A stretch of DNA of 64,000 bases. Source: Bacteroidota bacterium (GTDB taxonomy: Bacteria; Bacteroidota; Bacteroidia; Bacteroidales; FEN-979). A program made the translations under genes and the position numbers. Below, piece after piece: positions 1 to 64,000 of the stretch. The notes below the pieces were generated by a model, which was not told where the DNA came from, did no database searches, and saw only the letters and a program-made list of their open reading frames with translations. The number at the start of each line of letters is the position of its first letter. Within the stretch, counting starts at the first letter, position 1. The stretch lies in NCBI GenBank assembly GCA_026391835.1, contig JAPLDF010000062.1:1-64000 (forward strand), given 5' to 3'.

Positions 1-174
1 CAAAAAGCCATTCTCTCACAATATGATGATTTCATGCGACAGGTGAAACTATCTCCAATGGCTGAATATACGGATGTATGGAAGATTGATGACTCAGCCC
101 GGCCGGACAAAAAGAGACGTGGACCTGCTAAAAGTAAAGCCTGCAAAGACTGCCCGTATTTTAAACCATCATAA
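1..174 (+). CDS. C-terminal end of an unidentified protein (partial)
   Basis: An open frame enters from the left edge and ends at TAA 172-174, leaving 57 residues. The visible tail is hydrophilic and basic (RPDKKRRGPAKSKA), then KACKDCPYFKPS with a C-x2-C pair. The basic tail and cysteine pair could fit a nucleic-acid-binding protein, but no family is recognisable. It lies on the same strand as the accessory block and is probably its upstream member. Confidence 0.5.
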   Translation, partial: QKAILSQYDDFMRQVKLSPMAEYTDVWKIDDSARPDKKRRGPAKSKACKDCPYFKPS

Positions 175-292
175 GCGCAGCATTCGAACTTGTAACAATT
201 CCCGCACACCAATGGATAAAACCAACAATTGTCGAATATCACAATTGTATGGAAATTGGATTTGGCAACACAGGGGAGCATCCATCACTTAG

Positions 293-331
293 GGGAGCAA
301 ATCCGACATTTCGGGTTGGTTCCCTTTTTTT
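293..331 (+). terminator. Possible weak terminator after the truncated gene
   Basis: An imperfect stem (293-304 with 313-324, nine Watson-Crick pairs plus a wobble) is followed by a run of seven T. It lies 120 nt after the stop of the partial gene. Two copies of AGGGGAGCA (272-280 and 291-299) lie in it and just upstream. The rest of 175-520 contains three ACAATTGT palindromes (225-232, 241-248, 466-473) and no convincing gene. Confidence 0.35.
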
Positions 332-520
332 ATGCCATTCATTTGCCTTTATATGCCCTTATTATCCTTTTTAACAATACATATTTGCAATGTGTTGATT
401 TTCAGCATTACGACTTACCCCCGGCAGAAGCCTTATTTCATATATCCCTGGAAATTGATGATCTCACAATTGTGATTGCCGATAGGGCGGGGCGTGGTCA
501 TCCGACAGACAAATAAATTA

Positions 521-545
521 TTTTAGGGCATAAGAGGCCCTAAAA
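521..545. other. Perfect 9-bp hairpin
   Basis: TTTTAGGGC (521-529) and GCCCTAAAA (537-545) form a perfect stem over a 7-nt loop. No T run follows on the + strand. Its A/T-flanked form would suit a bidirectional terminator or a protein-binding palindrome. It lies in a gene-free stretch ahead of the first repeated module. Confidence 0.4.
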
Positions 546-617
546 TGTTGTATTTGTGAATATTACGTTTTTTTATATTTTATTGACTTTTTGATCAAAT
601 CGACAAGGTGAAACGAA

Positions 618-670
618 CTTCTTTTCTCTTTAAAAAAAAGAGAAAGGAAGCAAAAGAGAAAGCCGTCACA
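618..670 (+). repeat. Diverged extra copy of the leader's first hairpin
   Basis: Arms 618-631 and 637-650 form a 14-bp stem with a single G·T pair and a 5-nt loop. They are followed by GCAAAAGAGAAAGCC, which matches the GCAAAAAGAAAGCC found after the first hairpin of the intact leaders. It lies about 50 nt before the standard hairpin of copy A, so this module has two tandem first hairpins. Confidence 0.5.
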
Positions 671-701
671 GTCCATCCCCCGGGGCAACCTAAAGGCCAC
701 G

Positions 702-999
702 CTTTTTCTTTGAAAGTGCAGGTCAAAGAAAAAGCTTAGCAAAAAGAAACCCCATTTGAGGCACCGGAAAATTAGAATTGGTTTTCCTTGGAAGCGGAGT
801 ATGTCTTACTTGAAATAGCTCTGAATTTACCTACATCGACTTTGGCCATGCTGAAGAGTGCAGCACCAGGCTTGAAACTGTCAAGAGCAAGCTGTTCTGT
901 GTATTCAGATTCAAAAGATAATCTGACCTACACTCCTGACATTATTCAATCGATCCGGTTCAACGCTTCGCGGTCAGAAAATTTCAAGTATTCACACAT
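702..999 (+). promoter_or_regulatory. Repeated structured leader, copy A
   Basis: First of four near-complete copies of a structured upstream element. It begins with an inverted repeat (GCTTTTTCTTTGA 701-713 with 723-735, 13 bp) followed by GCAAAAAGAAA. The distal part has nested stems: TGTCAAGAG 879-887 with CTCCTGACA 933-941 (one A·C mismatch), enclosing TCAGATT 905-911 with AATCTGA 920-926. CATTATTC and CGATCCGGT are conserved downstream. The outer stem and the GCCAGATGCC...GGGGCAGGGGC box near the start codon, present in copies B and C, are missing here. The distance from the first hairpin to the start codon is 298 nt. Confidence 0.75.
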
Positions 1000-1170
1000 A
1001 TGACAGCAATCGCCAGAGCAACCAGGGATCAGAACATTGAAGAAATTTCAATTGAACTTCTTGATCAGATTTATTATTCAGGGTATGTACAGGAAATGTC
1101 CCTCCTGGATCCTGCAAAGATTGAGTTTGAATTGGCTCAGATGGAGAGTCAGTTCTCAAAAAGAAATTAA
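1000..1170 (+). CDS. Small 56-aa protein of the leader-driven module
   Basis: ATG at 1000 opens a 56-codon frame ending with TAA at 1168-1170. The product starts MTAIARATRD and ends FSKRN. It is mostly polar, probably helical, with no cysteines and no membrane segment. I do not recognise a family. It is accepted as a gene because it sits exactly between a repeated leader and a textbook terminator starting 8 nt after its stop. Its ATG is at the same distance from the first hairpin as the radC and ardC starts. Long ORFs in other frames here are shadows. Confidence 0.65.
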   Translation: MTAIARATRDQNIEEISIELLDQIYYSGYVQEMSLLDPAKIEFELAQMESQFSKRN

Positions 1171-1178
1171 ACTTAACG

Positions 1179-1208
1179 ACAGGCAGTCTTCGGACTGCCT
1201 GTTTTTTT
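1179..1208 (+). terminator. Intrinsic terminator with TTCG tetraloop
   Basis: ACAGGCAGTC (1179-1188) and GACTGCCTGT (1193-1202) form a perfect 10-bp stem closed by the stable TTCG tetraloop and followed by a T run. It ends the 56-aa gene module and lies 22 nt before the first hairpin of the next leader. Confidence 0.9.
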
Positions 1209-1230
1209 ATGGTCGTAACTCCCGGGTCCG

Positions 1231-1525
1231 CTTTTTCTTTGATGGCACTGGGCAAAGAAAAAGATGGGCAAAAAGAAAGCCCTTGTGAGATGGTCTGGTT
1301 GTAGGAACCTCTCCGCTAAGAATTTATAAAGTTACCTGTATCGAATATGAACTGGTTCCAGGAACATCCACTTCGAAACTGTCAAGAGCATGTGAATGTA
1401 TTCAGATTCAAAGGAGAATCTGACCTACACTCTTGACATTATTCTCACCGATCCGGTATGGAAATCACAAATTCTTACCGGCGAGCCAGATGCCATAATA
1501 AGTCCCCGGGGCAGGGGCCAATCTA
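1231..1525 (+). promoter_or_regulatory. Repeated structured leader, copy B (radC)
   Basis: It starts with CTTTTTCTTTG 1231-1241 paired with 1253-1263 (11 bp), then GGGC-AAAAAGAAA-GCCC. The nested distal stems, from outside in, are: TAAGAATTT 1317-1325 with 1469-1477; ACTGGTTC 1351-1358 with GATCCGGT 1450-1457 (one mismatch, one wobble); TGTCAAGAG 1380-1388 with 1430-1438; TCAGATTC 1402-1409 with 1416-1423. The right arm of the third stem carries a perfect TTGACA, with TATGGA 18 nt further on. GCCAGATGCC and CCCCGGGGCAGGGGC follow, the latter ending 7 nt before the start codon. No Bacteroidota TAnnTTTG box is obvious. First hairpin to start codon is 295 nt. Confidence 0.8.
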
Positions 1526-2266
1526 TTGAAAAAATCATTTTTAAACACACCAACCGTTCTTGATCCGTTGACCTATTACAAACACGGCCTTCCCATGAAA
1601 CTCTGGGCCGAGGATGATCTGCCAAGTTACAAGCTGCTGATGAAGGGCACCTCCGGCATGTCTGATGCAGAACTGCTGAGCCTGGTCATCGGCACCGGCA
1701 TTGCAGGGGAGAATGCACTCGATATCGCCAAGACCTTGCTGATGGCCAGTGGGAACAACCTGGCTGACCTGTGGAAGTTCGGCTATCCGGAATTGCAGAA
1801 GATCAAAGGCATCGGGGAAGGTAGGGCACTGGCCATCGTTGCCATGTTCTGCCTTGCCAGACGCAGGAATGAATCTCAGGCTGTCAGCCGGACCAAGATC
1901 AGCTCTTCCCGGGATGCCTTTGAAATCTTTCAGTCTCAGATCGGGGATCTGCCGTATGAGGAATTCTGGATTCTGACATTGAACCGGGCAAACAAGGTTA
2001 TCAAGAAGATCAGAATTTCAGAGGGCGGGATATCCGGAACAGTGGTGGATCCGAAGAAGATATGGAAGCTTGCCATGGATAACCAGGCGTGCAACATCAT
2101 CCTGGGGCATAACCATCCATCCGGAACACCCTCCCCATCGGAAGCTGATAGCAAGATCACCAAGAAAATCGTAGATGGCGGCAAACTGCTTGAAATAGCA
2201 GTTCTGGACCATATCATTGTGGGCAATGACACCTACTATTCATTCGCTGATGAAGGATGTTTGTGA
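1526..2266 (+). CDS. radC: RadC-family JAB/MPN protein
   Basis: RadC-like protein of 246 aa, a family common on mobile elements; the molecular role is unsettled. The N-terminal helix-hairpin-helix part includes WAEDDLPSYKLL and IKGIGEGRALAI. The MPN domain carries the metal-binding signature HNHPSGTPSPSEAD near residues 195-208, with the expected His, His and Asp ligands. The TTG at 1526 is chosen because the conserved GGGGCAGGGGC box ends 7 nt before it, the same spacing as before the ATG of ardC. An ATG at 1595 would give the more usual RadC beginning (MKLWAEDD) and remains possible. It stands alone between a repeated leader and its own terminator. Confidence 0.9.
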   Translation: MKKSFLNTPTVLDPLTYYKHGLPMKLWAEDDLPSYKLLMKGTSGMSDAELLSLVIGTGIAGENALDIAKTLLMASGNNLADLWKFGYPELQKIKGIGEGRALAIVAMFCLARRRNESQAVSRTKISSSRDAFEIFQSQIGDLPYEEFWILTLNRANKVIKKIRISEGGISGTVVDPKKIWKLAMDNQACNIILGHNHPSGTPSPSEADSKITKKIVDGGKLLEIAVLDHIIVGNDTYYSFADEGCL

Positions 2267-2272
2267 GGGAAG

Positions 2273-2298
2273 GCCCCGGGAAACCGGGGCTTTTTTTT
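2273..2298 (+). terminator. Intrinsic terminator after radC
   Basis: GCCCCGG (2273-2279), a GAAA tetraloop and CCGGGGC (2284-2290) are followed by eight T. It closes the radC module 7 nt after the stop. The 2299-2455 stretch beyond it is AT-rich and has none of the leader motifs. Confidence 0.9.
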
Positions 2299-2455
2299 GG
2301 TCGAGGATTGAAAAGAGGTGATATATCTTGCTGGAATGAGAAATTTCAGGATAATATTGGAATTAACCTTTAATTTTACTGCTCAGACATCAATTTAACG
2401 CTTCCTCTATGGTCAAAATAGCTTTCACTTGGCTATAAGTTATATGCAAAGAAAT

Positions 2456-3061
2456 ATGAAATATCGAGTTCTTCTAGTATTTGTTTTTCTATTTCAATCA
2501 CTTTTATTTTGGGGGCAAGTCGATTCTAGTGCATCAAAATTACTTGATTCATTGAAAGTTGAAGACCAGAAATGGAGAAATTTATCCTCAAAAGTTTATA
2601 AAAATGAAATTGATACCATATCTATACAGGTAGTAATGAAGCGAGTTCGTGAAACTGACAGTTTGAATTATTTATTAATAAAACCGTTGTTTGACAAATT
2701 TGGATATTTAGGGAGTGATAAGGTTGGCATTCAAAGTTCGCATATTTTTTGGTTATTAGTCCAGCATGCTGATTTTCAACCTGATTTCCAAGAAAGTGTT
2801 TTAATGAAAATGAGAATAGAGGTAGATAAAGGAAATGCACCTATTAAAGACTATGCTTATCTTTATGATCGAGTTAAAGTAAACAACAGGCAATTACAAT
2901 TGTATGGAACTCAAATGACATTAGATTCATTAATAATGTCCTACAAACCAAAACCCGTATTTGATCCTGACAAACTAAATGAAAGAAGAAAGCAAGTTGG
3001 TTTATCCCCAATTGAAGATTATATACGGATTATGAATGAAAATTTTTTAAAAACGAAATAA
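2456..3061 (+). CDS. Secreted DUF6624-like protein
   Basis: About 201 aa, beginning with a Sec signal peptide (MKYRVLLVFVFLFQ, cleavage likely after FWGQ). The middle and C-terminal parts contain IFWLLVQHAD, FQPDFQ, LYDRV and QLYGTQ, which match my memory of DUF6624, a family of unknown function common in Bacteroidota. ATG 2456 is chosen because it starts directly at the signal peptide; TTG 2429 and ATG 2444 are in frame upstream. The gene is distinctly AT-rich compared with radC and ardC and lacks the repeated leader. It seems to have entered the block with the next two genes. Confidence 0.7.
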   Translation: MKYRVLLVFVFLFQSLLFWGQVDSSASKLLDSLKVEDQKWRNLSSKVYKNEIDTISIQVVMKRVRETDSLNYLLIKPLFDKFGYLGSDKVGIQSSHIFWLLVQHADFQPDFQESVLMKMRIEVDKGNAPIKDYAYLYDRVKVNNRQLQLYGTQMTLDSLIMSYKPKPVFDPDKLNERRKQVGLSPIEDYIRIMNENFLKTK

Positions 3062-3072
3062 ATGGCCTGCAG

Positions 3073-3666
3073 ATGAAACAGCCTAATTTATTTTTCGGAT
3101 TGTACTTAATATTTTTACTCCTGCTATTTGCAGGATGTAGAAAAAAAAATGAACCGACATATATCTCCGAGAAACTTAAATCATTTGCGGTCTTTCAGGT
3201 TGGAAGCTATTGGATTTATAAAAATGAAAAGACTGGGAACTTAGATAGTATCTTCATTTCAGAAGTTCCCCATTTCTTCTTCAATGGTAATGAAAACATA
3301 CCTCCATTTGTTCAAGAGTGTTCTATGAGGTATGGTGGTACAATAATTTCAGGTTCTGTAGTGTATCCTGAGAATGAAGAGTTGGTGTTTCAAAATGATC
3401 ATAGTGGTTCATGTATCCAGTTTTATACCCCAACTCCAGGGTCAAATGGGAGTTTTTCCAATATCAGTACGTTCGATTCATTAGAAATTAACAATAAATA
3501 TTATCACGAGGTAATTAATACCAAGAATAGATTTCAGTTCTCAAATGGTGATACATTAATTTATACATTCTTCATAGCTAAGTCTGTCGGTATCATCAAA
3601 TTAAATAAAAAGACAAATGATAGCGATACAACTTGGAGTTTACTCCGCAATCGCTCTGTTCAGTAA
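3073..3666 (+). CDS. Lipoprotein of unknown function
   Basis: A 197-aa protein with a lipoprotein signal sequence: a hydrophobic stretch ending LLFAGC, so Cys at about residue 22 would be lipidated. The mature part is beta-rich and contains VGSYWIYKNEKTGNLDSIFI, a pattern common in Bacteroidota surface lipoproteins, but I recognise no family. It starts 11 nt after the DUF6624-like gene and ends 9 nt before the restriction-modification gene, so the three may be co-transcribed. AT-rich like its neighbours. Confidence 0.7.
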   Translation: MKQPNLFFGLYLIFLLLLFAGCRKKNEPTYISEKLKSFAVFQVGSYWIYKNEKTGNLDSIFISEVPHFFFNGNENIPPFVQECSMRYGGTIISGSVVYPENEELVFQNDHSGSCIQFYTPTPGSNGSFSNISTFDSLEINNKYYHEVINTKNRFQFSNGDTLIYTFFIAKSVGIIKLNKKTNDSDTTWSLLRNRSVQ

Positions 3667-3675
3667 GAATTCCAT

Positions 3676-6060
3676 ATGAGCCTTTACGAAAAATTACAGA
3701 AAGCAACCAGCGAGGAAGATGTCAAAGACGCTTATATCAAAGCACTTGGCTTAAAGGAGTATCAAAAGAACCTGATTGATATTCAAACTAAAGAAATTTG
3801 GTTCGAAGCGAAGCAAAACGCAAAATTTTCGAGTTATGCGATGTTCACGCAATTAATGCACTACGTTCAGGATGCATTGAACAAAGGAGATTATATCCCG
3901 CCATTTTTAGCGGTCATTGATACTCAGAAAGCGGCCATTATGAAAAGTGAGGATGTATTGCCATTCCTTGCTAAAAAGACAATAAAATGGGGCAGGTCGG
4001 CCAGCAGTTACACGCAAGAGGCTCTGGATGCCATTTCTGCTCATATCGGGACACATTTTGTATCATTTAAAATTGAGACCCATGAGGATGAATTTATCAG
4101 CACGGTAAAAAATGCCATTCAAAAAGGCGATATCATCCGAACCCAAATTACACCGAGTAACCTCAAACAGGTCTTTGATAAATGGGTATTAATGATCGGG
4201 CGGGAAATCAAAGGCATTGCAGAAGAAGATTATGCTTTATTGTTTTTCGCAGATATAATGCATGATGGAACTGTGTCTACTCATGATAATCTGACCGCAG
4301 AACTGATGCATAAAAACAATGCTCCAGTTTTTCTCTTGGGAGGTAAAGTTTACGAATTAAGCAATAAAGAGGGATATCGACAATTTTGGGCGATCTATCA
4401 CAAACCTCCTAAAGCAGAGTATCGTAATTACTTGCTGGAACGAAGAGATAGCTTGATCCCTCTTGATGAGAGAAGTTTTAAAGGTGCTTTCTACACCCCT
4501 TTGGCTATAGTGGATAAGGCGTACGACAAACTCGCTGAAACCCTGGGTGAAAACTGGCAAAACAATTATATCGTCTGGGATATGTGCTGCGGGGTAGGTA
4601 ATTTAGAGGTCAAACACAGCAACCCACGTAACATCTATATGAGTACATTGGATCAGGCCGATGTTGATGTTATGAAAGCCACCAAAACATGCGTGGCCGC
4701 ACAACGGTTTCAATATGATTATTTGAACGACGACATATCTGACGATGGAACAATTGATTATGCCCTTACAAATAAGGTGCCTGAAAGTTTGCGCAAAGTA
4801 ATTGCGGATGGAAAAAAGATTTTAGTATTAATGAATCCTCCATATGCAGAATCTGGTGATGGTTTAGATAGTGGAAACAAAGAAGGTGTCGCTTCCACTA
4901 AAATTTCTAAACACATGCCAGATTATGGTTATGCAACACGTGAGTTGTTTACTCAATTTATTGCACGCATTGCCCAAGAGATTCCGAATGCAACGCTGGC
5001 TATGTTTAGCACAATGAAATATGTAAATGCACCTAATTTTGAGGAATTTAGAAGCATTTGGAGTGCAATTTATCTTGATGGATTCGTATTTCATAGCAAG
5101 GCATTTGAAGGTTTGAAAGGCGATTTTCCAATTGGGTTTTTAATATGGCTCACAAGGAATCAAAGTAAGATCAAAGAGAACATGAAGGAGGTTACGGTAG
5201 ATGTGTTGGATAAGAATGCAATGGCTATTGGATCCAAGAAGTTCTTCAATATTCCGAGTGACCAGTTTTTAAGCACTTGGTTTAAACGGCCACGCTCGAA
5301 CAAAACCGATGCCTTACCACTCAAAAACGCGATATCACCAACAACCAGCACAAAAGATGTTCGGGGTACAAAATGGGCGGATGGTGCAATTGGCGGCATG
5401 ATTTGCGGAAAGAACGATTTACAGCACGCAGCTACCCAAACAGCCCTTCTATCTTCAGGATATTGCAGTGCAGGTGGATATTTTGTAACTCCAGAAAATC
5501 TTTGGCAGACAGCTGTCTTGTTTTCGGTTCGAAGGCTAATAAAGCCTACCTGGCTCAATGATCGCGATCAGTTTTTACAACCTACTGAGCCTTTACCTGA
5601 TGATTTTAAAATTGATTGCCTAGTTTGGATGTTGTTTAACGGCAGCAATCTCACAGCCAGCGCCAATGATCTTGAATGGAATGGTAAAAAATGGTCAATC
5701 GTAAATCATTTTATTCCCTTCACAGAAACAGAACTGAATGCACCTGATCGTTTTGAGTCTGATTTCATGGTCAGATACTTATTAGATAAATCGTTTTCAA
5801 ACGAAGCAAATCAGGTTTTGATGGCTGGAAAAGCATTGTGGCAAGCCTATTTTGAACACATAGATGTCAGGGCCGTAAGAGATGAATTTAAGTTGAACCG
5901 TCCAGATGTAGGATGGTATCAGGTTAGGAGAGCCTTACAGGCTCGTAATGTTAGTGGAGATTTCCCTCCAGTAAATTTTAAAACATTTGAAAATGTTTAT
6001 AAAATTTTGACTGAAAAATTACGACCACAAGTATATAGCCTGGGTTTTTTACGAGTTTAA
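3676..6060 (+). CDS. Single-chain restriction-modification enzyme (N6-adenine methyltransferase with N-terminal nuclease-like domain)
   Basis: A 794-aa protein. Residues about 35-46 read D-x8-EAK, the shape of a PD-(D/E)xK nuclease site. A helical linker and GAFYTP (about 270-276, methyltransferase motif X) come next. The AdoMet site DMCCGVGN (about 301-308, motif I) and the catalytic NPPY of N6-adenine methyltransferases (about 386-389, motif IV) follow. The C-terminal 250 residues may recognise the target. This order suggests a type IIG-like enzyme that both cuts and methylates, though it is shorter than the common ~1000-aa members. No separate nuclease or specificity gene is nearby. If the EAK motif is not a nuclease site, it would be a solitary methyltransferase. 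It lies between radC and ardC. Confidence 0.8.
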   Translation: MSLYEKLQKATSEEDVKDAYIKALGLKEYQKNLIDIQTKEIWFEAKQNAKFSSYAMFTQLMHYVQDALNKGDYIPPFLAVIDTQKAAIMKSEDVLPFLAKKTIKWGRSASSYTQEALDAISAHIGTHFVSFKIETHEDEFISTVKNAIQKGDIIRTQITPSNLKQVFDKWVLMIGREIKGIAEEDYALLFFADIMHDGTVSTHDNLTAELMHKNNAPVFLLGGKVYELSNKEGYRQFWAIYHKPPKAEYRNYLLERRDSLIPLDERSFKGAFYTPLAIVDKAYDKLAETLGENWQNNYIVWDMCCGVGNLEVKHSNPRNIYMSTLDQADVDVMKATKTCVAAQRFQYDYLNDDISDDGTIDYALTNKVPESLRKVIADGKKILVLMNPPYAESGDGLDSGNKEGVASTKISKHMPDYGYATRELFTQFIARIAQEIPNATLAMFSTMKYVNAPNFEEFRSIWSAIYLDGFVFHSKAFEGLKGDFPIGFLIWLTRNQSKIKENMKEVTVDVLDKNAMAIGSKKFFNIPSDQFLSTWFKRPRSNKTDALPLKNAISPTTSTKDVRGTKWADGAIGGMICGKNDLQHAATQTALLSSGYCSAGGYFVTPENLWQTAVLFSVRRLIKPTWLNDRDQFLQPTEPLPDDFKIDCLVWMLFNGSNLTASANDLEWNGKKWSIVNHFIPFTETELNAPDRFESDFMVRYLLDKSFSNEANQVLMAGKALWQAYFEHIDVRAVRDEFKLNRPDVGWYQVRRALQARNVSGDFPPVNFKTFENVYKILTEKLRPQVYSLGFLRV

Positions 6061-6517
6061 CGGGGGGGGATTTTGAAGCGTAAATTTCTTTCCGGCATTG
6101 GCAATAAAAGTATTGTTTAGTGTGAAAGTTGACTTTTGGTATTTCTGCTGGCATTGCTATTCCATCGGTCCAAACAGTTTCCATGCTGATAGAGTAACAT
6201 CCAGACGATTATTTCACGTCAAAATATTAATAGTCTCCATCGTGTAATGGGGTTCGATATCATATCAGTATTCCCCCAACTTTCCTGATTTATTCGCTAT
6301 TGGTCCATTTCCAGTGCATTACCGGTTTGTTTGTCTGACAGAGTTCAGGTATTAATTATTTGCTAAGTTATTATCTCATTCCAGGGTACAGTTTCACTCA
6401 TTCAAGGATTTTCCCGGCATATCCTCGGGTAAGTCTCCGGTATTCCAGTTCCTCCTTGAGTGCCCCTCCGTGAGATTAATGACACTTGCACATAATTTAA
6501 CCCTAAAAAACTCAGTC
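6061..6517 (+). other. Gene-free stretch before the SSB-like gene
   Basis: No convincing gene. A run of eight G (6062-6069) follows the methyltransferase stop directly. Since the stop precedes it, slippage there would not extend the protein. The repeated leader's motifs are absent, so the SSB-like gene has a different upstream region, possibly because the AT-rich insertion replaced the original one. TTGCACATAATTTAA near 6486-6500 is a weak promoter candidate. Confidence 0.4.
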
Positions 6518-6838
6518 ATGAAAACTTACACGAAAATCTACATCGGGAAAGGTAAAAAAGTTGCGAATCTGGACATCATCAAAGTTAGCTTCAACCTGAC
6601 AGTAATTACAGAGCTTACCCACGAATTCAAAGGAGAACAATACTTATCTTTCGAAGTAGCCAAAATGAAAGAACCCGATCAGTTTGAAAACACTCATACA
6701 GTTTATGTAAACAAGCTTGTGGAAGAAGAAGCATCCACGGTAGCTGAACCTTCAACCCCTTCAAAGAAATCGCTCAAAACCAAGAAAACTGCATCCCCTG
6801 CACCGAAGCCGGATCCGACAGACGAAATTCCCTTCTAA
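6518..6838 (+). CDS. Small protein with SSB-like acidic tail
   Basis: About 106 aa. The N-terminal ~70 residues are predicted beta-rich (KTYTKIYIGKGKKV, DIIKVSFNLTVI, EQYLSFEVAKMK). A low-complexity Pro/Lys/Ala/Thr linker and the terminal PTDEIPF follow. A flexible linker ending in D-[DE]-I-P-F is the signature of single-stranded-DNA-binding proteins, whose tail recruits replication and repair enzymes. The core does not look like canonical SSB, so this is an SSB-like protein by tail, not a confirmed orthologue. ATG 6518 is preferred to the upstream in-frame start at 6470 because the fold begins there. A terminator and the next leader follow. Confidence 0.7.
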   Translation: MKTYTKIYIGKGKKVANLDIIKVSFNLTVITELTHEFKGEQYLSFEVAKMKEPDQFENTHTVYVNKLVEEEASTVAEPSTPSKKSLKTKKTASPAPKPDPTDEIPF

Positions 6839-6858
6839 TCCACACTCCCTTCCATGAA

Positions 6859-6888
6859 AGAGTCCTGAAACCAGGGCTCTTTTTTTTT
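6859..6888 (+). terminator. Intrinsic terminator after the SSB-like gene
   Basis: AGAGTCCTG (6859-6867), loop AAAC and CAGGGCTCT (6872-6880) form a 9-bp stem with one wobble, followed by nine T. It lies 20 nt before the first hairpin of leader copy C. Confidence 0.9.
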
Positions 6889-6908
6889 GTCACAACTTCT
6901 CCGGTCCG

Positions 6909-7202
6909 CTTTTTCTTTGATGATGCAGGGCAAAGAAAAAGCTTAGCAAAAAGAAAGCCCACTTGAGTTGATCTGGTTGTAGGAGTCTCTAACTAAGAAT
7001 TTATAAAGTTACCTACATCGAATCAGAACTGGTTCCCGACACATCTGCCCGAAACTGTCAAGGGCTAAGTTTCATGTTTTCAGATTCAAAATAGAATCTG
7101 ACCAACACCCTTGACATTATTCGTTCGATCCGGTACAAGATTACAAATTCTTACTGGCGAGCCAGATGCCAAAACAAGTCCCCGGGGCAGGGGCATACAC
7201 GC
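6909..7202 (+). promoter_or_regulatory. Repeated structured leader, copy C (ardC)
   Basis: The copy most similar to B. The first hairpin GCTTTTTCTTTG 6908-6919 pairs with 6931-6942 (12 bp). Nested stems: TAAGAATTT 6994-7002 with 7145-7153; ACTGGTTC 7028-7035 with GATCCGGT 7127-7134; TGTCAAGGG 7056-7064 with CCCTTGACA 7108-7116; TCAGATTC 7080-7087 with 7094-7101. The third stem differs from B by a paired A-to-G/T-to-C change that keeps pairing. TTGACA (7111-7116) is followed 17 nt later by TACAAG. The CCCCGGGGCAGGGGC box ends 8 nt before the ATG. First hairpin to start codon is 294 nt. Confidence 0.8.
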
Positions 7203-8105
7203 ATGAATACCGCAGAAATTTACGCTTCCATCACCGAGAAAATCATCGCTAACCTGGAGACATCCGGAAGCTGGACAAAGCTTTGGCAGGTTCCCTCTCC
7301 GGTGAGTTTGATGGGCTACTACTACAAGGGTATCAATCGTCTTATTCTATCCACCGATCCATTCAAAAGCCGTGTTTATGGCACATTTGCACAGATCAGA
7401 TCCAATGGTGGAATGGTTCGCAAGGGCGAAAAGGCCACCATCATTGTCTTCTGGAAGAAAAGCGTAGGGGAGGATAAGGACACGAAGGAGAAGAAGAACC
7501 TTTTCCTGCTGAAGTACTATCACATTTTCAATTCCGAACAAGCTGACTTTGATGAAATAGGTGTTGAAAAGGTTGCCAAAATGAATAACCTGGTCCAGGA
7601 AAAGGTTAATTCAGAGTATCTGGAAGCAGATGCAATCGTTCAGGGTTATCCCAATCCACCTTACATACACTATTCAGACAAGGAAGACAGGGCCTGTTAT
7701 TCCCCGATGGCCGATCAGATCACCATACCTCAGATGCGCTACTTCGTTTCTTCTGATGCTTACTACCGCGTGCTTTTCCATGAAATGTGTCACGCGACCG
7801 GACACCCGAAAAGGCTGGACCGGTACGATGGCATGTCAAACAGTTTCGGGGATCTCCAATATTCCAAAGAAGAACTTGTAGCGGAGCTTGGTTCTGCCTT
7901 CCTGGGTGGCATCGCTAACCTGGATCCCGATATCCGCAATTCAGCAGCCTACATCCGGGGATGGGCGTCAGCCCTGAGAGATAACCAGAAGTGGATCATG
8001 TGGGCTGCTGCCCGTGCAGAGAAGGCCGCAAATTATATCCTTGGTAAAGAACAGAAGATCGTCGATGAAGAAGGTATTCTGGTACCCGAAGAAATTGAAG
8101 CTTAA
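7203..8105 (+). CDS. ardC: ArdC-family antirestriction protein (zincin metallopeptidase)
   Basis: A 300-aa protein of the ArdC family. The N-terminal ssDNA-binding-like domain (about 1-130, DUF1738 type) includes YYKGINRLIL and GGMVRKGEKATIIVFWKK. The C-terminal zinc metallopeptidase domain has HEMCHATGH near residues 193-201, with two His ligands and the catalytic Glu, and EELVAELG near 223-230 supplying the third ligand. ArdC proteins are known from leading regions of conjugative plasmids, where they protect incoming DNA from restriction. That role is inferred here by family. The ATG lies 8 nt after the conserved GGGGC of leader C. No terminator follows: the sequence runs within 20 nt into the truncated leader D. 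Confidence 0.9.
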   Translation: MNTAEIYASITEKIIANLETSGSWTKLWQVPSPVSLMGYYYKGINRLILSTDPFKSRVYGTFAQIRSNGGMVRKGEKATIIVFWKKSVGEDKDTKEKKNLFLLKYYHIFNSEQADFDEIGVEKVAKMNNLVQEKVNSEYLEADAIVQGYPNPPYIHYSDKEDRACYSPMADQITIPQMRYFVSSDAYYRVLFHEMCHATGHPKRLDRYDGMSNSFGDLQYSKEELVAELGSAFLGGIANLDPDIRNSAAYIRGWASALRDNQKWIMWAAARAEKAANYILGKEQKIVDEEGILVPEEIEA

Positions 8106-8120
8106 CAATCTCATTTTATA

Positions 8121-8152
8121 AACCGGCGTGCCAGATGCCAACATAAGTCCCC
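8121..8152 (+). promoter_or_regulatory. Left fragment of leader copy D, interrupted by the IS
   Basis: AACCGGCGTGCCAGATGCC followed by CATAAGTCCCC matches the start-proximal end of leaders B and C. The first hairpin and nested stems are missing because the ardC end abuts the fragment. The right part, AGGGCAGGGGC, resumes at 9871-9881, just before the ATG of the zinc-finger gene. The break falls at the CCCC/GGGG centre of the CCCCGGGGCAGGGGC box. Confidence 0.7.
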
Positions 8153-8241
8153 AAGGCCCTATGTTTGTAAAATGTAGCACAAGTCTGGAAATTTATTAGT
8201 TTTAAGCTACCACAGTTTATAACCTTTAAATAACCAGACTT

Positions 8242-9321
8242 ATGCAAACACAAAGTAACAAAATTGATTTCAATGGCCAGAACATTTATGTTGGCATTGA
8301 TGTACATCTTAAAAGTTGGAAGGTTACAATCATGACTGAAAGACTTCCTTTCAAAACGTTTTCCCAAGACCCCAATCCGGAGGTTTTGCATCATTATTTG
8401 ACAAGGAACTTCCCAAACGGGATCTACCATTCGGCTTATGAAGCCGGGTTTTGCGGATATTGGATCCACAATAAATTTTCAGCGTTAGGAATAAACTCTA
8501 TTGTTGTTAACCCTGCAGACATTCCCACAACCGATAAAGAAAAAGTTCAGAAAGCTGATAAAAGGGACAGCCAGAAAATAGCAAAGGCCTTACGCAGCGG
8601 CGATCTGAAGGGCATTCATGTATTGGCATCAAAAACACTTGAGGACAGATGCCTGGTGCGTACCCGGGCAACAATTGTCCAGGATCTCACCCGGAACAAG
8701 AATCGAATAAAATCATTCTTATACTTTCATGGAATTGAGATGCCTGAAAAATTTAAACTAATGCAACACCATTGGTCCAAAAGGTTTGTGGAATGGCTCA
8801 GAAGTATTGAAATGTCAGAGCAAAGTGGTAAAAAATCGCTCACTCTAATTATTGATGAGGCAGAACACTTAAGGTTGATCATATTGCAGGCAACGAGAGG
8901 GATCAGGGAGTTATCCGAAACTGAACAATATGCAGACCAGGTTCGATTGCTGCGAGGAATACCCGGGATAGGTTTGTTGACTGCCATGATCATATTGACA
9001 GAACTTGAGTCGGTAAATCGATTTGAAAGCTTCGATAAATTATGCAGTTTCATTGGTTTAATCCCGTCAACGCATTCAAGTGGAGAGAAGGAAAACATTG
9101 GAGAAATCACCCACAGGGGAAATGGTTTTCTCAGAGGGGCACTGGTTGAGAGTTCCTGGATTGCAGCAAGATTAGACCTGGCGCTGAATAAATCGTATCA
9201 TGACTATTGTAAGCGCATGGAACCAAATAAAGCAATTATAAGGATTGCAAGAAAATTATTAAACAGGATCAGGTTCGTGCTAAAAAACAATCAGCCATAT
9301 GTATGCTCTGTTGTAAAATGA
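8242..9321 (+). CDS. IS110-family transposase
   Basis: A 359-aa DEDD recombinase. The N-terminal RuvC-like domain shows YVGIDVHLKSW (Asp20), YEAGFCGYW (Glu66) and KADKRDSQKIAKAL (Asp105 and Asp108). The C-terminal domain has LRGIPGIGLLTAMII (HhH-like), GLIPSTHSSGE with the presumed catalytic Ser near 278-280, and GEITHRGNGFLRGALVE. Length and motif order are intact, so it looks functional. Such enzymes work with an RNA encoded in the element's own non-coding end, which guides target and donor choice. Confidence 0.93.
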   Translation: MQTQSNKIDFNGQNIYVGIDVHLKSWKVTIMTERLPFKTFSQDPNPEVLHHYLTRNFPNGIYHSAYEAGFCGYWIHNKFSALGINSIVVNPADIPTTDKEKVQKADKRDSQKIAKALRSGDLKGIHVLASKTLEDRCLVRTRATIVQDLTRNKNRIKSFLYFHGIEMPEKFKLMQHHWSKRFVEWLRSIEMSEQSGKKSLTLIIDEAEHLRLIILQATRGIRELSETEQYADQVRLLRGIPGIGLLTAMIILTELESVNRFESFDKLCSFIGLIPSTHSSGEKENIGEITHRGNGFLRGALVESSWIAARLDLALNKSYHDYCKRMEPNKAIIRIARKLLNRIRFVLKNNQPYVCSVVK

Positions 9322-9349
9322 AACTATGTGCTGTGGAAAAACACATTCA

Positions 9350-9559
9350 GTGAGACCGCTACCCCGGACTACAGTTCTAACTTTTGGAATCTGTTAACTT
9401 AAGGCTGCGGCTCACTTTCTTTATAAGAAAAAAATATTAATAGCATGAGCGTTATCTGTTTATACAAAACTAAATACTGTAAAAACATCTTCTGTAAGAC
9501 TGCTACCCCTGCCTGCAGTATTGAATTTTAATATCTGCTACTCCAAGGCTGCGGCTTAC
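9350..9559 (+). ncRNA. Candidate bridge/seekRNA region: two related 66-nt hairpins
   Basis: Two segments of equal length, 9350-9415 and 9494-9559, share one layout. The lower stems are GTGAG·A·CCGC with GCGG-CTCAC, and GTAAG·A·CTGC with GCGG-CTTAC; the G-C to A-T change is compensated. The upper stems are ACAG with CTGT (9371-9374, 9391-9394) and GCAG with CTGC (9515-9518, 9535-9538), again compensated, each with a bulged T on the 3' arm. The internal loops are 11 nt (5' side) and 12 nt (3' side) in both. Paired internal loops in the non-coding end of an IS110-type element fit the target- and donor-binding loops of a guide RNA. The transcript ends are not known. Confidence 0.6.
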
Positions 9560-9888
9560 ATTCTATAAAAAATAAAGCGAGGCAATACAGCCCGGATTAT
9601 AAACCGGTTCTGTTGATAGAAGGATGTTTTTATAGATTTAGTTCATTGAAATATCAGACATGGTAACTAAAGATGAGTTTATTGAGCCATAGGTGACAGC
9701 GAAAACAAAAAAGAGCCTCTCTTATCAAGAAGCTCTCATTGGTGTTTTCACCGTCATAAATCATATTGCTGGTGAGTTGCTCTCCAGCAGAGCTCACTTC
9801 CTCTTCAGATTTACCCTGTAAAGATAAAAAAAGAAAAAATAAATGGCCGGACTCTTGTTTTACAACATAGAGGGCAGGGGCTTTTTTT

Positions 9889-10119
9889 ATGAGTTATACA
9901 AAACAATCAGGAGATCCCAGGCAGATGACTTCACGGTTTGCCTCTTCTTGTCATACCTGTGGCAAGCCAGTTAAAAAAGGTGAAGAGATCATCTACTGGC
10001 CGAATGGAAAAAAGGCTGGCCACCTCGCTTGTGATCAGGCAGACTTCGCCCGATCCATTGAATCGTTCCAGGATGAAGAATATTACAGAGAATTCAACGG
10101 TCGGGGGGATTACCGATGA
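9889..10119 (+). CDS. Small zinc-finger protein
   Basis: A 76-aa protein with a likely zinc site C-x2-C-x23-H-x2-C (CHTCGKPV ... GHLACD) in its middle and an acidic/aromatic C-terminus. The spacing resembles treble-clef or ribbon modules; the specific function is unknown. The ATG lies 7 nt after AGGGCAGGGGC, the right half of leader D, so the gene originally belonged to a leader module. It overlaps the next gene by 4 nt (ATGA), indicating translational coupling. The IS directly upstream may have cut it off from its promoter. Confidence 0.75.
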   Translation: MSYTKQSGDPRQMTSRFASSCHTCGKPVKKGEEIIYWPNGKKAGHLACDQADFARSIESFQDEEYYREFNGRGDYR

Positions 10120-10523
10120 AGGACTTCGTTTACATTGACGAGGTTCCTGTAGAAGAACCTTGTGCACAGGTCGGCACAGAACACTACTACCATCTGGCAA
10201 TGATTGAAATTGCAGCTCACAGACACCAGTTGCTACGTCAACATGGTCATCCTCCTGATGGTTCATTCTTCAGGATCCATCCAAACACTCATGATGCCGG
10301 GACGTACTACACGCTCAATTTCGTCTTTGATGATGAGATTGAATCCCATATCGCCTATGCCTACCTGATGGAAAATTGTGCCATGAAATGGGATGCAGAA
10401 GCGCTGATTGAAATCATAGAGGCTGATCCGCACTACTTCGAACTTGTTGAACAATCGAACATAACCAAGTCACCAAGGCTTAATGCGTTTGTTCAACAGG
10501 TGATGAAGATCATGAATTCATAA
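10116..10523 (+). CDS. Hypothetical 135-aa accessory protein
   Basis: Starts in an ATGA overlap with the zinc-finger gene, so the two are coupled. The product is acidic and His-rich near the N-terminus (EHYYHLAMIEIAAHRHQLLRQ), with FDDEIESHIAYAYL in the middle and a helical C-terminus (LNAFVQQVMKIM). It has no signal peptide or membrane segment. I do not recognise a family. Cytosolic and part of a three-gene set shared with the 64-aa gene. Confidence 0.7.
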   Translation: MKDFVYIDEVPVEEPCAQVGTEHYYHLAMIEIAAHRHQLLRQHGHPPDGSFFRIHPNTHDAGTYYTLNFVFDDEIESHIAYAYLMENCAMKWDAEALIEIIEADPHYFELVEQSNITKSPRLNAFVQQVMKIMNS

Positions 10524-10564
10524 GCCAATGTTCAACTATCGTTAACCTTCCAAACTTATAAACC

Positions 10565-10759
10565 ATGCGACTTGTAAAATTAATATCCACGCCTGGCAAG
10601 GCAAGAGTGGCTTTTGTCAATCCCAAATATGTTGTTTCGGTTGAACCCCGGGACGATGGAGGTTGCTTTATCACTGCACTTGGGCCGACAGTCATAAAGG
10701 TGTTCTCTGACCACCGCAGTGCATCGACTATTGTGGCTTTGCTGTCAAACAGGGATTAA
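10565..10759 (+). CDS. Small beta-rich protein (FlbD-like pattern)
   Basis: A 64-aa protein, MRLVKLISTPGKARVAFVNPKYVVSVEP, then GGCFITALGPTVIKVF. The pattern of a basic strand, a VNP turn and a second strand resembles small FlbD/YlzI-like beta proteins, but no flagellar genes are in the window and the match is only by shape. It lies 41 nt after the 135-aa gene and 6 nt before a terminator, so it is probably the last gene of the three-gene unit. Confidence 0.65.
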   Translation: MRLVKLISTPGKARVAFVNPKYVVSVEPRDDGGCFITALGPTVIKVFSDHRSASTIVALLSNRD

Positions 10760-10765
10760 CAACTG

Positions 10766-10793
10766 GACCGGGGGCTTTGCCTCCGGTCTTTTT
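10766..10793 (+). terminator. Intrinsic terminator of the zinc-finger operon
   Basis: GACCGGGGGC (10766-10775), TTT loop and GCCTCCGGTC (10779-10788) form a 10-bp stem with one wobble, followed by TTTTT. Leader E begins 74 nt downstream. In between lies a further 8-bp inverted repeat, TACCAACC with GGTTGGTA (10821-10860 region). Confidence 0.9.
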
Positions 10794-10867
10794 CTATGGT
10801 CGTTCCTCCCTGGCATGGAATACCAACCTGCTAAAGGACTTTCTTCATCCTGGTTGGTAGCAGCAAC

Positions 10868-11159
10868 CTTTTTCTTTATGGGAGTAACGGTAAAGAAAAA
10901 GATTGATCAAAAAGAAAGCCGTCAAAATCAGATGGGCTGTTACTCAAAATTTGATGCGAAGGTAAACTCATGAAAATATCTGTCTCTAAATGGGGCTGAA
11001 TGGCGCTTCATGGGTGGTCTCTTTCAGATTTTTGAAGGTAAAAATCTGACCCTACCATTTGTTCCAGAATTTTCATTCCGTTTTTTGATGAGCATAAATT
11101 TTATTTAACCAGGCTGTGCCAGATGCCTAAATAAGTCTTCAGGGCAGGAGCGAAACACA
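10868..11159 (+). promoter_or_regulatory. Repeated structured leader, copy E (diverged)
   Basis: The most diverged copy, with the layout kept. The first hairpin is CTTTTTCTTTA 10868-10878 with TAAAGAAAAAG 10891-10901; the closing pair changed from G-C to A-T on both arms. GATCAAAAAGAAAGCC follows. Nested stems: AAAATTT 10936-10942 with 11096-11102; TGAAAAT 10971-10977 with ATTTTCA 11069-11075; ATGGGTGG 11010-11017 with CCTACCAT 11051-11058 (6 of 8 pairs); TCAGATTTTT 11024-11033 with AAAAATCTGA 11040-11049 (10 bp, loop GAAGGT). TGCCAGATGCC and AGGGCAGGAGC end 8 nt before the ATG. First hairpin to start codon is 292 nt. Confidence 0.75.
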
Positions 11160-11621
11160 ATGTCAAAGAATACCACAACACTGAAGCCGACAAACGGAAA
11201 TTCAAAGAACGCTGACGTAAGTGATGCAACTGTTGTTGCCGCTGAGCAGATTATCGCCGAAGTTGTCGCTGAATCAGCAAAACCGGTGCTGAACATTTTA
11301 CCGGAGGTTGCAGCTGCGGTGATCCCAGAAGTCAAACCTGAACCGGCTCCCAGGAAGGAGATGACCATGATGGAGAAGATCCTAAAGGTTGAAAATCTCC
11401 AGCTGGTTGTCGAAAAGAGGGCCAAACTTGTTCAGACACGCAGCGAACTTGACCGTTTTCAGACTTCTTCCAATGACTTCAACTGCTCAATGAGGCTGAA
11501 CGATTCAGACGGGAATGTATTCACCACAAGCTTTACCCCAGGGGTTAAGAAAGTGGTTGAATTTCTCCGGCAGGCATTTGATGAGAGCATTGAAGATGTT
11601 GAAAAGAAGATCACCTTCTGA
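11160..11621 (+). CDS. Alanine-rich accessory protein of unknown function
   Basis: A 153-aa protein in two parts. A low-complexity N-terminus (about 1-70, rich in Ala/Val/Glu/Pro, ending PEPAPRKE) is followed by a helical C-terminal domain starting MTMMEKILKVENLQLVVEKR and ending VVEFLRQAFDESIEDVEKKI. Short beta strands (CSMRLNDSDGNVFTTSF) lie in between. A disordered arm plus compact domain is common among small element-borne proteins; I do not know this family. It has its own leader (AGGAGC Shine-Dalgarno-like, 8 nt before ATG) and its own terminator. It is the last + strand accessory gene. Confidence 0.75.
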   Translation: MSKNTTTLKPTNGNSKNADVSDATVVAAEQIIAEVVAESAKPVLNILPEVAAAVIPEVKPEPAPRKEMTMMEKILKVENLQLVVEKRAKLVQTRSELDRFQTSSNDFNCSMRLNDSDGNVFTTSFTPGVKKVVEFLRQAFDESIEDVEKKITF

Positions 11622-11627
11622 GGCTTC

Positions 11628-11659
11628 GGGAGTTCCGCTGGGGCGGAACTCCCTTTTTT
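11628..11659 (+). terminator. Intrinsic terminator ending the accessory block
   Basis: GGGAGTTCCGC (11628-11638), loop TGGG and GCGGAACTCCC (11643-11653) form a perfect 11-bp stem followed by six T. It starts 6 nt after the stop of the 153-aa gene and closes the + strand modules. Confidence 0.92.
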
Positions 11660-11756
11660 AATGTTCGTAATGGCAAAATAATTCGATTGAGTGATTCTAA
11701 TCTAATGTGAAATCGATCGTATTAATAGGTTTCTTTTCATATCAGTGGTTTTGAGA

Positions 11757-11792
11757 TAAAAAAACGACGGCCACCAATCTGGTGACCGTCGT
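11757..11792 (-). terminator. Terminator of the first sulfatase gene
   Basis: ACGACGGCCACC (11764-11775) and GGTGACCGTCGT (11781-11792) pair over 12 positions. The odd pair is a U·G wobble only in the - strand transcript, which then runs into a T tract (A run 11757-11763 on the + strand). This shows it serves the - strand gene ending at 11812. Confidence 0.85.
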
Positions 11793-11811
11793 CCTAAACG
11801 ATGAATGAATT

Positions 11812-13374
11812 TTATTTGCTTCCAGCACCTTCCTGCAACTTTTGCAAGACATCATCGAGGTTAAAGGATGCTGGTTTTTGTCTTGGCGGGAAATCTTTAA
11901 ATGTCATGATAAATTGACTGACGACCGCCTGAGACGGTACAAGTAAAAATGCATGATCAAGCATCCAGTCGTAATAAGTATTTGAAGTAACATCTGCCAT
12001 TTCATAAGGATCAGTACGCAGATTATAGATATTTGGTATCCTTAGCGGAACAAACGGTTCCTGCCATATTTGCATGGTTCCTTTAACCCTTTGTTCCATG
12101 AAGACCAATTTCCAATTATCATACCTCACTGCCACCAGCTGACCATCATCGTTAAAATAGAAAAATGATTCACGAGGATCTTTGGTTGTTTGTCCGGTAA
12201 GTAAAGGAAGCATATTGTAACCGTCAAGATGTGCTTTAAACGTTCGATTGTCAACCGTGTAGCCTGTTAGAAGTTTTTCGGTGACATCAGGAACTCCGGC
12301 GGCTGCAAGCAAAGTTGGTAACATGTCCAGGTGAGAGATGATATCGTTGCAAACAGTGCCGGCTTTGATGTGACCTGGCCAACTAATTAGGGCAGGAACT
12401 CTGTATGCACCTTCCCAGTTGGTGTTTTTTTCACTGCGGAATGGTGTAGTACCAGCATCCGGCCAACTATTTTCATGCGGGCCATTATCGGTGCTATACA
12501 TTATGATTGTATTATCCGAAATGCCAAGTTTCTCGATCATGTCCAAGATCAGACCCACATTTTTATCATGGTCGATCATAGCATCATGATATTCACTCTG
12601 CCACCGGCCCGACTGGCCCATGCTCTCGGGTTTGGCATGGGTCCGGAAGTGCATGTGGGTGAAGTTTACCCAAAGAAATACAGGCTTACCGGCTTTCACC
12701 TGCTTTTCCATAAAAGCTGCACCATAAGCTGCAATTGTATCATCAATTGTTTCCATTCGCTTTTTGGTAAGGGGACCAGTATTTACAATTTTCTGGGTTC
12801 CATCAGACATAGCCCAACTATGCATTACCCCGCGTGGTCCAAATTTCTCCCTGAACTCAGGGAAATCCTTTGCGGGTGGATAATCTCTCAATTCTGGTTC
12901 TTCTTCGGCATTAAGATGGTAAAGATTGCCGAAGAACTCATCAAATCCATGGTTTGTCGGTAGATACTCATCCCGATCCCCCAAGTGGTTTTTCCCAAAT
13001 TGACCAGTAGCATATCCCTGTCCTTTCAACAATTCTGCGATGGTTGGGTCCTCCTTTTGTAAACCAACAGCAGCACCCGGCAATCCTACCTTTGTTAAAC
13101 CTGTACGCAAACCGCATTGACCTGTGATAAATGAAGCTCGTCCAGCTGTGCAACTTTGTTCGGCATAATAATCAGTGAACATCATTCCAGCTTTGGCTAC
13201 CCGGTCAATATTAGGTGTCTGATAACCCAAGAGCCCGTGCGTGTATGCACTTACATTCGACTGTCCGATGTCATCACCCCAGATGATGATGATGTTTGGT
13301 TTGTTATTTGATTTCTGCCCAAATGCTACTCCTATTAGAAAGAGGAAAAGAAACATCAATTTCATTTTTTTCAT
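11812..13374 (-). CDS. Secreted Cys-type sulfatase 1
   Basis: A 520-aa sulfatase, hydrolysing sulfate esters after export. The signal peptide spans about 1-20 (MKKMKLMFLFLFLIGVAFGQ). The metal-binding start IIIIWGDDIGQ gives the Asp pair. Cys75 in SCTAGRASF is the residue matured to formylglycine; the motif is C-x-A-x-R instead of the usual C-x-P-x-R. GKNHLGD, HMHFRTH and STDNGPHENSW supply further ligands. It needs a formylglycine-generating or anaerobic sulfatase-maturating enzyme encoded elsewhere. Substrate unknown; the sulfatase/adhesin context suggests sulfated polysaccharide. It is a paralogue of the second sulfatase here. A 365-nt gap with a terminator separates it from the 2715-aa protein gene, so it is probably transcribed separately. 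Confidence 0.9.
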   Translation of the reverse strand: MKKMKLMFLFLFLIGVAFGQKSNNKPNIIIIWGDDIGQSNVSAYTHGLLGYQTPNIDRVAKAGMMFTDYYAEQSCTAGRASFITGQCGLRTGLTKVGLPGAAVGLQKEDPTIAELLKGQGYATGQFGKNHLGDRDEYLPTNHGFDEFFGNLYHLNAEEEPELRDYPPAKDFPEFREKFGPRGVMHSWAMSDGTQKIVNTGPLTKKRMETIDDTIAAYGAAFMEKQVKAGKPVFLWVNFTHMHFRTHAKPESMGQSGRWQSEYHDAMIDHDKNVGLILDMIEKLGISDNTIIMYSTDNGPHENSWPDAGTTPFRSEKNTNWEGAYRVPALISWPGHIKAGTVCNDIISHLDMLPTLLAAAGVPDVTEKLLTGYTVDNRTFKAHLDGYNMLPLLTGQTTKDPRESFFYFNDDGQLVAVRYDNWKLVFMEQRVKGTMQIWQEPFVPLRIPNIYNLRTDPYEMADVTSNTYYDWMLDHAFLLVPSQAVVSQFIMTFKDFPPRQKPASFNLDDVLQKLQEGAGSK

Positions 13375-13739
13375 AGTGATAAAAGATAAAATTATTAATA
13401 TGGTTTATTCGATGTAAAACAGTGAAAAGTTAAGTACAACCTCGATAGATTAATTTCTATCTACTAATGACAATTGTTTCAACAGAGAAAGTTTTTTTCA
13501 AGCCATCGATGTTGAAATTGCATGACTGTAATTACCTATGAAGAATCAATATTTAATCTAGTCAGTATACTCGTTACCCTAAAAAACTTCACGATCCATT
13601 TAATATAATAAATTTAACAATCAGTTACTTAAAATAAAAATGAGGGTGTCTGATATTATTACGATACCCTCATTTTTCAATTTTAGCAGTATGCCACTTC
13701 CGCCGAACTATCAGCAAGAATCAATCATCCGTTTTAGCG
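13375..13739 (-). terminator. Intergenic stretch with terminator of the 2715-aa protein gene
   Basis: AAAAATGAGGGT (13636-13647) and ACCCTCATTTTT (13666-13677) form a perfect 12-bp stem with an 18-nt loop. Its A- and T-rich ends would allow termination in either direction; it lies about 60 nt after the giant gene's stop. The remaining ~260 nt up to the sulfatase start are AT-rich with no gene and should hold the sulfatase promoter, which I cannot place confidently. Confidence 0.75.
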
Positions 13740-16700
13740 TTATCTTGTCTTGATCAATTTGATGGTTTCGATGTAATCATTGGAAATGATCTTGACAAAA
13801 TAGAGGCCGGCAGGTATCTCAACAAAGGAAAACTCATGTTTCAAGTCTTCGTTCATTCGTTCTGAAAGGACCATTATGCCGTTCATGTTGTAAACTTCAA
13901 CACTTACATTCCCATCGACTTTATTATCCTTTTTAATGAGCGTAAAGTTGCTGTTTGTTGGGTTGGGGTAGAGGTTAAACCGTTTAAACGAAATACCCTG
14001 CACAGGCTCATCTGAAATCTTTGTGGCAACTACAGGTGAAGTCATATTCGTGCAGAATACGGTTGAAATATGTCCCCACAGGTAAGCGCCGCTTTGCACT
14101 GCGGTCCCCGGTTCGAGCAGGATGTTCTGGCCTGCGATAAGCTCGACATGGCCCCCCGGGGATTCCACTGTAAGATTCGCCACAGTAATCGTCAGATGCG
14201 CATTATAACAAACGGAAGTGCTGACCGTCCCTGATGCTGTAACATTATTGCAAACGGGATCGGTTATATCAATAGTCCAGCTGGCTGTTAAAAGACATCC
14301 GGTTCCGTCTGTAACCGTTACTGTATAAATACCAGGGGCAAGTCCTGAAATGTCCCGGGTGGTGGCCGTGCTACTCCACAGGTATCCGTATTCAGGTATT
14401 CCCCCGGAAACTGTCAGTGCGATACTTCCATCGTTGCTGCCGGTACAGGCAGCATTTGAAACCAGTGCGGTAACATTTATTGCAGATGGTTGTGTGATTG
14501 TCCAGGAACAGGAAAGGATTGTCTGGGCTGCATCGGTAATAGTAACGGAATAGATCCCGGCCGTCAGCCCCGTTAAGGAGGCTGTGGTGGCAGAAGTGCT
14601 CCAGAGATAGGTATAAGGTGCGTACCCGCCACTGACCGTTGTACTGACAACCCCATTGCTGTTTCCAAAACAGCCTGTCACATTCGTTGTCGTTCCGGTC
14701 AGCGCCAAAGTAGGTGAAGCAGTATATGGAATCGCAAAACCTGTGATCTCGGCATTTCCTTCAAAATTATTGATCTTCATGGCCGTTCCGGTGTTTTTAT
14801 TAAGCAGAGCCAGCCAACTGGTGCCAGTTGAATAGGCCGTCATGTAAAGATTGCCCGTTTCACGGTCAAACTCCATGTCCTGTGCATAATTGGCATCAAA
14901 GCCGAGCGGACCGATGGTTGTAAAAACGCCATTCGAAAGGTTCACAATCCCAAGTACATCGGTAAGAATATCAACCGCATAGGCCTGACCTGCATTGTTG
15001 ATTGCAAGGTTAATGAGCAGGTGTGATCCGCAATCGGCAATGTACGTTGGGAATCCGTTCACCAGGTTGACCGAATAAAGTCCGGTATGGCTACCGTCCC
15101 AGGCAACCCCATACATGATGTTATTTGCAGGATCGAATGACAAACCGTTCATGTTCACCGGTATCAGACCAACTGTTGTCCTTGCACCGGTCGCCGGGTT
15201 AATTTTGGTCAGCATAAAAGGCGGGTCTGCCGTGGTTGCATACCAGGTGCCATTTGCCCAGGTACCGCCTCCGATGTTTGGCATCGGACTCTGATTTGCA
15301 ATTGAGTTCAATGTTCCCGGAACAGATAGATTGAAGGTTGTCGGTCCGATGGGATCCGGACTGCTATTGTTGGATGCAACATACCCGTAAACTGTTTTGT
15401 TCAGGTTCATCGCTTTCAGTGGTTTCGAGATCACATCATTAGCAGTATTCTGATCCCCGGTAAGGCCAGTGCTTAAAATAGCAGAATAATCACCGGCGGC
15501 GGGTGTCCATGTGTCAAAGGTGACGACTGTTGCTGAATTAGGAGCAAGAGCTGTTACAGTCCTTGAGGATGTATAAGTGCCGATAACCAGATCAACGCTG
15601 AAAGTTTCCGCATTTTTGCCTTCGTTCCTGATGGTCGCCGTCGGAATTACCGGACTGAGCGGTAAAACATCGTTCAGGCCCAGGTTCATAGCCGCAACAT
15701 CATGATCCAGCGGGGCCAAGACTGCAACATTGTCAAGATAGAGGTTGTTGCCATAGGCACTGGTTGCCCTGAACCTGATCATGGTAGTGCCGGCCGGAAG
15801 GGACAATCTCTGTGTCGCCCATTGCGACGGATTCGGGGTAAAAATGGAAGTTGATATGCCGCCGGTATTCAGGATGCCGTTGGTTCCACCGGGCATTGCC
15901 AGCAACATCGACCAGGTTATGCCGTAATCGGTGGAAAAGTACACGTCCAATTCATCAATTTCTCCGGTAAATGTAGCATAGGCATAATCGAACCTGAGAA
16001 CCGGCGAAGTCAGGCTGCTGATATCGAAAGGCATTGTAAGCAGATCATAGGTGCGTCCTGCCGCTTGGGAATAGAAAGCGGCTACCGCTGATTTTGAACC
16101 GGCCCCATACCCACTGGTGGAAGTATTAAGACCCCACAGCGAAAGTCCTGAAACCGCTGTGCTGGTCCAACAGTTTGGCACAAAGGAAACCTGTTCGAAT
16201 CCTTCATTGAAAGGTGCAACTGTTGCATTGCATAGTGTGAGAAAAGATACCGGGCCGAACCAGGGACTATAGGAACTGCCACCGCAATCCTTCCTTACAT
16301 AGATGTCGTATGATGTCGCCTGTGCAAGACCTGACAGGGTGTAAGGATTGCCTGATACGGATTGGGTCACAGTTCCGGTACCGGGTTGGTGGCCGACAGG
16401 TCCGTATTCAAATTGTACGGTTGTTGCTCCCGTCCATTCGATCATGGCATTAGACGAAGTGACAGAGGTTACGGTAAGGTCTGTTGGCAGAGGGCAGGCC
16501 GGAGTCGGCTCAAGCCTGAAATCATCGAAACTCACGGCATGAGGGGTTGCTGTTACTGATGTTGTACTGATCCCGAGGTAGTATACCCCTGAAAGCGTGG
16601 GCACAAAGGTGTATTTGAACTGGGCATAGTCGCTGTTGCTGCAAACAATATTTGAAGCCAGAACGTGGGTCATTGATGCATAGGAATTACCGGCACCGTA

Positions 16701-19700
16701 TGCGACATTCATGACAAAGTCGACAGGATTGGTCACCATCTTGTTCATCATCCAGAAGGAGAAATCATAGGATGTTCCGGCAGTCAACTCCATTGCCGGG
16801 GTGAACATGCAGGTCGTATTATTCACAGTTGTAAAGACAGATCGCGTTCCTTTATGAGGACCGTACCAGGGTGTATTCAGGTTGGTGGAAGTCGGACCGG
16901 AGGTTCCCGCAATATTCTGGTAGGACCAGCATGGGGGCATAATTTTATCGCCTACCGTAGCCAGGCTTTCAAACCCCTCTGTCCACGGCCAGGTGGAGTT
17001 TGTTGAACATGCTGTTGTGAAGGTATAAGGTCCGGACCATTCACTGGCAAAACCCGGTCCGCACGATGACCGGACATAAAAAGCAAAACTTGTTCCCGGG
17101 GCAAGTCCGGCCAGTGTGTAAGGTTTTGCCGTAATTCCGGATATCATTGTTCCGGTTCCCTGGGTGAAACCATCTGGTCCCCATTCGATGTGCCAGGAGG
17201 TTGCTGTGCCGGTCTCCGTCCAGTTGAGGTCGGCAGAATGAACCTGCAGGTTGGAAGCTCCCAACGCAGCCGGGGAAGGACAGCTCACCAGAGTGACAAA
17301 GTTTTTCGGACCTATCCATATGCTATGCCCTTCACCACAATTGGCCCTCACATAATAGGAATAGGCTGTTGTGGGTGACAACCCAGACAAAATATAGGGT
17401 TTTTGTATGTTGCTAACCAGTGTCCCGGTTCCTTGTGTAAATCCGGGTGGTCCCCATTCTATATCCCAGGATGCTTCAGTGCCTCCTGCGGTCCAGTTCA
17501 GGGTAGCATAATAATTGCCGGCTACTACTGTGGGATTTGAAGGATAGAGACAATCAGGGGTCTGTTCCACCGATACATCGTCAATGATCAGATCATCATA
17601 GGCCGGACTTCCCGACCCTTTGTTGACTACAAACCGGATCTTAACAGGTCCTGTTATTGTATAAGTTCCAAGACTGATGGTTTTTTCTTCCCAGCCAGTC
17701 GTATTCTGACCATATGCCCAAATAAAGGCCCCGGCGTGCCAGGCAGCACCGTCCCAGATGTCTACAGTAAGTTGCTGCTCATCTGCAGGTAGTGTGGAAT
17801 TGATGTTGTTATTAAACAGGAAGAATTTAACGCGGGGATTGGTCAGGGATGATACATCAATAGCAGGGGAAGTCAGCGTGATACCGGTAAGTCCTGCTAT
17901 TCCGGAACCATCAACCCAGGTGTAATTTCCTGCCACCCCTGTTGTGTGGTCAATCACATACATTGCACCATTGGAAGGTGCAGGCGAGGTATGCTGGAAT
18001 TCCCAGTTCTGTGGTCCTGACAGCGTCCAGCACCATGGGATCATTGTTGAATTGAAATTCTCGCTGAATGGTGCAGGGTAAACCGAGCAAAGTGTTGTAA
18101 AGGTCAAGGGGCCTGACCAGGTACTGAATGTCCCGTCACAGTTTGTACGAACATAGAAATCATACATCGTTCCAGGATTCAGACCTGTAACAGCCACTGA
18201 GGCTGATGACGTTAAGATACCCGATGGAGCAGGCATCGCTCCGGTCGGCACCACCTGGTATTCCCATTGAGAACCAAGGCTGAACCAACTGAGGGTGACG
18301 GATGAGGTCGTTATATTTGAAGCGATAAGGCTGGCGGGACTGACACAGGTTGATGAAACCTGGAGGCTGAAGTCATCAAATGCAATTCCGAAGGGTCCAC
18401 TGGTCGGGCAAACATCATGAAGACCGAAGAAGTACACACCCGACGAGGCAGGGGTGAAGGTGAGGGTCCTTTGATTCCATTCAGTCATGTTAAGACCCGT
18501 TTCGTTGCTCAGGATTTGAGTCATTGAACCCGGTGTTGGCAAAAGGCCGTAGGCCAGGCTCACATTATAGCCCGGTGTCGCATTGGCACACTTGAACCAG
18601 AATGAGAAGTCGTATGATACGCCTCCTGTCAGCTGAATGCCAGGGGTAAAATCCCAGACATTGAAACTCCACGCTCCCCCAATGAATTTTGTGCCGGCAT
18701 GGGCAGTATTGTTGTTGCAGGTGTTGCTGCAGGAATAATTTGACCCGGTTATGTTATTGAACGACCAGCATGATGGGAGAATATTTGTTCCTGTAGATGT
18801 CATGTTTTCAAATCCTTCGAACCACGGCAGTACGGTAACCGGTGTGCAGAAAGTCATGGCATTTGCTGATACCCCCGTGGTTGAATAATAGTTGAATGCA
18901 TCCAGGGACCATATTGAATAATAGTAGGTTGTAACGGGCGTCAACCCGGTATGGCTAAACGCTGACAGAGGCCCTTTGTAGATCACTGTGCCCCCTCCAG
19001 GCAGGTTGTTTCCTGCAGAATACGACGTCCCGTTTACAGGTGTGCCGAAAGTGGAACTGCCATTGGATGCGATCAACACATCGTTTGATTGCGTATTCAG
19101 GCCATAAGCCAGGTTGATTTGGGTGGAACTGACTGTGGTCGCTGTAAATGAAGCTGGCGGTGCCACAATTGGTGTGGCACTGGCTGTTACACCACCTGAA
19201 TAGCTTCCCTGATTGTAAGAGAAGGATTTATAAAAATACTGTGTTCCCGGTGTAAGCCCGGTATGGTGGTATGGTGATATGGTACCATAGTAGAGTACCG
19301 TCCCGTCGGCCAGCGATCCTCCCGGAGCAGGCGGGGTCCCGGATGGCGTTGTAAAGATCCCCGTCAGGTTCCAAACGATCACCACATTGTTGCCGGCCTG
19401 GTTGGGCGTGAAGCTTAAATCGATTTGCTGCGAACTGATCGTGGATGCTGTAAATGCTCCAGGGTTTACAATACCGGCAGAAGTTCCTGCAAACTCATCG
19501 GCGCCAACGTCTGGAGCAGATGACCGGTTATTACCGTCAAAATCATCAGTTATTGTAAAAGGAGAAACAATCTGTAATCCACCTCCTTCACAGAGCGTTG
19601 GCACAGTTGTCATCATATGAATGTCAAACGGGGCGGTTGCCACGTTCACAAAGGGGGGCAGTTCACGGAATGAATTTATATCCCGGGGGGCAACCAATGT

Positions 19701-21887
19701 TTTAAATGCTGAAATGGAATAAGCAGATCCATCGTAATAAACTGTATGCGAAGCATCCTCTGTTGAACCTGCATAAAGATCGTTTGCATCAGAATTGGAG
19801 GAATAGGTAGTCAGGGTGGAAGTGCTTCTGCGGTAAGCTGCCGAAACTCCTGCTCCGGAAGGAGTGGATAAATTAACAAGGACATTGTTTCGCAGGTCAA
19901 GGGTCGTCGAAGTGGAGGAATACAGGGCCGCGCTACCGAACAGAGCGCCGGTGCTAGATCCGTCGAGGTAAATGGAATTGTAGAACACGCTATTGTTGGT
20001 CCCGCCTGCAGCGTATATGCCTGCAAGTGGAATTGCCGCATTGGCTGCAGGTGTGCGCAGGTCGCATATCATGTTGTTGTATGTTCTGATGGTCGTTCCG
20101 GCTGAAATGTAAATTCCATATACAATGCTGCCGGCATTACTGCCGGAAATATCGTAGATATTGTTTTTATATATGCTGGAAACCGATGATGCGCCGGTTG
20201 CAAGCGACTGGATGCCATAAACGGCAGATGCACCTGTGGAAGAAATCCCGTGGATGGTGTTGGAATAGACATTTTGCAGTGTTGCACCCGACCCACCGCA
20301 ACTCATCACGGTTATCGCACCGCCACCGGTAAAGTTGGCAAAAGTGTTGTTATAGATGTCGATGGAATTGAAATTGCAGGACAAACCAACCATTGCAGAA
20401 GTTCCCCCGATAACGTTGCTGACTGTGTTGTCGTGGATCGATTTGTTTGGGGCCTGGCTGGATGCAGCGATACCTGTGAACGCTGTGGCACCGGTCAGTG
20501 TGACATTTGAGAAATTATTGTTTGTTACCATGGTCGTTCCTGCTCCCGAATTGTCGGTAGGGCCTGAATAGCAATAAACGGTCCCGCCGGCGACTGTTTT
20601 GGTCAGACCGGTGACAATAGAGTTGTTGTTGATGGTTTTGGTTGAGCCTGCCAGAGAAACATTGCTGCTTTCGCGGATAAGAATGAGATCCCCGGAGGTG
20701 TTCAAGGATAAATTTGTAAACGTATTGTTGGAATAATTCGAAACATTAGCCGCTGCACCGGAATAGATGCAATAAACAGCGCTGCTCCCGGTAACCCCCA
20801 CATAGCCGAAGTCATGAAAATCATTATCAGTGATATTGAAATTGTGGCTTGCCTGGTACGGGTCATACCTGATTCCGTAAATCTGGGTCGTAGCCACCCC
20901 GTTATTCACCGAAATGGAGTTGTGGCTGGCAGTGCTGGTGTACGCAGTAGCAGGGTTTCCTGAGGCAGATTGCCACAATATTCCGTACATGTTGTTTGCT
21001 GTATTAAGCCCGGGACAGCTGATGCTGTTCCATGACACATTCGAGTTCAGATTGCTGTAAATGAAGATCCCTGGTACACTCGTTGTCGATACAGAAACGT
21101 ATGCAGTCAATGGCACGGCTTTGCCATAATTACTTATTGTATTGCCTGTTGATGAGCTGGTTCCCCCGATATCAATGCCTGTGTTCATATAAGCAATTGT
21201 GGAAGACCCCACCACGACTATGCCTTCATTTACATTGGAAATGTTGTTTGTGTAAACATGGAGGTTCTCATTTGAACCGGACAGACTTGTGATGTCGGCA
21301 ATAGTGGTCATGGCTGTGGGCGAATGGCGCACACTTGAATAGATTCCGAACGAATTCTGGTATGTCCGGTTGAGCGTGATGGTATTGTTCTGAATGGTTA
21401 CATTTTTTGATCCGTCGGTCTGGGTTACATAGAAAACAGCGATACCGAATTCGGTCATGTTGTTGGATGTTGCAGGGGTAACGGCTGTATTTGAACTGTT
21501 TTCCTGAAGAACAAAACCTTGTATGGTAATAAAGTCTCCCCCAATGATCTTAAAAATAGCATCATTGACCGATCCGGTTGCCTGGGGAGTATACGCTGTG
21601 ATCGTATTTCCATTGCCCTGGATCGTCACCTGCGCCAATTCTTTTGAGGTGGTGAGGACTGCTGAACCGGTTCCGCCGACCACATACCCCCCGGCAGGGG
21701 CAGTTTGAGGATTTCCCGCCAGTAGATTGAGTGTCACTCCGCCGTTTCCGACCCCCTGGGTATTAAGATCCGAAATTGCGGAAGCCAGGGTAGTATAATC
21801 ACCCGGTATGTTCTTTGTGCCGGTGATCTGGGCAAACCCTGAACTGAAAATCAGAAGGGAGGCAATAAATGTATACAGGTTTTTCAT
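13740..21887 (-). CDS. Giant T9SS-exported beta-helix/fibronectin surface protein
   Basis: About 2715 aa from ATG 21887, which opens a signal peptide (MKNLYTFIASLLIFSSGFAQ); the longer frame to 21953 lacks it. The order is: IPGDYTTLASAISDLNTQGVG; parallel beta-helix repeats to about 780; fibronectin-III-like modules and jelly-roll modules starting PWFEGFE/PFSENFN, several copies from about 830 to 2050; a CARDB-like part; a propeller-like part (about 2160-2385); two SprB-type repeats (about 2390-2560, GCFGNSNGVVSTTVSGGYAPY); a pre-tail module CYNAHLTITV...MIAG-like; and a type A T9SS sorting domain (YPNPTNSNFTL to IETIKLIKTR). The likely role is a large extracellular adhesin or polysaccharide-binding protein. 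It lies 72 nt downstream of the 1620-aa gene and is probably co-transcribed with it. Confidence 0.85.
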   Translation of the reverse strand: MKNLYTFIASLLIFSSGFAQITGTKNIPGDYTTLASAISDLNTQGVGNGGVTLNLLAGNPQTAPAGGYVVGGTGSAVLTTSKELAQVTIQGNGNTITAYTPQATGSVNDAIFKIIGGDFITIQGFVLQENSSNTAVTPATSNNMTEFGIAVFYVTQTDGSKNVTIQNNTITLNRTYQNSFGIYSSVRHSPTAMTTIADITSLSGSNENLHVYTNNISNVNEGIVVVGSSTIAYMNTGIDIGGTSSSTGNTISNYGKAVPLTAYVSVSTTSVPGIFIYSNLNSNVSWNSISCPGLNTANNMYGILWQSASGNPATAYTSTASHNSISVNNGVATTQIYGIRYDPYQASHNFNITDNDFHDFGYVGVTGSSAVYCIYSGAAANVSNYSNNTFTNLSLNTSGDLILIRESSNVSLAGSTKTINNNSIVTGLTKTVAGGTVYCYSGPTDNSGAGTTMVTNNNFSNVTLTGATAFTGIAASSQAPNKSIHDNTVSNVIGGTSAMVGLSCNFNSIDIYNNTFANFTGGGAITVMSCGGSGATLQNVYSNTIHGISSTGASAVYGIQSLATGASSVSSIYKNNIYDISGSNAGSIVYGIYISAGTTIRTYNNMICDLRTPAANAAIPLAGIYAAGGTNNSVFYNSIYLDGSSTGALFGSAALYSSTSTTLDLRNNVLVNLSTPSGAGVSAAYRRSTSTLTTYSSNSDANDLYAGSTEDASHTVYYDGSAYSISAFKTLVAPRDINSFRELPPFVNVATAPFDIHMMTTVPTLCEGGGLQIVSPFTITDDFDGNNRSSAPDVGADEFAGTSAGIVNPGAFTASTISSQQIDLSFTPNQAGNNVVIVWNLTGIFTTPSGTPPAPGGSLADGTVLYYGTISPYHHTGLTPGTQYFYKSFSYNQGSYSGGVTASATPIVAPPASFTATTVSSTQINLAYGLNTQSNDVLIASNGSSTFGTPVNGTSYSAGNNLPGGGTVIYKGPLSAFSHTGLTPVTTYYYSIWSLDAFNYYSTTGVSANAMTFCTPVTVLPWFEGFENMTSTGTNILPSCWSFNNITGSNYSCSNTCNNNTAHAGTKFIGGAWSFNVWDFTPGIQLTGGVSYDFSFWFKCANATPGYNVSLAYGLLPTPGSMTQILSNETGLNMTEWNQRTLTFTPASSGVYFFGLHDVCPTSGPFGIAFDDFSLQVSSTCVSPASLIASNITTSSVTLSWFSLGSQWEYQVVPTGAMPAPSGILTSSASVAVTGLNPGTMYDFYVRTNCDGTFSTWSGPLTFTTLCSVYPAPFSENFNSTMIPWCWTLSGPQNWEFQHTSPAPSNGAMYVIDHTTGVAGNYTWVDGSGIAGLTGITLTSPAIDVSSLTNPRVKFFLFNNNINSTLPADEQQLTVDIWDGAAWHAGAFIWAYGQNTTGWEEKTISLGTYTITGPVKIRFVVNKGSGSPAYDDLIIDDVSVEQTPDCLYPSNPTVVAGNYYATLNWTAGGTEASWDIEWGPPGFTQGTGTLVSNIQKPYILSGLSPTTAYSYYVRANCGEGHSIWIGPKNFVTLVSCPSPAALGASNLQVHSADLNWTETGTATSWHIEWGPDGFTQGTGTMISGITAKPYTLAGLAPGTSFAFYVRSSCGPGFASEWSGPYTFTTACSTNSTWPWTEGFESLATVGDKIMPPCWSYQNIAGTSGPTSTNLNTPWYGPHKGTRSVFTTVNNTTCMFTPAMELTAGTSYDFSFWMMNKMVTNPVDFVMNVAYGAGNSYASMTHVLASNIVCSNSDYAQFKYTFVPTLSGVYYLGISTTSVTATPHAVSFDDFRLEPTPACPLPTDLTVTSVTSSNAMIEWTGATTVQFEYGPVGHQPGTGTVTQSVSGNPYTLSGLAQATSYDIYVRKDCGGSSYSPWFGPVSFLTLCNATVAPFNEGFEQVSFVPNCWTSTAVSGLSLWGLNTSTSGYGAGSKSAVAAFYSQAAGRTYDLLTMPFDISSLTSPVLRFDYAYATFTGEIDELDVYFSTDYGITWSMLLAMPGGTNGILNTGGISTSIFTPNPSQWATQRLSLPAGTTMIRFRATSAYGNNLYLDNVAVLAPLDHDVAAMNLGLNDVLPLSPVIPTATIRNEGKNAETFSVDLVIGTYTSSRTVTALAPNSATVVTFDTWTPAAGDYSAILSTGLTGDQNTANDVISKPLKAMNLNKTVYGYVASNNSSPDPIGPTTFNLSVPGTLNSIANQSPMPNIGGGTWANGTWYATTADPPFMLTKINPATGARTTVGLIPVNMNGLSFDPANNIMYGVAWDGSHTGLYSVNLVNGFPTYIADCGSHLLINLAINNAGQAYAVDILTDVLGIVNLSNGVFTTIGPLGFDANYAQDMEFDRETGNLYMTAYSTGTSWLALLNKNTGTAMKINNFEGNAEITGFAIPYTASPTLALTGTTTNVTGCFGNSNGVVSTTVSGGYAPYTYLWSTSATTASLTGLTAGIYSVTITDAAQTILSCSWTITQPSAINVTALVSNAACTGSNDGSIALTVSGGIPEYGYLWSSTATTRDISGLAPGIYTVTVTDGTGCLLTASWTIDITDPVCNNVTASGTVSTSVCYNAHLTITVANLTVESPGGHVELIAGQNILLEPGTAVQSGAYLWGHISTVFCTNMTSPVVATKISDEPVQGISFKRFNLYPNPTNSNFTLIKKDNKVDGNVSVEVYNMNGIMVLSERMNEDLKHEFSFVEIPAGLYFVKIISNDYIETIKLIKTR

Positions 21888-21959
21888 GATCTCAAATTTT
21901 GGTGTTGTACATAAATCTATTGTCAATCGAATTATTGAAATACATTCTTCCAATGGATT

Positions 21960-24900
21960 TTATCTTGTTTTCACCAGTTTGATAGTTTCTGTATCATTCG
22001 ATGAAACTATCCTGATAAAATACAGACCGGCAGGTTTTTCGGAAATGTTGAACTCATGTTTCCGTACACCTGTCATTCCTTCGCTCAGGACTTTCTTGCC
22101 CTGCATGTTATACAATTCTACATTTAAATTGTCGGGTTGATTTTCTCCCTTCAACACAATTGTGAAGTTTCCGCTTGTTGGATTGGGATAAACCGTGAAT
22201 AAGAGTCCATTCGTGTAGAGGGACTGTTCCCCTGTTCCTGTCACAAACACAGGGTTTGCAGGTGGCTGCGAATTGCAGTACTGCCCGTCTGTGGTAATGT
22301 AACCATGCATGTATCCTCCCGGGGCCACAGTAGTACCCGGCAGGTAAAGGATCTTCTCTCCAGCGATCATGGTCACAGTGCCTCCAGGCTGAATGGTAAA
22401 ACTACTTCCCCCACCTGCAACGGTGATGGTGCTGAGGGCGTTGTAACAAGTGTCCAACGTGCTTCCAACGATTCCCGTTACAGTGATATTACCAGGAATA
22501 GCCGGGAACTCCAATGCTCCCATATCGGGAGGGTTTCCACGGGTGATTCCGCTGAAATCGGTTGTAATGCCCGAAACCTGAATACCGATATTGTCAAGGT
22601 CGTGGTTAGACGGGTGAAGGTCTGTGGTTGATACAAATGCCGGGTTTAGGGATACGGAGTGGGCATCATTCATGGTTGCTGACTGCCAGTCAGCCAGGTT
22701 GGTCAAAATGAAACCATTGTAAAAACCGAGCATTCCTGTTGCAGTTCGAATATCATTATAATCCGAAGCAAGCTGGGCACCTGTCGACTGGTCATACAGC
22801 GCATAATGGCTACCGGTGCCACCAGCGTTCCTGTCGTTGAAAAAGATGTTGTCGTTCATCACGATTGACGCATCAACTGTCCTTCTCCATGTAAAGGTGG
22901 ATGAAGTGGTGGTGGCCGGTCCGTGAATGTAAATGGTGTTGAAATAAAGTTTGGACACGGACGTATTGGTTGCATTTTCGTAGAATCCATAAAGCGTGGG
23001 GTTAGTGGCTGCCCCGCCGTCAAGATCGATCATGTTGTTTGCAATTACATTGGTAATTCCCGCCACACCGTCGCTGTAAAGCCCGTAGATCGTGGGAGTA
23101 AACCCTGCCTGGGTGGTGCCGATTTTAAACACTTTGTTTTTCTGTACCCGGGCGGCATTATAGAATAACCCGTAAATTCCGGTTTGGGCACCTGATGTGG
23201 CCGACCAGGTTATGTTGCCTATTATGTTGTTCTCGATCGCGTTCCCATCCAGCGTCCCCAACTCGTATATTCCCCGGAATGCCATGGTGCCGTCGAGCTG
23301 AATGCTGTTGGGTGAAGTAGCGCTGCCAATCACGTTGCCTCCCATGGTACCGCAATGAAAAATGCCTACTGAAGACAGGTAGATGCCGTAAAAAGTACCG
23401 GCACCGGTGTTGCTGTTGTGGAAGTTTGCAATGATATTGTTATAAACTTCAGACGGCGTTGTTGTCCCTGCTGAAACATATATTCCATAAAACGTTCCGG
23501 ATGTATTGAGAACCCATGGGGTTCCGCCGCACATCGGGGCTGAACCGCCAATGTAGTTGCCAGCAATTGTATGACCATTGCTGGCTGAACCGCTGGTCAC
23601 ATTGAGAGCTTTGATGGATGTTGTTAATGGCACAGTCAACGTGTTATACAAACTGTTCCCGGTAATCACCCAATTGTCACCATTATTGGCGGAGAAATAT
23701 ACGCCATAGGTTGTGAAATTCAGTATTTCGTTACCTGCGATCAGGTTATCGGAGTTTGTAGCCGAGGCGGAACCGGTGGAAAAAATCATCGAATAGGGTT
23801 GACTGCTCGTGTTTGAAAAGTCACGGATCACATTATTTATGACCTGGTTATGGCTGTTCCCTGCAGATCCGGTCGATCCATAGAAACGAATCGCACCTGT
23901 CGCTGCGTTGGATGTGCCCGTATTTCCACTTTCCCAGTAGCAGTCCCGCAGTATATTGTACACGGCGTCGTTTGAAAATTCAAAATCCGCGAAAGCCGTA
24001 TTGGTATTACGGAATCTCAGGTATTTCCCGGCCCCGTTATACCTTCCGTCAATCGTTACATGCTGTGCCCCGCTGAAGCGGATCATGGCAACACCTGCAT
24101 TCCCTGAGATAAGTCGTTCTGTGGCAGCGCTAGACTGTATGGTGATAGTGAAATTCCCTGGAGGGTCTTCGGCCATTTTATTCAGTGCATATGTCCCGCT
24201 CTCTGTCAGGTCGGATATCACATTCACCGTCAGGTTTCCGCTAAGCGCTTTTGAATTGAGCGCCTGGAACAGTCCGCCAACCCCCGTCAGAGAGGGATAG
24301 TCGCCCCCGGCTCCGACCGTTACGGTTCCACTGATTGGAGGGAGGATGGTATAGGTAGATGGGGAGGAAGGCGGAATGGAACATGCCGGTGGATTTGAGG
24401 TAAGCCCTCCTGTTCCAACAGAAGGGCGTACTCCCGTGTTGGGAGGTGTAGCCAGATCCTGGGCCGCAATATAATAGGAAACAACATCACCGGTACTCAC
24501 ACCTGCACCGTAGGTGAATGTGTAGTTGTCTGTTCCGGGGACATGGACTCCCTGTGCTGCATTGTAGACACCTGAATTGATCTTCCAGTAACATACCGGA
24601 AGTCCGGCGCCAGAGGTTGGAATTCCGCTGACATCGTTGATCGTTGCGGTAAGAGTGCGGTTTGTCAGCATGGAGGTATTTGTCAATGGCGAATAATTGA
24701 TGATCGGCGGATTCAGGTCGACATTGATCCCGGCGAATTCATAAGCACCTGCATCCGGAGCCAACGCCGGGAATGATGGATTATTCGGGTATCCTGCATT
24801 TGGAAACCTTGGAACGCCATCGTAATCCGTTGCAATACTGATAGGTGTCAGAATGGTTACTCCACCACTTTCACATTGGGTTGGTAAGGCAGGATTGATG

Positions 24901-26822
24901 TGGAGATCGTAAGGTACCGAAATTGCATTTGTAAAGGAGGGCAATTCGGTGAAAGAGTTGACATCGGCCGGGGAGACAAATGCTTTGTAATCCGCCAGTG
25001 TCTGCATTGAATTTGTTCCGTCATAAAAAATAAGATTTTTCACACCTGGAACACCTGCATAAAAATCATTATTACCCGAAATGGAAGAATACGTACCGAG
25101 TGTTGTGTTAGCCCGCCAGTAAGCAACTGTTTTTCCCGTACCGTTTGACGAAGAAACATTGACAAGGATATTGTTTCTCAAGTCCAGCGTCTGGTTAGTC
25201 GTAGCATAGAGGGCAGCTGAACCTAAATTTGCCCCGCTTCCGGAGCCATTCAGAAATACCGTGTTGTAGTAAAGTCCGATGGTGGAAGTGCTCCCTTCAA
25301 TATCGATCCCCCTGAGTGCAAAAGTGCTGGTACTGACAGGTGCTTTAAGGTCGGAAATTACGTTATTGTAACAATATGTTGTTGTTCCGCCATTAATTTT
25401 GATCCCGTGATTTAAACCTGATGCATTGGTATTGGCTTGGTCGTAAATACGGTTTTTATAGATATTTGTGATGGTACCATTTGAGGTGAAAATTCCAAAC
25501 ATGGAAGTGTGGGACGACTCATTGCCGTAAATATTATTCAGGTACACATTTTTTTTCACAGAAGTATTATTGCAAAACAGCCCGTAGACAAGGCTGGTGC
25601 CCGTCCCGGTGACAGAATTTCCGTAAAGCTGGTTTTCATAAATGTTCTCGGTTCCGGCAGTCGTGGCTGTTGAAAGATAGATGAGATAAATTGTGGTACT
25701 TGTTGCTACCCGGGTGTTGTTCCGGACTGTATTTCCATGAACATTTGTTGTGAATGAGGAAGCAGTGTTGTTGATCAAAAACCATATCCCGTTGCCGGCT
25801 ATTGGCTGAGTGCAGTTTTCTACGATGTTGTCATAAATATTGACCACGTTTGTGGTTCCCACAGTCCCCCCGGTGTTGCAGATCCCGTAAAGTGAATATG
25901 GGCCTGGCGCATCACTGTGCAATTCAACCCTGTTACCGTATATATCAACATTGGCATTGTTGGAGGTGTTGAGATAAATTCCGTATAAACTCAACGTGGT
26001 TCCATCTCCGCCATTAATATTGTTATGAGCAACGACGATATTGTTCTGACATATAGTATAAACTGCAAAGGCCTGCCATTCAGTTCCTCCGAAATTGGTA
26101 ATGGTATTGCCCTGGTTATACCCGATGCGGTTGTTCTGACCATATAATGTATTCGGTGCTGCAGAGTTATGCCCGTAAAGCGCAATACCGGTGTATGCAT
26201 TTGAAATGGAACAATTGTCAATGTCGCAATAGCTTACTACGCCTGCCGGATCAGTGGGTATAATTGCATCCGTGGAATTGGCAGGGTGGGTATTTGAATA
26301 AACTCCCCTTGAATAGGTGTTTGTTTTATTCATGGAGATCGAACAGTTCATGATGTGGATATGCTGGCTGGCGTCGGTGGGTGAGGCCACCAGTATCGCA
26401 TATCCCCATTCCATCGTATTTGCTGCATTGGCGCCGTTTTCTCTCACATCGATGCCGTCAAAGGTCACATAGTCTGTCCCCTGGAGGATGATTATCCCAT
26501 CGGAGAGTGATGTTCCTGACAGCAACGCAGCTGTAATGACCGGGTTCACCCCGGTACCTGATCGCTGGAATACGATCGGCTTTGATGCCGTAGCAGTTGT
26601 AGTCGTGATAAGTCCTGCTGTAGATGAAGACAGAGTTTCGGTGTAACCTGCAGCCAGATTGAAAGTCACCCCGCCGGCACCGACGCCCTGGGAATTCAGG
26701 TCAGCGATAGCTGACGATAGGCTGGGGTAAGTTCCTGGAATTGTTTTAATTCCTGTCAACTGGGCAAAACCAAACGTTCCGGTCATTAAAACCGCTGCAA
26801 TAAATGATACTGTTTTTTTCAT
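21960..26822 (-). CDS. T9SS-exported double beta-helix surface protein (1620 aa)
   Basis: Signal peptide MKKTVSFIAAVLMTGTFGFAQ, then IKTIPGTYPSLSSAIADLNSQGVG. The first parallel beta-helix (Asn/Gly/Ile-rich 20-25-residue coils, many N-x-I-Y-x-N) runs to about 690. An Ig-like linker with VCYWKINSG and VVSYYIAAQD spans about 710-810. A second beta-helix spans about 830-1460. The module CYNALSTITV to LPGTTVAPGGYMHGYI and the type A sorting domain (VYPNPTSGNFTI to ETIKLVKTR) end the protein. It is closely related along its whole length to the 1802-aa protein, so the two are duplicates. Beta-helices of this kind often bind or cut polysaccharides; no catalytic residues could be assigned. The first gene of the probable unit with the 2715-aa gene. 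Confidence 0.87.
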   Translation of the reverse strand: MKKTVSFIAAVLMTGTFGFAQLTGIKTIPGTYPSLSSAIADLNSQGVGAGGVTFNLAAGYTETLSSSTAGLITTTTATASKPIVFQRSGTGVNPVITAALLSGTSLSDGIIILQGTDYVTFDGIDVRENGANAANTMEWGYAILVASPTDASQHIHIMNCSISMNKTNTYSRGVYSNTHPANSTDAIIPTDPAGVVSYCDIDNCSISNAYTGIALYGHNSAAPNTLYGQNNRIGYNQGNTITNFGGTEWQAFAVYTICQNNIVVAHNNINGGDGTTLSLYGIYLNTSNNANVDIYGNRVELHSDAPGPYSLYGICNTGGTVGTTNVVNIYDNIVENCTQPIAGNGIWFLINNTASSFTTNVHGNTVRNNTRVATSTTIYLIYLSTATTAGTENIYENQLYGNSVTGTGTSLVYGLFCNNTSVKKNVYLNNIYGNESSHTSMFGIFTSNGTITNIYKNRIYDQANTNASGLNHGIKINGGTTTYCYNNVISDLKAPVSTSTFALRGIDIEGSTSTIGLYYNTVFLNGSGSGANLGSAALYATTNQTLDLRNNILVNVSSSNGTGKTVAYWRANTTLGTYSSISGNNDFYAGVPGVKNLIFYDGTNSMQTLADYKAFVSPADVNSFTELPSFTNAISVPYDLHINPALPTQCESGGVTILTPISIATDYDGVPRFPNAGYPNNPSFPALAPDAGAYEFAGINVDLNPPIINYSPLTNTSMLTNRTLTATINDVSGIPTSGAGLPVCYWKINSGVYNAAQGVHVPGTDNYTFTYGAGVSTGDVVSYYIAAQDLATPPNTGVRPSVGTGGLTSNPPACSIPPSSPSTYTILPPISGTVTVGAGGDYPSLTGVGGLFQALNSKALSGNLTVNVISDLTESGTYALNKMAEDPPGNFTITIQSSAATERLISGNAGVAMIRFSGAQHVTIDGRYNGAGKYLRFRNTNTAFADFEFSNDAVYNILRDCYWESGNTGTSNAATGAIRFYGSTGSAGNSHNQVINNVIRDFSNTSSQPYSMIFSTGSASATNSDNLIAGNEILNFTTYGVYFSANNGDNWVITGNSLYNTLTVPLTTSIKALNVTSGSASNGHTIAGNYIGGSAPMCGGTPWVLNTSGTFYGIYVSAGTTTPSEVYNNIIANFHNSNTGAGTFYGIYLSSVGIFHCGTMGGNVIGSATSPNSIQLDGTMAFRGIYELGTLDGNAIENNIIGNITWSATSGAQTGIYGLFYNAARVQKNKVFKIGTTQAGFTPTIYGLYSDGVAGITNVIANNMIDLDGGAATNPTLYGFYENATNTSVSKLYFNTIYIHGPATTTSSTFTWRRTVDASIVMNDNIFFNDRNAGGTGSHYALYDQSTGAQLASDYNDIRTATGMLGFYNGFILTNLADWQSATMNDAHSVSLNPAFVSTTDLHPSNHDLDNIGIQVSGITTDFSGITRGNPPDMGALEFPAIPGNITVTGIVGSTLDTCYNALSTITVAGGGSSFTIQPGGTVTMIAGEKILYLPGTTVAPGGYMHGYITTDGQYCNSQPPANPVFVTGTGEQSLYTNGLLFTVYPNPTSGNFTIVLKGENQPDNLNVELYNMQGKKVLSEGMTGVRKHEFNISEKPAGLYFIRIVSSNDTETIKLVKTR

Positions 26823-27015
26823 ATTTTTTTTTGATTAGTCACTTTTTTACACATCGACATAGTTTGAAGTACTCATGACGTTACTTTGCATGAAAAAAGA
26901 CATGAATACAATGGTTTTTACTCAGCGGTTTCCTGATGAAACTAAGTGCAGGGAGCATAAGAGTGATATGCGGTACAATCTTGGCCTGCCGTACTTAGCA
27001 CACTGATCGACCTTA

Positions 27016-28572
27016 TTAATTACCGCCTCCTGCTGTGGCAGCCTCCATGACCTGATCCAGTCCAAAGGTTCCGGGCTTCATTCTTGGCGGAAATTCCTTG
27101 AAGCTCTCCATCCAACCAGCAACAAAAGAGATTGAAGGCATTAATATGTACATACGCTCATTTAGCCAATGATGGTAATTACTTGATTCATCGCAGGCAC
27201 GTTCAAACGGATCCATACGAAGATTGGTAATCATAGGCGCCCTAAGCTCTGTAAAAGGCAGTACCCAAACATCCATGCCTTTCGCATCTTGGCGTAAATA
27301 AGTAATTTTCCAGTTATTGTAACGTAAAGCAGCTACATCGCCTCCATCCGTCCAATAAATAAACTCCTTACGGGGCCATTCGGCACCACCTTTGAAATAT
27401 GGTAAAAGATTGTAACCATCAAGGTGAACTTTATAGGTTTTGTCACCAATTATCTTGCCTTTTAATAATTCTTCCTTGATATTTGGTTCTCCTGCTGCAG
27501 CCAATAAAGTTGGCAACATGTCTTCATGTGCCCCGAAATCATTAATAACAGTTCCCGGATGGATAACCCCTGGCCATCTTATGACACATGGCACACGATA
27601 TCCGCCTTCCCAGTTGGTGTTTTTCTCTCCTCTGAAAATGGATGACCCGCCGTCAGGCCATCCGTAAAATTCATTGCCATTATCGGTAGAGTACATAACG
27701 ATAGTATTTTCATCCAAATCTAATTCTTTCAGCTTGTCTAATAATTGACCTACCATTGCGTCATGTTCTACCATACCATCGGCATACACACCTAACCCTG
27801 TTTTTCCTTGTGACTCAGGTTTTAAATGTGTGTTGATATGCATGCGCGTTGTGTTGTACCAAAGAAAGAATGGTTTGCCTTCTTCTTTGGCGGCTTCCAT
27901 AAATGCCAGGGCTTTTTCAGTAACCTCTTCATCAATGGTCTCCATTCTTTTTTTTGTAAGCGGTCCTGTGTCTTCAATTGGGCCTCCTGCATAACTATGG
28001 ATAACTCCTCTGGGCCCAAATTTCTTCTTGAATTCTGGATCTTTTGGGTAATCTACATTCTCGGGCTCTTCTTCCGCATTTAAATGGTACAAATTCCCAA
28101 AGAATTCATCGAATCCATGATTGGTTGGAAGATGATCATCCCCGTCACCTAAATGGTTTTTGCCAAACTGACCTGTTTTGTAGCCAATTGGTTTTAATAA
28201 TTCTGCAATTGTTGGATCCAATGAGTTGATACCATCTTTTCCCCCAGGCATGCCAATTTTCAACAAGCCTGTTCTAATAGGCGATTGCCCCGTGATGAAT
28301 GACGCACGACCAGCTGTACAGCTTTGTTGGCCATACCAATCCGTAAATACAACACCTTCCTTGCCAAGACGATCAATGTTAGGAGTCTTATACCCCATCA
28401 TCCCCATATTGTAGGTGCTTATGTTGAATTGTCCAATATCATCACCCCAAATGATTAAAATATTTGGTTTTTTCGACTTTGATGAGGGTTCACTTTTCCG
28501 GGGTTGTTGTGCATGGCAAATAAAAGAAATTGCCAGAAGTATCAACACTCCAACTTTCACTTTGTGATTCAT
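27016..28572 (-). CDS. Secreted Cys-type sulfatase 2
   Basis: A 518-aa paralogue of the first sulfatase, alike throughout. Signal peptide about 1-21 (LILLAISFICHAQ). The metal-binding WGDDIGQ follows, then Cys85 in SCTAGRASF for formylglycine formation with the same C-x-A-x-R motif. GKNHLGDGDD, RMHINTH and STDNGNEFYGW supply ligands. It ends ATAGGGN. It lies 89 nt downstream of the 1802-aa gene, with a strong GC hairpin between, so it is probably expressed from the same promoter with modulation. The pairing of a sulfatase with a beta-helix protein is repeated in this locus. Confidence 0.9.
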   Translation of the reverse strand: MNHKVKVGVLILLAISFICHAQQPRKSEPSSKSKKPNILIIWGDDIGQFNISTYNMGMMGYKTPNIDRLGKEGVVFTDWYGQQSCTAGRASFITGQSPIRTGLLKIGMPGGKDGINSLDPTIAELLKPIGYKTGQFGKNHLGDGDDHLPTNHGFDEFFGNLYHLNAEEEPENVDYPKDPEFKKKFGPRGVIHSYAGGPIEDTGPLTKKRMETIDEEVTEKALAFMEAAKEEGKPFFLWYNTTRMHINTHLKPESQGKTGLGVYADGMVEHDAMVGQLLDKLKELDLDENTIVMYSTDNGNEFYGWPDGGSSIFRGEKNTNWEGGYRVPCVIRWPGVIHPGTVINDFGAHEDMLPTLLAAAGEPNIKEELLKGKIIGDKTYKVHLDGYNLLPYFKGGAEWPRKEFIYWTDGGDVAALRYNNWKITYLRQDAKGMDVWVLPFTELRAPMITNLRMDPFERACDESSNYHHWLNERMYILMPSISFVAGWMESFKEFPPRMKPGTFGLDQVMEAATAGGGN

Positions 28573-28609
28573 AATTTGTTTGTTTAAATCAGATTACTTT
28601 TTTAATATC

Positions 28610-28636
28610 GGCTGCCCCGGCATTCCCGGGGCAGCC
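28610..28636 (-). other. GC-rich hairpin between the 1802-aa gene and sulfatase 2
   Basis: GGCTGCCCCGG (28610-28620) and CCGGGGCAGCC (28626-28636) form a perfect 11-bp stem with a 5-nt loop. No T run follows on the - strand, so it is not a standard terminator. It may stabilise the upstream mRNA end or lower sulfatase expression relative to the giant gene. Confidence 0.6.
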
Positions 28637-28661
28637 TTCAACCAAACACAATAAATCTGTT

Positions 28662-31600
28662 TTACAGTTTTACTATTTTAACAACCTGCACACTCTTTCC
28701 CGAAGAAAGGTGAATCATATAAATGCCCGCCGGCAATGATGAAATTGAGAATTCATGCTTCTTTTCACCATTCAAATCGGCTGATAAAACCTTCACTCCA
28801 TTCATGTTGAAAATGTTGGCTTTAGCCGGCTGGATATCATTTGCGCTAAATTCAACGGTAAATTCACCGGGAGTCGGATTGGGGTAAACCTTGTATGAAG
28901 TGGTGATCAATGATGACGGGACCTGTTCAGTACCAGCAACAACATTGACCATTGAGGGAACCATCCCTCCACAATACTGGTTATCGGTTGTAATGTATCC
29001 ATGCATGTAACCACCAGGTTCCACAGTTGTGCCGGGCAGGTAAACGATGTTCTGGCCTGCGATCATAGTTGCACTACCGCCGTTTTGAACTGTGAAGGTG
29101 TTACCGCCACCAGCCACATAGATGGTCTGTGTGGCGTCATAACAATTGGATTCTCCATTTGCCACGACAATATTAAGCAAGTTGTTGGTTGAGGGTATCA
29201 CTGTAACAAACAGTGAGGGGGAGACCGTACCATTGGCACATGAATTTGTTGCATACACACTTATATTCCCCGAAACTGCTGATGCTGAGAAGTCAACAGT
29301 GATGCTGTTGGAATTTGCTCCGGATGCAATGGATGCCCCGGTTGGCAGCGACCAGGTATATCCTGTTGCATTGGCGACAGGTGCAACACTGTACGCAATC
29401 CCGGTTTCTGACTGACTGACAACTGCAGGGCCGGAAACTGTTCCAGCCGGACCAGGTACAAGACAATCTGTAGTAAACTCCATATCGTTGCCATAGGTTG
29501 TTCCTGAACTGGTAACACCTATCGCCCTGAAATGGTAGGTTGTATTCATTGAAAGGCCTGATAAAGTAGCCGATACAGCTATGACAACTGAACCACCGAC
29601 TGTAACGGGTGTTGCCGGGACTGAAGATCCGTATGACAGTGTCAATCCATATTCAAAAGAGGTCGTTACCGATTCGCCAAGTGCATTCACTGTTCCGTTA
29701 ACTGTTGCTCCGGCACTGGTGATGCCTGTTGCGGTCGTAGTGGCAACGAGGGGAGTGGCCTGGAATTCCAGCGCACCAATGTCGGGGGGATTGTTCCTGG
29801 TTATCCCTGCAAAATCTTTTGTAATTCCAGGAATTGCGATGCCTGAATTGTTCAGATTCGGATTCGTAGGATGCAGGTCGGTTGCCGATATAAAATTCGG
29901 GTTTACCGAAACCGAATGTGCATCGCCGGAGGTTGCTGTTTGCCAGGCAGATAATGACATGACATTAGCAGCACCAGAGTAACCCTGAGGGCCGGCGGTG
30001 GAATAGATATCGTTGTAATCAGAGGTTAATGAGGCCGTCACATTGTCATATACAGCAAAGTGATTGCCGGTACCACCTGCAGCACGATCATTGAAAAAGA
30101 TGTTATTGTTAAGCCCCACAATTGCACCGGTATTCCGTTTCCATGCATAGGTAGATGATGTAGTTGTAGCAGGCCCATGGATGTAAAATGTATTGAAATA
30201 CAGGTTTGTAGATGAACTTGTTGAAGCGCCATCCCAGAAACCATACAGGATCGGATTCGTGGCCGCACCCCCGTCAAGGTCTACAAGATTGTTGGCGTAT
30301 ACCGTCGTAACTCCGGCAGCTCCGTAATTGCCTATTCCATAAATGGTGGGAACAAAGCCTGCCTGGGTGGCACTAAGGTTGAACACTTTATTTTTACTTG
30401 CTGTTCCACCATAAAACGTAATGCCGTATATACCGGTTTGGGAACCTGTTGCAACGGTCCAGGTGATATTGCCGATGATATTGTTGACACAGGTGTTACC
30501 GGGATCAGTTCCTACTGAGTAGATCCCGCGGAAAGCATTGCTTCCGTCGAGCACAATGCTGTTTGGCGTAGTTCCGCTTCCGATCACATTCGCACCCAGG
30601 TCGCCGATATGAAAAACGCCGCTGTTGCAACTTATGCCATAGAAGCTTCCCGACCCGGTATGAATGCTGTGGATGTTGCTGAAAACGTTGTTGTATACTT
30701 CAGTTGGGACTACTGACCCAACACTTAAATTTAATCCATAAATTCCGCCTGATGAATTTTGGATCCAGGGTGTTCCCCCGCACATTGCTGCCGTCCCTCC
30801 GATATAGTTACCTGCTATAATATTGGCTTCACACCCGGTACCAGAGGCTACGTTTATACATCTGGCTGTTTGTGTCAGTGGTGTGGCCATGTTGTTGTAC
30901 AAACTGTTTCCGGACAGGACCACAGAATCATTATAGCTATTTACATAAATTCCATAGTTGGTGAAGTTCGCAACTTCATTGCCGCTTATTGTATTATTTG
31001 AATTAAATGCACTTGCCGTGCCAAACATATAGATACCGCTGTATGGTTGTGAACTGCCGCTGCTAAGGTCGCGGATCACGTTGTCCTGCACAGTATTGTT
31101 GCTGTTCCCATTAGCCCCGGTGGTGTTGTAAATACGGAAAACCCCTGATACAGCTGTGCCGGTTGCAGTATTCCCGCTTTCGAAGTAGCAGTTCCGTATT
31201 GTATTGTACCGGGAATCATTTGTAAGTTCAATTACGCTGAATCCTGTATTGGTATTACGAAACCTGAGATACTTGCCAGATTCGCTGTACCGTCCGTCAA
31301 TGCTGGCATGCTGGGCTCCGCTGAGCCGGATCATCGCCTTGGCGGTTGCACCCTCGATCAATCGTTCAGTTGTACCGTCAGGCCGGATTGTTACCGTAAA
31401 ATTCCCAGGTGGGTCCTCGATCCAGCGGTTCAGGCTGTATGTGCCGTCTTCGGTCAGGTTGGAGATCACGGTCGCATTTAAATTACCGGTAAGCGACTTG
31501 GCATTGATATCCTGGAACAGACCACCGGCGCCGGTCAGTGAGGGATAAGTGCCTCCTGTCCCTACCGTTACGTCTCCGCTCAGCGATGGAATTACCGTGT

Positions 31601-34070
31601 AGGTATATGGGGTCGTGGGAGGGGTTGAACATGCCGGCGGACTGGATGTAAATCCTCCTGATCCAGCAGAAGGATTTGCCCCTACGTTAGGAGTCGCTAC
31701 TGCATCCTGGGCAACAATGTAGTATGAAACCACATCGGCGGTTGTCACACCAGCCCCGAAAACGAATGTGTATTTATCAGTTCCTGCAACATTAACACCC
31801 TGGGCCGATGAATAAGAGCCTGCATTGATCTTCCAGTAGCAGACGGGTAACCCTGAACCAGATGTCGGAACGCCGTTTGCATCCGTAATCGTTGCAGTGA
31901 GCGTTCTATCTGTAAACAATGACGTATTTTGTAATGGCGAATATCCGATGCTTGGAGCACTAAGGTCAACCGGAATCCCGGCAAACTCAAAAGCTCCTGC
32001 ATCAGGTGCAATAGCCGGATGGCCCGGATTGTTCGGATATCCCGGATTTGGATACCTGCGTGCTTCGTCAAAATCAAGGGTGATGTTGACCGGGGATGCG
32101 ACGGTACTTCCGGCGCTTTCACACTGGGTTGGAATCGCTGTATTGATGTGAAGGTTATACGGGACTGATGCGGCATTCACAAAGGGAGGCATTTCGGTAA
32201 ACGAATTTCCATCTGCAGGAGAAACAAGGGTTTTGTAATCTGCCAGGTTCTGATAGGAGTTCGTTCCGTCATAAAAGATCAAATTGTGGATGCCGGGAGT
32301 GCCTGCATAAAAGTCATTATTTCCCGAAGCAGCTGCATAAGTACTCAGGGTAGTAGATGCTCTCCAATAGGCGATTGTTGACCCGGTTCCGAGGGGAACA
32401 GACGTGTTTACGAGGACGTTGTTCCTCATTTCGAGAGCGGTTGCCGTTGCGGCATAAACACAAGCTGATCCAAAATTGGTACTTGAGCCTGTCCCGTTGA
32501 GGTATATCGTGTTGTAATATAACCCGACATTTGTGCCGGCATCAACAGAAATCCCCCTTAACGCAAAAATACTGGAAGTGAGGGGCGCCTTGATATCAGA
32601 GATCAGGTTGTTGTAACAATAGATATTGGTTCCGCCGTTGAACTTCATTCCATAGGCTATACCTGTGGTGTGGTTCGTTGTGATATCATAGATATTGTTC
32701 TGTGATAATTTGGTCGTGGTACCATTTTGTGTATAAATTCCATACACGGAACTTCCTGTTGTGGAGTTGCTGTAGATGGTATTTAAATAGATATTTCTGT
32801 TCGTTGCGGTATTGGTGCAATAAAGCCCGTAGAAAATACTGACACTGCCCCCTGTGACCACATTTCCATAAACCTGGTTTCCGTAAACATTCTCGGTACC
32901 GATAAAGGAGGCAGCCGTAAGCCCGATCATATAAACTGTGGCGCTCGATGCCGTCCGTGTATTGTTCCTGACAATATTATTAAACACATTGCACGTCATT
33001 GCCGAGCCGCTGTTATAGATCAAGTACCAGTTTGTAGTGCTGCCAGCCGGGTTGGTGCAGTTTTCAACGATGTTATCATTGATGTTGATCGTGTTGGTCG
33101 ATCCGGTGCTGCTTCCAATATTGGCGATTCCATTTAATGCGCTGGTTCCTGTTGTGCTGTGGCTTAAAGTGACCGTATTCTGGTAAATATCAACATTGGC
33201 GTTTAGAGATGACCCGTTGTAAATACCGTTTAAACCACCGGTGGTACCGGTGCCACCATTAACTGTGTTTCTGGCGATAACCAGGTTGTTTTGGTAACTT
33301 GTGAAGATACCATATGATTGTGTTGCTGAACCACCACCGAAATTGGTAATGCTGTTCCCTGTCGTAAAGCCAAACCGGTTCGATTGGCCATACAATGTGT
33401 ATGGCGAGGGTGCGGCATAACCGGTGAAAGATATTCCGCTGTAGACATTAGATATCTGGCAATTGTCGATGTCACAATAACTGATGGTTCCGGCTGCAAC
33501 AGTCGGGTTAATAGCCGTTACAGAAGTGGCATTGTGGTATTTGGAATAAATCCCGACTGAATTGACATTTGTTTTATCCAGGGTAATTGAGCAATTTTTG
33601 ATCTGGATATGCTGGCTGGCATCCGTTGCAGAAGCCATGAGTATTGCATATCCCCAATATGTTTTATTTGTAGTATTCAGTGCATTTTCAGCTACATCTA
33701 TACCATCAAATGTTACATAGTCCGTGCCTGCAAGTTTGATGATGGCTCCCGTTGTTGAAGCAGCGGGAAGCTGGAAAGCAGTTAAAACAGGATTTGCCCC
33801 TGCCCCTGATTTCTGGAATACAATGGGGTTCGCAGCAGAACCAGTTGTGGTTGAGATGGTTCCTGAAGTTGCGGATAGAAATGTTTCAGCGTAACCACCC
33901 GCGATGTTGAATGTTACACCACCCAAACCTACACCTTGGGTATTCAGGTCAGCAATTGCAGCTGCAACGCTTGCATAACTTCCCGGGATTGAATAGCTTC
34001 CTGTCAATTGGGCAAAACTGACCGTTCCGGTCAGGAATAATGCAAACACAACTAATAAAAGTTTTCTCAT
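28662..34070 (-). CDS. T9SS-exported double beta-helix surface protein (1802 aa)
   Basis: Signal peptide MRKLLLVVFALFLTGTVSFAQ, then SYSIPGSYASVAAAIADLNTQGVG. The layout matches the 1620-aa protein: first beta-helix (to about 690), Ig-like part (CYWKINAGSYSSAQGVNV, VVSYYIVAQD), second beta-helix (about 830-1450). It has two extra modules absent from the duplicate: a fibronectin-like segment (TTATGITSAGATVNGTVNAL) and a PKD-like segment (GYTWSLPTGASIASG), about 1470-1650. The module CYDATQTIYV to LPGTTVEPGGYMHGYI and a type A sorting domain (YPNPTPGEFTV to VVKIVKL) end it. Its ATG overlaps the stop of a 53-aa ORF (ATGA). The direct repeats and promoter at 34248-34334 control this unit. Confidence 0.87.
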   Translation of the reverse strand: MRKLLLVVFALFLTGTVSFAQLTGSYSIPGSYASVAAAIADLNTQGVGLGGVTFNIAGGYAETFLSATSGTISTTTGSAANPIVFQKSGAGANPVLTAFQLPAASTTGAIIKLAGTDYVTFDGIDVAENALNTTNKTYWGYAILMASATDASQHIQIKNCSITLDKTNVNSVGIYSKYHNATSVTAINPTVAAGTISYCDIDNCQISNVYSGISFTGYAAPSPYTLYGQSNRFGFTTGNSITNFGGGSATQSYGIFTSYQNNLVIARNTVNGGTGTTGGLNGIYNGSSLNANVDIYQNTVTLSHSTTGTSALNGIANIGSSTGSTNTININDNIVENCTNPAGSTTNWYLIYNSGSAMTCNVFNNIVRNNTRTASSATVYMIGLTAASFIGTENVYGNQVYGNVVTGGSVSIFYGLYCTNTATNRNIYLNTIYSNSTTGSSVYGIYTQNGTTTKLSQNNIYDITTNHTTGIAYGMKFNGGTNIYCYNNLISDIKAPLTSSIFALRGISVDAGTNVGLYYNTIYLNGTGSSTNFGSACVYAATATALEMRNNVLVNTSVPLGTGSTIAYWRASTTLSTYAAASGNNDFYAGTPGIHNLIFYDGTNSYQNLADYKTLVSPADGNSFTEMPPFVNAASVPYNLHINTAIPTQCESAGSTVASPVNITLDFDEARRYPNPGYPNNPGHPAIAPDAGAFEFAGIPVDLSAPSIGYSPLQNTSLFTDRTLTATITDANGVPTSGSGLPVCYWKINAGSYSSAQGVNVAGTDKYTFVFGAGVTTADVVSYYIVAQDAVATPNVGANPSAGSGGFTSSPPACSTPPTTPYTYTVIPSLSGDVTVGTGGTYPSLTGAGGLFQDINAKSLTGNLNATVISNLTEDGTYSLNRWIEDPPGNFTVTIRPDGTTERLIEGATAKAMIRLSGAQHASIDGRYSESGKYLRFRNTNTGFSVIELTNDSRYNTIRNCYFESGNTATGTAVSGVFRIYNTTGANGNSNNTVQDNVIRDLSSGSSQPYSGIYMFGTASAFNSNNTISGNEVANFTNYGIYVNSYNDSVVLSGNSLYNNMATPLTQTARCINVASGTGCEANIIAGNYIGGTAAMCGGTPWIQNSSGGIYGLNLSVGSVVPTEVYNNVFSNIHSIHTGSGSFYGISCNSGVFHIGDLGANVIGSGTTPNSIVLDGSNAFRGIYSVGTDPGNTCVNNIIGNITWTVATGSQTGIYGITFYGGTASKNKVFNLSATQAGFVPTIYGIGNYGAAGVTTVYANNLVDLDGGAATNPILYGFWDGASTSSSTNLYFNTFYIHGPATTTSSTYAWKRNTGAIVGLNNNIFFNDRAAGGTGNHFAVYDNVTASLTSDYNDIYSTAGPQGYSGAANVMSLSAWQTATSGDAHSVSVNPNFISATDLHPTNPNLNNSGIAIPGITKDFAGITRNNPPDIGALEFQATPLVATTTATGITSAGATVNGTVNALGESVTTSFEYGLTLSYGSSVPATPVTVGGSVVIAVSATLSGLSMNTTYHFRAIGVTSSGTTYGNDMEFTTDCLVPGPAGTVSGPAVVSQSETGIAYSVAPVANATGYTWSLPTGASIASGANSNSITVDFSASAVSGNISVYATNSCANGTVSPSLFVTVIPSTNNLLNIVVANGESNCYDATQTIYVAGGGNTFTVQNGGSATMIAGQNIVYLPGTTVEPGGYMHGYITTDNQYCGGMVPSMVNVVAGTEQVPSSLITTSYKVYPNPTPGEFTVEFSANDIQPAKANIFNMNGVKVLSADLNGEKKHEFSISSLPAGIYMIHLSSGKSVQVVKIVKL

Positions 34071-34228
34071 GTTTTTTTGGGATTAGGTGATGATTGATTG
34101 CTTTTTGCTATAATCTTCTTCAAAATTGTGATTTGAACCTTTTTCTTCTTTAACTCTTTATTCACCTGTTCCAGCAAATCACTGGATTCAGTTTCAAGAT
34201 GTACATGTCCAAAATCAGATGGTTTCAT
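34067..34228 (-). CDS. 53-aa ORF coupled to the 1802-aa gene
   Basis: ATG at 34228 opens 53 codons whose TGA overlaps the ATG of the giant gene (ATGA, 34070-34067), the hallmark of translational coupling. The product has an acidic N-terminus (FGHVHLETESSDLLEQVNKEL), a Lys-rich helix (KKKKVQITILKKII) and a Ser/Pro tail; it could form a short coiled coil. No signal peptide. No family recognised. It could be a real small regulatory protein or a leader ORF whose translation feeds the giant gene. Confidence 0.5.
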   Translation of the reverse strand: MKPSDFGHVHLETESSDLLEQVNKELKKKKVQITILKKIIAKSNQSSPNPKKT

Positions 34229-34247
34229 AACGACAATAATTATTTGT

Positions 34248-34334
34248 CAAATGTATGCACATGCAAAAGGTTATGAGTGCGAAACCGTCTTAACAAAATC
34301 TTAAGTCAGGTAAATTATCGTCTTAACAAAATCT
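34248..34334 (-). promoter_or_regulatory. Promoter with 16-bp direct repeats ahead of the adhesin/sulfatase unit
   Basis: CGTCTTAACAAAATCT occurs exactly twice, at 34286-34301 and 34319-34334, start to start 33 bp (three helical turns). Downstream on the - strand lies TACATTTG (34255-34248), a good TAnnTTTG -7 element, 20 nt before the 53-aa ORF's ATG. No good -33 element sits at the right distance. A weak -33 with tandem upstream repeats is typical of an activator-dependent promoter. The TPR–LuxR regulator gene just upstream is the obvious candidate activator. Confidence 0.6.
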
Positions 34335-34460
34335 AACATTGCAGTTAAGAATATGATAATAAAGTCTTTAGAGAATGGACGATAATTGCCTGTGAAAGCG
34401 TCTGCCAGGAACCTGCCAGGTATTTTGACACTAAAAGTGTCGTTAGAAAGCAAAATTTTC

Positions 34461-36191
34461 TCAGACCTGGGTGAGGAACGTAACCAAGTTGGTTTGAGAA
34501 CTGGTGATGCCTAATCTTTTTCTGAGGCGCGACCTGGCAACATCCAGAGATGCATGCTGCTGGCCGGTGAGTTCACATATTTCTTTAGTGGAAAGGTTCA
34601 ATCGTAGCAATGCGCACAATTTCAGTTCATTGGAAGTAAGTTCAGGGAATGTTTTCAGCAATCTTTCATAAAATCCGGTATGTACCTGTTTGAACCGCAT
34701 CTCAAACTCATCCCAGGTCCTTTCCCCGGAATCCCTTTGCAGGCTGCCGATTAATTTTAACATACCCGTTTTAATGTTTTCTTCAGTGGCCATTTTTTGA
34801 ATTTCGATCAACTTGTTCGTATGGTCTACCAGAAATTCATTTTTTTTCAAAAGGTTCATGACGTTGATAGCCAGTTCTTTATTCTTGAATTCCAGATCAA
34901 TGGCAAGGTTTTGTTTTTCAAGACGGATGTTCTTAGTTTTAACAATTTGCCTTGAAAGGAATAAAAAACTGATGATCAGTCCGGAAATGATTAGGATTGC
35001 AATGATGGTTATGTAAAAATCCTTTTTCTGTTGTCTGAGTTTTTCTTCCTTGATAGAATTCTCATATTGATTCTGTATCTCCAACTGTGCTAAACGTGAT
35101 GAGTTCATCTCTCTCGCGAGGCTGTCCTTGTATTGGAAGCGGATGGATGCATATTTGTATGCGCTGTCAGTCTTTTTTTGCAGTTTATATATCTGTTCCA
35201 GTTGTGTAGCGCTATTGGTTATGATCTCCTTCATCTTCCTGTCCATACCGGTTTTAAAAGCCTTCATGGTGTATAAAATAGCACTGTCGGGCATATTTCT
35301 TTTCAGATAATATTCTCCCATATTCATGTAACAGACTGAAAGTTGATAAATGCTGCCTGTTTTACGAAAAATATCGGTGGCTTTATTGTAATAGTTCATG
35401 AACCGATCATACTGTTTTTCATTCAGGTAGATGTTTGCCAGGTTCATATAATTCAATGCCAGTCGAAAAATCTGTCCTGATGCCTGGTTTCTTTCAATGG
35501 CCTCATTGTAACAATCGATAGCCGGTCCGATCTCATTTCGATTAACATGAATGAGTGCAATGTTATTCTGTACGTTCGCGATCAGATCTGACCTGTTTAA
35601 TTTCCTGGCCATTGCAAGAGACTTGTTAAAATAGATGATGGCCTTGTCATCGTTACCCTGTTGGTAACAAAACGAGCCAAGACTGTTCAACGACAGGATC
35701 ATTCCTTCCTTGTCATCCAGTCGTTGAAATATTGTAAACGCTGAATAAAAGTCGCTTAAACAATTCTTAAAATCACCCATGTAATTGTGATTTATTCCAA
35801 TGATGAGGACAGCCATTCCTGCCTCCTTGTCCATTTGGGATTCTTCCGCAAGCTGTTTTGCTTTAAGTGTGATCCTTAAGGATGAATCTAACATTGTCCT
35901 TGTCATCATGATCCAGCCAATCTCGATCATTGCCCTGACCTCCTGATTGGTTGAGTGCTCACGAAGCGCTAATGTATAGGCCATTTTAGCATAATCAACA
36001 GCCTGGTCCGGATAAATATTTTTTGCGGCTTTTGTTAACAGGATAAGTGTCTCAATTCTTTGGGCCGGAGAAATATTTGCCTTCAGGTGTGCTTTGAGAC
36101 TGTCAATGGTAACCTCAATACTTTGTGCCCATGCTGACGCAAATATCAGCAGAGAAAAGATTAATGTGGCAAATTTTCGGGTGATCACCAT
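34461..36191 (-). CDS. TPR–membrane–LuxR-type regulator
   Basis: A 576-aa sensor-regulator of a kind common in Bacteroidota. Signal peptide (ATLIFSLLIFASAWAQ); about nine TPR-like helical pairs (about 40-360: NVQNNIALIHVNRNEIGPA, ALNYMNLANIYLNEKQYD); one membrane segment (about 390-412, TIIAILIISGLIISFLFL); a coiled coil; and a C-terminal helix-turn-helix (about 510-576: LTSNELKLCALLRLNLSTKE, LDVARSRLRKRL) of LuxR/Spo0A-like type. The TPRs would be periplasmic and the DNA-binding domain cytoplasmic. It is on the same strand, directly upstream of the adhesin/sulfatase genes, so probable local control. Nothing identifies its signal. Confidence 0.85.
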   Translation of the reverse strand: MVITRKFATLIFSLLIFASAWAQSIEVTIDSLKAHLKANISPAQRIETLILLTKAAKNIYPDQAVDYAKMAYTLALREHSTNQEVRAMIEIGWIMMTRTMLDSSLRITLKAKQLAEESQMDKEAGMAVLIIGINHNYMGDFKNCLSDFYSAFTIFQRLDDKEGMILSLNSLGSFCYQQGNDDKAIIYFNKSLAMARKLNRSDLIANVQNNIALIHVNRNEIGPAIDCYNEAIERNQASGQIFRLALNYMNLANIYLNEKQYDRFMNYYNKATDIFRKTGSIYQLSVCYMNMGEYYLKRNMPDSAILYTMKAFKTGMDRKMKEIITNSATQLEQIYKLQKKTDSAYKYASIRFQYKDSLAREMNSSRLAQLEIQNQYENSIKEEKLRQQKKDFYITIIAILIISGLIISFLFLSRQIVKTKNIRLEKQNLAIDLEFKNKELAINVMNLLKKNEFLVDHTNKLIEIQKMATEENIKTGMLKLIGSLQRDSGERTWDEFEMRFKQVHTGFYERLLKTFPELTSNELKLCALLRLNLSTKEICELTGQQHASLDVARSRLRKRLGITSSQTNLVTFLTQV

Positions 36192-36409
36192 TCAATAAAC
36201 AACGTTTATAACAATACAAAAATAAGGTTTTATATTGCCACCAAAAACAGAAGTCCATTTTTTTTGTAAGTCAGTCTTATACTTTAGCATTAAAACCTTT
36301 AGCTGAAGGGATCAAAAACTCCAAAATAAAATTTCAAAGTAAAATCAAAACAACTCTTACATTATTTGGTATAAAAAGAATTTTATCAAGAGGATTAGTG
36401 CTCTGTATA

Positions 36410-37612
36410 TCAGGCATTGAAAAATGGGTGATCCTTTAACTTCATGGCATTTTCCAGTTTCGAAACCCGGATATACCTGAGAAAAGACTCAGTTGTCCGA
36501 TGTCCGGTAATTTGCATGATTGAAAGCATGGGTACCCCACTGAGATACGCATTTGTGGCAAAGGAACGGCGAACGGTATGAGTTCTTATTTGTAACCACT
36601 TATCAAGATTCCCTTTTGTGATTTTCTTGGTGACTGCATATTCGCCTAACCATCTTAATACACGGTTTGCTTCCTGGTTGGTTGGAATGGTTGTGCCGGA
36701 GCCATACCGGTTGATGATTTCAATTATAATCGGATGTACCGGGATAATGACCGGTTCGTTGGTCTTTTGAGTTTTAACATATAACTTGTTTTCATTGATA
36801 TTTTCAAGAGTAACCTTTGGCCAGTCTGAATGCCGTAGGCCGGTATGGCAATTTAAAACAAAAAGGTCTCTGATTTTTCGCATCCTTAAGTCATCTATTT
36901 TTAGTTTGTATAAGGCATGGATGTCGTCCTCTGTAAGATATATGGTGTCGGCATCCTCTTTTTGAACCTTAAAACCTCTTGCCCTGTGTTCCTGGTTTGT
37001 AGTTAATTTATCTTCATTGGCCTCATTCATCAGGCGCTTGAGACGCCTGACATGTGATCCGATCGTATTCGGTTTAAGATTCGCTGCTTTCAGGTAATCC
37101 GTAAACTTGATATAGAAATCTTTACCGATACTGTCAAATGTCACAATTGTGCCGGTATTCTTTTGAAACGTCTCCAAATGGGTTTTGATGCCATTAAAAT
37201 GTTGAATATGATTCGCAGATACTTTGTTCTTGTATCGTGCCTGGAATATGGGGATGTATTCTACAAGGGAAGTCTTGTTTGATATATCGACATCTTTTCT
37301 CCCGGCAAACACCTGGTAGGCTTCCCGTATCTCAAGGCATTTCTTCTTCACATCCTCCTTGGATATTTTTGCGCCTTTTGGGAATAGTCCATCATACAAG
37401 TTCAGCAAAAAACTGTTGACATCCCGGAGATGTTTATTGGTCTCGACATAATCCTTTACCGGTTTGGCTTTTTGATCTTCATCATCCCATGCCTTTTTAG
37501 GGACATTCAATCCGGTTGAAAATCTTAACCTTTCATGGTTGAAGGTGAAGGTGGCCAGAATCAAGGATCCATTCTTCCGCTCCTTGTCTAAATAGAATTT
37601 AACTGTCGCCAT
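36410..37612 (-). CDS. int: Tyrosine integrase of an integrative element
   Basis: A 400-aa site-specific recombinase. The N-terminal arm-binding domain starts VKFYLDKERKNGSLILATF and includes LNVPKKAWDDE. A SAM-like core-binding domain follows (about 110-210). The catalytic domain carries TGLRHSDW (first Arg), HTVRRSFATNAYL (His-x2-Arg) and GHRTTESFLRYIRVS (His/Trp position and Tyr nucleophile), so it appears intact. Its start faces a tRNA-Val gene 190 nt away, with repeated short motifs between. No excisionase, relaxase or transfer genes are in the window. It could mobilise some or all of the material to its left. Confidence 0.9.
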   Translation of the reverse strand: MATVKFYLDKERKNGSLILATFTFNHERLRFSTGLNVPKKAWDDEDQKAKPVKDYVETNKHLRDVNSFLLNLYDGLFPKGAKISKEDVKKKCLEIREAYQVFAGRKDVDISNKTSLVEYIPIFQARYKNKVSANHIQHFNGIKTHLETFQKNTGTIVTFDSIGKDFYIKFTDYLKAANLKPNTIGSHVRRLKRLMNEANEDKLTTNQEHRARGFKVQKEDADTIYLTEDDIHALYKLKIDDLRMRKIRDLFVLNCHTGLRHSDWPKVTLENINENKLYVKTQKTNEPVIIPVHPIIIEIINRYGSGTTIPTNQEANRVLRWLGEYAVTKKITKGNLDKWLQIRTHTVRRSFATNAYLSGVPMLSIMQITGHRTTESFLRYIRVSKLENAMKLKDHPFFNA

Positions 37613-37625
37613 TGTTGTTTTATAA

Positions 37626-37700
37626 AGTTGCCAGTGCTTTTTGTAAAAGTTGCCAGTGCAAAGGTACGCACTGGCAACTACGTAGCCAATGTTGCCAGTA
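37626..37700. promoter_or_regulatory. Short repeats beside the integrase start (candidate att arm sites/operator)
   Basis: AGTTGCCAGTGC occurs directly at 37626-37637 and 37648-37659, inverted at 37668-37679 (GCACTGGCAACT), with a shorter form GTTGCCAGT at 37691-37699. Four copies in 75 nt next to the integrase start look like integrase arm-binding sites or an autoregulatory operator. The tRNA-Val 3' end, the likely crossover region, is 104 nt further right. Confidence 0.6.
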
Positions 37701-37803
37701 AAAGTTATGAACAGGGGGTAAAATGGTGTAAAGGGATGTAAAAGAAAAACCGCCAGGAGCGGCGGTCTTCATTGATTTTCCTTGATTTTATTGAAATTTG
37801 AAG

Positions 37804-37878
37804 TGGGATGTGAGGGATTCGAACCCACGACCCCCGCCCTGTCAAGGCGATGCTCTAAACCAACTGAGCTAACATCCC
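37804..37878 (-). tRNA. tRNA-Val (GAC)
   Basis: 75-nt cloverleaf on the - strand. The acceptor arms GGGATGT and ACATCCC pair, the D arm has AGCTCAGTTGGTT, the anticodon stem TCGCC/GGCGG encloses loop TTGACAG (anticodon GAC), and the T arm has GGTTCGAATCC. CCA is not encoded. The 3' end points left to the integrase. Confidence 0.93.
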
Positions 37879-37933
37879 ATGGGAGTGCAAAGATATTAAA
37901 ACTTTTGAAAACGAGGCGGAAAAATAAGATATA

Positions 37934-38090
37934 GGCGGACAGGCGGACGGGCGGACAAGCGGACAGGCGGACGGGCGGACGGGCGGACAGATATAATTAA
38001 CGAGGTCACGTTTACTATTCCCCAAATCGTAATTCGTAAATCGTAATTCGTAAATCCCCACTTGTCACCTGTCACTTGTCACTTGTCATT
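37934..38090. repeat. Short tandem repeats between tRNA-Val and flavin reductase
   Basis: Seven 8-bp units (GGCGGACA/GGCGGACG) at 37934-37989, then two 14-bp units AAATCGTAATTCGT at 38024-38051, then CTTGTCAC/CTGTCACTTGTCA repeats at about 38060-38085. No gene. These are simple slippage-prone repeats just downstream of the flavin reductase stop. Confidence 0.8.
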
Positions 38091-38586
38091 ACCTCCTGTA
38101 GATGCCCACGATCTCCCCATAATACACCATATGATAATCCTCCAGCGGGTAGTATCTCTTTATAATTTGCGGATCGAGGGTTGTGGCGTCAATACGGTGT
38201 TTATGCACAATCCGGCATTCGAAATGAATGGCTGATTCTGCAATAAAAAAAGAATCCGCCCTGAAACACTTCTCCATGGTAAAATGACATGCTTCAACCT
38301 TGTCTGTGTCGCGGCCCGACCTGGTTCCGCAAAAGCCTAACTCCTTGCGGAACTCTTCAGGAAGGACACAAACCGAAAAGTCCTTCACCGATTCCATCAG
38401 GCCGTATGTATGCCGCACCGGCCTCACCATAACCGTCATGATCTGCCTGCCCCATATATGCCCGATGGTGCCCCACCCGATGGTCATCGGGTTTGGCGGG
38501 TTCCCGGCAACCAGCAATATCCCGTTCCCATCCAGTTTGTCGAGTGTTTCCTGAAATACATCGAATAATTCAACCTCTTTTCGCAT
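38089..38586 (-). CDS. Flavin reductase-like FMN-binding protein
   Basis: A 165-aa split-barrel flavoprotein of the flavin reductase family. MTIGWGTIGHIWG and MTVMVRPVRHTYGLM match the conserved FMN-binding strands; FSVCVLPEEF and GFCGTRSGRDTDKV follow. Such proteins bind FMN and act as NAD(P)H:flavin oxidoreductases or redox proteins; the physiological partner is unknown. It is transcribed away from the dipeptidyl peptidase gene, with 54 nt between the starts, so the two share a divergent promoter region. Confidence 0.85.
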   Translation of the reverse strand: MRKEVELFDVFQETLDKLDGNGILLVAGNPPNPMTIGWGTIGHIWGRQIMTVMVRPVRHTYGLMESVKDFSVCVLPEEFRKELGFCGTRSGRDTDKVEACHFTMEKCFRADSFFIAESAIHFECRIVHKHRIDATTLDPQIIKRYYPLEDYHMVYYGEIVGIYRR

Positions 38587-38640
38587 AATTCTCTAATTTT
38601 GAAGTTCAAAATTAATCCATTTCCTCAATCCCTGTATTTT

Positions 38641-40869
38641 ATGAGCAGAAGAACGTTCAACATTTTATTTAGCGTGTTTTTCATTTCCATTCAGATGGTG
38701 GGAATGGCCCAGGCCGACAAGAAGGTTATCTCCCTTGAAGATATTTATAAGAACCGGAAGTTTGCCTCAAAAGGGTTCCAGGGAGTGCATTCGATGAACG
38801 ACGGAATCCATTATTGCCAGGTGAAAAAAGACAGCCTGAACCTTTATGAATATGCCACCGGCAATTATACCCGGACGCTGGTGATATCCAAACAACTGAT
38901 ACCTGCGGGAGATACGGTCCCGGTGCCGATGTCTGGTTTTGAATTCAGCGACGATGAAACCAGGCTTCTCTTTTCGGCTGATGAAGAAGCCATCTACCGG
39001 AGGTCGTCAAAGGCAAACTATTATGTATATGACCTTAAGTCGGAGAGGCTCTTTCCGCTGTCAACAAACGGCAAGCAACGGCTGGCGACTTTTTCACCGG
39101 ATGGGAAAAAAATTGCTTTTGTGCGGGATAACAACATTTTTATTTCAGATTTGCCTGCTGAGGCCAGCGTGCCAGGCGCAAAAGATTTACAGGCCCCCCT
39201 GTCCGAATACCAGGTGACTGCCGACGGCAAGGCCAACGAAATCATCAACGGGGCCACCGACTGGGTATATGAAGAAGAATTTGAGTTTTCACAGGCGTTT
39301 GCATGGTCCCCCGACGGGAAAAGGATCGCTTTTTACAGGTTTGATGAAAGCAAGGTGAAAGAATACCAGCTCACCTATTACGGGGACCTTTACCCTGAAC
39401 AGTACAAATATAAATATCCCAAGGCAGGCGAGGACAATTCGGTCGTCGGCATTTACCTGTTTGATCTGGGTTCGAATAAGATCACTCCCGTCGATATCGG
39501 GAAGGAGACCGACATCTATATTCCCAGGATAAAATGGACCGAAGATGCCAGCACGCTGGCACTTTACCGGATGAACCGCCATCAGAACAAGCTTGAGTTG
39601 GTGCTTGCAGATGCTGCAACCGGCAGTTCAAAGGTGATCTATACCGAAGAGAATAAATATTATATCGAGATCAATGATCACTGGCATTTTTTTAAGAACA
39701 AAAAGGAGTTCCTGCTTTCCAGCGAAAAGGACGGGTACCGGCACCTGTACATATATGATATGACCGGCAAACCATTGCGGCAGCTGACCAAGGGCAATTT
39801 TGAGGTGATCGATGTGCTGGGGGTTGATGAAACATCAGGATTGGTCTACTATTCATCCACCGAAACATCACCCATGGATAAGGATATTTGCGCCATAAGT
39901 CTCGACGGGAAGAAAAAGATCCAACTGAATACCCGGCAGGGCGGCAATTCTGTTGAGTTCAATAAAACCTTTTCCTATTATATAGGTCGTTGGTCCGACA
40001 TCAATACCCCTTCGTACATTGCGGTATACAAGTCAAACGGGAAAGAGGTGCGCATGTTGCAGGACAATGCAAAGCTCCGTGAGACCATTGCGGACTACCG
40101 GTTTGTCAAGGCTGAATTTTTCAGGTTCAAAACCTCGGATGGAACCGAACTCAACGGGCTGATGGTAAAACCGCCCGATTTTGATCCGGCGCGGAAGTAC
40201 CCGGTGCTGTTTACCATATATGGCGGTCCGGGTTCCCAGACAGTCAACAACAGCTGGGGGACGGTATCTTCGTGGAACCAGCTTTGGGCCCAGCATGGAA
40301 TCATCGTGGTTTCGGTTGACAACCGCGGCACGGGAGGCAGGGGAGAGGAGTTCAAAAAATGCACCTATCTGCAGCTGGGGAAATATGAGACACTCGACCA
40401 GATTGAAGCCGCCCGGTACCTCGGAACGCTGGGATATGTTGACAAAGCAAGGATTGGCATGTGGGGTTGGAGTTTTGGCGGTTACCTCACGCTGTCGTGC
40501 CTGACCAAGGGTGCCGACTATTTCAGCTTCGGCATCGCCGTGGCCCCGGTAACAAACTGGAAATATTATGACAACATCTACACCGAGCGGTTTATGAGAA
40601 CCCCAAAGGAAAACAATGACGGTTATGAAGACAACTCCCCGGTGAATCATGCCGGCAAAATGAAAGGCAGGTTGCTGCTGATCTGCGGCATGGCCGACGA
40701 CAATGTGCACCCCCAGAACTCCTATGACATGGTTACAGCGCTGGTTGGTGCCGATAAACAATTTGAGTCACAATTCTATCCTAACAGCAACCATGGGATC
40801 TATACCGGGAAGAATACAAGCTTCCATCTGTACAGGCGGATGACCGATTTTATCCTGGGCAACCTTTAA
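38641..40869 (+). CDS. Dipeptidyl peptidase IV (S9 family)
   Basis: About 742 aa from ATG 38641, opening a signal peptide (NILFSVFFISIQMVGMAQA); a TTG at 38599 is in frame upstream but adds nothing recognisable. The N-terminal beta-propeller (about 40-480, WSPDGKRIAFYRFDE) is followed by an alpha/beta hydrolase domain. Ser is in GWSFGGY (about 608-614), Asp near GMADDNVHPQNS (about 683), and His in NSNHGIY (about 716). DWVYEEEF carries the Glu pair that holds the substrate's amino terminus. It removes X-Pro/X-Ala dipeptides, in Bacteroidota from peptides in the periplasm. It is monocistronic by position. Confidence 0.92.
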   Translation: MSRRTFNILFSVFFISIQMVGMAQADKKVISLEDIYKNRKFASKGFQGVHSMNDGIHYCQVKKDSLNLYEYATGNYTRTLVISKQLIPAGDTVPVPMSGFEFSDDETRLLFSADEEAIYRRSSKANYYVYDLKSERLFPLSTNGKQRLATFSPDGKKIAFVRDNNIFISDLPAEASVPGAKDLQAPLSEYQVTADGKANEIINGATDWVYEEEFEFSQAFAWSPDGKRIAFYRFDESKVKEYQLTYYGDLYPEQYKYKYPKAGEDNSVVGIYLFDLGSNKITPVDIGKETDIYIPRIKWTEDASTLALYRMNRHQNKLELVLADAATGSSKVIYTEENKYYIEINDHWHFFKNKKEFLLSSEKDGYRHLYIYDMTGKPLRQLTKGNFEVIDVLGVDETSGLVYYSSTETSPMDKDICAISLDGKKKIQLNTRQGGNSVEFNKTFSYYIGRWSDINTPSYIAVYKSNGKEVRMLQDNAKLRETIADYRFVKAEFFRFKTSDGTELNGLMVKPPDFDPARKYPVLFTIYGGPGSQTVNNSWGTVSSWNQLWAQHGIIVVSVDNRGTGGRGEEFKKCTYLQLGKYETLDQIEAARYLGTLGYVDKARIGMWGWSFGGYLTLSCLTKGADYFSFGIAVAPVTNWKYYDNIYTERFMRTPKENNDGYEDNSPVNHAGKMKGRLLLICGMADDNVHPQNSYDMVTALVGADKQFESQFYPNSNHGIYTGKNTSFHLYRRMTDFILGNL

Positions 40870-40896
40870 CCCAAACATGAAAAGTGTCTCTTAATT

Positions 40897-40959
40897 CCGA
40901 AATCCGAAATCCGAAATCCGAAATTATTTTGGAAATATGGAATTAACATTGTACTTTTG
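40897..40959 (+). promoter_or_regulatory. rpsU promoter and a preceding 7-bp tandem repeat
   Basis: Four units of CCGAAAT (40897-40924) are followed by TTTG (40928-40931) and, 20 nt later, TACTTTTG (40952-40959). This is an excellent match to the Bacteroidota -33/-7 promoter. Transcription would start about 50 nt before rpsU. Confidence 0.75.
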
Positions 40960-41012
40960 CAGTCCTTAATTCAAAATTAGTATTCACATTAACAAGAAAG
41001 TGAGCGAAAAGC

Positions 41013-41210
41013 ATGATTATCGTACCTGTTAAAGAAGGTGAAAGCATTGACAGATCTTTGAAGAAACTGAAGCGTAAATTCGAGAAAACCGGCGTTGTGA
41101 AAGAACTTCGCGAGCGTCAGAAATTTACCAAGCCATCCATCAAGCACCGGGAAGCAGTCAACAAGGCGATTTACATTCAGAAACTCCAGGACGCCGAAGC
41201 CGCCAAGTAA
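41013..41210 (+). CDS. rpsU: Ribosomal protein S21
   Basis: 65-aa small-subunit protein: MIIVPVKEGESIDRSLKKLKRKFEKTG is replaced here by its key parts IIVPVKEGESIDRSLKK and VVKELRERQKFTKPSIKHR, the typical S21 signature with a basic helical tail. It starts the group rpsU–xer–hpf, the usual order in this phylum. Confidence 0.97.
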   Translation: MIIVPVKEGESIDRSLKKLKRKFEKTGVVKELRERQKFTKPSIKHREAVNKAIYIQKLQDAEAAK

Positions 41211-41318
41211 CAGCGATTGAAATTTTTAAGAGGAAATTTTGTTTCCGGTACATATTTTTTGTATATTTACCAGATGATTTTTTATCGGCAGAATTTCTTC
41301 TTGTTTTTTTAGTGATCG

Positions 41319-42194
41319 GTGAAACAACGCTTTCTTGCATATCTGCAATACGAAAAACGGTATTCTACACACACCGTAACTGCCTACCGGATCGATCTGG
41401 ATCAGTTTTTTGAATACCTGAGCCAACTATACAACATCGCTGACATTCCCGAGGTTACCCATCCGATGATCCGTTCATGGCTTGTGAGCCTGATGGAACA
41501 GGGAATCAGCGCAAGGTCCGTCACCCGTAAACTCACTACGCTAAAATCATTTTACAAATTTCTCCAGCGTGATGGTGTCCTTGAAATAAACCCGATGCAA
41601 AAGATTACATCACCCAAAATTTCCAAACGGTTGCCGGTATTTGTGGAAAAGGATAATATGGAGGTCTTGCTGGATCATATAGATTTTGGAGAGGGTTATC
41701 CCGGAATTCGCAACAAACTTATCCTTGAATTGTTCTATGCAACCGGCATGCGGCTGTCGGAACTTGTCAACCTGCAAGAAACTGATCTTGATTTTCACCA
41801 TGATACCATCAAGGTGCTGGGCAAACGAAATAAAGAACGGCTGATCCCGTTTGGTAAAAAGTGTGAATCCCTGATGCGGTTGTACCTTGATGAAAAGAGA
41901 ATAGCATTTGGAGAGGTCAGTGACCTCTTCCTGACCGACAAGGGAACCCCGATTTACCCGAGGATGGTCCATCGCATCGTTACCGGGTACCTGGGCCAGG
42001 TCACGACGCTTGAAAAGAAAAGTCCGCATGTGTTGCGCCATACCTTCGCCACACATCTTTTAAATAATGGAGCCGAACTGAATGCAGTCAAGGAACTTCT
42101 TGGCCACTCAAACCTTTCGGCAACTCAGGTATATACGCATAATACGATTGAAAAATTGAAGACGATCTACAAACAAGCCCATCCAAAGGCATAA
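41319..42194 (+). CDS. xerC: XerC/XerD-type tyrosine recombinase
   Basis: A 291-aa recombinase that resolves chromosome dimers at dif. The start is GTG at 41319 (KQRFLAYLQYEKRYSTHT). The N-terminal SAM-like domain covers about 1-95. The catalytic residues are Arg in TGMRLSELV, Lys in KVLGKRNKERLIPF, His/Arg in HVLRHTFATHLL, His in LGHSNLSATQVYTH, with Tyr in the same motif. It is shorter than and unlike the element integrase, and sits in a conserved core context, so it is chromosomal. XerC and XerD cannot be distinguished from this alone. Confidence 0.92.
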   Translation: MKQRFLAYLQYEKRYSTHTVTAYRIDLDQFFEYLSQLYNIADIPEVTHPMIRSWLVSLMEQGISARSVTRKLTTLKSFYKFLQRDGVLEINPMQKITSPKISKRLPVFVEKDNMEVLLDHIDFGEGYPGIRNKLILELFYATGMRLSELVNLQETDLDFHHDTIKVLGKRNKERLIPFGKKCESLMRLYLDEKRIAFGEVSDLFLTDKGTPIYPRMVHRIVTGYLGQVTTLEKKSPHVLRHTFATHLLNNGAELNAVKELLGHSNLSATQVYTHNTIEKLKTIYKQAHPKA

Positions 42195-42208
42195 AAAAGG
42201 AGGTAGGA

Positions 42209-42508
42209 ATGAATGTAAAAATTAACTCTGTCCATTTCAAGGCTGACAAAAAGCTGGAAGCTTTCATCAATGAAAAGCTTGAGAAACTGCACACCTTTTT
42301 CGAAGGGGTTATTGGCAGTGAGGTGATATTAAAGATGGATAATACTGAAACGCCTGACAATAAAGTTGCCGAAGTGCGTCTTTTAATAAAAGGGTACGAT
42401 CTTTTTGCCAAGAAGGAAGCAACCACGTTTGAAGCGGCGATTGATCTTGCCTCGGAAGCGTTGCGCAAACAACTTGTCAAGCACAAGGAGAAAGTAAGAG
42501 GTAGTTAA
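42209..42508 (+). CDS. hpf: Ribosome hibernation promoting factor, short form
   Basis: A 99-aa HPF/RaiA protein that binds the 30S decoding region and inactivates ribosomes in stationary phase. MNVKINSVHFKADKKLEAFINEKLEKL and the beta strand VAEVRLLIKGYDLFAKKEA are represented here by KADKKLEAFINEKL and EVRLLIKGYDLF. Only the short N-terminal domain is present. It lies 14 nt after the recombinase gene, in the same operon. Confidence 0.93.
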   Translation: MNVKINSVHFKADKKLEAFINEKLEKLHTFFEGVIGSEVILKMDNTETPDNKVAEVRLLIKGYDLFAKKEATTFEAAIDLASEALRKQLVKHKEKVRGS

Positions 42509-42526
42509 TCCGCGGTTTCAGAAAAT

Positions 42527-42565
42527 AACGGGGAGGCAACCAAAAAAAAGGTTGCCTTCCCCGTT
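42527..42565 (+). terminator. Terminator-like stem after hpf
   Basis: AACGGGGAGGCAACC, loop of eight A, and GGTTGCCTTCCCCGTT pair with a single bulged base. Only a short T-containing stretch follows. It separates the hpf operon from the tRNA cluster. Confidence 0.75.
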
Positions 42566-42657
42566 TACGGAAACCCACTGTTAACAAGTGTTTTGGAGTT
42601 CGGTACAGAATTTGTTAAAAAAAACACGCATTTTCCACGTTTAATTTTAATAAATCC

Positions 42658-42688
42658 TTGTTTGGTATTCAAAATGTTTATACTTTTG
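42658..42688 (+). promoter_or_regulatory. Promoter of the tRNA–tuf cluster
   Basis: TTG (42658-42660) and, 20 nt later, TACTTTTG (42681-42688), the same -7 sequence as at rpsU. The first tRNA begins 27 nt downstream. Confidence 0.75.
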
Positions 42689-42714
42689 CAGTCCTTTTAA
42701 AAAAAGGAAAGCCT

Positions 42715-42787
42715 GCCGATGTAGCTCAGCTGGTAGAGCAGCTGATTTGTAATCAGCTGGTCGGCGGTTCGAATCCGTCCATCGGCT
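42715..42787 (+). tRNA. tRNA-Thr (TGT)
   Basis: 73-nt cloverleaf; GCCGATG/CATCGGC acceptor, anticodon loop TTTGTAA with TGT, T arm GGTTCGAATCC. CCA is not encoded. Confidence 0.96.
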
Positions 42788-42880
42788 CTGAATTCCGGAT
42801 CAAACGGAACGAAGAACAAACAGTAAGTGTTCATTGAATCATTGCTTTTAATCATCGGTTCGCCACCTGGCGAATATCCC

Positions 42881-42965
42881 GGGGGGATACCAGAGCGGTC
42901 AAATGGGGCAGACTGTAAATCTGTTGGCGCAGCCTTCGGAGGTTCGAATCCTCCTCCCCCCACCA
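42881..42965 (+). tRNA. tRNA-Tyr (GTA)
   Basis: Class II tRNA with a long variable arm; acceptor GGGGGGA/TCCCCCC, anticodon loop with GTA (GACTGTAAATC). CCA is encoded at 42963-42965. Confidence 0.95.
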
Positions 42966-43021
42966 AACAGGTGGTGAACCGGTGAAAAAAAGAGGTGGCA
43001 GGTTATTTTGCTGCTTATTTT

Positions 43022-43094
43022 GCGGAAGTAGCTCATTTGGTAGAGCGGAAGCCTTCCAAGCTTCAGGTGGCGGGTTCGAGCCCCGTCTTCCGCT
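43022..43094 (+). tRNA. tRNA-Gly (TCC)
   Basis: 73-nt cloverleaf; GCGGAAG/CTTCCGC acceptor, anticodon stem GAAGC/GCTTC with loop CTTCCAA (TCC), T arm GGTTCGAGCC. Confidence 0.96.
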
Positions 43095-43109
43095 CTGTTA
43101 ACGATATTT

Positions 43110-43181
43110 GCCTTTGTAGCTCAGGGGTAGAGCACTTCCTTGGTAAGGAAGGGGTCAGCAGTTCAATTCTGCTCAAAGGCT
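43110..43181 (+). tRNA. tRNA-Thr (GGT)
   Basis: 72-nt cloverleaf; GCCTTTG/CAAAGGC acceptor, anticodon stem CTTCC/GGAAG with loop TTGGTAA (GGT), T arm AGTTCAATTCT. Confidence 0.95.
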
Positions 43182-43197
43182 CTCAAAATTGGGTACA

Positions 43198-43215
43198 GGC
43201 GCACTCCGGTGCGCC
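43198..43215 (+). other. Hairpin between tRNA-Thr and tuf
   Basis: GGCGCAC (43198-43204), TCCG and GTGCGCC (43209-43215). No T run follows, so it is unlikely to terminate; a processing or mRNA-stabilising element before tuf is more likely. Confidence 0.5.
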
Positions 43216-43288
43216 TCCACCTATTACCGTAAAAGAGAACAGTAAACAGATAAATTGTAATTAAACTTTGTAATTAAACTTTAATAAA

Positions 43289-44476
43289 ATGGCTAAAGAA
43301 AAATTTTCACGCTCCAAACCGCATGTCAATGTTGGTACCATCGGCCACATTGATCATGGCAAAACCACGTTAACGGCTGCCATCACTTTAGTTTTGGCAG
43401 AAAAGGGTTTATCCGAGTTCAGGTCGTTTGATTCAATCGACAATGCTCCGGAAGAAAAAGCACGTGGAATCACGATTAACACCGCTCACATCGAGTACTC
43501 AACAGCCAACCGCCATTATGCGCACGTTGACTGTCCGGGACATGCCGACTACATTAAGAACATGGTTACAGGTGCTGCCCAGATGGACGGCGCGATCATT
43601 GTTGTTGCTGCTACGGATGGTCCGATGCCGCAGACCCGCGAACACATCCTGCTCGCCCGCCAGGTTGGCGTACCCAAGCTCGTTGTATTTATGAACAAAT
43701 GCGACAGTGTTGACGATCCCGAAATTCTCGAAATCGTTGAAATGGAAATCCGTGACCTTTTAACCTTCTACGGTTTTGACGGCGCCAATACCCCGGTTAT
43801 CCAGGGATCTGCATTGGGCGGACTGAACAAGGAGCCGAAATGGGTTGATAAAATCATGGAACTGATGGATGCGGTTGACACTTACATCCCATTACCTTTG
43901 CGTGATGTTGACAAGCCATTCCTCATGCCGGTTGAAGATGTTTTCTCAATCACAGGCCGTGGAACAGTTGCCACAGGCAGAATTGAAACCGGTGTCATCA
44001 ACACGGGTGATCCTGTTGATATCATTGGTATGGGTGCCGAAAAACTGAAATCAGTTGTTACCGGTGTGGAAATGTTCCGCAAGATCCTCGACAGGGGAGA
44101 AGCTGGTGACAATGCTGGTCTGTTACTCCGCGGAATTGACAAGGATTCTATCCGCCGTGGGATGGTTATTGCAAAACCAGGCTCCATTACACCTCACAAA
44201 AAATTCAAAGCTGAGATCTATGTACTGAAGACTCAGGAAGGCGGACGTCATACTCCGTTCCACAACAAATACCGTCCTCAGTTCTATTTCCGTACCACAG
44301 ACGTTACCGGCGAAATTCATCTCCCGGAAGGTATCGAAATGTGCATGCCCGGTGATAACATCACCATCCATGTTGACCTGATTTCGGAAATTGCAATGAG
44401 CAAGGGACTTCGTTTCGCAATCCGTGAAGGTGGCCGTACTGTTGGCGCCGGCCAGGTTACTGAAATCCTTGACTAA
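43289..44476 (+). CDS. tuf: Elongation factor Tu
   Basis: 395-aa GTPase that delivers aminoacyl-tRNA to the ribosome. G1 is GHIDHGKT, G2 RGITI, G3 DCPGH, G4 NKCD, G5 GSALGG. Domains 2 and 3 are complete, ending [10 protein letters not shown]. Transcribed with the upstream tRNAs, as is common. Confidence 0.98.
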
Positions 44477-44554
44477 TTAATAGCGAAATAGTGAAATAGG
44501 GAAAAGCACTAAATCATTATCTGGCGAATTTGTTAAATTAAAGTTTAATTACAC

Positions 44555-44627
44555 ACGGGTGTAGCTCAACTGGTAGAGTGGCGGTCTCCAAAACCGTAGG
44601 CTGTGGGTTCGATTCCTACCACCCGTG
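44555..44627 (+). tRNA. tRNA-Trp (CCA)
   Basis: 73-nt cloverleaf; ACGGGTG/CACCCGT acceptor, anticodon loop CTCCAAA (CCA), T arm GGTTCGATTCC. It lies between tuf and secE, its usual place. Confidence 0.96.
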
Positions 44628-44642
44628 CAAAATTTTAGATAA

Positions 44643-44840
44643 ATGGCTGATAATAAAGTTGTCACTTATATCCAGGAAAGCTACGATGAGCTTATGCATA
44701 AGGTATCCTGGCCTTCCTGGTCGGAATTGCAAGGCAGTGCCATTGTGGTCTCTGTTGCTTCACTGATCATCGCAATCATTGTTTTTGCGATGGATGAAGT
44801 GTTTCGCAACATCCTCATTCAATTCTACAAACTCTTTTAA
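44643..44840 (+). CDS. secE: Preprotein translocase subunit SecE
   Basis: 65-aa single-span membrane protein of the SecYEG channel. The amphipathic helix has KVSWPSWSELQGSA, the conserved SecE signature, followed by one transmembrane segment (IVVSVASLIIAIIVFAM). It lies 15 nt after tRNA-Trp and upstream of nusG. Confidence 0.95.
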   Translation: MADNKVVTYIQESYDELMHKVSWPSWSELQGSAIVVSVASLIIAIIVFAMDEVFRNILIQFYKLF

Positions 44841-44903
44841 CCCTCCGCGGGTTTATTTATCTAAGGTTAAACCATTAAATCGAGTATCAATCTCATTATC
44901 AGC

Positions 44904-45446
44904 ATGACTGAAGTAACCAAAAAATGGTACGTGGTGAGGGCTATCTCCGGAAATGAGAAAAAGGTTAAGCAATATCTTGAAAGTGAGATTATTAACCATC
45001 ATCTCGAAGATGCCATAACCCAGGTGCTCATACCCACCGAGAAGGTTTACCTGATCAGGAATGGAAAAAAGGTAAGCAAAGAACGGAACTACTTTCCTGG
45101 TTACGTGTTGATTGAAGCGACACTTCTTGGCGAAGTTCCCCATATCATCAGGAATATCCCCGGTGTGCTTGGCTTCCTGGGTGCCAAAGGTGAGGCCCAC
45201 CCGCTGCGTCCTGCTGAAGTTAAACGCATTCTCGGCAAATTTGACGAACTGTCGGAACAGGGCGAAGAGGTGAACATCCCATTTATTGTCGGTGAAACGG
45301 TAACCGTTATCGACGGGCCTTTCAACAGTTTCAGCGGCGTTATTGAAGAGATCAACGAAGAGAAGAAAAAATTAAAGGTGATGGTCAAGATTTTTGGACG
45401 CAAGACCCCACTGGAGTTAAGTTTCATGCAAGTACAAAAAGAGTAA
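44904..45446 (+). CDS. nusG: Transcription antitermination/pausing factor NusG
   Basis: 180 aa. NGN domain begins [20 protein letters not shown], with [11 protein letters not shown] and IPGVLGFLG. The C-terminal KOW domain ([20 protein letters not shown]) links RNA polymerase to ribosomes or Rho. Typical length, complete. Confidence 0.97.
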
Positions 45447-45523
45447 CAGATACGCGGTCGCAGATACAGGGCATGCCATGTATCTGCATCAGCCTACAAA
45501 TCGCAATTTAATCAATCAGCAAC

Positions 45524-45967
45524 ATGGCAAAAGAAGTTAGTGGAATTATCAAGCTACAGATCAAGGGAGCTGCTGCGAACCCTTCACCTCCTATCGGACC
45601 CGCATTGGGTGCCAAGGGTGTGAATATCATGGAGTTTTGCAAACAATTCAATGCCCGTACACAAGACAAGGCAGGTAAAATCATCCCAGTAATCATTACG
45701 GTGTACCGGGATAAGTCGTTTGACTTTATTGTCAAGACACCTCCTGTTGCGGTGCAATTGATGGAAGTTTCGAAACTTCAGAAAGGTTCGCCCGAGCCTA
45801 ACCGTAACAAGGTTGCTTCTGTTTCCTGGGAACAGGTTCAGAAGATCGCGGAAGACAAAATGCCCGACCTGAATGCATTCACGCTTGAATCAGCCGCCAA
45901 AATGGTTGCCGGAACCGCGCGCAGTATGGGAATTACCGTCACAGGTACCGCACCGTTTAAACGTTAA
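45524..45967 (+). CDS. rplK: Ribosomal protein L11
   Basis: 147-aa protein of the GTPase-associated centre. [21 protein letters not shown] and [15 protein letters not shown] (N-terminal domain) precede the rRNA-binding C-terminal domain with [11 protein letters not shown]. Confidence 0.98.
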
Positions 45968-46024
45968 TTAAGCAAACAAACAGTTGTTTAAAAGACCTCA
46001 TTAACAACATTTAAAACAATAACA

Positions 46025-46720
46025 ATGATAAAGCTAACAAAAAAGAGGAAGGTTGCCTTGTCGAAGATTGACAAGGATACCGTTTATTCGTTGGCGGATG
46101 CTGCTGCGCTCGTTAAAGAGATCAGCAATACTAAATTTGATTCATCCGTTGATATTGACGTTCGTCTGGGGGTTGATCCCCGTAAAGCCAACCAAATGGT
46201 ACGTGGCATCGTGACGCTTCCTCACGGTACCGGGAAAACCATCCGCGTGCTTGTTCTTTGTACTCCCGACAAGGAGGAAGAGGCCATGCAGGCAGGCGCT
46301 GATTTTGTAGGATTGGATGAATATGTTGAAAAGATCAAAGGCGGTTGGACGGATGTTGACGTTATTATCACCATGCCCAGTGTTATGGCCAAAGTTGGGG
46401 CACTTGGACGAATCCTCGGACCACGGGGATTGATGCCAAACCCAAAAACGGGGACTGTTACCATGGAGGTTGGAAAGGCCGTTAAAGAAGTAAAAGCCGG
46501 TAAAATTGATTTCAAGGTTGACAAGTTTGGAATTATCCACGCATCTGTTGCAAAGGTCTCCTTTGAAAGGGATAAAATCGTGGAAAATGCCAAGGAACTT
46601 ATCAACACGATTATCAAACTGAAACCATCGTCGGCGAAGGGTACTTATGTGAAAAGTATTTACATGTCGAGTACCATGAGCCCGAGTGTTCCGGTTGACC
46701 CAAAATCGGTTACCGCTTAA
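46025..46720 (+). CDS. rplA: Ribosomal protein L1
   Basis: 231-aa L1-stalk protein. [28 protein letters not shown] and [14 protein letters not shown] are the hallmark motifs. Member of the rplKAJL operon; L1 often represses its own operon, but I see no clear operator here. Confidence 0.98.
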
Positions 46721-46746
46721 TTACAGAAATCTGAGAGACAACTAAC

Positions 46747-47268
46747 ATGAAAAAAGAAGAAAAATCGCAGTTTATTGATTCCCTTGCAGAGCAGCTTAAA
46801 GGAGCAAATTCCTTTTATCTGGCTGATACTTCTACCCTGAATGCGGCAACGACAAGCAGGCTTAGAAGAACCTGCTTCAAGAAGAACATTCAACTGCAGG
46901 TGGTTAAAAATACTTTGTTACAGAAGGCCATGGAGCGTTCGGGTAAATCCTTTGAGGAGTTCTACCCGGTTCTTACAGGACCAACCTCTATCATGTTTTC
47001 AGAGGTTGCAAATGATCCGGCAAAAATGATCAAGGAATTTCGCAAGGCGGCGCTTAAACCCAGCCTGAAAGGTGCTTATGTGGAAGAATGTATCTACTTG
47101 GGCGACAATCAACTGGATGTGCTGATCAACGTCAAGTCGAAATTCGAACTGATCGGCGACCTGGTCGGTCTCTTACAATCCCCGGCAAAGAATGTCATTT
47201 CGGCTTTACAGTCGGGTGGGAACAAACTTTCGGGAATTGTCAAGACTTTGTCAGAAAGGCCTGAATAA
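46747..47268 (+). CDS. rplJ: Ribosomal protein L10
   Basis: 173 aa. The N-terminal rRNA-binding domain includes FYLADTSTLNAATTSRLRR and VVKNTLLQKAME, and the C-terminal helix anchors L7/L12 dimers. 26 nt after rplA. Confidence 0.97.
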   Translation: MKKEEKSQFIDSLAEQLKGANSFYLADTSTLNAATTSRLRRTCFKKNIQLQVVKNTLLQKAMERSGKSFEEFYPVLTGPTSIMFSEVANDPAKMIKEFRKAALKPSLKGAYVEECIYLGDNQLDVLINVKSKFELIGDLVGLLQSPAKNVISALQSGGNKLSGIVKTLSERPE

Positions 47269-47339
47269 CAAAATATTTGAAAAAAAAGTAATTTTAGTAA
47301 TAACCGTTCCGGCAAAACGGAACACAAATAGTAACAAAA

Positions 47340-47717
47340 ATGGCAGATTTAAAAGCTTTTGCAGAACAGTTAGTTAATTTGACAGTAAAAGAGGTTAACG
47401 AATTAGCAAAGATTCTGAAGGATGAGTATGGTATCGAACCAGCAGCTGCAGCAGTAGCTGTAGCAGCAGGCCCTGCCGCTTCCGCCGCAGCAGAACCTGA
47501 AGAAAAGAGCACATTTGATGTGATTCTTAAATCAGCTGGACAGGCTAAGTTAGCCGTTGTTAAATTAGTTAAGGAACTGACCAGTCTTGGTTTGAAAGAA
47601 GCCAAGGAATTAGTCGATGCTGCGCCTAAAGCAATTAAAGAAGGCGTTTCAAAAGACGAAGCTAACGCTTTAATGATTCAATTAAAAGAGGCTGGTGCAG
47701 AGGTTGAAATTAAATAA
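47340..47717 (+). CDS. rplL: Ribosomal protein L7/L12
   Basis: 125-aa stalk protein. The N-terminal dimer domain ([20 protein letters not shown]), Ala-rich hinge ([20 protein letters not shown]) and C-terminal factor-binding domain ([18 protein letters not shown]) are all present. Confidence 0.98.
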
Positions 47718-47745
47718 GACGACGTTTCTTATACCTTAATAAAAT

Positions 47746-47777
47746 CATAGATCTCTTCCAATGTGAAGAGGTCTATG
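47746..47777 (+). terminator. Attenuator-like hairpin between rplL and rpoB
   Basis: CATAGATCTCTTC (47746-47758), 6-nt loop and GAAGAGGTCTATG (47765-47777) form a 13-bp stem with one wobble, followed by GTTTATTTAT. Weak T run; a partial terminator here would make L7/L12 more abundant than RNA polymerase, as in many bacteria. Confidence 0.7.
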
Positions 47778-47837
47778 GTTTATTTATAAAAATTAATTTC
47801 AAACCTTCCTGCGTTGCGGGAATTAAATATACCGACC

Positions 47838-50800
47838 TTGGCTTCAAAAAAAACCGAAAGAATTTGCTTTGGATCCACCAAGATCAAAGCTGAGTATCCT
47901 GATTTTCTTGACATTCAGGTAAAATCATTTCAGGATTTTTTCCAACTGGAGACAAATCCCGAGAACAGGGTCAATGAAGGGTTGTACAAGGTTTTTACTG
48001 AGAATTTCCCGATCTCCGATGCACGGAACAACTTCGTGCTTGAGTTTCTGGATTATTTCATCGACCCCCCACGGTACTCCATTGAGGAATGTATTGAACG
48101 CGGTTTGACTTACAGTGTTCCTTTAAAAGCCAAGCTGAAACTATATTGCACTGATCCGGAGCATGAAGATTTTGAGACGATCATCCAGGATGTATATCTT
48201 GGCATGATCCCTTATATGACCCCCCGCGGTACTTTTGTCGTCAACGGTGCCGAAAGGGTTGTTGTTTCACAGTTGCACCGCTCGCCGGGAGTTTTCTTCA
48301 GTACCAGTTTCCATGCCAACGGGTCGCAGTTGTATTCGGCCAGGATCATTCCTTTCAAGGGTTCCTGGATTGAATTTACAACCGATATCAACAACGTGAT
48401 GTATGCGTACATCGACCGGAAGAAAAAGTTACCGGTGACAACGCTGCTTCGCGCCATCGGGTTTGAGACTGATAAAGACATCCTGGAGATCTTCGGACTC
48501 GCACAGGAGATAAAAGTTAGCCGTACCGCCCTTAAAAGGGTTGTTGGTTCAAAACTGGCCGCCCGCGTTGTGCGTGCCTGGATTGAAGATTTTGTTGACG
48601 AGGATACAGGTGAAGTTGTTTCCATTGAGCGTACCGAGGTGATCATTGAACGGGAAACCATTCTTGAGAACGATCACATCGATCAGATTCTTGATGCCGG
48701 TATTAAAGCGATCCTTGTTCACAGGGAAGAAGCGCTGACCACCGACTATTCAATCATCTTCAATACCTTACAGAAAGACCCTGCAAACTCTGAAAAAGAG
48801 GCTGTTGAGTTTATTTACAGGCAGTTGCGCAACGCCGAGCCGCCCGATGAGGAGACCGCCCGCGGCATCATCGAAAAGTTGTTCTTTTCCGATAAGCGCT
48901 ATGACCTTGGTGATGTTGGCCGTTACAGGATCAACAGGAAACTGAACCTTTCCACACCGGTCGAAACCAAGGTTCTTACCAAAGAAGATATCATATCCAT
49001 TATAAAATACCTGATCGAACTCGTCAATGCGAAAGCTGAAGTTGACGACATCGACCACCTGAGCAACCGTCGTGTCCGGACGGTTGGAGAACAGTTATTC
49101 AACCAATTCGGGGTTGGACTTTCAAGAATGGCGCGAACCATCCGGGAACGTATGAATGTTCGTGACAATGAGGTATTTACCCCGATGGACCTGATCAATG
49201 CCAAAACGTTGTCCTCCGTGATCAATACGTTTTTTGGCACAAACCAGCTTTCCCAGTTCATGGACCAGACCAACCCCCTGTCGGAGCTTACGCACAAACG
49301 CCGTATCTCCGCCCTCGGGCCCGGCGGTCTTTCCCGTGAACGTGCAGGCTTTGAGGTCCGCGACGTTCACTATACCCATTACGGACGGTTGTGTACCATT
49401 GAAACCCCTGAAGGTCCGAACATCGGGCTGATCTCATCACTTTGCGTGTACGCAAAGATTGACAAGCTGGGTTTCATCGAAACCCCGTATCATAAGGTTG
49501 TTGACGGTCGCGTTACCCTGGAGGAAAAACCTACTTACCTTACTGCTGAAGAAGAAGAGCACAAGATCATCGGACAGGCCACAACGCCCATGGATGATGT
49601 TGGAAATTTCAGCGAGGACAAGGTTAAGGTACGTTACCTGGCTGATTATCCTATTATTGAGAAAACAAAGGTCGACCTTGTCGACATTGCCCCGAATCAG
49701 ATTGCATCCATTGCGGCATCGCTGATCCCGTTCCTGGAGCATGATGATGCAAACCGTGCCCTCATGGGATCAAACATGATGCGCCAGGCTGTTCCGTTGT
49801 TAAACCCGGAAGCAGCGTTGGTCGGAACGGGTATTGAAGATGATGTTGCCCACGATTCAAGGGTTTTAATCAATGCCGACGGTGACGGTATCGTTGAATA
49901 TGTTGATGCAAATGAAATTGTCATCAAATACATCCGCGATGAGAAGGAACGCCTGGTCAGCTTTGATGAAGATTCAAAACACTACACCCTTACCAAGTTT
50001 GCACGTACCAACCAGAATACCTGCGTGAACCTTCGCCCGATCGTCAGAAAAGGCGACAAGGTGGCAAAGGGACAGGTGCTGTGCGAAGGTTATGCGACAA
50101 AAGATGGTTCGCTTGCACTCGGACGTAACCTGATGGTTGCATTCATGCCCTGGAAAGGTTACAATTTTGAAGATGCCATCGTGATCTCGGAAAAGGTGTT
50201 GAAGGAAGATATCTTTACTTCCATCCACATTGAAGAGTTTACCCTGGAAGTACGCGATACCAAACGAGGTGTTGAAGAGCTGACAAACGATATTCCGAAT
50301 GTCAGTGCTGAAGCCACAAAGGACCTGGACGAAAACGGGTTGATCAGGATTGGTGCTGAAGTCAGTGAAGGAGATATCCTGATCGGCAAAATTACACCAA
50401 AAGGTGAAAGTGATCCCACCCCGGAAGAGAAGTTGCTTCGTGCCATTTTCGGCGATAAAGCCGGCGATGTCAAGGATGCTTCCCTGAAAGCTCCTCCTTC
50501 AATGAAGGGTGTCGTTATTGACAAGAAACTCTTTTCAAGGATCGTGAAAGACCGCAAGGCCAAAGCCCGCGAAAAGGATGACATCAAGAAACTGGATGAT
50601 GAATACCACAAGGAAGTTGACAAACTCAGGGTAAAACTTGTTGAAAAACTCAATGTCCTGGTAAGTGGTAAAGTATCCCAGGGTGTCTACAACAATTTCA
50701 AACAGGAGATCATTGCGAAAGGTGCGAAATTCCAGACCAAAAGCCTGATGGATATCGACTACCTCAATGTCAACCCGAACAAATGGACCACTGATAAAGA

Positions 50801-51644
50801 GAAGAATGACCTGGTGAAAATCCTGATCAACAATTTCATTATCAAGTTTAAGGAGATCCTGGGTGTTCATAACCGCAAGAAGTTTGTGGCAGTTGTGGGT
50901 GATGACTTGCCTGCAGGTATTGTGCAGATGGCGAAGGTTTATATTGCCAAAAAGCGCAAGCTGAAAGTCGGTGATAAAATGGCAGGCCGCCATGGAAACA
51001 AAGGCATCGTTGCCCGTATCCAGCGCGAAGAGGATATGCCATTCCTGATCGACGGCACACCGGTTGACGTGGTGTTAAACCCACTTGGTGTTCCTTCACG
51101 TATGAACCTTGGACAGATCTACGAAACCATCCTCGGGTGGGCCGGTAAAAAACTTGGCCTGCGATTCAATACACCGATTTTTGACGGTGCCACCATTGAC
51201 CAGATCAATGAGTATCTTGACAAGGCCGGTTTACCCAGAAACGGGAAAGTCTATCTTCATGACGGCTTGTCGGGAGAACGGTTTGATCAGCCAACCACGG
51301 TAGGGTTCATCTATATGCTGAAACTGCACCATATGGTTGACGACAAGATGCATGCACGTTCCATCGGGCCGTATTCACTCATTACCCAGCAGCCGCTCGG
51401 TGGTAAGGCACAGTTCGGCGGTCAGCGTTTTGGAGAAATGGAAGTATGGGCGCTCGAAGCATTCGGCGCAGCCAATATCCTCCTTGAAATTCAAACCGTG
51501 AAATCGGATGATGTGATCGGTCGTGCCAAAGCCTATGAAACCATTGTCAAGGGAGAATCGATGCCGACGCCAGGTATTCCTGAATCGTTTAACGTACTGG
51601 TTCATGAGTTGCGCGGTTTGGGGTTGAGCCTCACCTTTGATTAA
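47838..51644 (+). CDS. rpoB: RNA polymerase beta subunit
   Basis: About 1268 aa. The fork and rifampicin-region motifs include [40 protein letters not shown] and [26 protein letters not shown] and the C-terminal [15 protein letters not shown] are also present. There is no ATG at the N-terminus: the frame offers TTG at 47814 and TTG at 47838. The second gives the usual Bacteroidota-like beginning ([14 protein letters not shown]) and is chosen; the first would add eight residues. The frame is otherwise complete. Confidence 0.95.
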
Positions 51645-51717
51645 TGACCGGGGCGATACTTCGCCGTCAAAATTGTGAATTTTCTGTTTTTGGTTTTCAA
51701 TCGAAATATAAAATAAT

Positions 51718-54700
51718 ATGGCTTACAGAAAAGAGGGTCAGGTAAACAGCAGCTTTTCAAGGATTACGATTAGCCTTGCTTCGCCGGAAAAGATCCTCGA
51801 GATGTCGAGTGGTGAGGTATTAAAGCCTGAGACCATCAACTACAGGACTTACAAACCTGAACGCGATGGGCTGTTCTGCGAACGCATCTTTGGTCCTGTT
51901 AAAGACTGGGAATGCCATTGCGGTAAATACAAGCGCATCCGGTACAAAGGGATTGTGTGCGACCGCTGCGGTGTTGAAGTAACAGAAAAGAAGGTCAGGC
52001 GTGAACGCATGGGGCACATTCAGCTTGTTGTTCCGGTCGCCCATATCTGGTTTTTCAGGTCACTGCCGAATAAGATCGGTTCTTTGCTGGGTTTACCTAC
52101 AAAGAAACTTGAGGCAATCATTTATTACGAAAAATATGTTGTCATCAACCCGGGTGTAAAGGCCATTGATGGAATCAATTACCTCGACTTCCTGTCGGAA
52201 GAGGAGTATTTTGACATCATGGACAAACTTCCCCAGGAAAATCAATACCTCGACGAATCAGATCCAAATAAATTTGTTGCCAAAATGGGCGCGGAAGCCC
52301 TGTGTGAATTGCTGGCCCGTTTGGATCTTGACAAGGAATCATACGACCTGCGTGTGAAGGCAAATACCGAAACCTCGCAGCAGCGCAAGGCGGAAGCCCT
52401 GAAGCGTTTGCAGGTTTTTGAATCATTCAGGGACGGCCAGAAACGCCTGGAGAACCGCCCGGAATGGATGATTGTAAAGGTTGTGCCTGTTATACCACCT
52501 GAATTGCGGCCACTGGTGCCACTGGATGGTGGTCGTTTTGCCACCTCCGACCTGAATGACCTTTACCGCCGCGTGATCATCAGGAACAACCGGTTGAAAA
52601 GACTGATTGAGATCAAGGCGCCTGACGTCATCCTCCGCAATGAGAAACGCATGTTGCAGGAAGCTGTCGATTCATTGTTTGACAACTCCCGCAAAGCCAG
52701 TGCCGTGAAAACCGAATCGAACCGGGCCCTGAAATCCCTGTCCGACAGTTTGAAGGGTAAACAAGGCCGTTTCCGTCAGAATTTACTTGGTAAACGTGTC
52801 GACTATTCAGGCCGTTCGGTTATTGTTGTTGGTCCCGAGTTAAAACTGAATGAGTGCGGGTTGCCAAAGGAAATGGCATCTGAGTTGTACAAGCCGTTCA
52901 TTATCCGGAAAATGCTTGAGCGCGGTATTGTTAAAACCGTGAAATCGGCAAAGAAAATCGTCGACCGCAAAGATCCCGTTGTGTGGGATATCCTTGAAAA
53001 CATCCTGAAAGGGCACCCGGTTATGCTTAACCGTGCTCCCACACTTCACCGTCTCGGGATCCAGGCATTCCAGCCGAAACTGATCGAAGGCAAGGCAATC
53101 CAGCTCCACCCGCTTGTATGTACGGCGTTCAATGCCGACTTCGACGGTGACCAGATGGCGGTGCACGTTCCGCTTGGAAATGCAGCCATCCTTGAAGCAC
53201 AGCTGCTCATGCTTGCCTCACACAATATTTTGAACCCTGCAAACGGCGCGCCTGTTACGGTGCCCTCACAGGACATGGTACTTGGACTGTATTATATGAC
53301 CAAGGCACGCAAAAGCGACAGTGTCCTGACTGTTAAGGGAGAGGGGATGATATTCTATTCTCCGGAAGAGGTTATCATTGCCTACAACGAAAAAGCCGTT
53401 GATCTTCATGCAATTATCAAAGTACGGCATTCATTTTATGAAGGCGATGTAAAAGTATCCAAAATCATCGACACTACGGTAGGACGTGTCCTGTTCAACC
53501 AGGTGGTTCCTGAGGAGTATGGTTATATCAACGCCGTCCTTACAAAGAAATCGCTCCGTGATATCATCGGGCAGATCCTGAAAAAAACCGGTACCGCCAA
53601 AACCGCCAAGTTCCTTGATGACATCAAAGACCTTGGATTCAAAATGGCTTTCCAGGGCGGGTTATCATTTAACCTGGATGATGTTATCGTGCCGGCAATC
53701 AAGGAATCACTTGTTGCTGATGCAAGGGCCGAGGTGGAAGAGGTGGTGAATAACTACAACATGGGTTTCATTACCAACAATGAGAGGTACAACCAGATCA
53801 TCGATATCTGGACCCATGCAAACTCCCAGCTTACCGTTTCGCTGATGAACCAGCTGATCAACGACAAGCAGGGGTTCAACTCTGTTTACATGATGCTTGA
53901 TTCGGGTGCCCGTGGTTCCAAGGAACAGATCAGGCAGCTGTCGGGGATGCGCGGACTGATGGCCAAACCGCAGAAATCAGGTGCAGGTGGCGGTGAAATT
54001 ATTGAAAACCCGATCCTTTCAAACTTCAAGGAAGGGTTGTCGGTACTCGAGTATTTTATTTCTACCCACGGTGCCCGTAAGGGTCTTGCCGATACGGCGC
54101 TGAAAACTGCCGATGCCGGGTATCTTACCCGTCGTTTGGTAGACGTTTCCCAGGATGTGATCATCTCTGAAGAAGATTGCGGAACCCTGAGAGGTTTGAC
54201 CATCACGGCGTTGAAAAAAGCTGAAGAGGTTGTTGAATCCTTGTACGACAGGATCCTGGGACGTGTTTCACTTCATGACATCCATCATCCTCAAACGGGC
54301 GACCTCATCATTACCGCCGGTAGTGAAATCAACGAGGAGATTGCCCATACCATTGACAATTCACCTCTTGAAGGAGTTGAAATCCGTTCGGTACTTACCT
54401 GTGAATCGAAGAAAGGTGTATGTGCAAAGTGTTACGGCCGTAATCTTGCGACCGGAAGCATGGTGCAGAGGGGAGAAGCCGTAGGCGTTATTGCCGCCCA
54501 GAGTATCGGGGAGCCCGGTACACAGCTTACCCTGCGTACATTCCACGTGGGTGGTGTGGCTGGTGTGAACATCGCCAGCGCATCGCGCATCGATGCAAAA
54601 TATGACGGGGTCCTCGAAATTGATGAACTGAGGTCGGTTGACTATACCAGCGAAGCCGGCGAAAAGTACGAAATCGTCATCGGCCGTTCTGCCGAAATGA

Positions 54701-56001
54701 GGATCGTCGATAAAAATACCAGGATCGCACTTACTTCGGCCCACATACCATACGGAGCCAAGTTGTTTTTCCACGACGGCGATGCAGTCAAAAAAGGCCA
54801 GCTGATCAGTGATTGGGATCCGTACAATGCCGTCATCCTCTCCGAGGTGCCCGGTAAAGTCAGTTTTGAAAGCATTATTGAAAATGTCACTTTCCGTGTT
54901 GAATCGGACGAACAAACCGGTTACCATGAGAAGGTCGTTATTGAATCGCGTCAGAAGGCCAAGAACCCTGCGATCAATATCTTGTCAGCATCAGGTGAAA
55001 TTATTAAAATATACGATATTCCCGTAGGCTCCCACATCAACACGGAAGATGGAACCAAGATCAAGGCAGGAGAGATCCTGGTGAAGATTCCACGTGCCAT
55101 CGGCAAGGCTGGTGACATCACGGGAGGTTTGCCACGTGTTACCGAACTGTTCGAGGCACGCAATCCATCCGATCCTGCCGTGGTATCTGAAATTGACGGT
55201 GTTGTATCTTTCGCCAAAAAACTCAAAAGAGGTAACCGCGAAGTTATCATCACCTCGAAAACGCTTGAGGAAAAAAGGTATCTTGTTCCTACATCCAAAC
55301 AGATCCTGGCGCAGGAAAATGACTACGTCAGGGCAGGCACAGCCCTTTCTGACGGTGCCCTGACACCTAGCGACATCCTTGCCATCAAAGGCCCGATGAA
55401 GGTCCAGGAGTACATTGTGAATGAAATCCAGGAGGTTTACCGGTTACAGGGTGTTAAGATCAACGACAAGCATTTCGAAACCATCGTGCGCCAGATGATG
55501 CGCAAGGTTGAGGTGGAAGATCCGGGCGATTCACGTTTTCTTGAAGGCGAGCTGATCAATAAAATCGACTTCCGTGAAGAAAATGACTGGATTTACGGAA
55601 AGAAAGTTGTTGAAGACCCGGGTGACTCTGCAACCCTGAAGGCCGGGCAGATTATCAGTGCCCGTAAACTCAGGGATGAAATTTCAATGCTGAAGCGCAA
55701 GGACAAGAAACTGGTGGATGCCCGTGATGCAAAGCCGGCAACCGCATTCCAGATTCTCCAGGGGATCACCCGTGCTTCACTGCAAACCAAGAGCTGGATA
55801 TCTGCAGCATCATTCCAGGAAACAACCAAAGTACTCACACAGGCTGCCATCAATGCCCGCCAGGATGACCTGATGGGCTTAAAGGAAAATGTCATTGTAG
55901 GACATCTTATCCCTGCCGGCACCGGTTTGCGTGAATATGAGAACTTAATCGTCGGCAGCAAGGAAGAGTATGAAATCCTGCTCGCTTCAAAAGAAGAATA
56001 A
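51718..56001 (+). CDS. rpoC: RNA polymerase beta' subunit
   Basis: 1427 aa. N-terminal zinc site [20 protein letters not shown]; catalytic NADFDGDQM that holds the active-site Mg; bridge helix and trigger loop region ([36 protein letters not shown]); second zinc site near [13 protein letters not shown]. 73 nt after rpoB. Confidence 0.98.
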
Positions 56002-56013
56002 AAAAAACAGATC

Positions 56014-56325
56014 ATGCAAGACAATAAGAATCCGCTCAACCAGATCAATATTGAAATTTCGGATGAAGTAGGTGAGGGTATTTATTCAAACCTGGCCATT
56101 ATTACCCATTCTCCGGCAGAGTTCATCGTTGATTTTGTCAAGATGATGCCCGGCGTTCCCAAGGCAAAGGTGAAATCACGGATTATTCTTACCCCGCAGC
56201 ATGCCAAGAGGCTCTATAAGGCCCTGAAGGAAAATGTTGCCAAGTACGAAGCCATCCATGGTGACATCAAAGACTCGGAAGGGGAGATCTCGTATAATTT
56301 CCCAATGCCGACTGCGCAGGCGTAA
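56014..56325 (+). CDS. DUF3467 protein
   Basis: 103-aa protein; INIEISDEVGEGIYSNLAII, FIVDFVKMMPGVPKAKVKSRI and ILTPQHAKRLYKAL are the conserved blocks. Found directly behind rpoC in this phylum; function unknown. It starts 12 nt after rpoC and ends the operon. Confidence 0.9.
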   Translation: MQDNKNPLNQINIEISDEVGEGIYSNLAIITHSPAEFIVDFVKMMPGVPKAKVKSRIILTPQHAKRLYKALKENVAKYEAIHGDIKDSEGEISYNFPMPTAQA

Positions 56326-56405
56326 GGGGGACAAGGAACCAAGGTAACAGAGTAACAAGGTTATAAAGTTACAAAGTTACCGGTCTGAGCCAGGATGCAA
56401 ATTTT

Positions 56406-56438
56406 AGCTGTGGGGAATCTCTTCCTGCAGCTTTTTTT
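56406..56438 (+). terminator. Terminator of the rpoBC operon
   Basis: AGCTG...GGAA with TTCC...CAGCT (56406-56431) and a run of seven T. It reaches the stop codon of the convergent thioredoxin-like gene. Before it, 56335-56383 holds short AAGGTTA/AAAGTTAC repeats. Confidence 0.8.
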
Positions 56439-57624
56439 ATTCCTGGAACTTTTTTAGGTTGTCTTCATATTGCTTGGGGGAGAGCCGTTCTTTCTTCGCA
56501 AGTTCAATCGCTGCCTGCTCATATTTCACGGCTTCCGACTTCTCTCCAAGTTTGAACTTCAGGTTGGCATACGTGTCATTGTTTTCGGCTGTACTCCTGA
56601 GTTCTATCGATTTCTTAGCCCATTCGACGGCTTTTTCGAGATGCTTTTTCTCCGTGGCGATCTGGAAAAAACTATAGGCCATCCGGTTAAGCATCAGGTA
56701 ATCACTTCCGTAATATTTATCAAACCCGGAACAGGCCAGGTCTATAAACTTCGGCATATCCGACTTTACCTGGTAGAGGTTAAGGTCGGAGGAAAATATG
56801 ACCTTATCTGCTTCAGAGAACCCGGAATCCCTGATTTTCTGCTTCAGCTTTGCGTAATTCTCCTCGGTAAACGACCGGCTTTTGGTGTAACTGGTCAACG
56901 ACTGCAGAAAGACATTGGTGATTTTTATGTTAACAGTTTTTTTGGTGTACAATTTCTCAAACTCACCCTGGTGTTGTACAACATAAACAAATTCTTTTGC
57001 ATCCATGTCTGTCTCGTACCTGTAGAAAATTTCCCAGTTGACCTGGTTTGACAGGTCCGACTCCTTCTGGGAGGCGAAATATTGTTGTAAAGGCTCATTG
57101 ATCGGCATATAAGCACCCTGCAACCGATCAAGGTAGTTCATGATAAATTGCGGATCGCGGTTTCCTTCCTGGAATTTTTTCACATAGGCACTGAATCCTT
57201 CCCCGGGGGTGAGGGCAGTTTTTCCCATCTCAAGGTAGTCTTCCGTTTTTTGCGGAACGCCAACACGTTTGTGTACCATTTCGCCGGCACCGTTGATGAA
57301 CAGCAACGTCGGATAGGCCTTTACCTGGTAAAACTGGGCCAGTTGGAGCCCTTCACCTTTTTCCATGTCGAAATGGGCGCAGATGAAGGTCGAATTGTAA
57401 TAATCGGCAATGCTGTCTTTAGTAAACATATTGGCCGCCATCCATTTACAGGGTCCGCACCAGCTGGTATAGGCGTCGAGGAAGATCAGCTTGTTTTGAA
57501 CTTTGGATTGTTCAAGGAGTTCAGACCAGGGTTTATCGATAAAGGTAATTGAACGGTTCTGGGAAAAACCGGTAAGGTATGTAAACATCATGAGGACCGT
57601 TAAAAACGGCAGTTTATTTTTCAT
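56437..57624 (-). CDS. Secreted thioredoxin-fold protein with helical repeats
   Basis: About 395 aa from ATG 57624, which opens a signal peptide (LPFLTVLMMFTYLTGFSQ); an upstream in-frame ATG at 57684 would add 20 residues with no signal character. The thioredoxin domain has SWCGPCKWM (redox pair CGPC) and the cis-Pro region YPTLLF. The C-terminal half has TPR-like helices (AVEWAKKSIELRSTAENNDTY is part of one). Likely periplasmic disulfide reductase or chaperone-like protein; no partner evident. Confidence 0.85.
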   Translation of the reverse strand: MKNKLPFLTVLMMFTYLTGFSQNRSITFIDKPWSELLEQSKVQNKLIFLDAYTSWCGPCKWMAANMFTKDSIADYYNSTFICAHFDMEKGEGLQLAQFYQVKAYPTLLFINGAGEMVHKRVGVPQKTEDYLEMGKTALTPGEGFSAYVKKFQEGNRDPQFIMNYLDRLQGAYMPINEPLQQYFASQKESDLSNQVNWEIFYRYETDMDAKEFVYVVQHQGEFEKLYTKKTVNIKITNVFLQSLTSYTKSRSFTEENYAKLKQKIRDSGFSEADKVIFSSDLNLYQVKSDMPKFIDLACSGFDKYYGSDYLMLNRMAYSFFQIATEKKHLEKAVEWAKKSIELRSTAENNDTYANLKFKLGEKSEAVKYEQAAIELAKKERLSPKQYEDNLKKFQE

Positions 57625-57683
57625 ATAGGGAGATTTAGACTTATAACGTTGTAATTGGTAAAGATTGTGCGAAGTTAATACCA

Positions 57684-57691
57684 TATCTTTG
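57684..57691 (+). promoter_or_regulatory. Likely -7 element before the DUF2520 gene
   Basis: TATCTTTG matches TAnnTTTG, 25 nt before the GTG start at 57716. The -33 element is not clear. Confidence 0.5.
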
Positions 57692-57715
57692 TATTTTTAG
57701 CAAAAATTTAACCAG

Positions 57716-58513
57716 GTGCAGGGAGCACAGATTCACGAAATTGTCATCATCGGGGCCGGAAGGCTGGCTACACATCTTGGAGTGGCATTTTATAAACATG
57801 GATTGAATGTTGTCCAGGTTTACAACCGCACCCCTGAAAGAGGGATCAGGCTTGCTGAAAAGATAGGAGCAGCTTTTACGGATAAAATCCGGGAGATTGA
57901 ATCAACCGCTGATCTTTATATCCTGGCAGTTTCAGATTCCACTATTGAGGAGCTGGCCCACAAACTGCAGCTGGATAACAAGCTGGTTGTCCATACCTCC
58001 GGAACGGTGGAAATAGATATCCTTGCGCCGATATCAAAAAACACCGGCGTGTTTTACCCCGTGCAAACGTTTACAAACAACAGGAGGGTTGATTTCAGGG
58101 GGATCCCTTTGTGCATAGAGGCGAATTCGGCGGCCTCGGAAGAGTTGCTGACGGAGCTGGCGAAAAAACTTTCTCAACATGTGTACTCCCTGGCGAGTGA
58201 TAAAAGGAGGCTGCTTCACCTGGGAGCTGTTTTTGCATCCAACTTTACAAATTTCATGTATGCTGTTTCTGAAGAGCTCCTCCTTTCCGGTGAAATCCCT
58301 TTTAACCTGCTTGAGCCGCTCATAATTCAAACTGTAAGGAATATAAATCACGGTAATCTTATTCAAAGCCAGACCGGGCCTGCAGTAAGGGGCGATATGA
58401 AGGTGCTTGAAACACATCGTGCGTTGCTCTCCGGCCATCCTGACTATCTTGAAATTTACAACCTGATCACACAAAATATCATTAAACATAAATCCCTGCA
58501 TGGCAAATTATAA
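57716..58513 (+). CDS. Rossmann-fold/DUF2520 protein
   Basis: 265 aa, starting with GTG 57716. The N-terminal Rossmann domain has the nucleotide loop IVIIGAGRLATHLG and resembles F420/NADP-dependent reductases and pyrroline-5-carboxylate reductase. The C-terminal helical DUF2520 domain has FASNFTNFMYAVSEELL. Substrate unknown. It overlaps kdsC by 14 nt, so they are coupled. Confidence 0.85.
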   Translation: MQGAQIHEIVIIGAGRLATHLGVAFYKHGLNVVQVYNRTPERGIRLAEKIGAAFTDKIREIESTADLYILAVSDSTIEELAHKLQLDNKLVVHTSGTVEIDILAPISKNTGVFYPVQTFTNNRRVDFRGIPLCIEANSAASEELLTELAKKLSQHVYSLASDKRRLLHLGAVFASNFTNFMYAVSEELLLSGEIPFNLLEPLIIQTVRNINHGNLIQSQTGPAVRGDMKVLETHRALLSGHPDYLEIYNLITQNIIKHKSLHGKL

Positions 58514-59021
58514 GGAACACCTGAAGCACATCAATACGTTCATTTTTGACTATGATGGTGTACTGACCGATGGAAGCGTGATTACCACGAACGCAGGCGA
58601 GTCGTTCCGCATATCGAATGTCAAGGATGGCTACGCGCTGCAACTTGCGTCGAAAAAAGGATACAAGGTAGCCGTTATTTCCGGGGCAACCTCCGAATCA
58701 ATGATGCACCGGATGAAGGCGCTCCAGATCACCGATGTTTTCCTGGGTGTTGAAAACAAGCAGAAGGTTTTCCATGAGTATCTGAAGGCGAATGACCTTC
58801 AACCTGCCCAGGTGCTCTACATGGGCGATGATATACCCGATTACGAGGTTATGCTTGAGGCCGGGATCTCCACCTGCCCTGCAGATGCTGCCGAGGAGAT
58901 CAAATCGGTTGCTAAATATATCTCTCACTTCAACGGGGGCAAAGGGTGCGCGCGTGATGTAATCGAGCAGGTGCTGAAGGTACAGGGGAAGTGGATGAAT
59001 GATGATGCGTATCACTGGTAG
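58500..59021 (+). CDS. kdsC: Kdo-8-phosphate phosphatase-type HAD protein
   Basis: 173-aa capless HAD phosphatase: FIFDYDGVLTDGS (nucleophile Asp and general acid), VISGATSES (Thr/Ser), KQKVFHEY (Lys), and GDDIPDYEVM (Mg-binding Asp). The KdsC type hydrolyses Kdo-8-phosphate for LPS core; lpxB nearby supports this. Complete, normal length. Confidence 0.88.
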   Translation: MANYKEHLKHINTFIFDYDGVLTDGSVITTNAGESFRISNVKDGYALQLASKKGYKVAVISGATSESMMHRMKALQITDVFLGVENKQKVFHEYLKANDLQPAQVLYMGDDIPDYEVMLEAGISTCPADAAEEIKSVAKYISHFNGGKGCARDVIEQVLKVQGKWMNDDAYHW

Positions 59022-59039
59022 ACCATAAAAACAAAAATA

Positions 59040-60014
59040 ATGCTGATAAAGGGGATGACGTTTTTCAAATGGGTCAAGGCGGTTTCGAGGCTGACAAGGT
59101 TGCCGAACGTGCTGATTATTATCCTGACCCAGGTACTTTTACGATATTGTATCCTTGAGCCCTATCTTTACGCGGATGCACCTGAAGCCATGTCGCCGTT
59201 ACCATATTTCCTGGTCATGGTGTTCGTTACCGTAGTCATTGCCATTGGCGGGTATGTGATCAACGATTATTTTGATGTGAAGATCGACAGCATCAACAGG
59301 CCTGAGAAACTGGTTGTCAACAAGCTTATCGGCGGCCTCACGGCCATAAAACTTCACCTTTTCCTGAACGCAGTGGCAATTTTGCTGGGATTTTACCTTT
59401 CATGGCGCATCAAAGCGATCAGTTTCGGATTTGTATTTCCATTCATTTCCGGGCTGCTCTGGATATACTCGGCCAAATACAAACGCGTGTTGTTTTGGGG
59501 GAATTTCATTGTTGCCGGACTTTCGGCATTTGTGATCCTGGTGGTACTGCTCTTCGAATTTTTCTGGCTGCGCATGAATGCGGTGCAGTTTATGTCGGTT
59601 CTGCCCGATATCCGCTGGGTTACCTATGTATTCTTTGCTTATGCCATCTTTGCCTTCCTGGTTTCAATGGTGCGGGAGATTATCAAGGATATGGAAGATA
59701 CCGAAGGAGATGAAATGGCTGGCTGCCAGACCTTGCCAATTGTTGTTGGAATAAAATATACCCGGTATGTTGTTTTTGGAATCCTGATCGTCACCGTGGT
59801 GCTGCTTGCTTATGCCATGGTAATCCTCAACCGCCTCAGCCTTTTCATGGCTTTCTGGTACTTCGTTTTTACCGTCCAAACCGGGGCTTTGTACCTGATG
59901 GTCAAGTTGTATCATGCCAGGGAAAAGCAGGATTATCATTATCTCAGCAGTCTTTGTAAATTGATCATGGTCGCCGGGATCCTGTCAATGGAAGTGATTT
60001 TAATCAGTAACTGA
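59040..60014 (+). CDS. UbiA-family prenyltransferase
   Basis: 324-aa integral membrane protein with about eight hydrophobic helices. The first Asp motif is NDYFDVKIDSINRPEK and the second KDMEDTEGDE, both needed to bind the prenyl diphosphate with Mg. The family includes geranylgeranylglycerol-phosphate synthase-type and menaquinone enzymes; the exact acceptor is not identified. 18 nt after kdsC and 6 nt before maf, hence an operon. Confidence 0.85.
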   Translation: MLIKGMTFFKWVKAVSRLTRLPNVLIIILTQVLLRYCILEPYLYADAPEAMSPLPYFLVMVFVTVVIAIGGYVINDYFDVKIDSINRPEKLVVNKLIGGLTAIKLHLFLNAVAILLGFYLSWRIKAISFGFVFPFISGLLWIYSAKYKRVLFWGNFIVAGLSAFVILVVLLFEFFWLRMNAVQFMSVLPDIRWVTYVFFAYAIFAFLVSMVREIIKDMEDTEGDEMAGCQTLPIVVGIKYTRYVVFGILIVTVVLLAYAMVILNRLSLFMAFWYFVFTVQTGALYLMVKLYHAREKQDYHYLSSLCKLIMVAGILSMEVILISN

Positions 60015-60020
60015 ACCGCC

Positions 60021-60605
60021 ATGATCCATCGGCAATTAAACGGCAGGCACGTCATCCTGGCATCACAGTCCCCCAGGCGCCAGTACCTTTTAAAGGACCT
60101 CGGGATTGATTTTGAGGTAAGGGAGACACATGTCAGGGAAGTATACCCCGATGGGCTGCTTCCGGCCGAAATTGCCCGCTACCTGGCTGAACTGAAGGCA
60201 GCCAGCTTTGACGATGCGCAACTGGATGAAATGGCCATCGTAATCACGGCTGATACCATCGTTTCGCTCGGGGAGGAGATTCTCGGGAAGCCGTCCAACT
60301 ATGAAGAAGCAGTGGTCATGCTGCAGAAACTTTCGGGCCGCCGGCATGATGTGATCACTGCGGTATGCCTGAAATCATCGAAAAAAAAGCTGGTTTTTCA
60401 TGTGCTCTCCTCGGTCTATTTCAAAGAGTTATCCGGTGAGGAGATCAGGTATTACATCGACAATTTTCAGCCGTTTGATAAAGCGGGAGGGTATGGCATC
60501 CAGGAATGGATCGGCTACATCGGCATCAACAAAATTGAAGGCTCTTTCTTTAACGTGATGGGCCTCCCCGTAAAAGAACTCTACGAACAGCTTCTGGAAT
60601 TTTAA
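60021..60605 (+). CDS. maf: Maf nucleoside-triphosphate pyrophosphatase
   Basis: 194 aa. The N-terminal VILASQSPRRQYLLKDLG carries the Maf signature (SxR motif). ITADTIVSLGEEILGKP holds the catalytic Asp, and YYIDNFQPFDKAGGYGIQ the second conserved block. Removes modified or non-canonical nucleotides. Complete. Confidence 0.93.
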   Translation: MIHRQLNGRHVILASQSPRRQYLLKDLGIDFEVRETHVREVYPDGLLPAEIARYLAELKAASFDDAQLDEMAIVITADTIVSLGEEILGKPSNYEEAVVMLQKLSGRRHDVITAVCLKSSKKKLVFHVLSSVYFKELSGEEIRYYIDNFQPFDKAGGYGIQEWIGYIGINKIEGSFFNVMGLPVKELYEQLLEF

Positions 60606-60622
60606 CTATCCCCCTGTAATTC

Positions 60623-61348
60623 TTAATTTTTAATTTTTAATTGTTTGTCCATACACTGGCATTCACCGGAATCCCTCACTGCCACAAGTGAAACCTCATC
60701 AATGAAATAAAAAGTTGATTTAAACAGGGAATCGGTCGCCGATCTTGTGCGGATATTCCAGAATTCATCGCCCTTCGAAAAATCACCAAGTGTCAGCAGC
60801 CGTTCATTTCCTTTCGCCTTATAGAGTCCGCTGATGCACATCCACTGGTCCTGGTCGGTCAGGTATTGGCCGTTTCCAAGGGAAGTATACGGAATTTTTA
60901 ATTTATGTGCATCCTGCGACCTGATCTCCGTAACCGAAAGCAGGGCTCCGATCTCCCTGAAGGCATAACCGGTCTTCCCTAGGCTGACGTGTGCGCTGAT
61001 GCAGTAGAGTTGTCCCGAAACCAGTGCTGAATCCAGCTGGGTCTGCAGGTATTCGAAAAATTCATTGCGATTGAGGTTGTAGAACTGCAACCCTGCATAT
61101 GCATGCCCGGCATAGGGAACCTGTCCCCCTTTTTTATTGAATTCGGTCCCGTAATCCAAACCGGTGGAGCAATCATTGAAATAATCCGGGGTGCCGATAT
61201 TGGGGCTTACCCAGAAATCCGCCAGGCTGATTTGACCCGGCCGCTCGGGGCACCCTGATTTTTGTTCAAACCCGGGATTCCTTACCAGGTTCTGGGAAAA
61301 CAGCATAACGGGTATGAACAACAGCAACAGGGCAAGGCAGCGGATCAT
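60623..61348 (-). CDS. Secreted protein of unknown function
   Basis: 241 aa with a signal peptide (LALLLLFIPVMLFSQ). NLVRNPGFEQKSGCPERPGQ, NDCSTGLDYGTEFN and YAGHAYAGLQFYNLN suggest a carbohydrate-binding-like beta-sandwich such as those in secreted Bacteroidota proteins (often N-terminal to OmpA domains, but none is present here). It ends with a C-x-C (ECQCMDK). Function not assigned. Confidence 0.75.
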   Translation of the reverse strand: MIRCLALLLLFIPVMLFSQNLVRNPGFEQKSGCPERPGQISLADFWVSPNIGTPDYFNDCSTGLDYGTEFNKKGGQVPYAGHAYAGLQFYNLNRNEFFEYLQTQLDSALVSGQLYCISAHVSLGKTGYAFREIGALLSVTEIRSQDAHKLKIPYTSLGNGQYLTDQDQWMCISGLYKAKGNERLLTLGDFSKGDEFWNIRTRSATDSLFKSTFYFIDEVSLVAVRDSGECQCMDKQLKIKN

Positions 61349-61435
61349 GGTTCGATTTTGAAGAATAACCCCTCAAAGCTACAGGATTTATTCCTAATTT
61401 TGCAAAACTTTTTTACTGCCTGAAAATCACTGAAA

Positions 61436-62200
61436 ATGAATGAAAAACCCCTGATACTGATCACAAACGATGATGGTGTCAAAGCGCCCGGGATCCGGGC
61501 ATTGATCAACTACATCAGGCCTTTTGGCCGGGTGGTGGTGGTGGCTCCCGACCGCCCGCAATCCGGCACTGCCCATGCCGTCACCATCGCCCATCCTCTG
61601 CGGCTGGAACTGCTTTCGAAGGAAGAAGACTACGAAGAGTATTGCTGCAACGGAACACCCGCCGATTGTGTGAAACTTGCCTTTAAAATTGTCATGCGGC
61701 GCCGTCCCGACTTCCTGTTTTCCGGGATCAACCACGGAACCAATGCATCCATCAACATCATCTACTCGGGTACAATGGCAGCTGTTCTTGAGGGCGCCCT
61801 CGCAGGGGTGCCTTCTGTTGGTTTTTCGTTGAACAACTATAGCCTGAATGCAGACTTCGGGCCGTCGGAGCAGTTTATTAAATCAATCGCCGCCAATGTT
61901 ATTTCCCAGGGACTTCCTGAGGGCGTATGCCTGAATGTGAACATCCCCGATATTTCTGTTGAGAAGATCGCAGGAATCAGGCTTTGCCGGCAGGCAGCCG
62001 GAACGTGGCAGGAGGATTTTGATGAACGGGAGGACCCGAACGGCCGCAAGTACTACTGGATGAAAGGTGTATACGTCCATGTCGGGAATGGCGAAGATAC
62101 CGACCAGTGGGCCGTGGAACACAACTATGTGGCCGTGGTACCGGTACAGTTTGACCTCACTGCCGGCAAGGCTCTTGAACTACTTAGAAACAGGTTTTAA
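61436..62200 (+). CDS. surE: 5'/3'-nucleotidase SurE
   Basis: 254 aa. ILITNDDGVKAPGIRAL gives the Asp pair of the metal site, APDRPQSGTAHAVT the conserved Ser/Asn region, and SGINHGTNASINIIYSGT the substrate pocket. Dephosphorylates nucleoside monophosphates. It overlaps lpxB by 1 nt (translational coupling). Confidence 0.96.
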   Translation: MNEKPLILITNDDGVKAPGIRALINYIRPFGRVVVVAPDRPQSGTAHAVTIAHPLRLELLSKEEDYEEYCCNGTPADCVKLAFKIVMRRRPDFLFSGINHGTNASINIIYSGTMAAVLEGALAGVPSVGFSLNNYSLNADFGPSEQFIKSIAANVISQGLPEGVCLNVNIPDISVEKIAGIRLCRQAAGTWQEDFDEREDPNGRKYYWMKGVYVHVGNGEDTDQWAVEHNYVAVVPVQFDLTAGKALELLRNRF

Positions 62201-63321
62201 TGCGCTATTATTTAATTGCCGGGGAGGCTTCAGGTGACCTTCATGCGTCGAACGTCATCAGGGAGCTGGCAAAGCAGGACCAGGGAGCCACGTTCCGGTG
62301 CTGGGGCGGCGATCTGATGGAATGCGAAGGAGCCGAGCTGGTGAAGCATTACCGCGACCTGGCATTTATGGGGTTCCTGGAGGTCGTGTCGCAATTGCCG
62401 ACCATCCTGAATAATTTCCGTTTCTGTGAAAAAGACTTGCTTGCCTACCGGCCTGATGTGTTGATCCTGGTTGATTATCCCGGGTTTAACCTGCGCATGG
62501 CCAGGTTTGCGAAACAGCACGGGATAAGGGTTTTTTATTACATCTCCCCGCAACTGTGGGCCTGGCACGCTTCAAGGGTGAAGACAATTAAAAAATGGGT
62601 GGATCACATGTTTGTCATCCTTCCGTTTGAACAGGCTTTTTACGCCGGTTATGATTATAAGGTCGATTTCCAGGGGCATCCTTTGCTGGACGTCATCAAT
62701 GAAGAGATGCAGGTGCCCGGCCGCACGGAATTCCTGGAGATGAACAGGCTGCCCGACCTTCCTGTGATTGCTCTCCTCCCCGGCAGCAGAAAGATGGAGA
62801 TTGAAAAAATGTTGAAAATCATGATCTCTGTCCGGCCGTCCTTCCCTGGTTTTCAGTTTGTGATTGCAGGCGCCCCGTCAATCGGGCAGGATTTTTATGC
62901 CGGCATCCTTAAGGGCACCGACATCCGGCTGGTAACGGGCCAAACCTATCATCTGCTGAGCCATTCGGTGATTGCTCTTGTCACATCAGGCACTGCAACC
63001 CTCGAAACAGCTTTGATCGGGATCCCGCAGGTGGTCTGTTACCGGGGAAACATATTCTCATACATGATCGCACGCAGGCTCGTGAAGGTCAAGTTCATCT
63101 CGCTTGTAAACCTTATCTGCGGGAAAATGGTGGTCCCGGAACTGATCCAGCAGGAGCTGAATCATAAAAACCTGGTCGGTACGATGGGGTCGCTCCTTGT
63201 TCCCGGCAGTGCCCGGGATGCCGTTTTGGAAGGGTACCATGAACTGAAACATAAGCTTGGGGGGCGTGGTGCTTCATCGCGGGTTGCCCGGCTGATGATA
63301 CAATATTTAACTAAAAAATAA
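62200..63321 (+). CDS. lpxB: Lipid-A-disaccharide synthase
   Basis: 373-aa glycosyltransferase joining UDP-diacylglucosamine and lipid X to form the lipid A disaccharide. YLIAGEASGDLHASN and YISPQLWAWHASRVKTIK are the family signatures; GHPLLDVI and LPGSRKMEIEKM are also typical. Confirms a Gram-negative envelope. Confidence 0.96.
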   Translation: MRYYLIAGEASGDLHASNVIRELAKQDQGATFRCWGGDLMECEGAELVKHYRDLAFMGFLEVVSQLPTILNNFRFCEKDLLAYRPDVLILVDYPGFNLRMARFAKQHGIRVFYYISPQLWAWHASRVKTIKKWVDHMFVILPFEQAFYAGYDYKVDFQGHPLLDVINEEMQVPGRTEFLEMNRLPDLPVIALLPGSRKMEIEKMLKIMISVRPSFPGFQFVIAGAPSIGQDFYAGILKGTDIRLVTGQTYHLLSHSVIALVTSGTATLETALIGIPQVVCYRGNIFSYMIARRLVKVKFISLVNLICGKMVVPELIQQELNHKNLVGTMGSLLVPGSARDAVLEGYHELKHKLGGRGASSRVARLMIQYLTKK

Positions 63322-63348
63322 GTTAGGTTTTCAATCAATTCAACAACT

Positions 63349-64000
63349 ATGAAACACATGAAATTTATTCTCTCAGTGCTTGTTTGCAGCGCATTTATTT
63401 TTAGTGGACAGGCTCAGAAAACTCCACAGAAAAATACAGGCAGCCAGCAAAAAGTTGTCCGCCTCAACCCGGTGAAGATCGATACGAACGATCCGAATAA
63501 GAAAGCACTGAATAAGTTTTCAAAGGAGAAGATGTTCAATGTAAATACCCCGCCCCAACCTTTGAAACCGGAGGAGGTAAAGGCCATGAATTTCTTCAAT
63601 GAAGGATCAAAAAAAGGCAAAGCCGGTGATTTTGAGGGAGCCATCGCTGAATTTACCAAGTCGCTGGACCTGAATAAAAATGTAAATGCCTATGTGAAAC
63701 GCGGCTATGCCTACCTTATGGTCGGGAATTATGGAGCGGCCATCAGTGATGAAACCGAAGCGCTGCGGCTGCAGGAGACCTATGTCAGAGCCTACTTTAT
63801 CAGGGGATTGTGCCGTTTTGAGACCGGCGATTACAAAGCGGCGAAGCAGGACCTTGACATTTTTCTCGATAAGGACAGAACCAATGCGATTGCGTTCAAC
63901 TACATGGCAGCCATTACGTTCATGGACCAGGATTACAAAGGCGCCCTGGAAAATTACAACGAAGTGGTCAGGCTTGATCCAACATACCCTGACATATATA
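63349..64000 (+). CDS. TPR-repeat protein with signal peptide (partial)
   Basis: ATG 63349 opens a frame that runs past the window end (217 codons seen). The signal peptide is MKHMKFILSVLVCSAFIFSG, then a low-complexity stretch, then TPR-like repeats from about residue 85 (FNEGSKKGKAGDFEGAIAEF, AYVKRGYAYLMVGNYGAAI, FNYMAAITFMDQDYKGALE). Probably a secreted or periplasmic scaffold. 27 nt after lpxB. Confidence 0.85.
   Translation, partial: MKHMKFILSVLVCSAFIFSGQAQKTPQKNTGSQQKVVRLNPVKIDTNDPNKKALNKFSKEKMFNVNTPPQPLKPEEVKAMNFFNEGSKKGKAGDFEGAIAEFTKSLDLNKNVNAYVKRGYAYLMVGNYGAAISDETEALRLQETYVRAYFIRGLCRFETGDYKAAKQDLDIFLDKDRTNAIAFNYMAAITFMDQDYKGALENYNEVVRLDPTYPDIY

Follow-up and report, generated by a model that had tools for sequence, protein, structure and literature searches.

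Promoters that are active in single-stranded DNA are known from proteobacterial plasmids (PMC9849209), and include the Frpo and ssi elements described for the F plasmid and ColIb-P9 (PMC9849209, PMC11541004). The survey of leading regions in PMC11541004 was a search based on homology to Frpo and on the consensus of E. coli, and the term 'Bacteroid' does not occur in its main text. STAXI comprises pseudoknots near genes for SSB, antirestriction proteins, topoisomerase and integrase, and its authors discuss whether the active form is ssDNA or RNA (PMC2864571). In Bacteroidota, translation is described as starting without a Shine-Dalgarno sequence, the start region being tuned by local sequence and structure (PMC6847099).

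The window analysed here, the whole of a 64,000 nt stretch of DNA from a Bacteroidota bacterium, includes several genes that are preceded by a structured leader. The leader resembles Frpo/ssi, as described in these sources, in that a noncoding hairpin lies before genes of leading-region type (anti-restriction, SSB-type) in several copies per element, promoter boxes are predicted to be rebuilt in the single strand, and the transferred strand would be the template. However, the boxes given for Frpo/ssi are TATAAT and TTGACA whereas those of the leader are of the Bacteroidota type (TAnCTTTG, TGAC), and the leader continues into an RNA module and is also found within tailed-phage-type DNA. It is also unlike Frpo/ssi by sequence, as the leader of radC has no blastn match in 72,556 plasmid records; a blastn search of phages also gave no match. 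STAXI is described as tandem pseudoknot repeats with UUCG loops (PMC2864571), whereas the leaders have no Rfam match. The search of Rfam 15 covered the leaders in the window and at 10 related loci, and none matched any family. The radC RNA motif (RF01754) likewise goes with radC-type genes and is presumed to be a cis-regulatory structure, but it was not found in these leaders. PMC2864571 lists this motif for Proteobacteria. At the Bacteroidota starts considered in PMC6847099, structure is mostly inhibitory, whereas the leader has a conserved structure that keeps a constant distance from the start codon that follows it.

Leaders in the window and in its genome

Copies of the leader start at positions 702, 1231, 6909 and 10868, all on the plus strand, and precede a 56-aa gene, radC, ardC and a 153-aa gene with start codons at 1000, 1526 (TTG), 7203 and 11160. 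The first hairpin is 298, 295, 294 and 292 nt, respectively, from the start codon, confirming the coordinates and distances of the four ~295 nt leaders reported on one strand in the first-pass annotation. There they were described as near-complete copies, and though all four leaders are real, that of the 56-aa gene (700-999, plus strand) has the 5' pseudoknot and the long hairpin but is without the 3' kissing-hairpin module. Pseudoknot, hairpin and module are all present before ardC (6907-7202, plus strand) and the 153-aa gene (10866-11159, plus strand), where R1, a covariance model of only the 3' 65 nt of the leader, matches at 7138-7202 and 11095-11159. In the radC leader, an H-type pseudoknot at the 5' end (1229-1284, plus strand) has the stems CTTTTTCTTTG/CAAAGAAAAAG and GGG/CCC. 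It is followed by the predicted ssDNA hairpin promoter (1318-1476, minus strand), with P1 arms at 1318-1325 and 1469-1476 and P2 arms at 1381-1388 and 1430-1437, and by the kissing-hairpin module (1480-1518, plus strand; R1 match at 1462-1526, 69.7 bits), which shows covariation. The module of a zinc-finger-like gene is in two parts (8122-8152, with an R1 match at 8107-8165, and 9871-9888, both plus strand), as it is interrupted by an IS110-family insertion (transposase 8242-9321). This split piece had been taken for the remnant of a leader, but it was not a whole leader: its unsplit counterpart on contig C63, at 35095-35143, consists of just the 3' module and immediately follows ardC.

The radC product (1526-2266, plus strand) matches PF04002 (E=2.1e-41) and that of ardC (7203-8105, plus strand) matches PF08401 and PF18818. 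The zinc-finger-like gene (9889-10119, plus strand) was named by eye and has no Pfam match; it shares 40 % identity with its counterpart in a relaxase-linked array (L159:7521-7727). The 153-aa gene (11160-11621, plus strand) represents a family that is frequent behind the module, and a relative adjoins a relaxase in L163. For the 153-aa protein, AlphaFold predicts a helix-hairpin-helix with a mean pLDDT of 67.7; the best PDB match (prefoldin, E 0.25) is not significant, and a tblastn search of the phage collection gave no match. An SSB-like gene (6518) has no R1 match and the fold upstream of it is not significant (z -1.5).

When the genome was searched with the radC leader using blastn, 13 pieces were found, all on C34 and C63, and the eight strong R1 matches were also all in the C34 and C63 arrays, the next having E=0.57. 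Hence, in this genome the copies are confined to two arrays and are not scattered at random; it was random scatter across genomes that the first-pass annotation had set against its own interpretation. The second set of leaders is in a prophage on C63, and the host of the window array is probably a prophage remnant and not a visible ICE. The end of a reading frame at the small-terminase position (1-173, plus strand; no family match) probably marks the edge of this decayed prophage. Positions 19-113 match C63:23937-24028 (blastn), the translations agree, and the C63 counterpart of the frame immediately precedes the large terminase gene. This counterpart had no match in PHROG; the frame next to it, L015:4037-5554, was assigned to phrog_2 (terminase large subunit). 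The similarity between the window and C63 stops at 11626 and homologous pieces are in the same order in the C34 and C63 arrays. A profile search of the genome with two conjugation families, PF02534 and PF03432, found no match.

A kissing-hairpin module at the translation start

The 3' module is approximately 40 nt long, consists of two hairpins with kissing loops and leaves 7-9 nt between its 3' end and the start codon. Over its 11 pairs, 98.4 % of cells are paired and 152 are double-changed; the covariation score is reached by none of 500 shuffles, and in helix B and the kiss the sense strand has 17 G.U against 2 A.C. A simple UGCC-GGCA pseudoknot at the 3' end was dropped, as in the variants GGC/GCC forms helix A and GCC/GGC the kissing pair. 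In 143 of the 154 modules with an ORF, the start codon is 11-13 nt past GGGCAG. The module also occurs alone before operon-internal genes, and for 30/81 consecutive module pairs only 13-91 nt separate the stop codon from the end of the next GGGCAG. Because it also fills these gaps between operon genes, the module most likely acts in the mRNA at the translation start. It is a separate RNA unit within a composite leader and, with its unusually clear covariation and fixed place before start codons, is a candidate RNA family with no match in Rfam 15.

The upstream hairpin and a reversed putative promoter box

A scan found 36 H-type pseudoknot elements, and the second stem covaries over all of them (0/5000 swaps); it has at least three pairs in 29, and six elements without a clear second stem are included in the set. 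In the long hairpin, cognate P1 arms show greater complementarity than arms that were swapped (0/2000 permutations) and P1 is predicted in 33/59 leaders compared to 25/172 with swapped 3' ends. The template-strand fold has a mean z of -3.66 (below -2 in 44/59) and is more stable than that of the sense strand in 50/59 leaders; when composition was controlled the sign held in 38/59 (Wilcoxon p=1.6e-4), though, as the leaders are related by descent, the p values are optimistic. An automatic search for long-range helices in 124 upstream regions gave 16.5 versus 15.0 in shuffles, with true leaders mixed with others.

The sigma-ABfr-type -7 box of Bacteroidota is TAnnTTTG. On the minus strand, TAnCTTTG is present in 55 of the 95 free leaders (2.5 expected) and the -33/-7 combination in 18 (1.4 expected), and GTCA at offset 26-28, corresponding to a -33 TGAC at fixed spacing, was found in 22/59 leaders. 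On duplex DNA this box is directed away from the gene, but it would point towards it in the folded single template strand, where it is predicted to lie unpaired in an internal bubble. The boxes in the window are off consensus, namely TAACTTTA for radC (1334-1327, minus strand, the last base departing from TAnnTTTG) and for ardC, and TACCTTCG on the minus strand in the hairpin of the 153-aa gene leader. The strict box is absent from 40/95 free leaders and present in 14/61 operon-like modules, so the split between free and operonic modules is not clean. The TTGACA previously noted in a stem is in the arm other than the predicted non-template strand.

With moderate confidence, we interpret the leader as a cassette by which mobile elements of Bacteroidales express their establishment genes in two stages. 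In the first stage, a single-stranded template strand would fold into the long hairpin, with the gene-distal arm acting as the non-template strand of a putative sigma-ABfr promoter (TAnCTTTG in the bubble), to which some leaders would add a -33 TGAC within the stem. RNA polymerase would exit the stem base onto the template strand of the gene, and the mRNA is predicted to start about 6-11 nt before the module; on duplex DNA the box points away from the gene, which would therefore be off. In the second stage, in RNA, the module, whose structure is shown by covariation, would most likely set the translation start, helping the ribosome or binding a regulator. The ssDNA-active promoter proposed in the first-pass annotation gains independent support from the complementarity of the arms, the reversed box and arrays directed towards relaxases, but the last ~40 nt have to be set apart as an RNA module and the window boxes are off consensus. 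In addition, the arrays of the window and of C63 belong to phage-type DNA, which is expected to enter as duplex, and this counts against an ssDNA promoter.

If the leader as a whole were a folded 5' UTR, resembling a riboswitch or attenuator and transcribed from an ordinary upstream promoter, the RNA-like behaviour of the module would be expected, and the hairpin forms a good fold in its sense strand too (mean -26.2 versus -28.3 for the template strand). The mismatches (12 A.C and 5 G.T for the sense fold, in sense letters; 9 A.C and 7 G.T for the template fold, in template letters) do not separate the two strands and are also compatible with a sense-strand fold. We nevertheless consider this 5' UTR unlikely, given the greater stability of the hairpin in the template strand and the sense terminator that lies upstream of 59/92 free leaders (0.8 expected). 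The sense-strand TAnnTTTG was found in 0/95 free leaders (9.6 expected), which is weak evidence from a low-sensitivity test because sense boxes precede only 16/108 genes without a module (9.8 expected). The operon gaps of 13-91 nt are too small for the hairpin domain, hence the module does not need the hairpin, and this also counts against a 5' UTR.

Somewhat less likely again is a conventional promoter on duplex DNA, in which case the reversed -7 box would drive a leftward antisense or primer RNA and the promoter of the gene itself would have gone unrecognised. The box and the -33 do read leftward on duplex DNA, but both strands are used in 0/40 multi-module loci, so no array gene lies leftward, and the conserved complementarity and the module on the gene side also argue against it. 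In integrons, an attC site is found behind each gene and is recombined by IntI. A comparable folded single-strand recombination site that shuffles one-gene cassettes would fit gene units in one orientation and the better fold of the hairpin in the bottom strand, yet here the sites lie before the genes, the module and promoter box fit expression, and the homologous pieces have kept their order between the C34 and C63 arrays, making this very improbable. Least probable of all is the REP-like or other dispersed repeat with no expression role that had been listed as an alternative, which several copies per genome and a common 5' palindrome could suggest but the fixed distance to the start codon (143/154), single orientation, compensated sequence changes and restriction to two arrays in this genome contradict.

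Distribution and a possible link to conjugation

Relatives of the leader were found in viral contigs and in Bacteroidota MAGs (two MAGs are labelled otherwise), and in the phylum sample the source genome was alone among 395. R1 matches in the order with E values of 1e-4 to 0.01 look like chance and were not counted. A search of viral contigs for the exact pattern of one relaxase-type leader gave no match, and the ardC genes of four Cytophagales plasmids had neither an R1 match nor the reversed box.

In five relaxase-bearing genomes (PF03432), 6/21 arrays are within 15 kb of a relaxase gene (about 0.7 expected), five of the six being transcribed towards the relaxase and one away. Relaxase-adjacent arrays transcribed towards the relaxase include five in G685-G687 and two in G179/G216; genes and leaders in such arrays are homologous, and their gene order also speaks for the two-stage interpretation. 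No relaxase is near the remaining 15/21 arrays of the five genomes, nor near 15 arrays in four genomes that lack PF03432. The earlier proposal that the leaders are linked to transfer regions is thus partly supported by the arrays near relaxases, though not by the window copies, which are in phage-type DNA. The phage arrays, including the remnant in the window, probably represent islands of leading-region type that phages share with conjugative elements and with which invading DNA would switch on anti-defence genes on arrival. It is possible, though rather doubtful, that the module is a structured ribosome-recruitment (bacterial IRES-like) signal of Bacteroidales phages and conjugative elements, coupled to Bacteroidota ssDNA promoters that tailed phages have also acquired and that work there on cruciform or replicating DNA.

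If the two-stage interpretation is true, the principle of ssDNA promoters would reach a dominant gut phylum, Bacteroidota, in a form that uses sigma boxes of its own. Such promoters would explain how anti-restriction genes of Bacteroidota elements could be expressed on entry, and would provide a testable handle on lateral transfer. The module itself is a candidate RNA family in a phylum without Shine-Dalgarno signals.

Leader copies and their host element

The report of repeated leaders before separate genes in the first-pass annotation was borne out, as four copies start at 702, 1231, 6909 and 10868 in the window and end at the starts of the 56-aa gene, radC, ardC and the 153-aa gene, respectively. 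No Rfam family matches these leaders. Where the annotation had placed the hairpin used as its distance reference there is indeed a structure, but it is an H-type pseudoknot, which a scan found in 36 leaders. Stem 1 is CTTTTTCTTTG/CAAAGAAAAAG and the second stem joins the loop of stem 1 to a stretch beyond an A-rich mirror repeat. The second stem covaries over all 36 leaders (GGA/TCC, GGG/CCC, GGT/ACC, CCGG/CCGG, TGGC/GCCA), with at least three pairs in 29 and one or two in the other seven, and forms 106 pairs compared to 85.4 in swaps (reached in 0 of 5000).

The genome consists of 86 contigs, the window being positions 1–64000 of C34. A second array, on contig C63, comprises four leaders (26084, 26661, 33879 and 36273) and a 3' piece (35095). 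A large terminase (phrog_2, E=8.2e-8) lies directly before this array and a weakly matching portal-like protein (phrog_11226, E=1e-4) behind it, and C63 also encodes a head maturation protease (phrog_53, E=1.4e-50), a primase match (phrog_1139) and, at 53010, an integrase (phrog_216, E=1.3e-44); Pfam has no family for several of its phage-type frames. Judged from this gene content, the C63 array is probably inside a prophage. The window opens with the final part of the frame located before the large terminase on C63, and its similarity to C63 ends at 11626, directly behind the 153-aa gene; hence, the window array was read as a decayed prophage remnant. In viral contigs, modules (the 3' part of the leader) are likewise flanked by phage families (tape measure, terminase, DUF6712).

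A variable cargo slot with different genes in each copy separates radC from the SSB-like gene (window 2300–6280, C63 27740–33250), and in the related locus L022 (2740–7800) the same slot precedes ardC. The window slot includes a 794-aa protein with an NPPY motif, a likely methylase that matches no Pfam family. An IS110-family element (window 8158–9870) is inserted in, and splits, the conserved module before the zinc-finger-like gene. At 1203–1216, 2293–2305 and 10789–10804, the T run of a terminator is followed by a similar stretch, ATGGTCGT or GGTCG, and similar stretches occur in some related loci. A 2737-aa frame with repeated domains lies at 13740–21953 on the minus strand; its C-terminal segment resembles a type IX secretion signal.

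The 3' kissing-hairpin module

A search pattern taken from the leader's final 30 nt matched 13 stretches among viral contigs (30 when a shorter one was used) and 47 among GTDB species genomes, which are Bacteroidales, Prolixibacteraceae or other Bacteroidota by title except for one Oceanicaulis and one Ignavibacteriales MAG, possibly cases of misbinning. R1, a 65-position covariance model of the leader's 3' end built from 60 sequences, gave 170 matches (E up to 0.001) over 73 loci, and 159 distinct modules in 70 loci after parsing. At E up to 0.01 it matched 49 of 295 genomes of the order, 18 of them, including the genome studied here, below 1e-8, and in the phylum sample at 1e-6 this genome was the only one of 395 matched. 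In four Cytophagales plasmids the regions surrounding ardC lack the element.

Structure was assessed on an alignment of the best 150 R1 matches (139 distinct rows). Helix A is GGC/GCC and helix B is G(U)CNNN/NNNGC, of whose five pairs four covary (GC/AU; CG/UA/GC; GC/CG/AU/UA/UG; CG/AU/UA/GC). The kissing pair GCC/GGC is present in 137 of 137 rows, one of which, in L148, has a double change to ACC/GGU. Overall, 98.4 % of cells are paired. R1 already included four helix B pairs, so these are biased towards the model; it lacked the fifth (G-C to A-U in 22 rows), helix A and the kiss. The covariation score was reached by 0 of 500 shuffles, and slid controls were only 12–46 % paired. Helix A is weakest, at 94.9 %, its departures being due in part to an extra base, GGCTGNGCC. 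Some modules have an extra hairpin within loop A (L046 6334–7312, L066 890, L068 2193 and 6215, L140 9809). Two Flavo-1 RNAs (RF01705) lie within or beside the L140 array, on the opposite strand to it (10552–10637 and 13504–13589, plus strand).

A start codon follows GGGCAG by 11–13 nt, i.e. the last hairpin by 7–9 nt, in 143 of the 154 modules with an ORF; five modules have none. In 30 of 81 consecutive module pairs the stop codon and the end of the following GGGCAG are 13–91 nt apart, often 41–44 nt, which is the module plus 6–9 nt. The distance is 174–466 nt in 23 pairs and longer in 26, and in two the module overlaps the preceding ORF. None of the 40 loci with at least two modules uses both strands. 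On the sense strand, helix B and the kiss include G.U 17 times and A.C only twice, as RNA would predict. Because it fills intergenic gaps of operons and keeps a constant spacing to the start codon, the module most likely acts in the mRNA, where it may either help the ribosome or be the target of a regulator.

Associated genes and mobilisation context

Among 77 dissimilar proteins encoded behind modules, selected by script, Pfam identified RadC/JAB (9), ArdcN (9), MPTase-PolyVal (5), DUF6943 (3) and DUF6573, SymE and DnaJ (2 each). The 153-aa protein of the window is predicted by AlphaFold to form a helix, a beta hairpin and a helix behind a disordered N-terminus.

R1 and the relaxase family PF03432 were mapped together in nine genomes behind ten hand-picked loci. 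Five (G685–G688 and G692) have PF03432 matches, and, of the 21 module clusters we counted in them, 6 have a relaxase within 15 kb, where about 0.7 would be expected by our own estimate from 27 matches in 24.1 Mb. Five of these, on G685:C52, G685:C11, G686:C101, G686:C107 and G687:C42, share the relaxase's strand and are transcribed in its direction, and that on G685:C9 is transcribed away; more distant clusters have both orientations. The remaining four genomes, with 15 clusters, have no PF03432 match, and the genome studied here has none to PF02534 or PF03432. Of 20 genomes of the order with good R1 matches, four include PF03432, in two (G179 and G216) 10 and 7 kb from arrays transcribed towards it and in two (G020 and G109) on contigs other than that of the array.

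The order array, primase-like, NikA/MobC-like, relaxase, YWFCY/TraG coupling protein is common to four of the five arrays on the relaxase's strand, the families having been verified in L159 and assigned elsewhere by like sequence. A 153-aa-family gene with a module (L163 11183–11536) is directly upstream of MobC-like and relaxase genes, and L159 encodes relatives of the window's SSB-like and zinc-finger-like proteins (47 and 40 % identity, respectively). Thus, genes, leaders and module are common to phage-type and mobilisation-linked arrays. An inverted repeat found by eye between the primase-like and NikA-like genes of L159 (12570–12650, CGGCAAGAT...ATCTTGCCG) is a candidate oriT.

A putative reversed promoter box in the hairpin domain

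Upstream of many modules is a conserved block, ACTCAAATT....GCAAAG[GT]TA, the start of which pairs with the stretch directly before helix A. In 59 distinct leaders picked for a box-like block, arms from the same leader are more complementary than swapped arms (14.6 vs 11.6, 0 of 2000 permutations), through many different helices (e.g. TTTATGAC/GTCATAAA and AATTTGAGC/GCTCAAATT), and the pairing is predicted in 33 of 59 compared to 25 of 172 with swapped 3' ends. GCAAAG[GT]TA is the reverse complement of TA[AC]CTTTGC, i.e. the Bacteroidota -7 box, described as TAnnTTTG, or TAHHTTTG with G at -5 (PMC7366714, PMC6847099).

Leaders were classed as free or operon-like, the latter being modules with an open frame nearby. 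Terminators precede 59 of 92 free leaders (0.8 expected; 6 for the opposite strand) and 11 of 59 operon-like ones, and free leaders behind a terminator therefore need a promoter of their own. Among 95 free leaders, not selected for the box, TAnCTTTG is on the strand reading away from the gene in 55 (2.5 expected) and a -33/-7 pair in 18 (1.4 expected), and none has TAnnTTTG towards the gene (9.6 expected). The sense-box control is weak, as only 16 of 108 genes without a module have a sense TAHHTTTG (9.8 expected). The reversed box also occurs in 14 of 61 operon-like modules (1.3 expected), indicating that this class is contaminated. GTCA, complementing the TGAC of the -33 box, is 26–28 nt from the box start in 22 of 59 leaders, and a purine occupies the predicted +1 in 49 of 59, in part an effect of how the block was chosen. 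The window's own boxes deviate from the consensus.

In duplex DNA the box would fire in the direction opposite to the gene, in which there are no array genes. Were the gene's template strand folded, the box arm would become the non-template strand and the other arm would run on into the gene's template, so that transcription would exit the stem towards the gene, starting about 6–11 nt before helix A (distance taken from 32 leaders with a clear partner). The same logic of a promoter rebuilt on a folded single strand applies to Frpo, the hairpin promoter of single-stranded plasmid DNA, as described in PMC9849209 and PMC11541004. In 50 of 59 leaders the template strand forms a more stable fold than the sense strand, and in seven a less stable one; shuffles explain half of the difference (-2.10 vs -1.04), and 38 of 59 leaders retain its sign (Wilcoxon p=1.6e-4, optimistic because the sequences are related). 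A strand-neutral count of mismatches did not distinguish between the two strands. Pair probabilities fall to 0.21–0.33 in the box, the flanking arms being mostly at 0.5–0.8, as for a pre-opened -7 box.

The phage context of the window array would not by itself supply single-stranded DNA on entry, and searches of open-access full text revealed no report of single-stranded DNA promoters or of the kissing-hairpin module in Bacteroidota. Contamination of the operon-like class and the larger number of arrays behind the relaxase count slightly lower our confidence; on wholly comparative grounds, we consider it moderately probable that these leaders combine a promoter active on single-stranded DNA with an RNA module.
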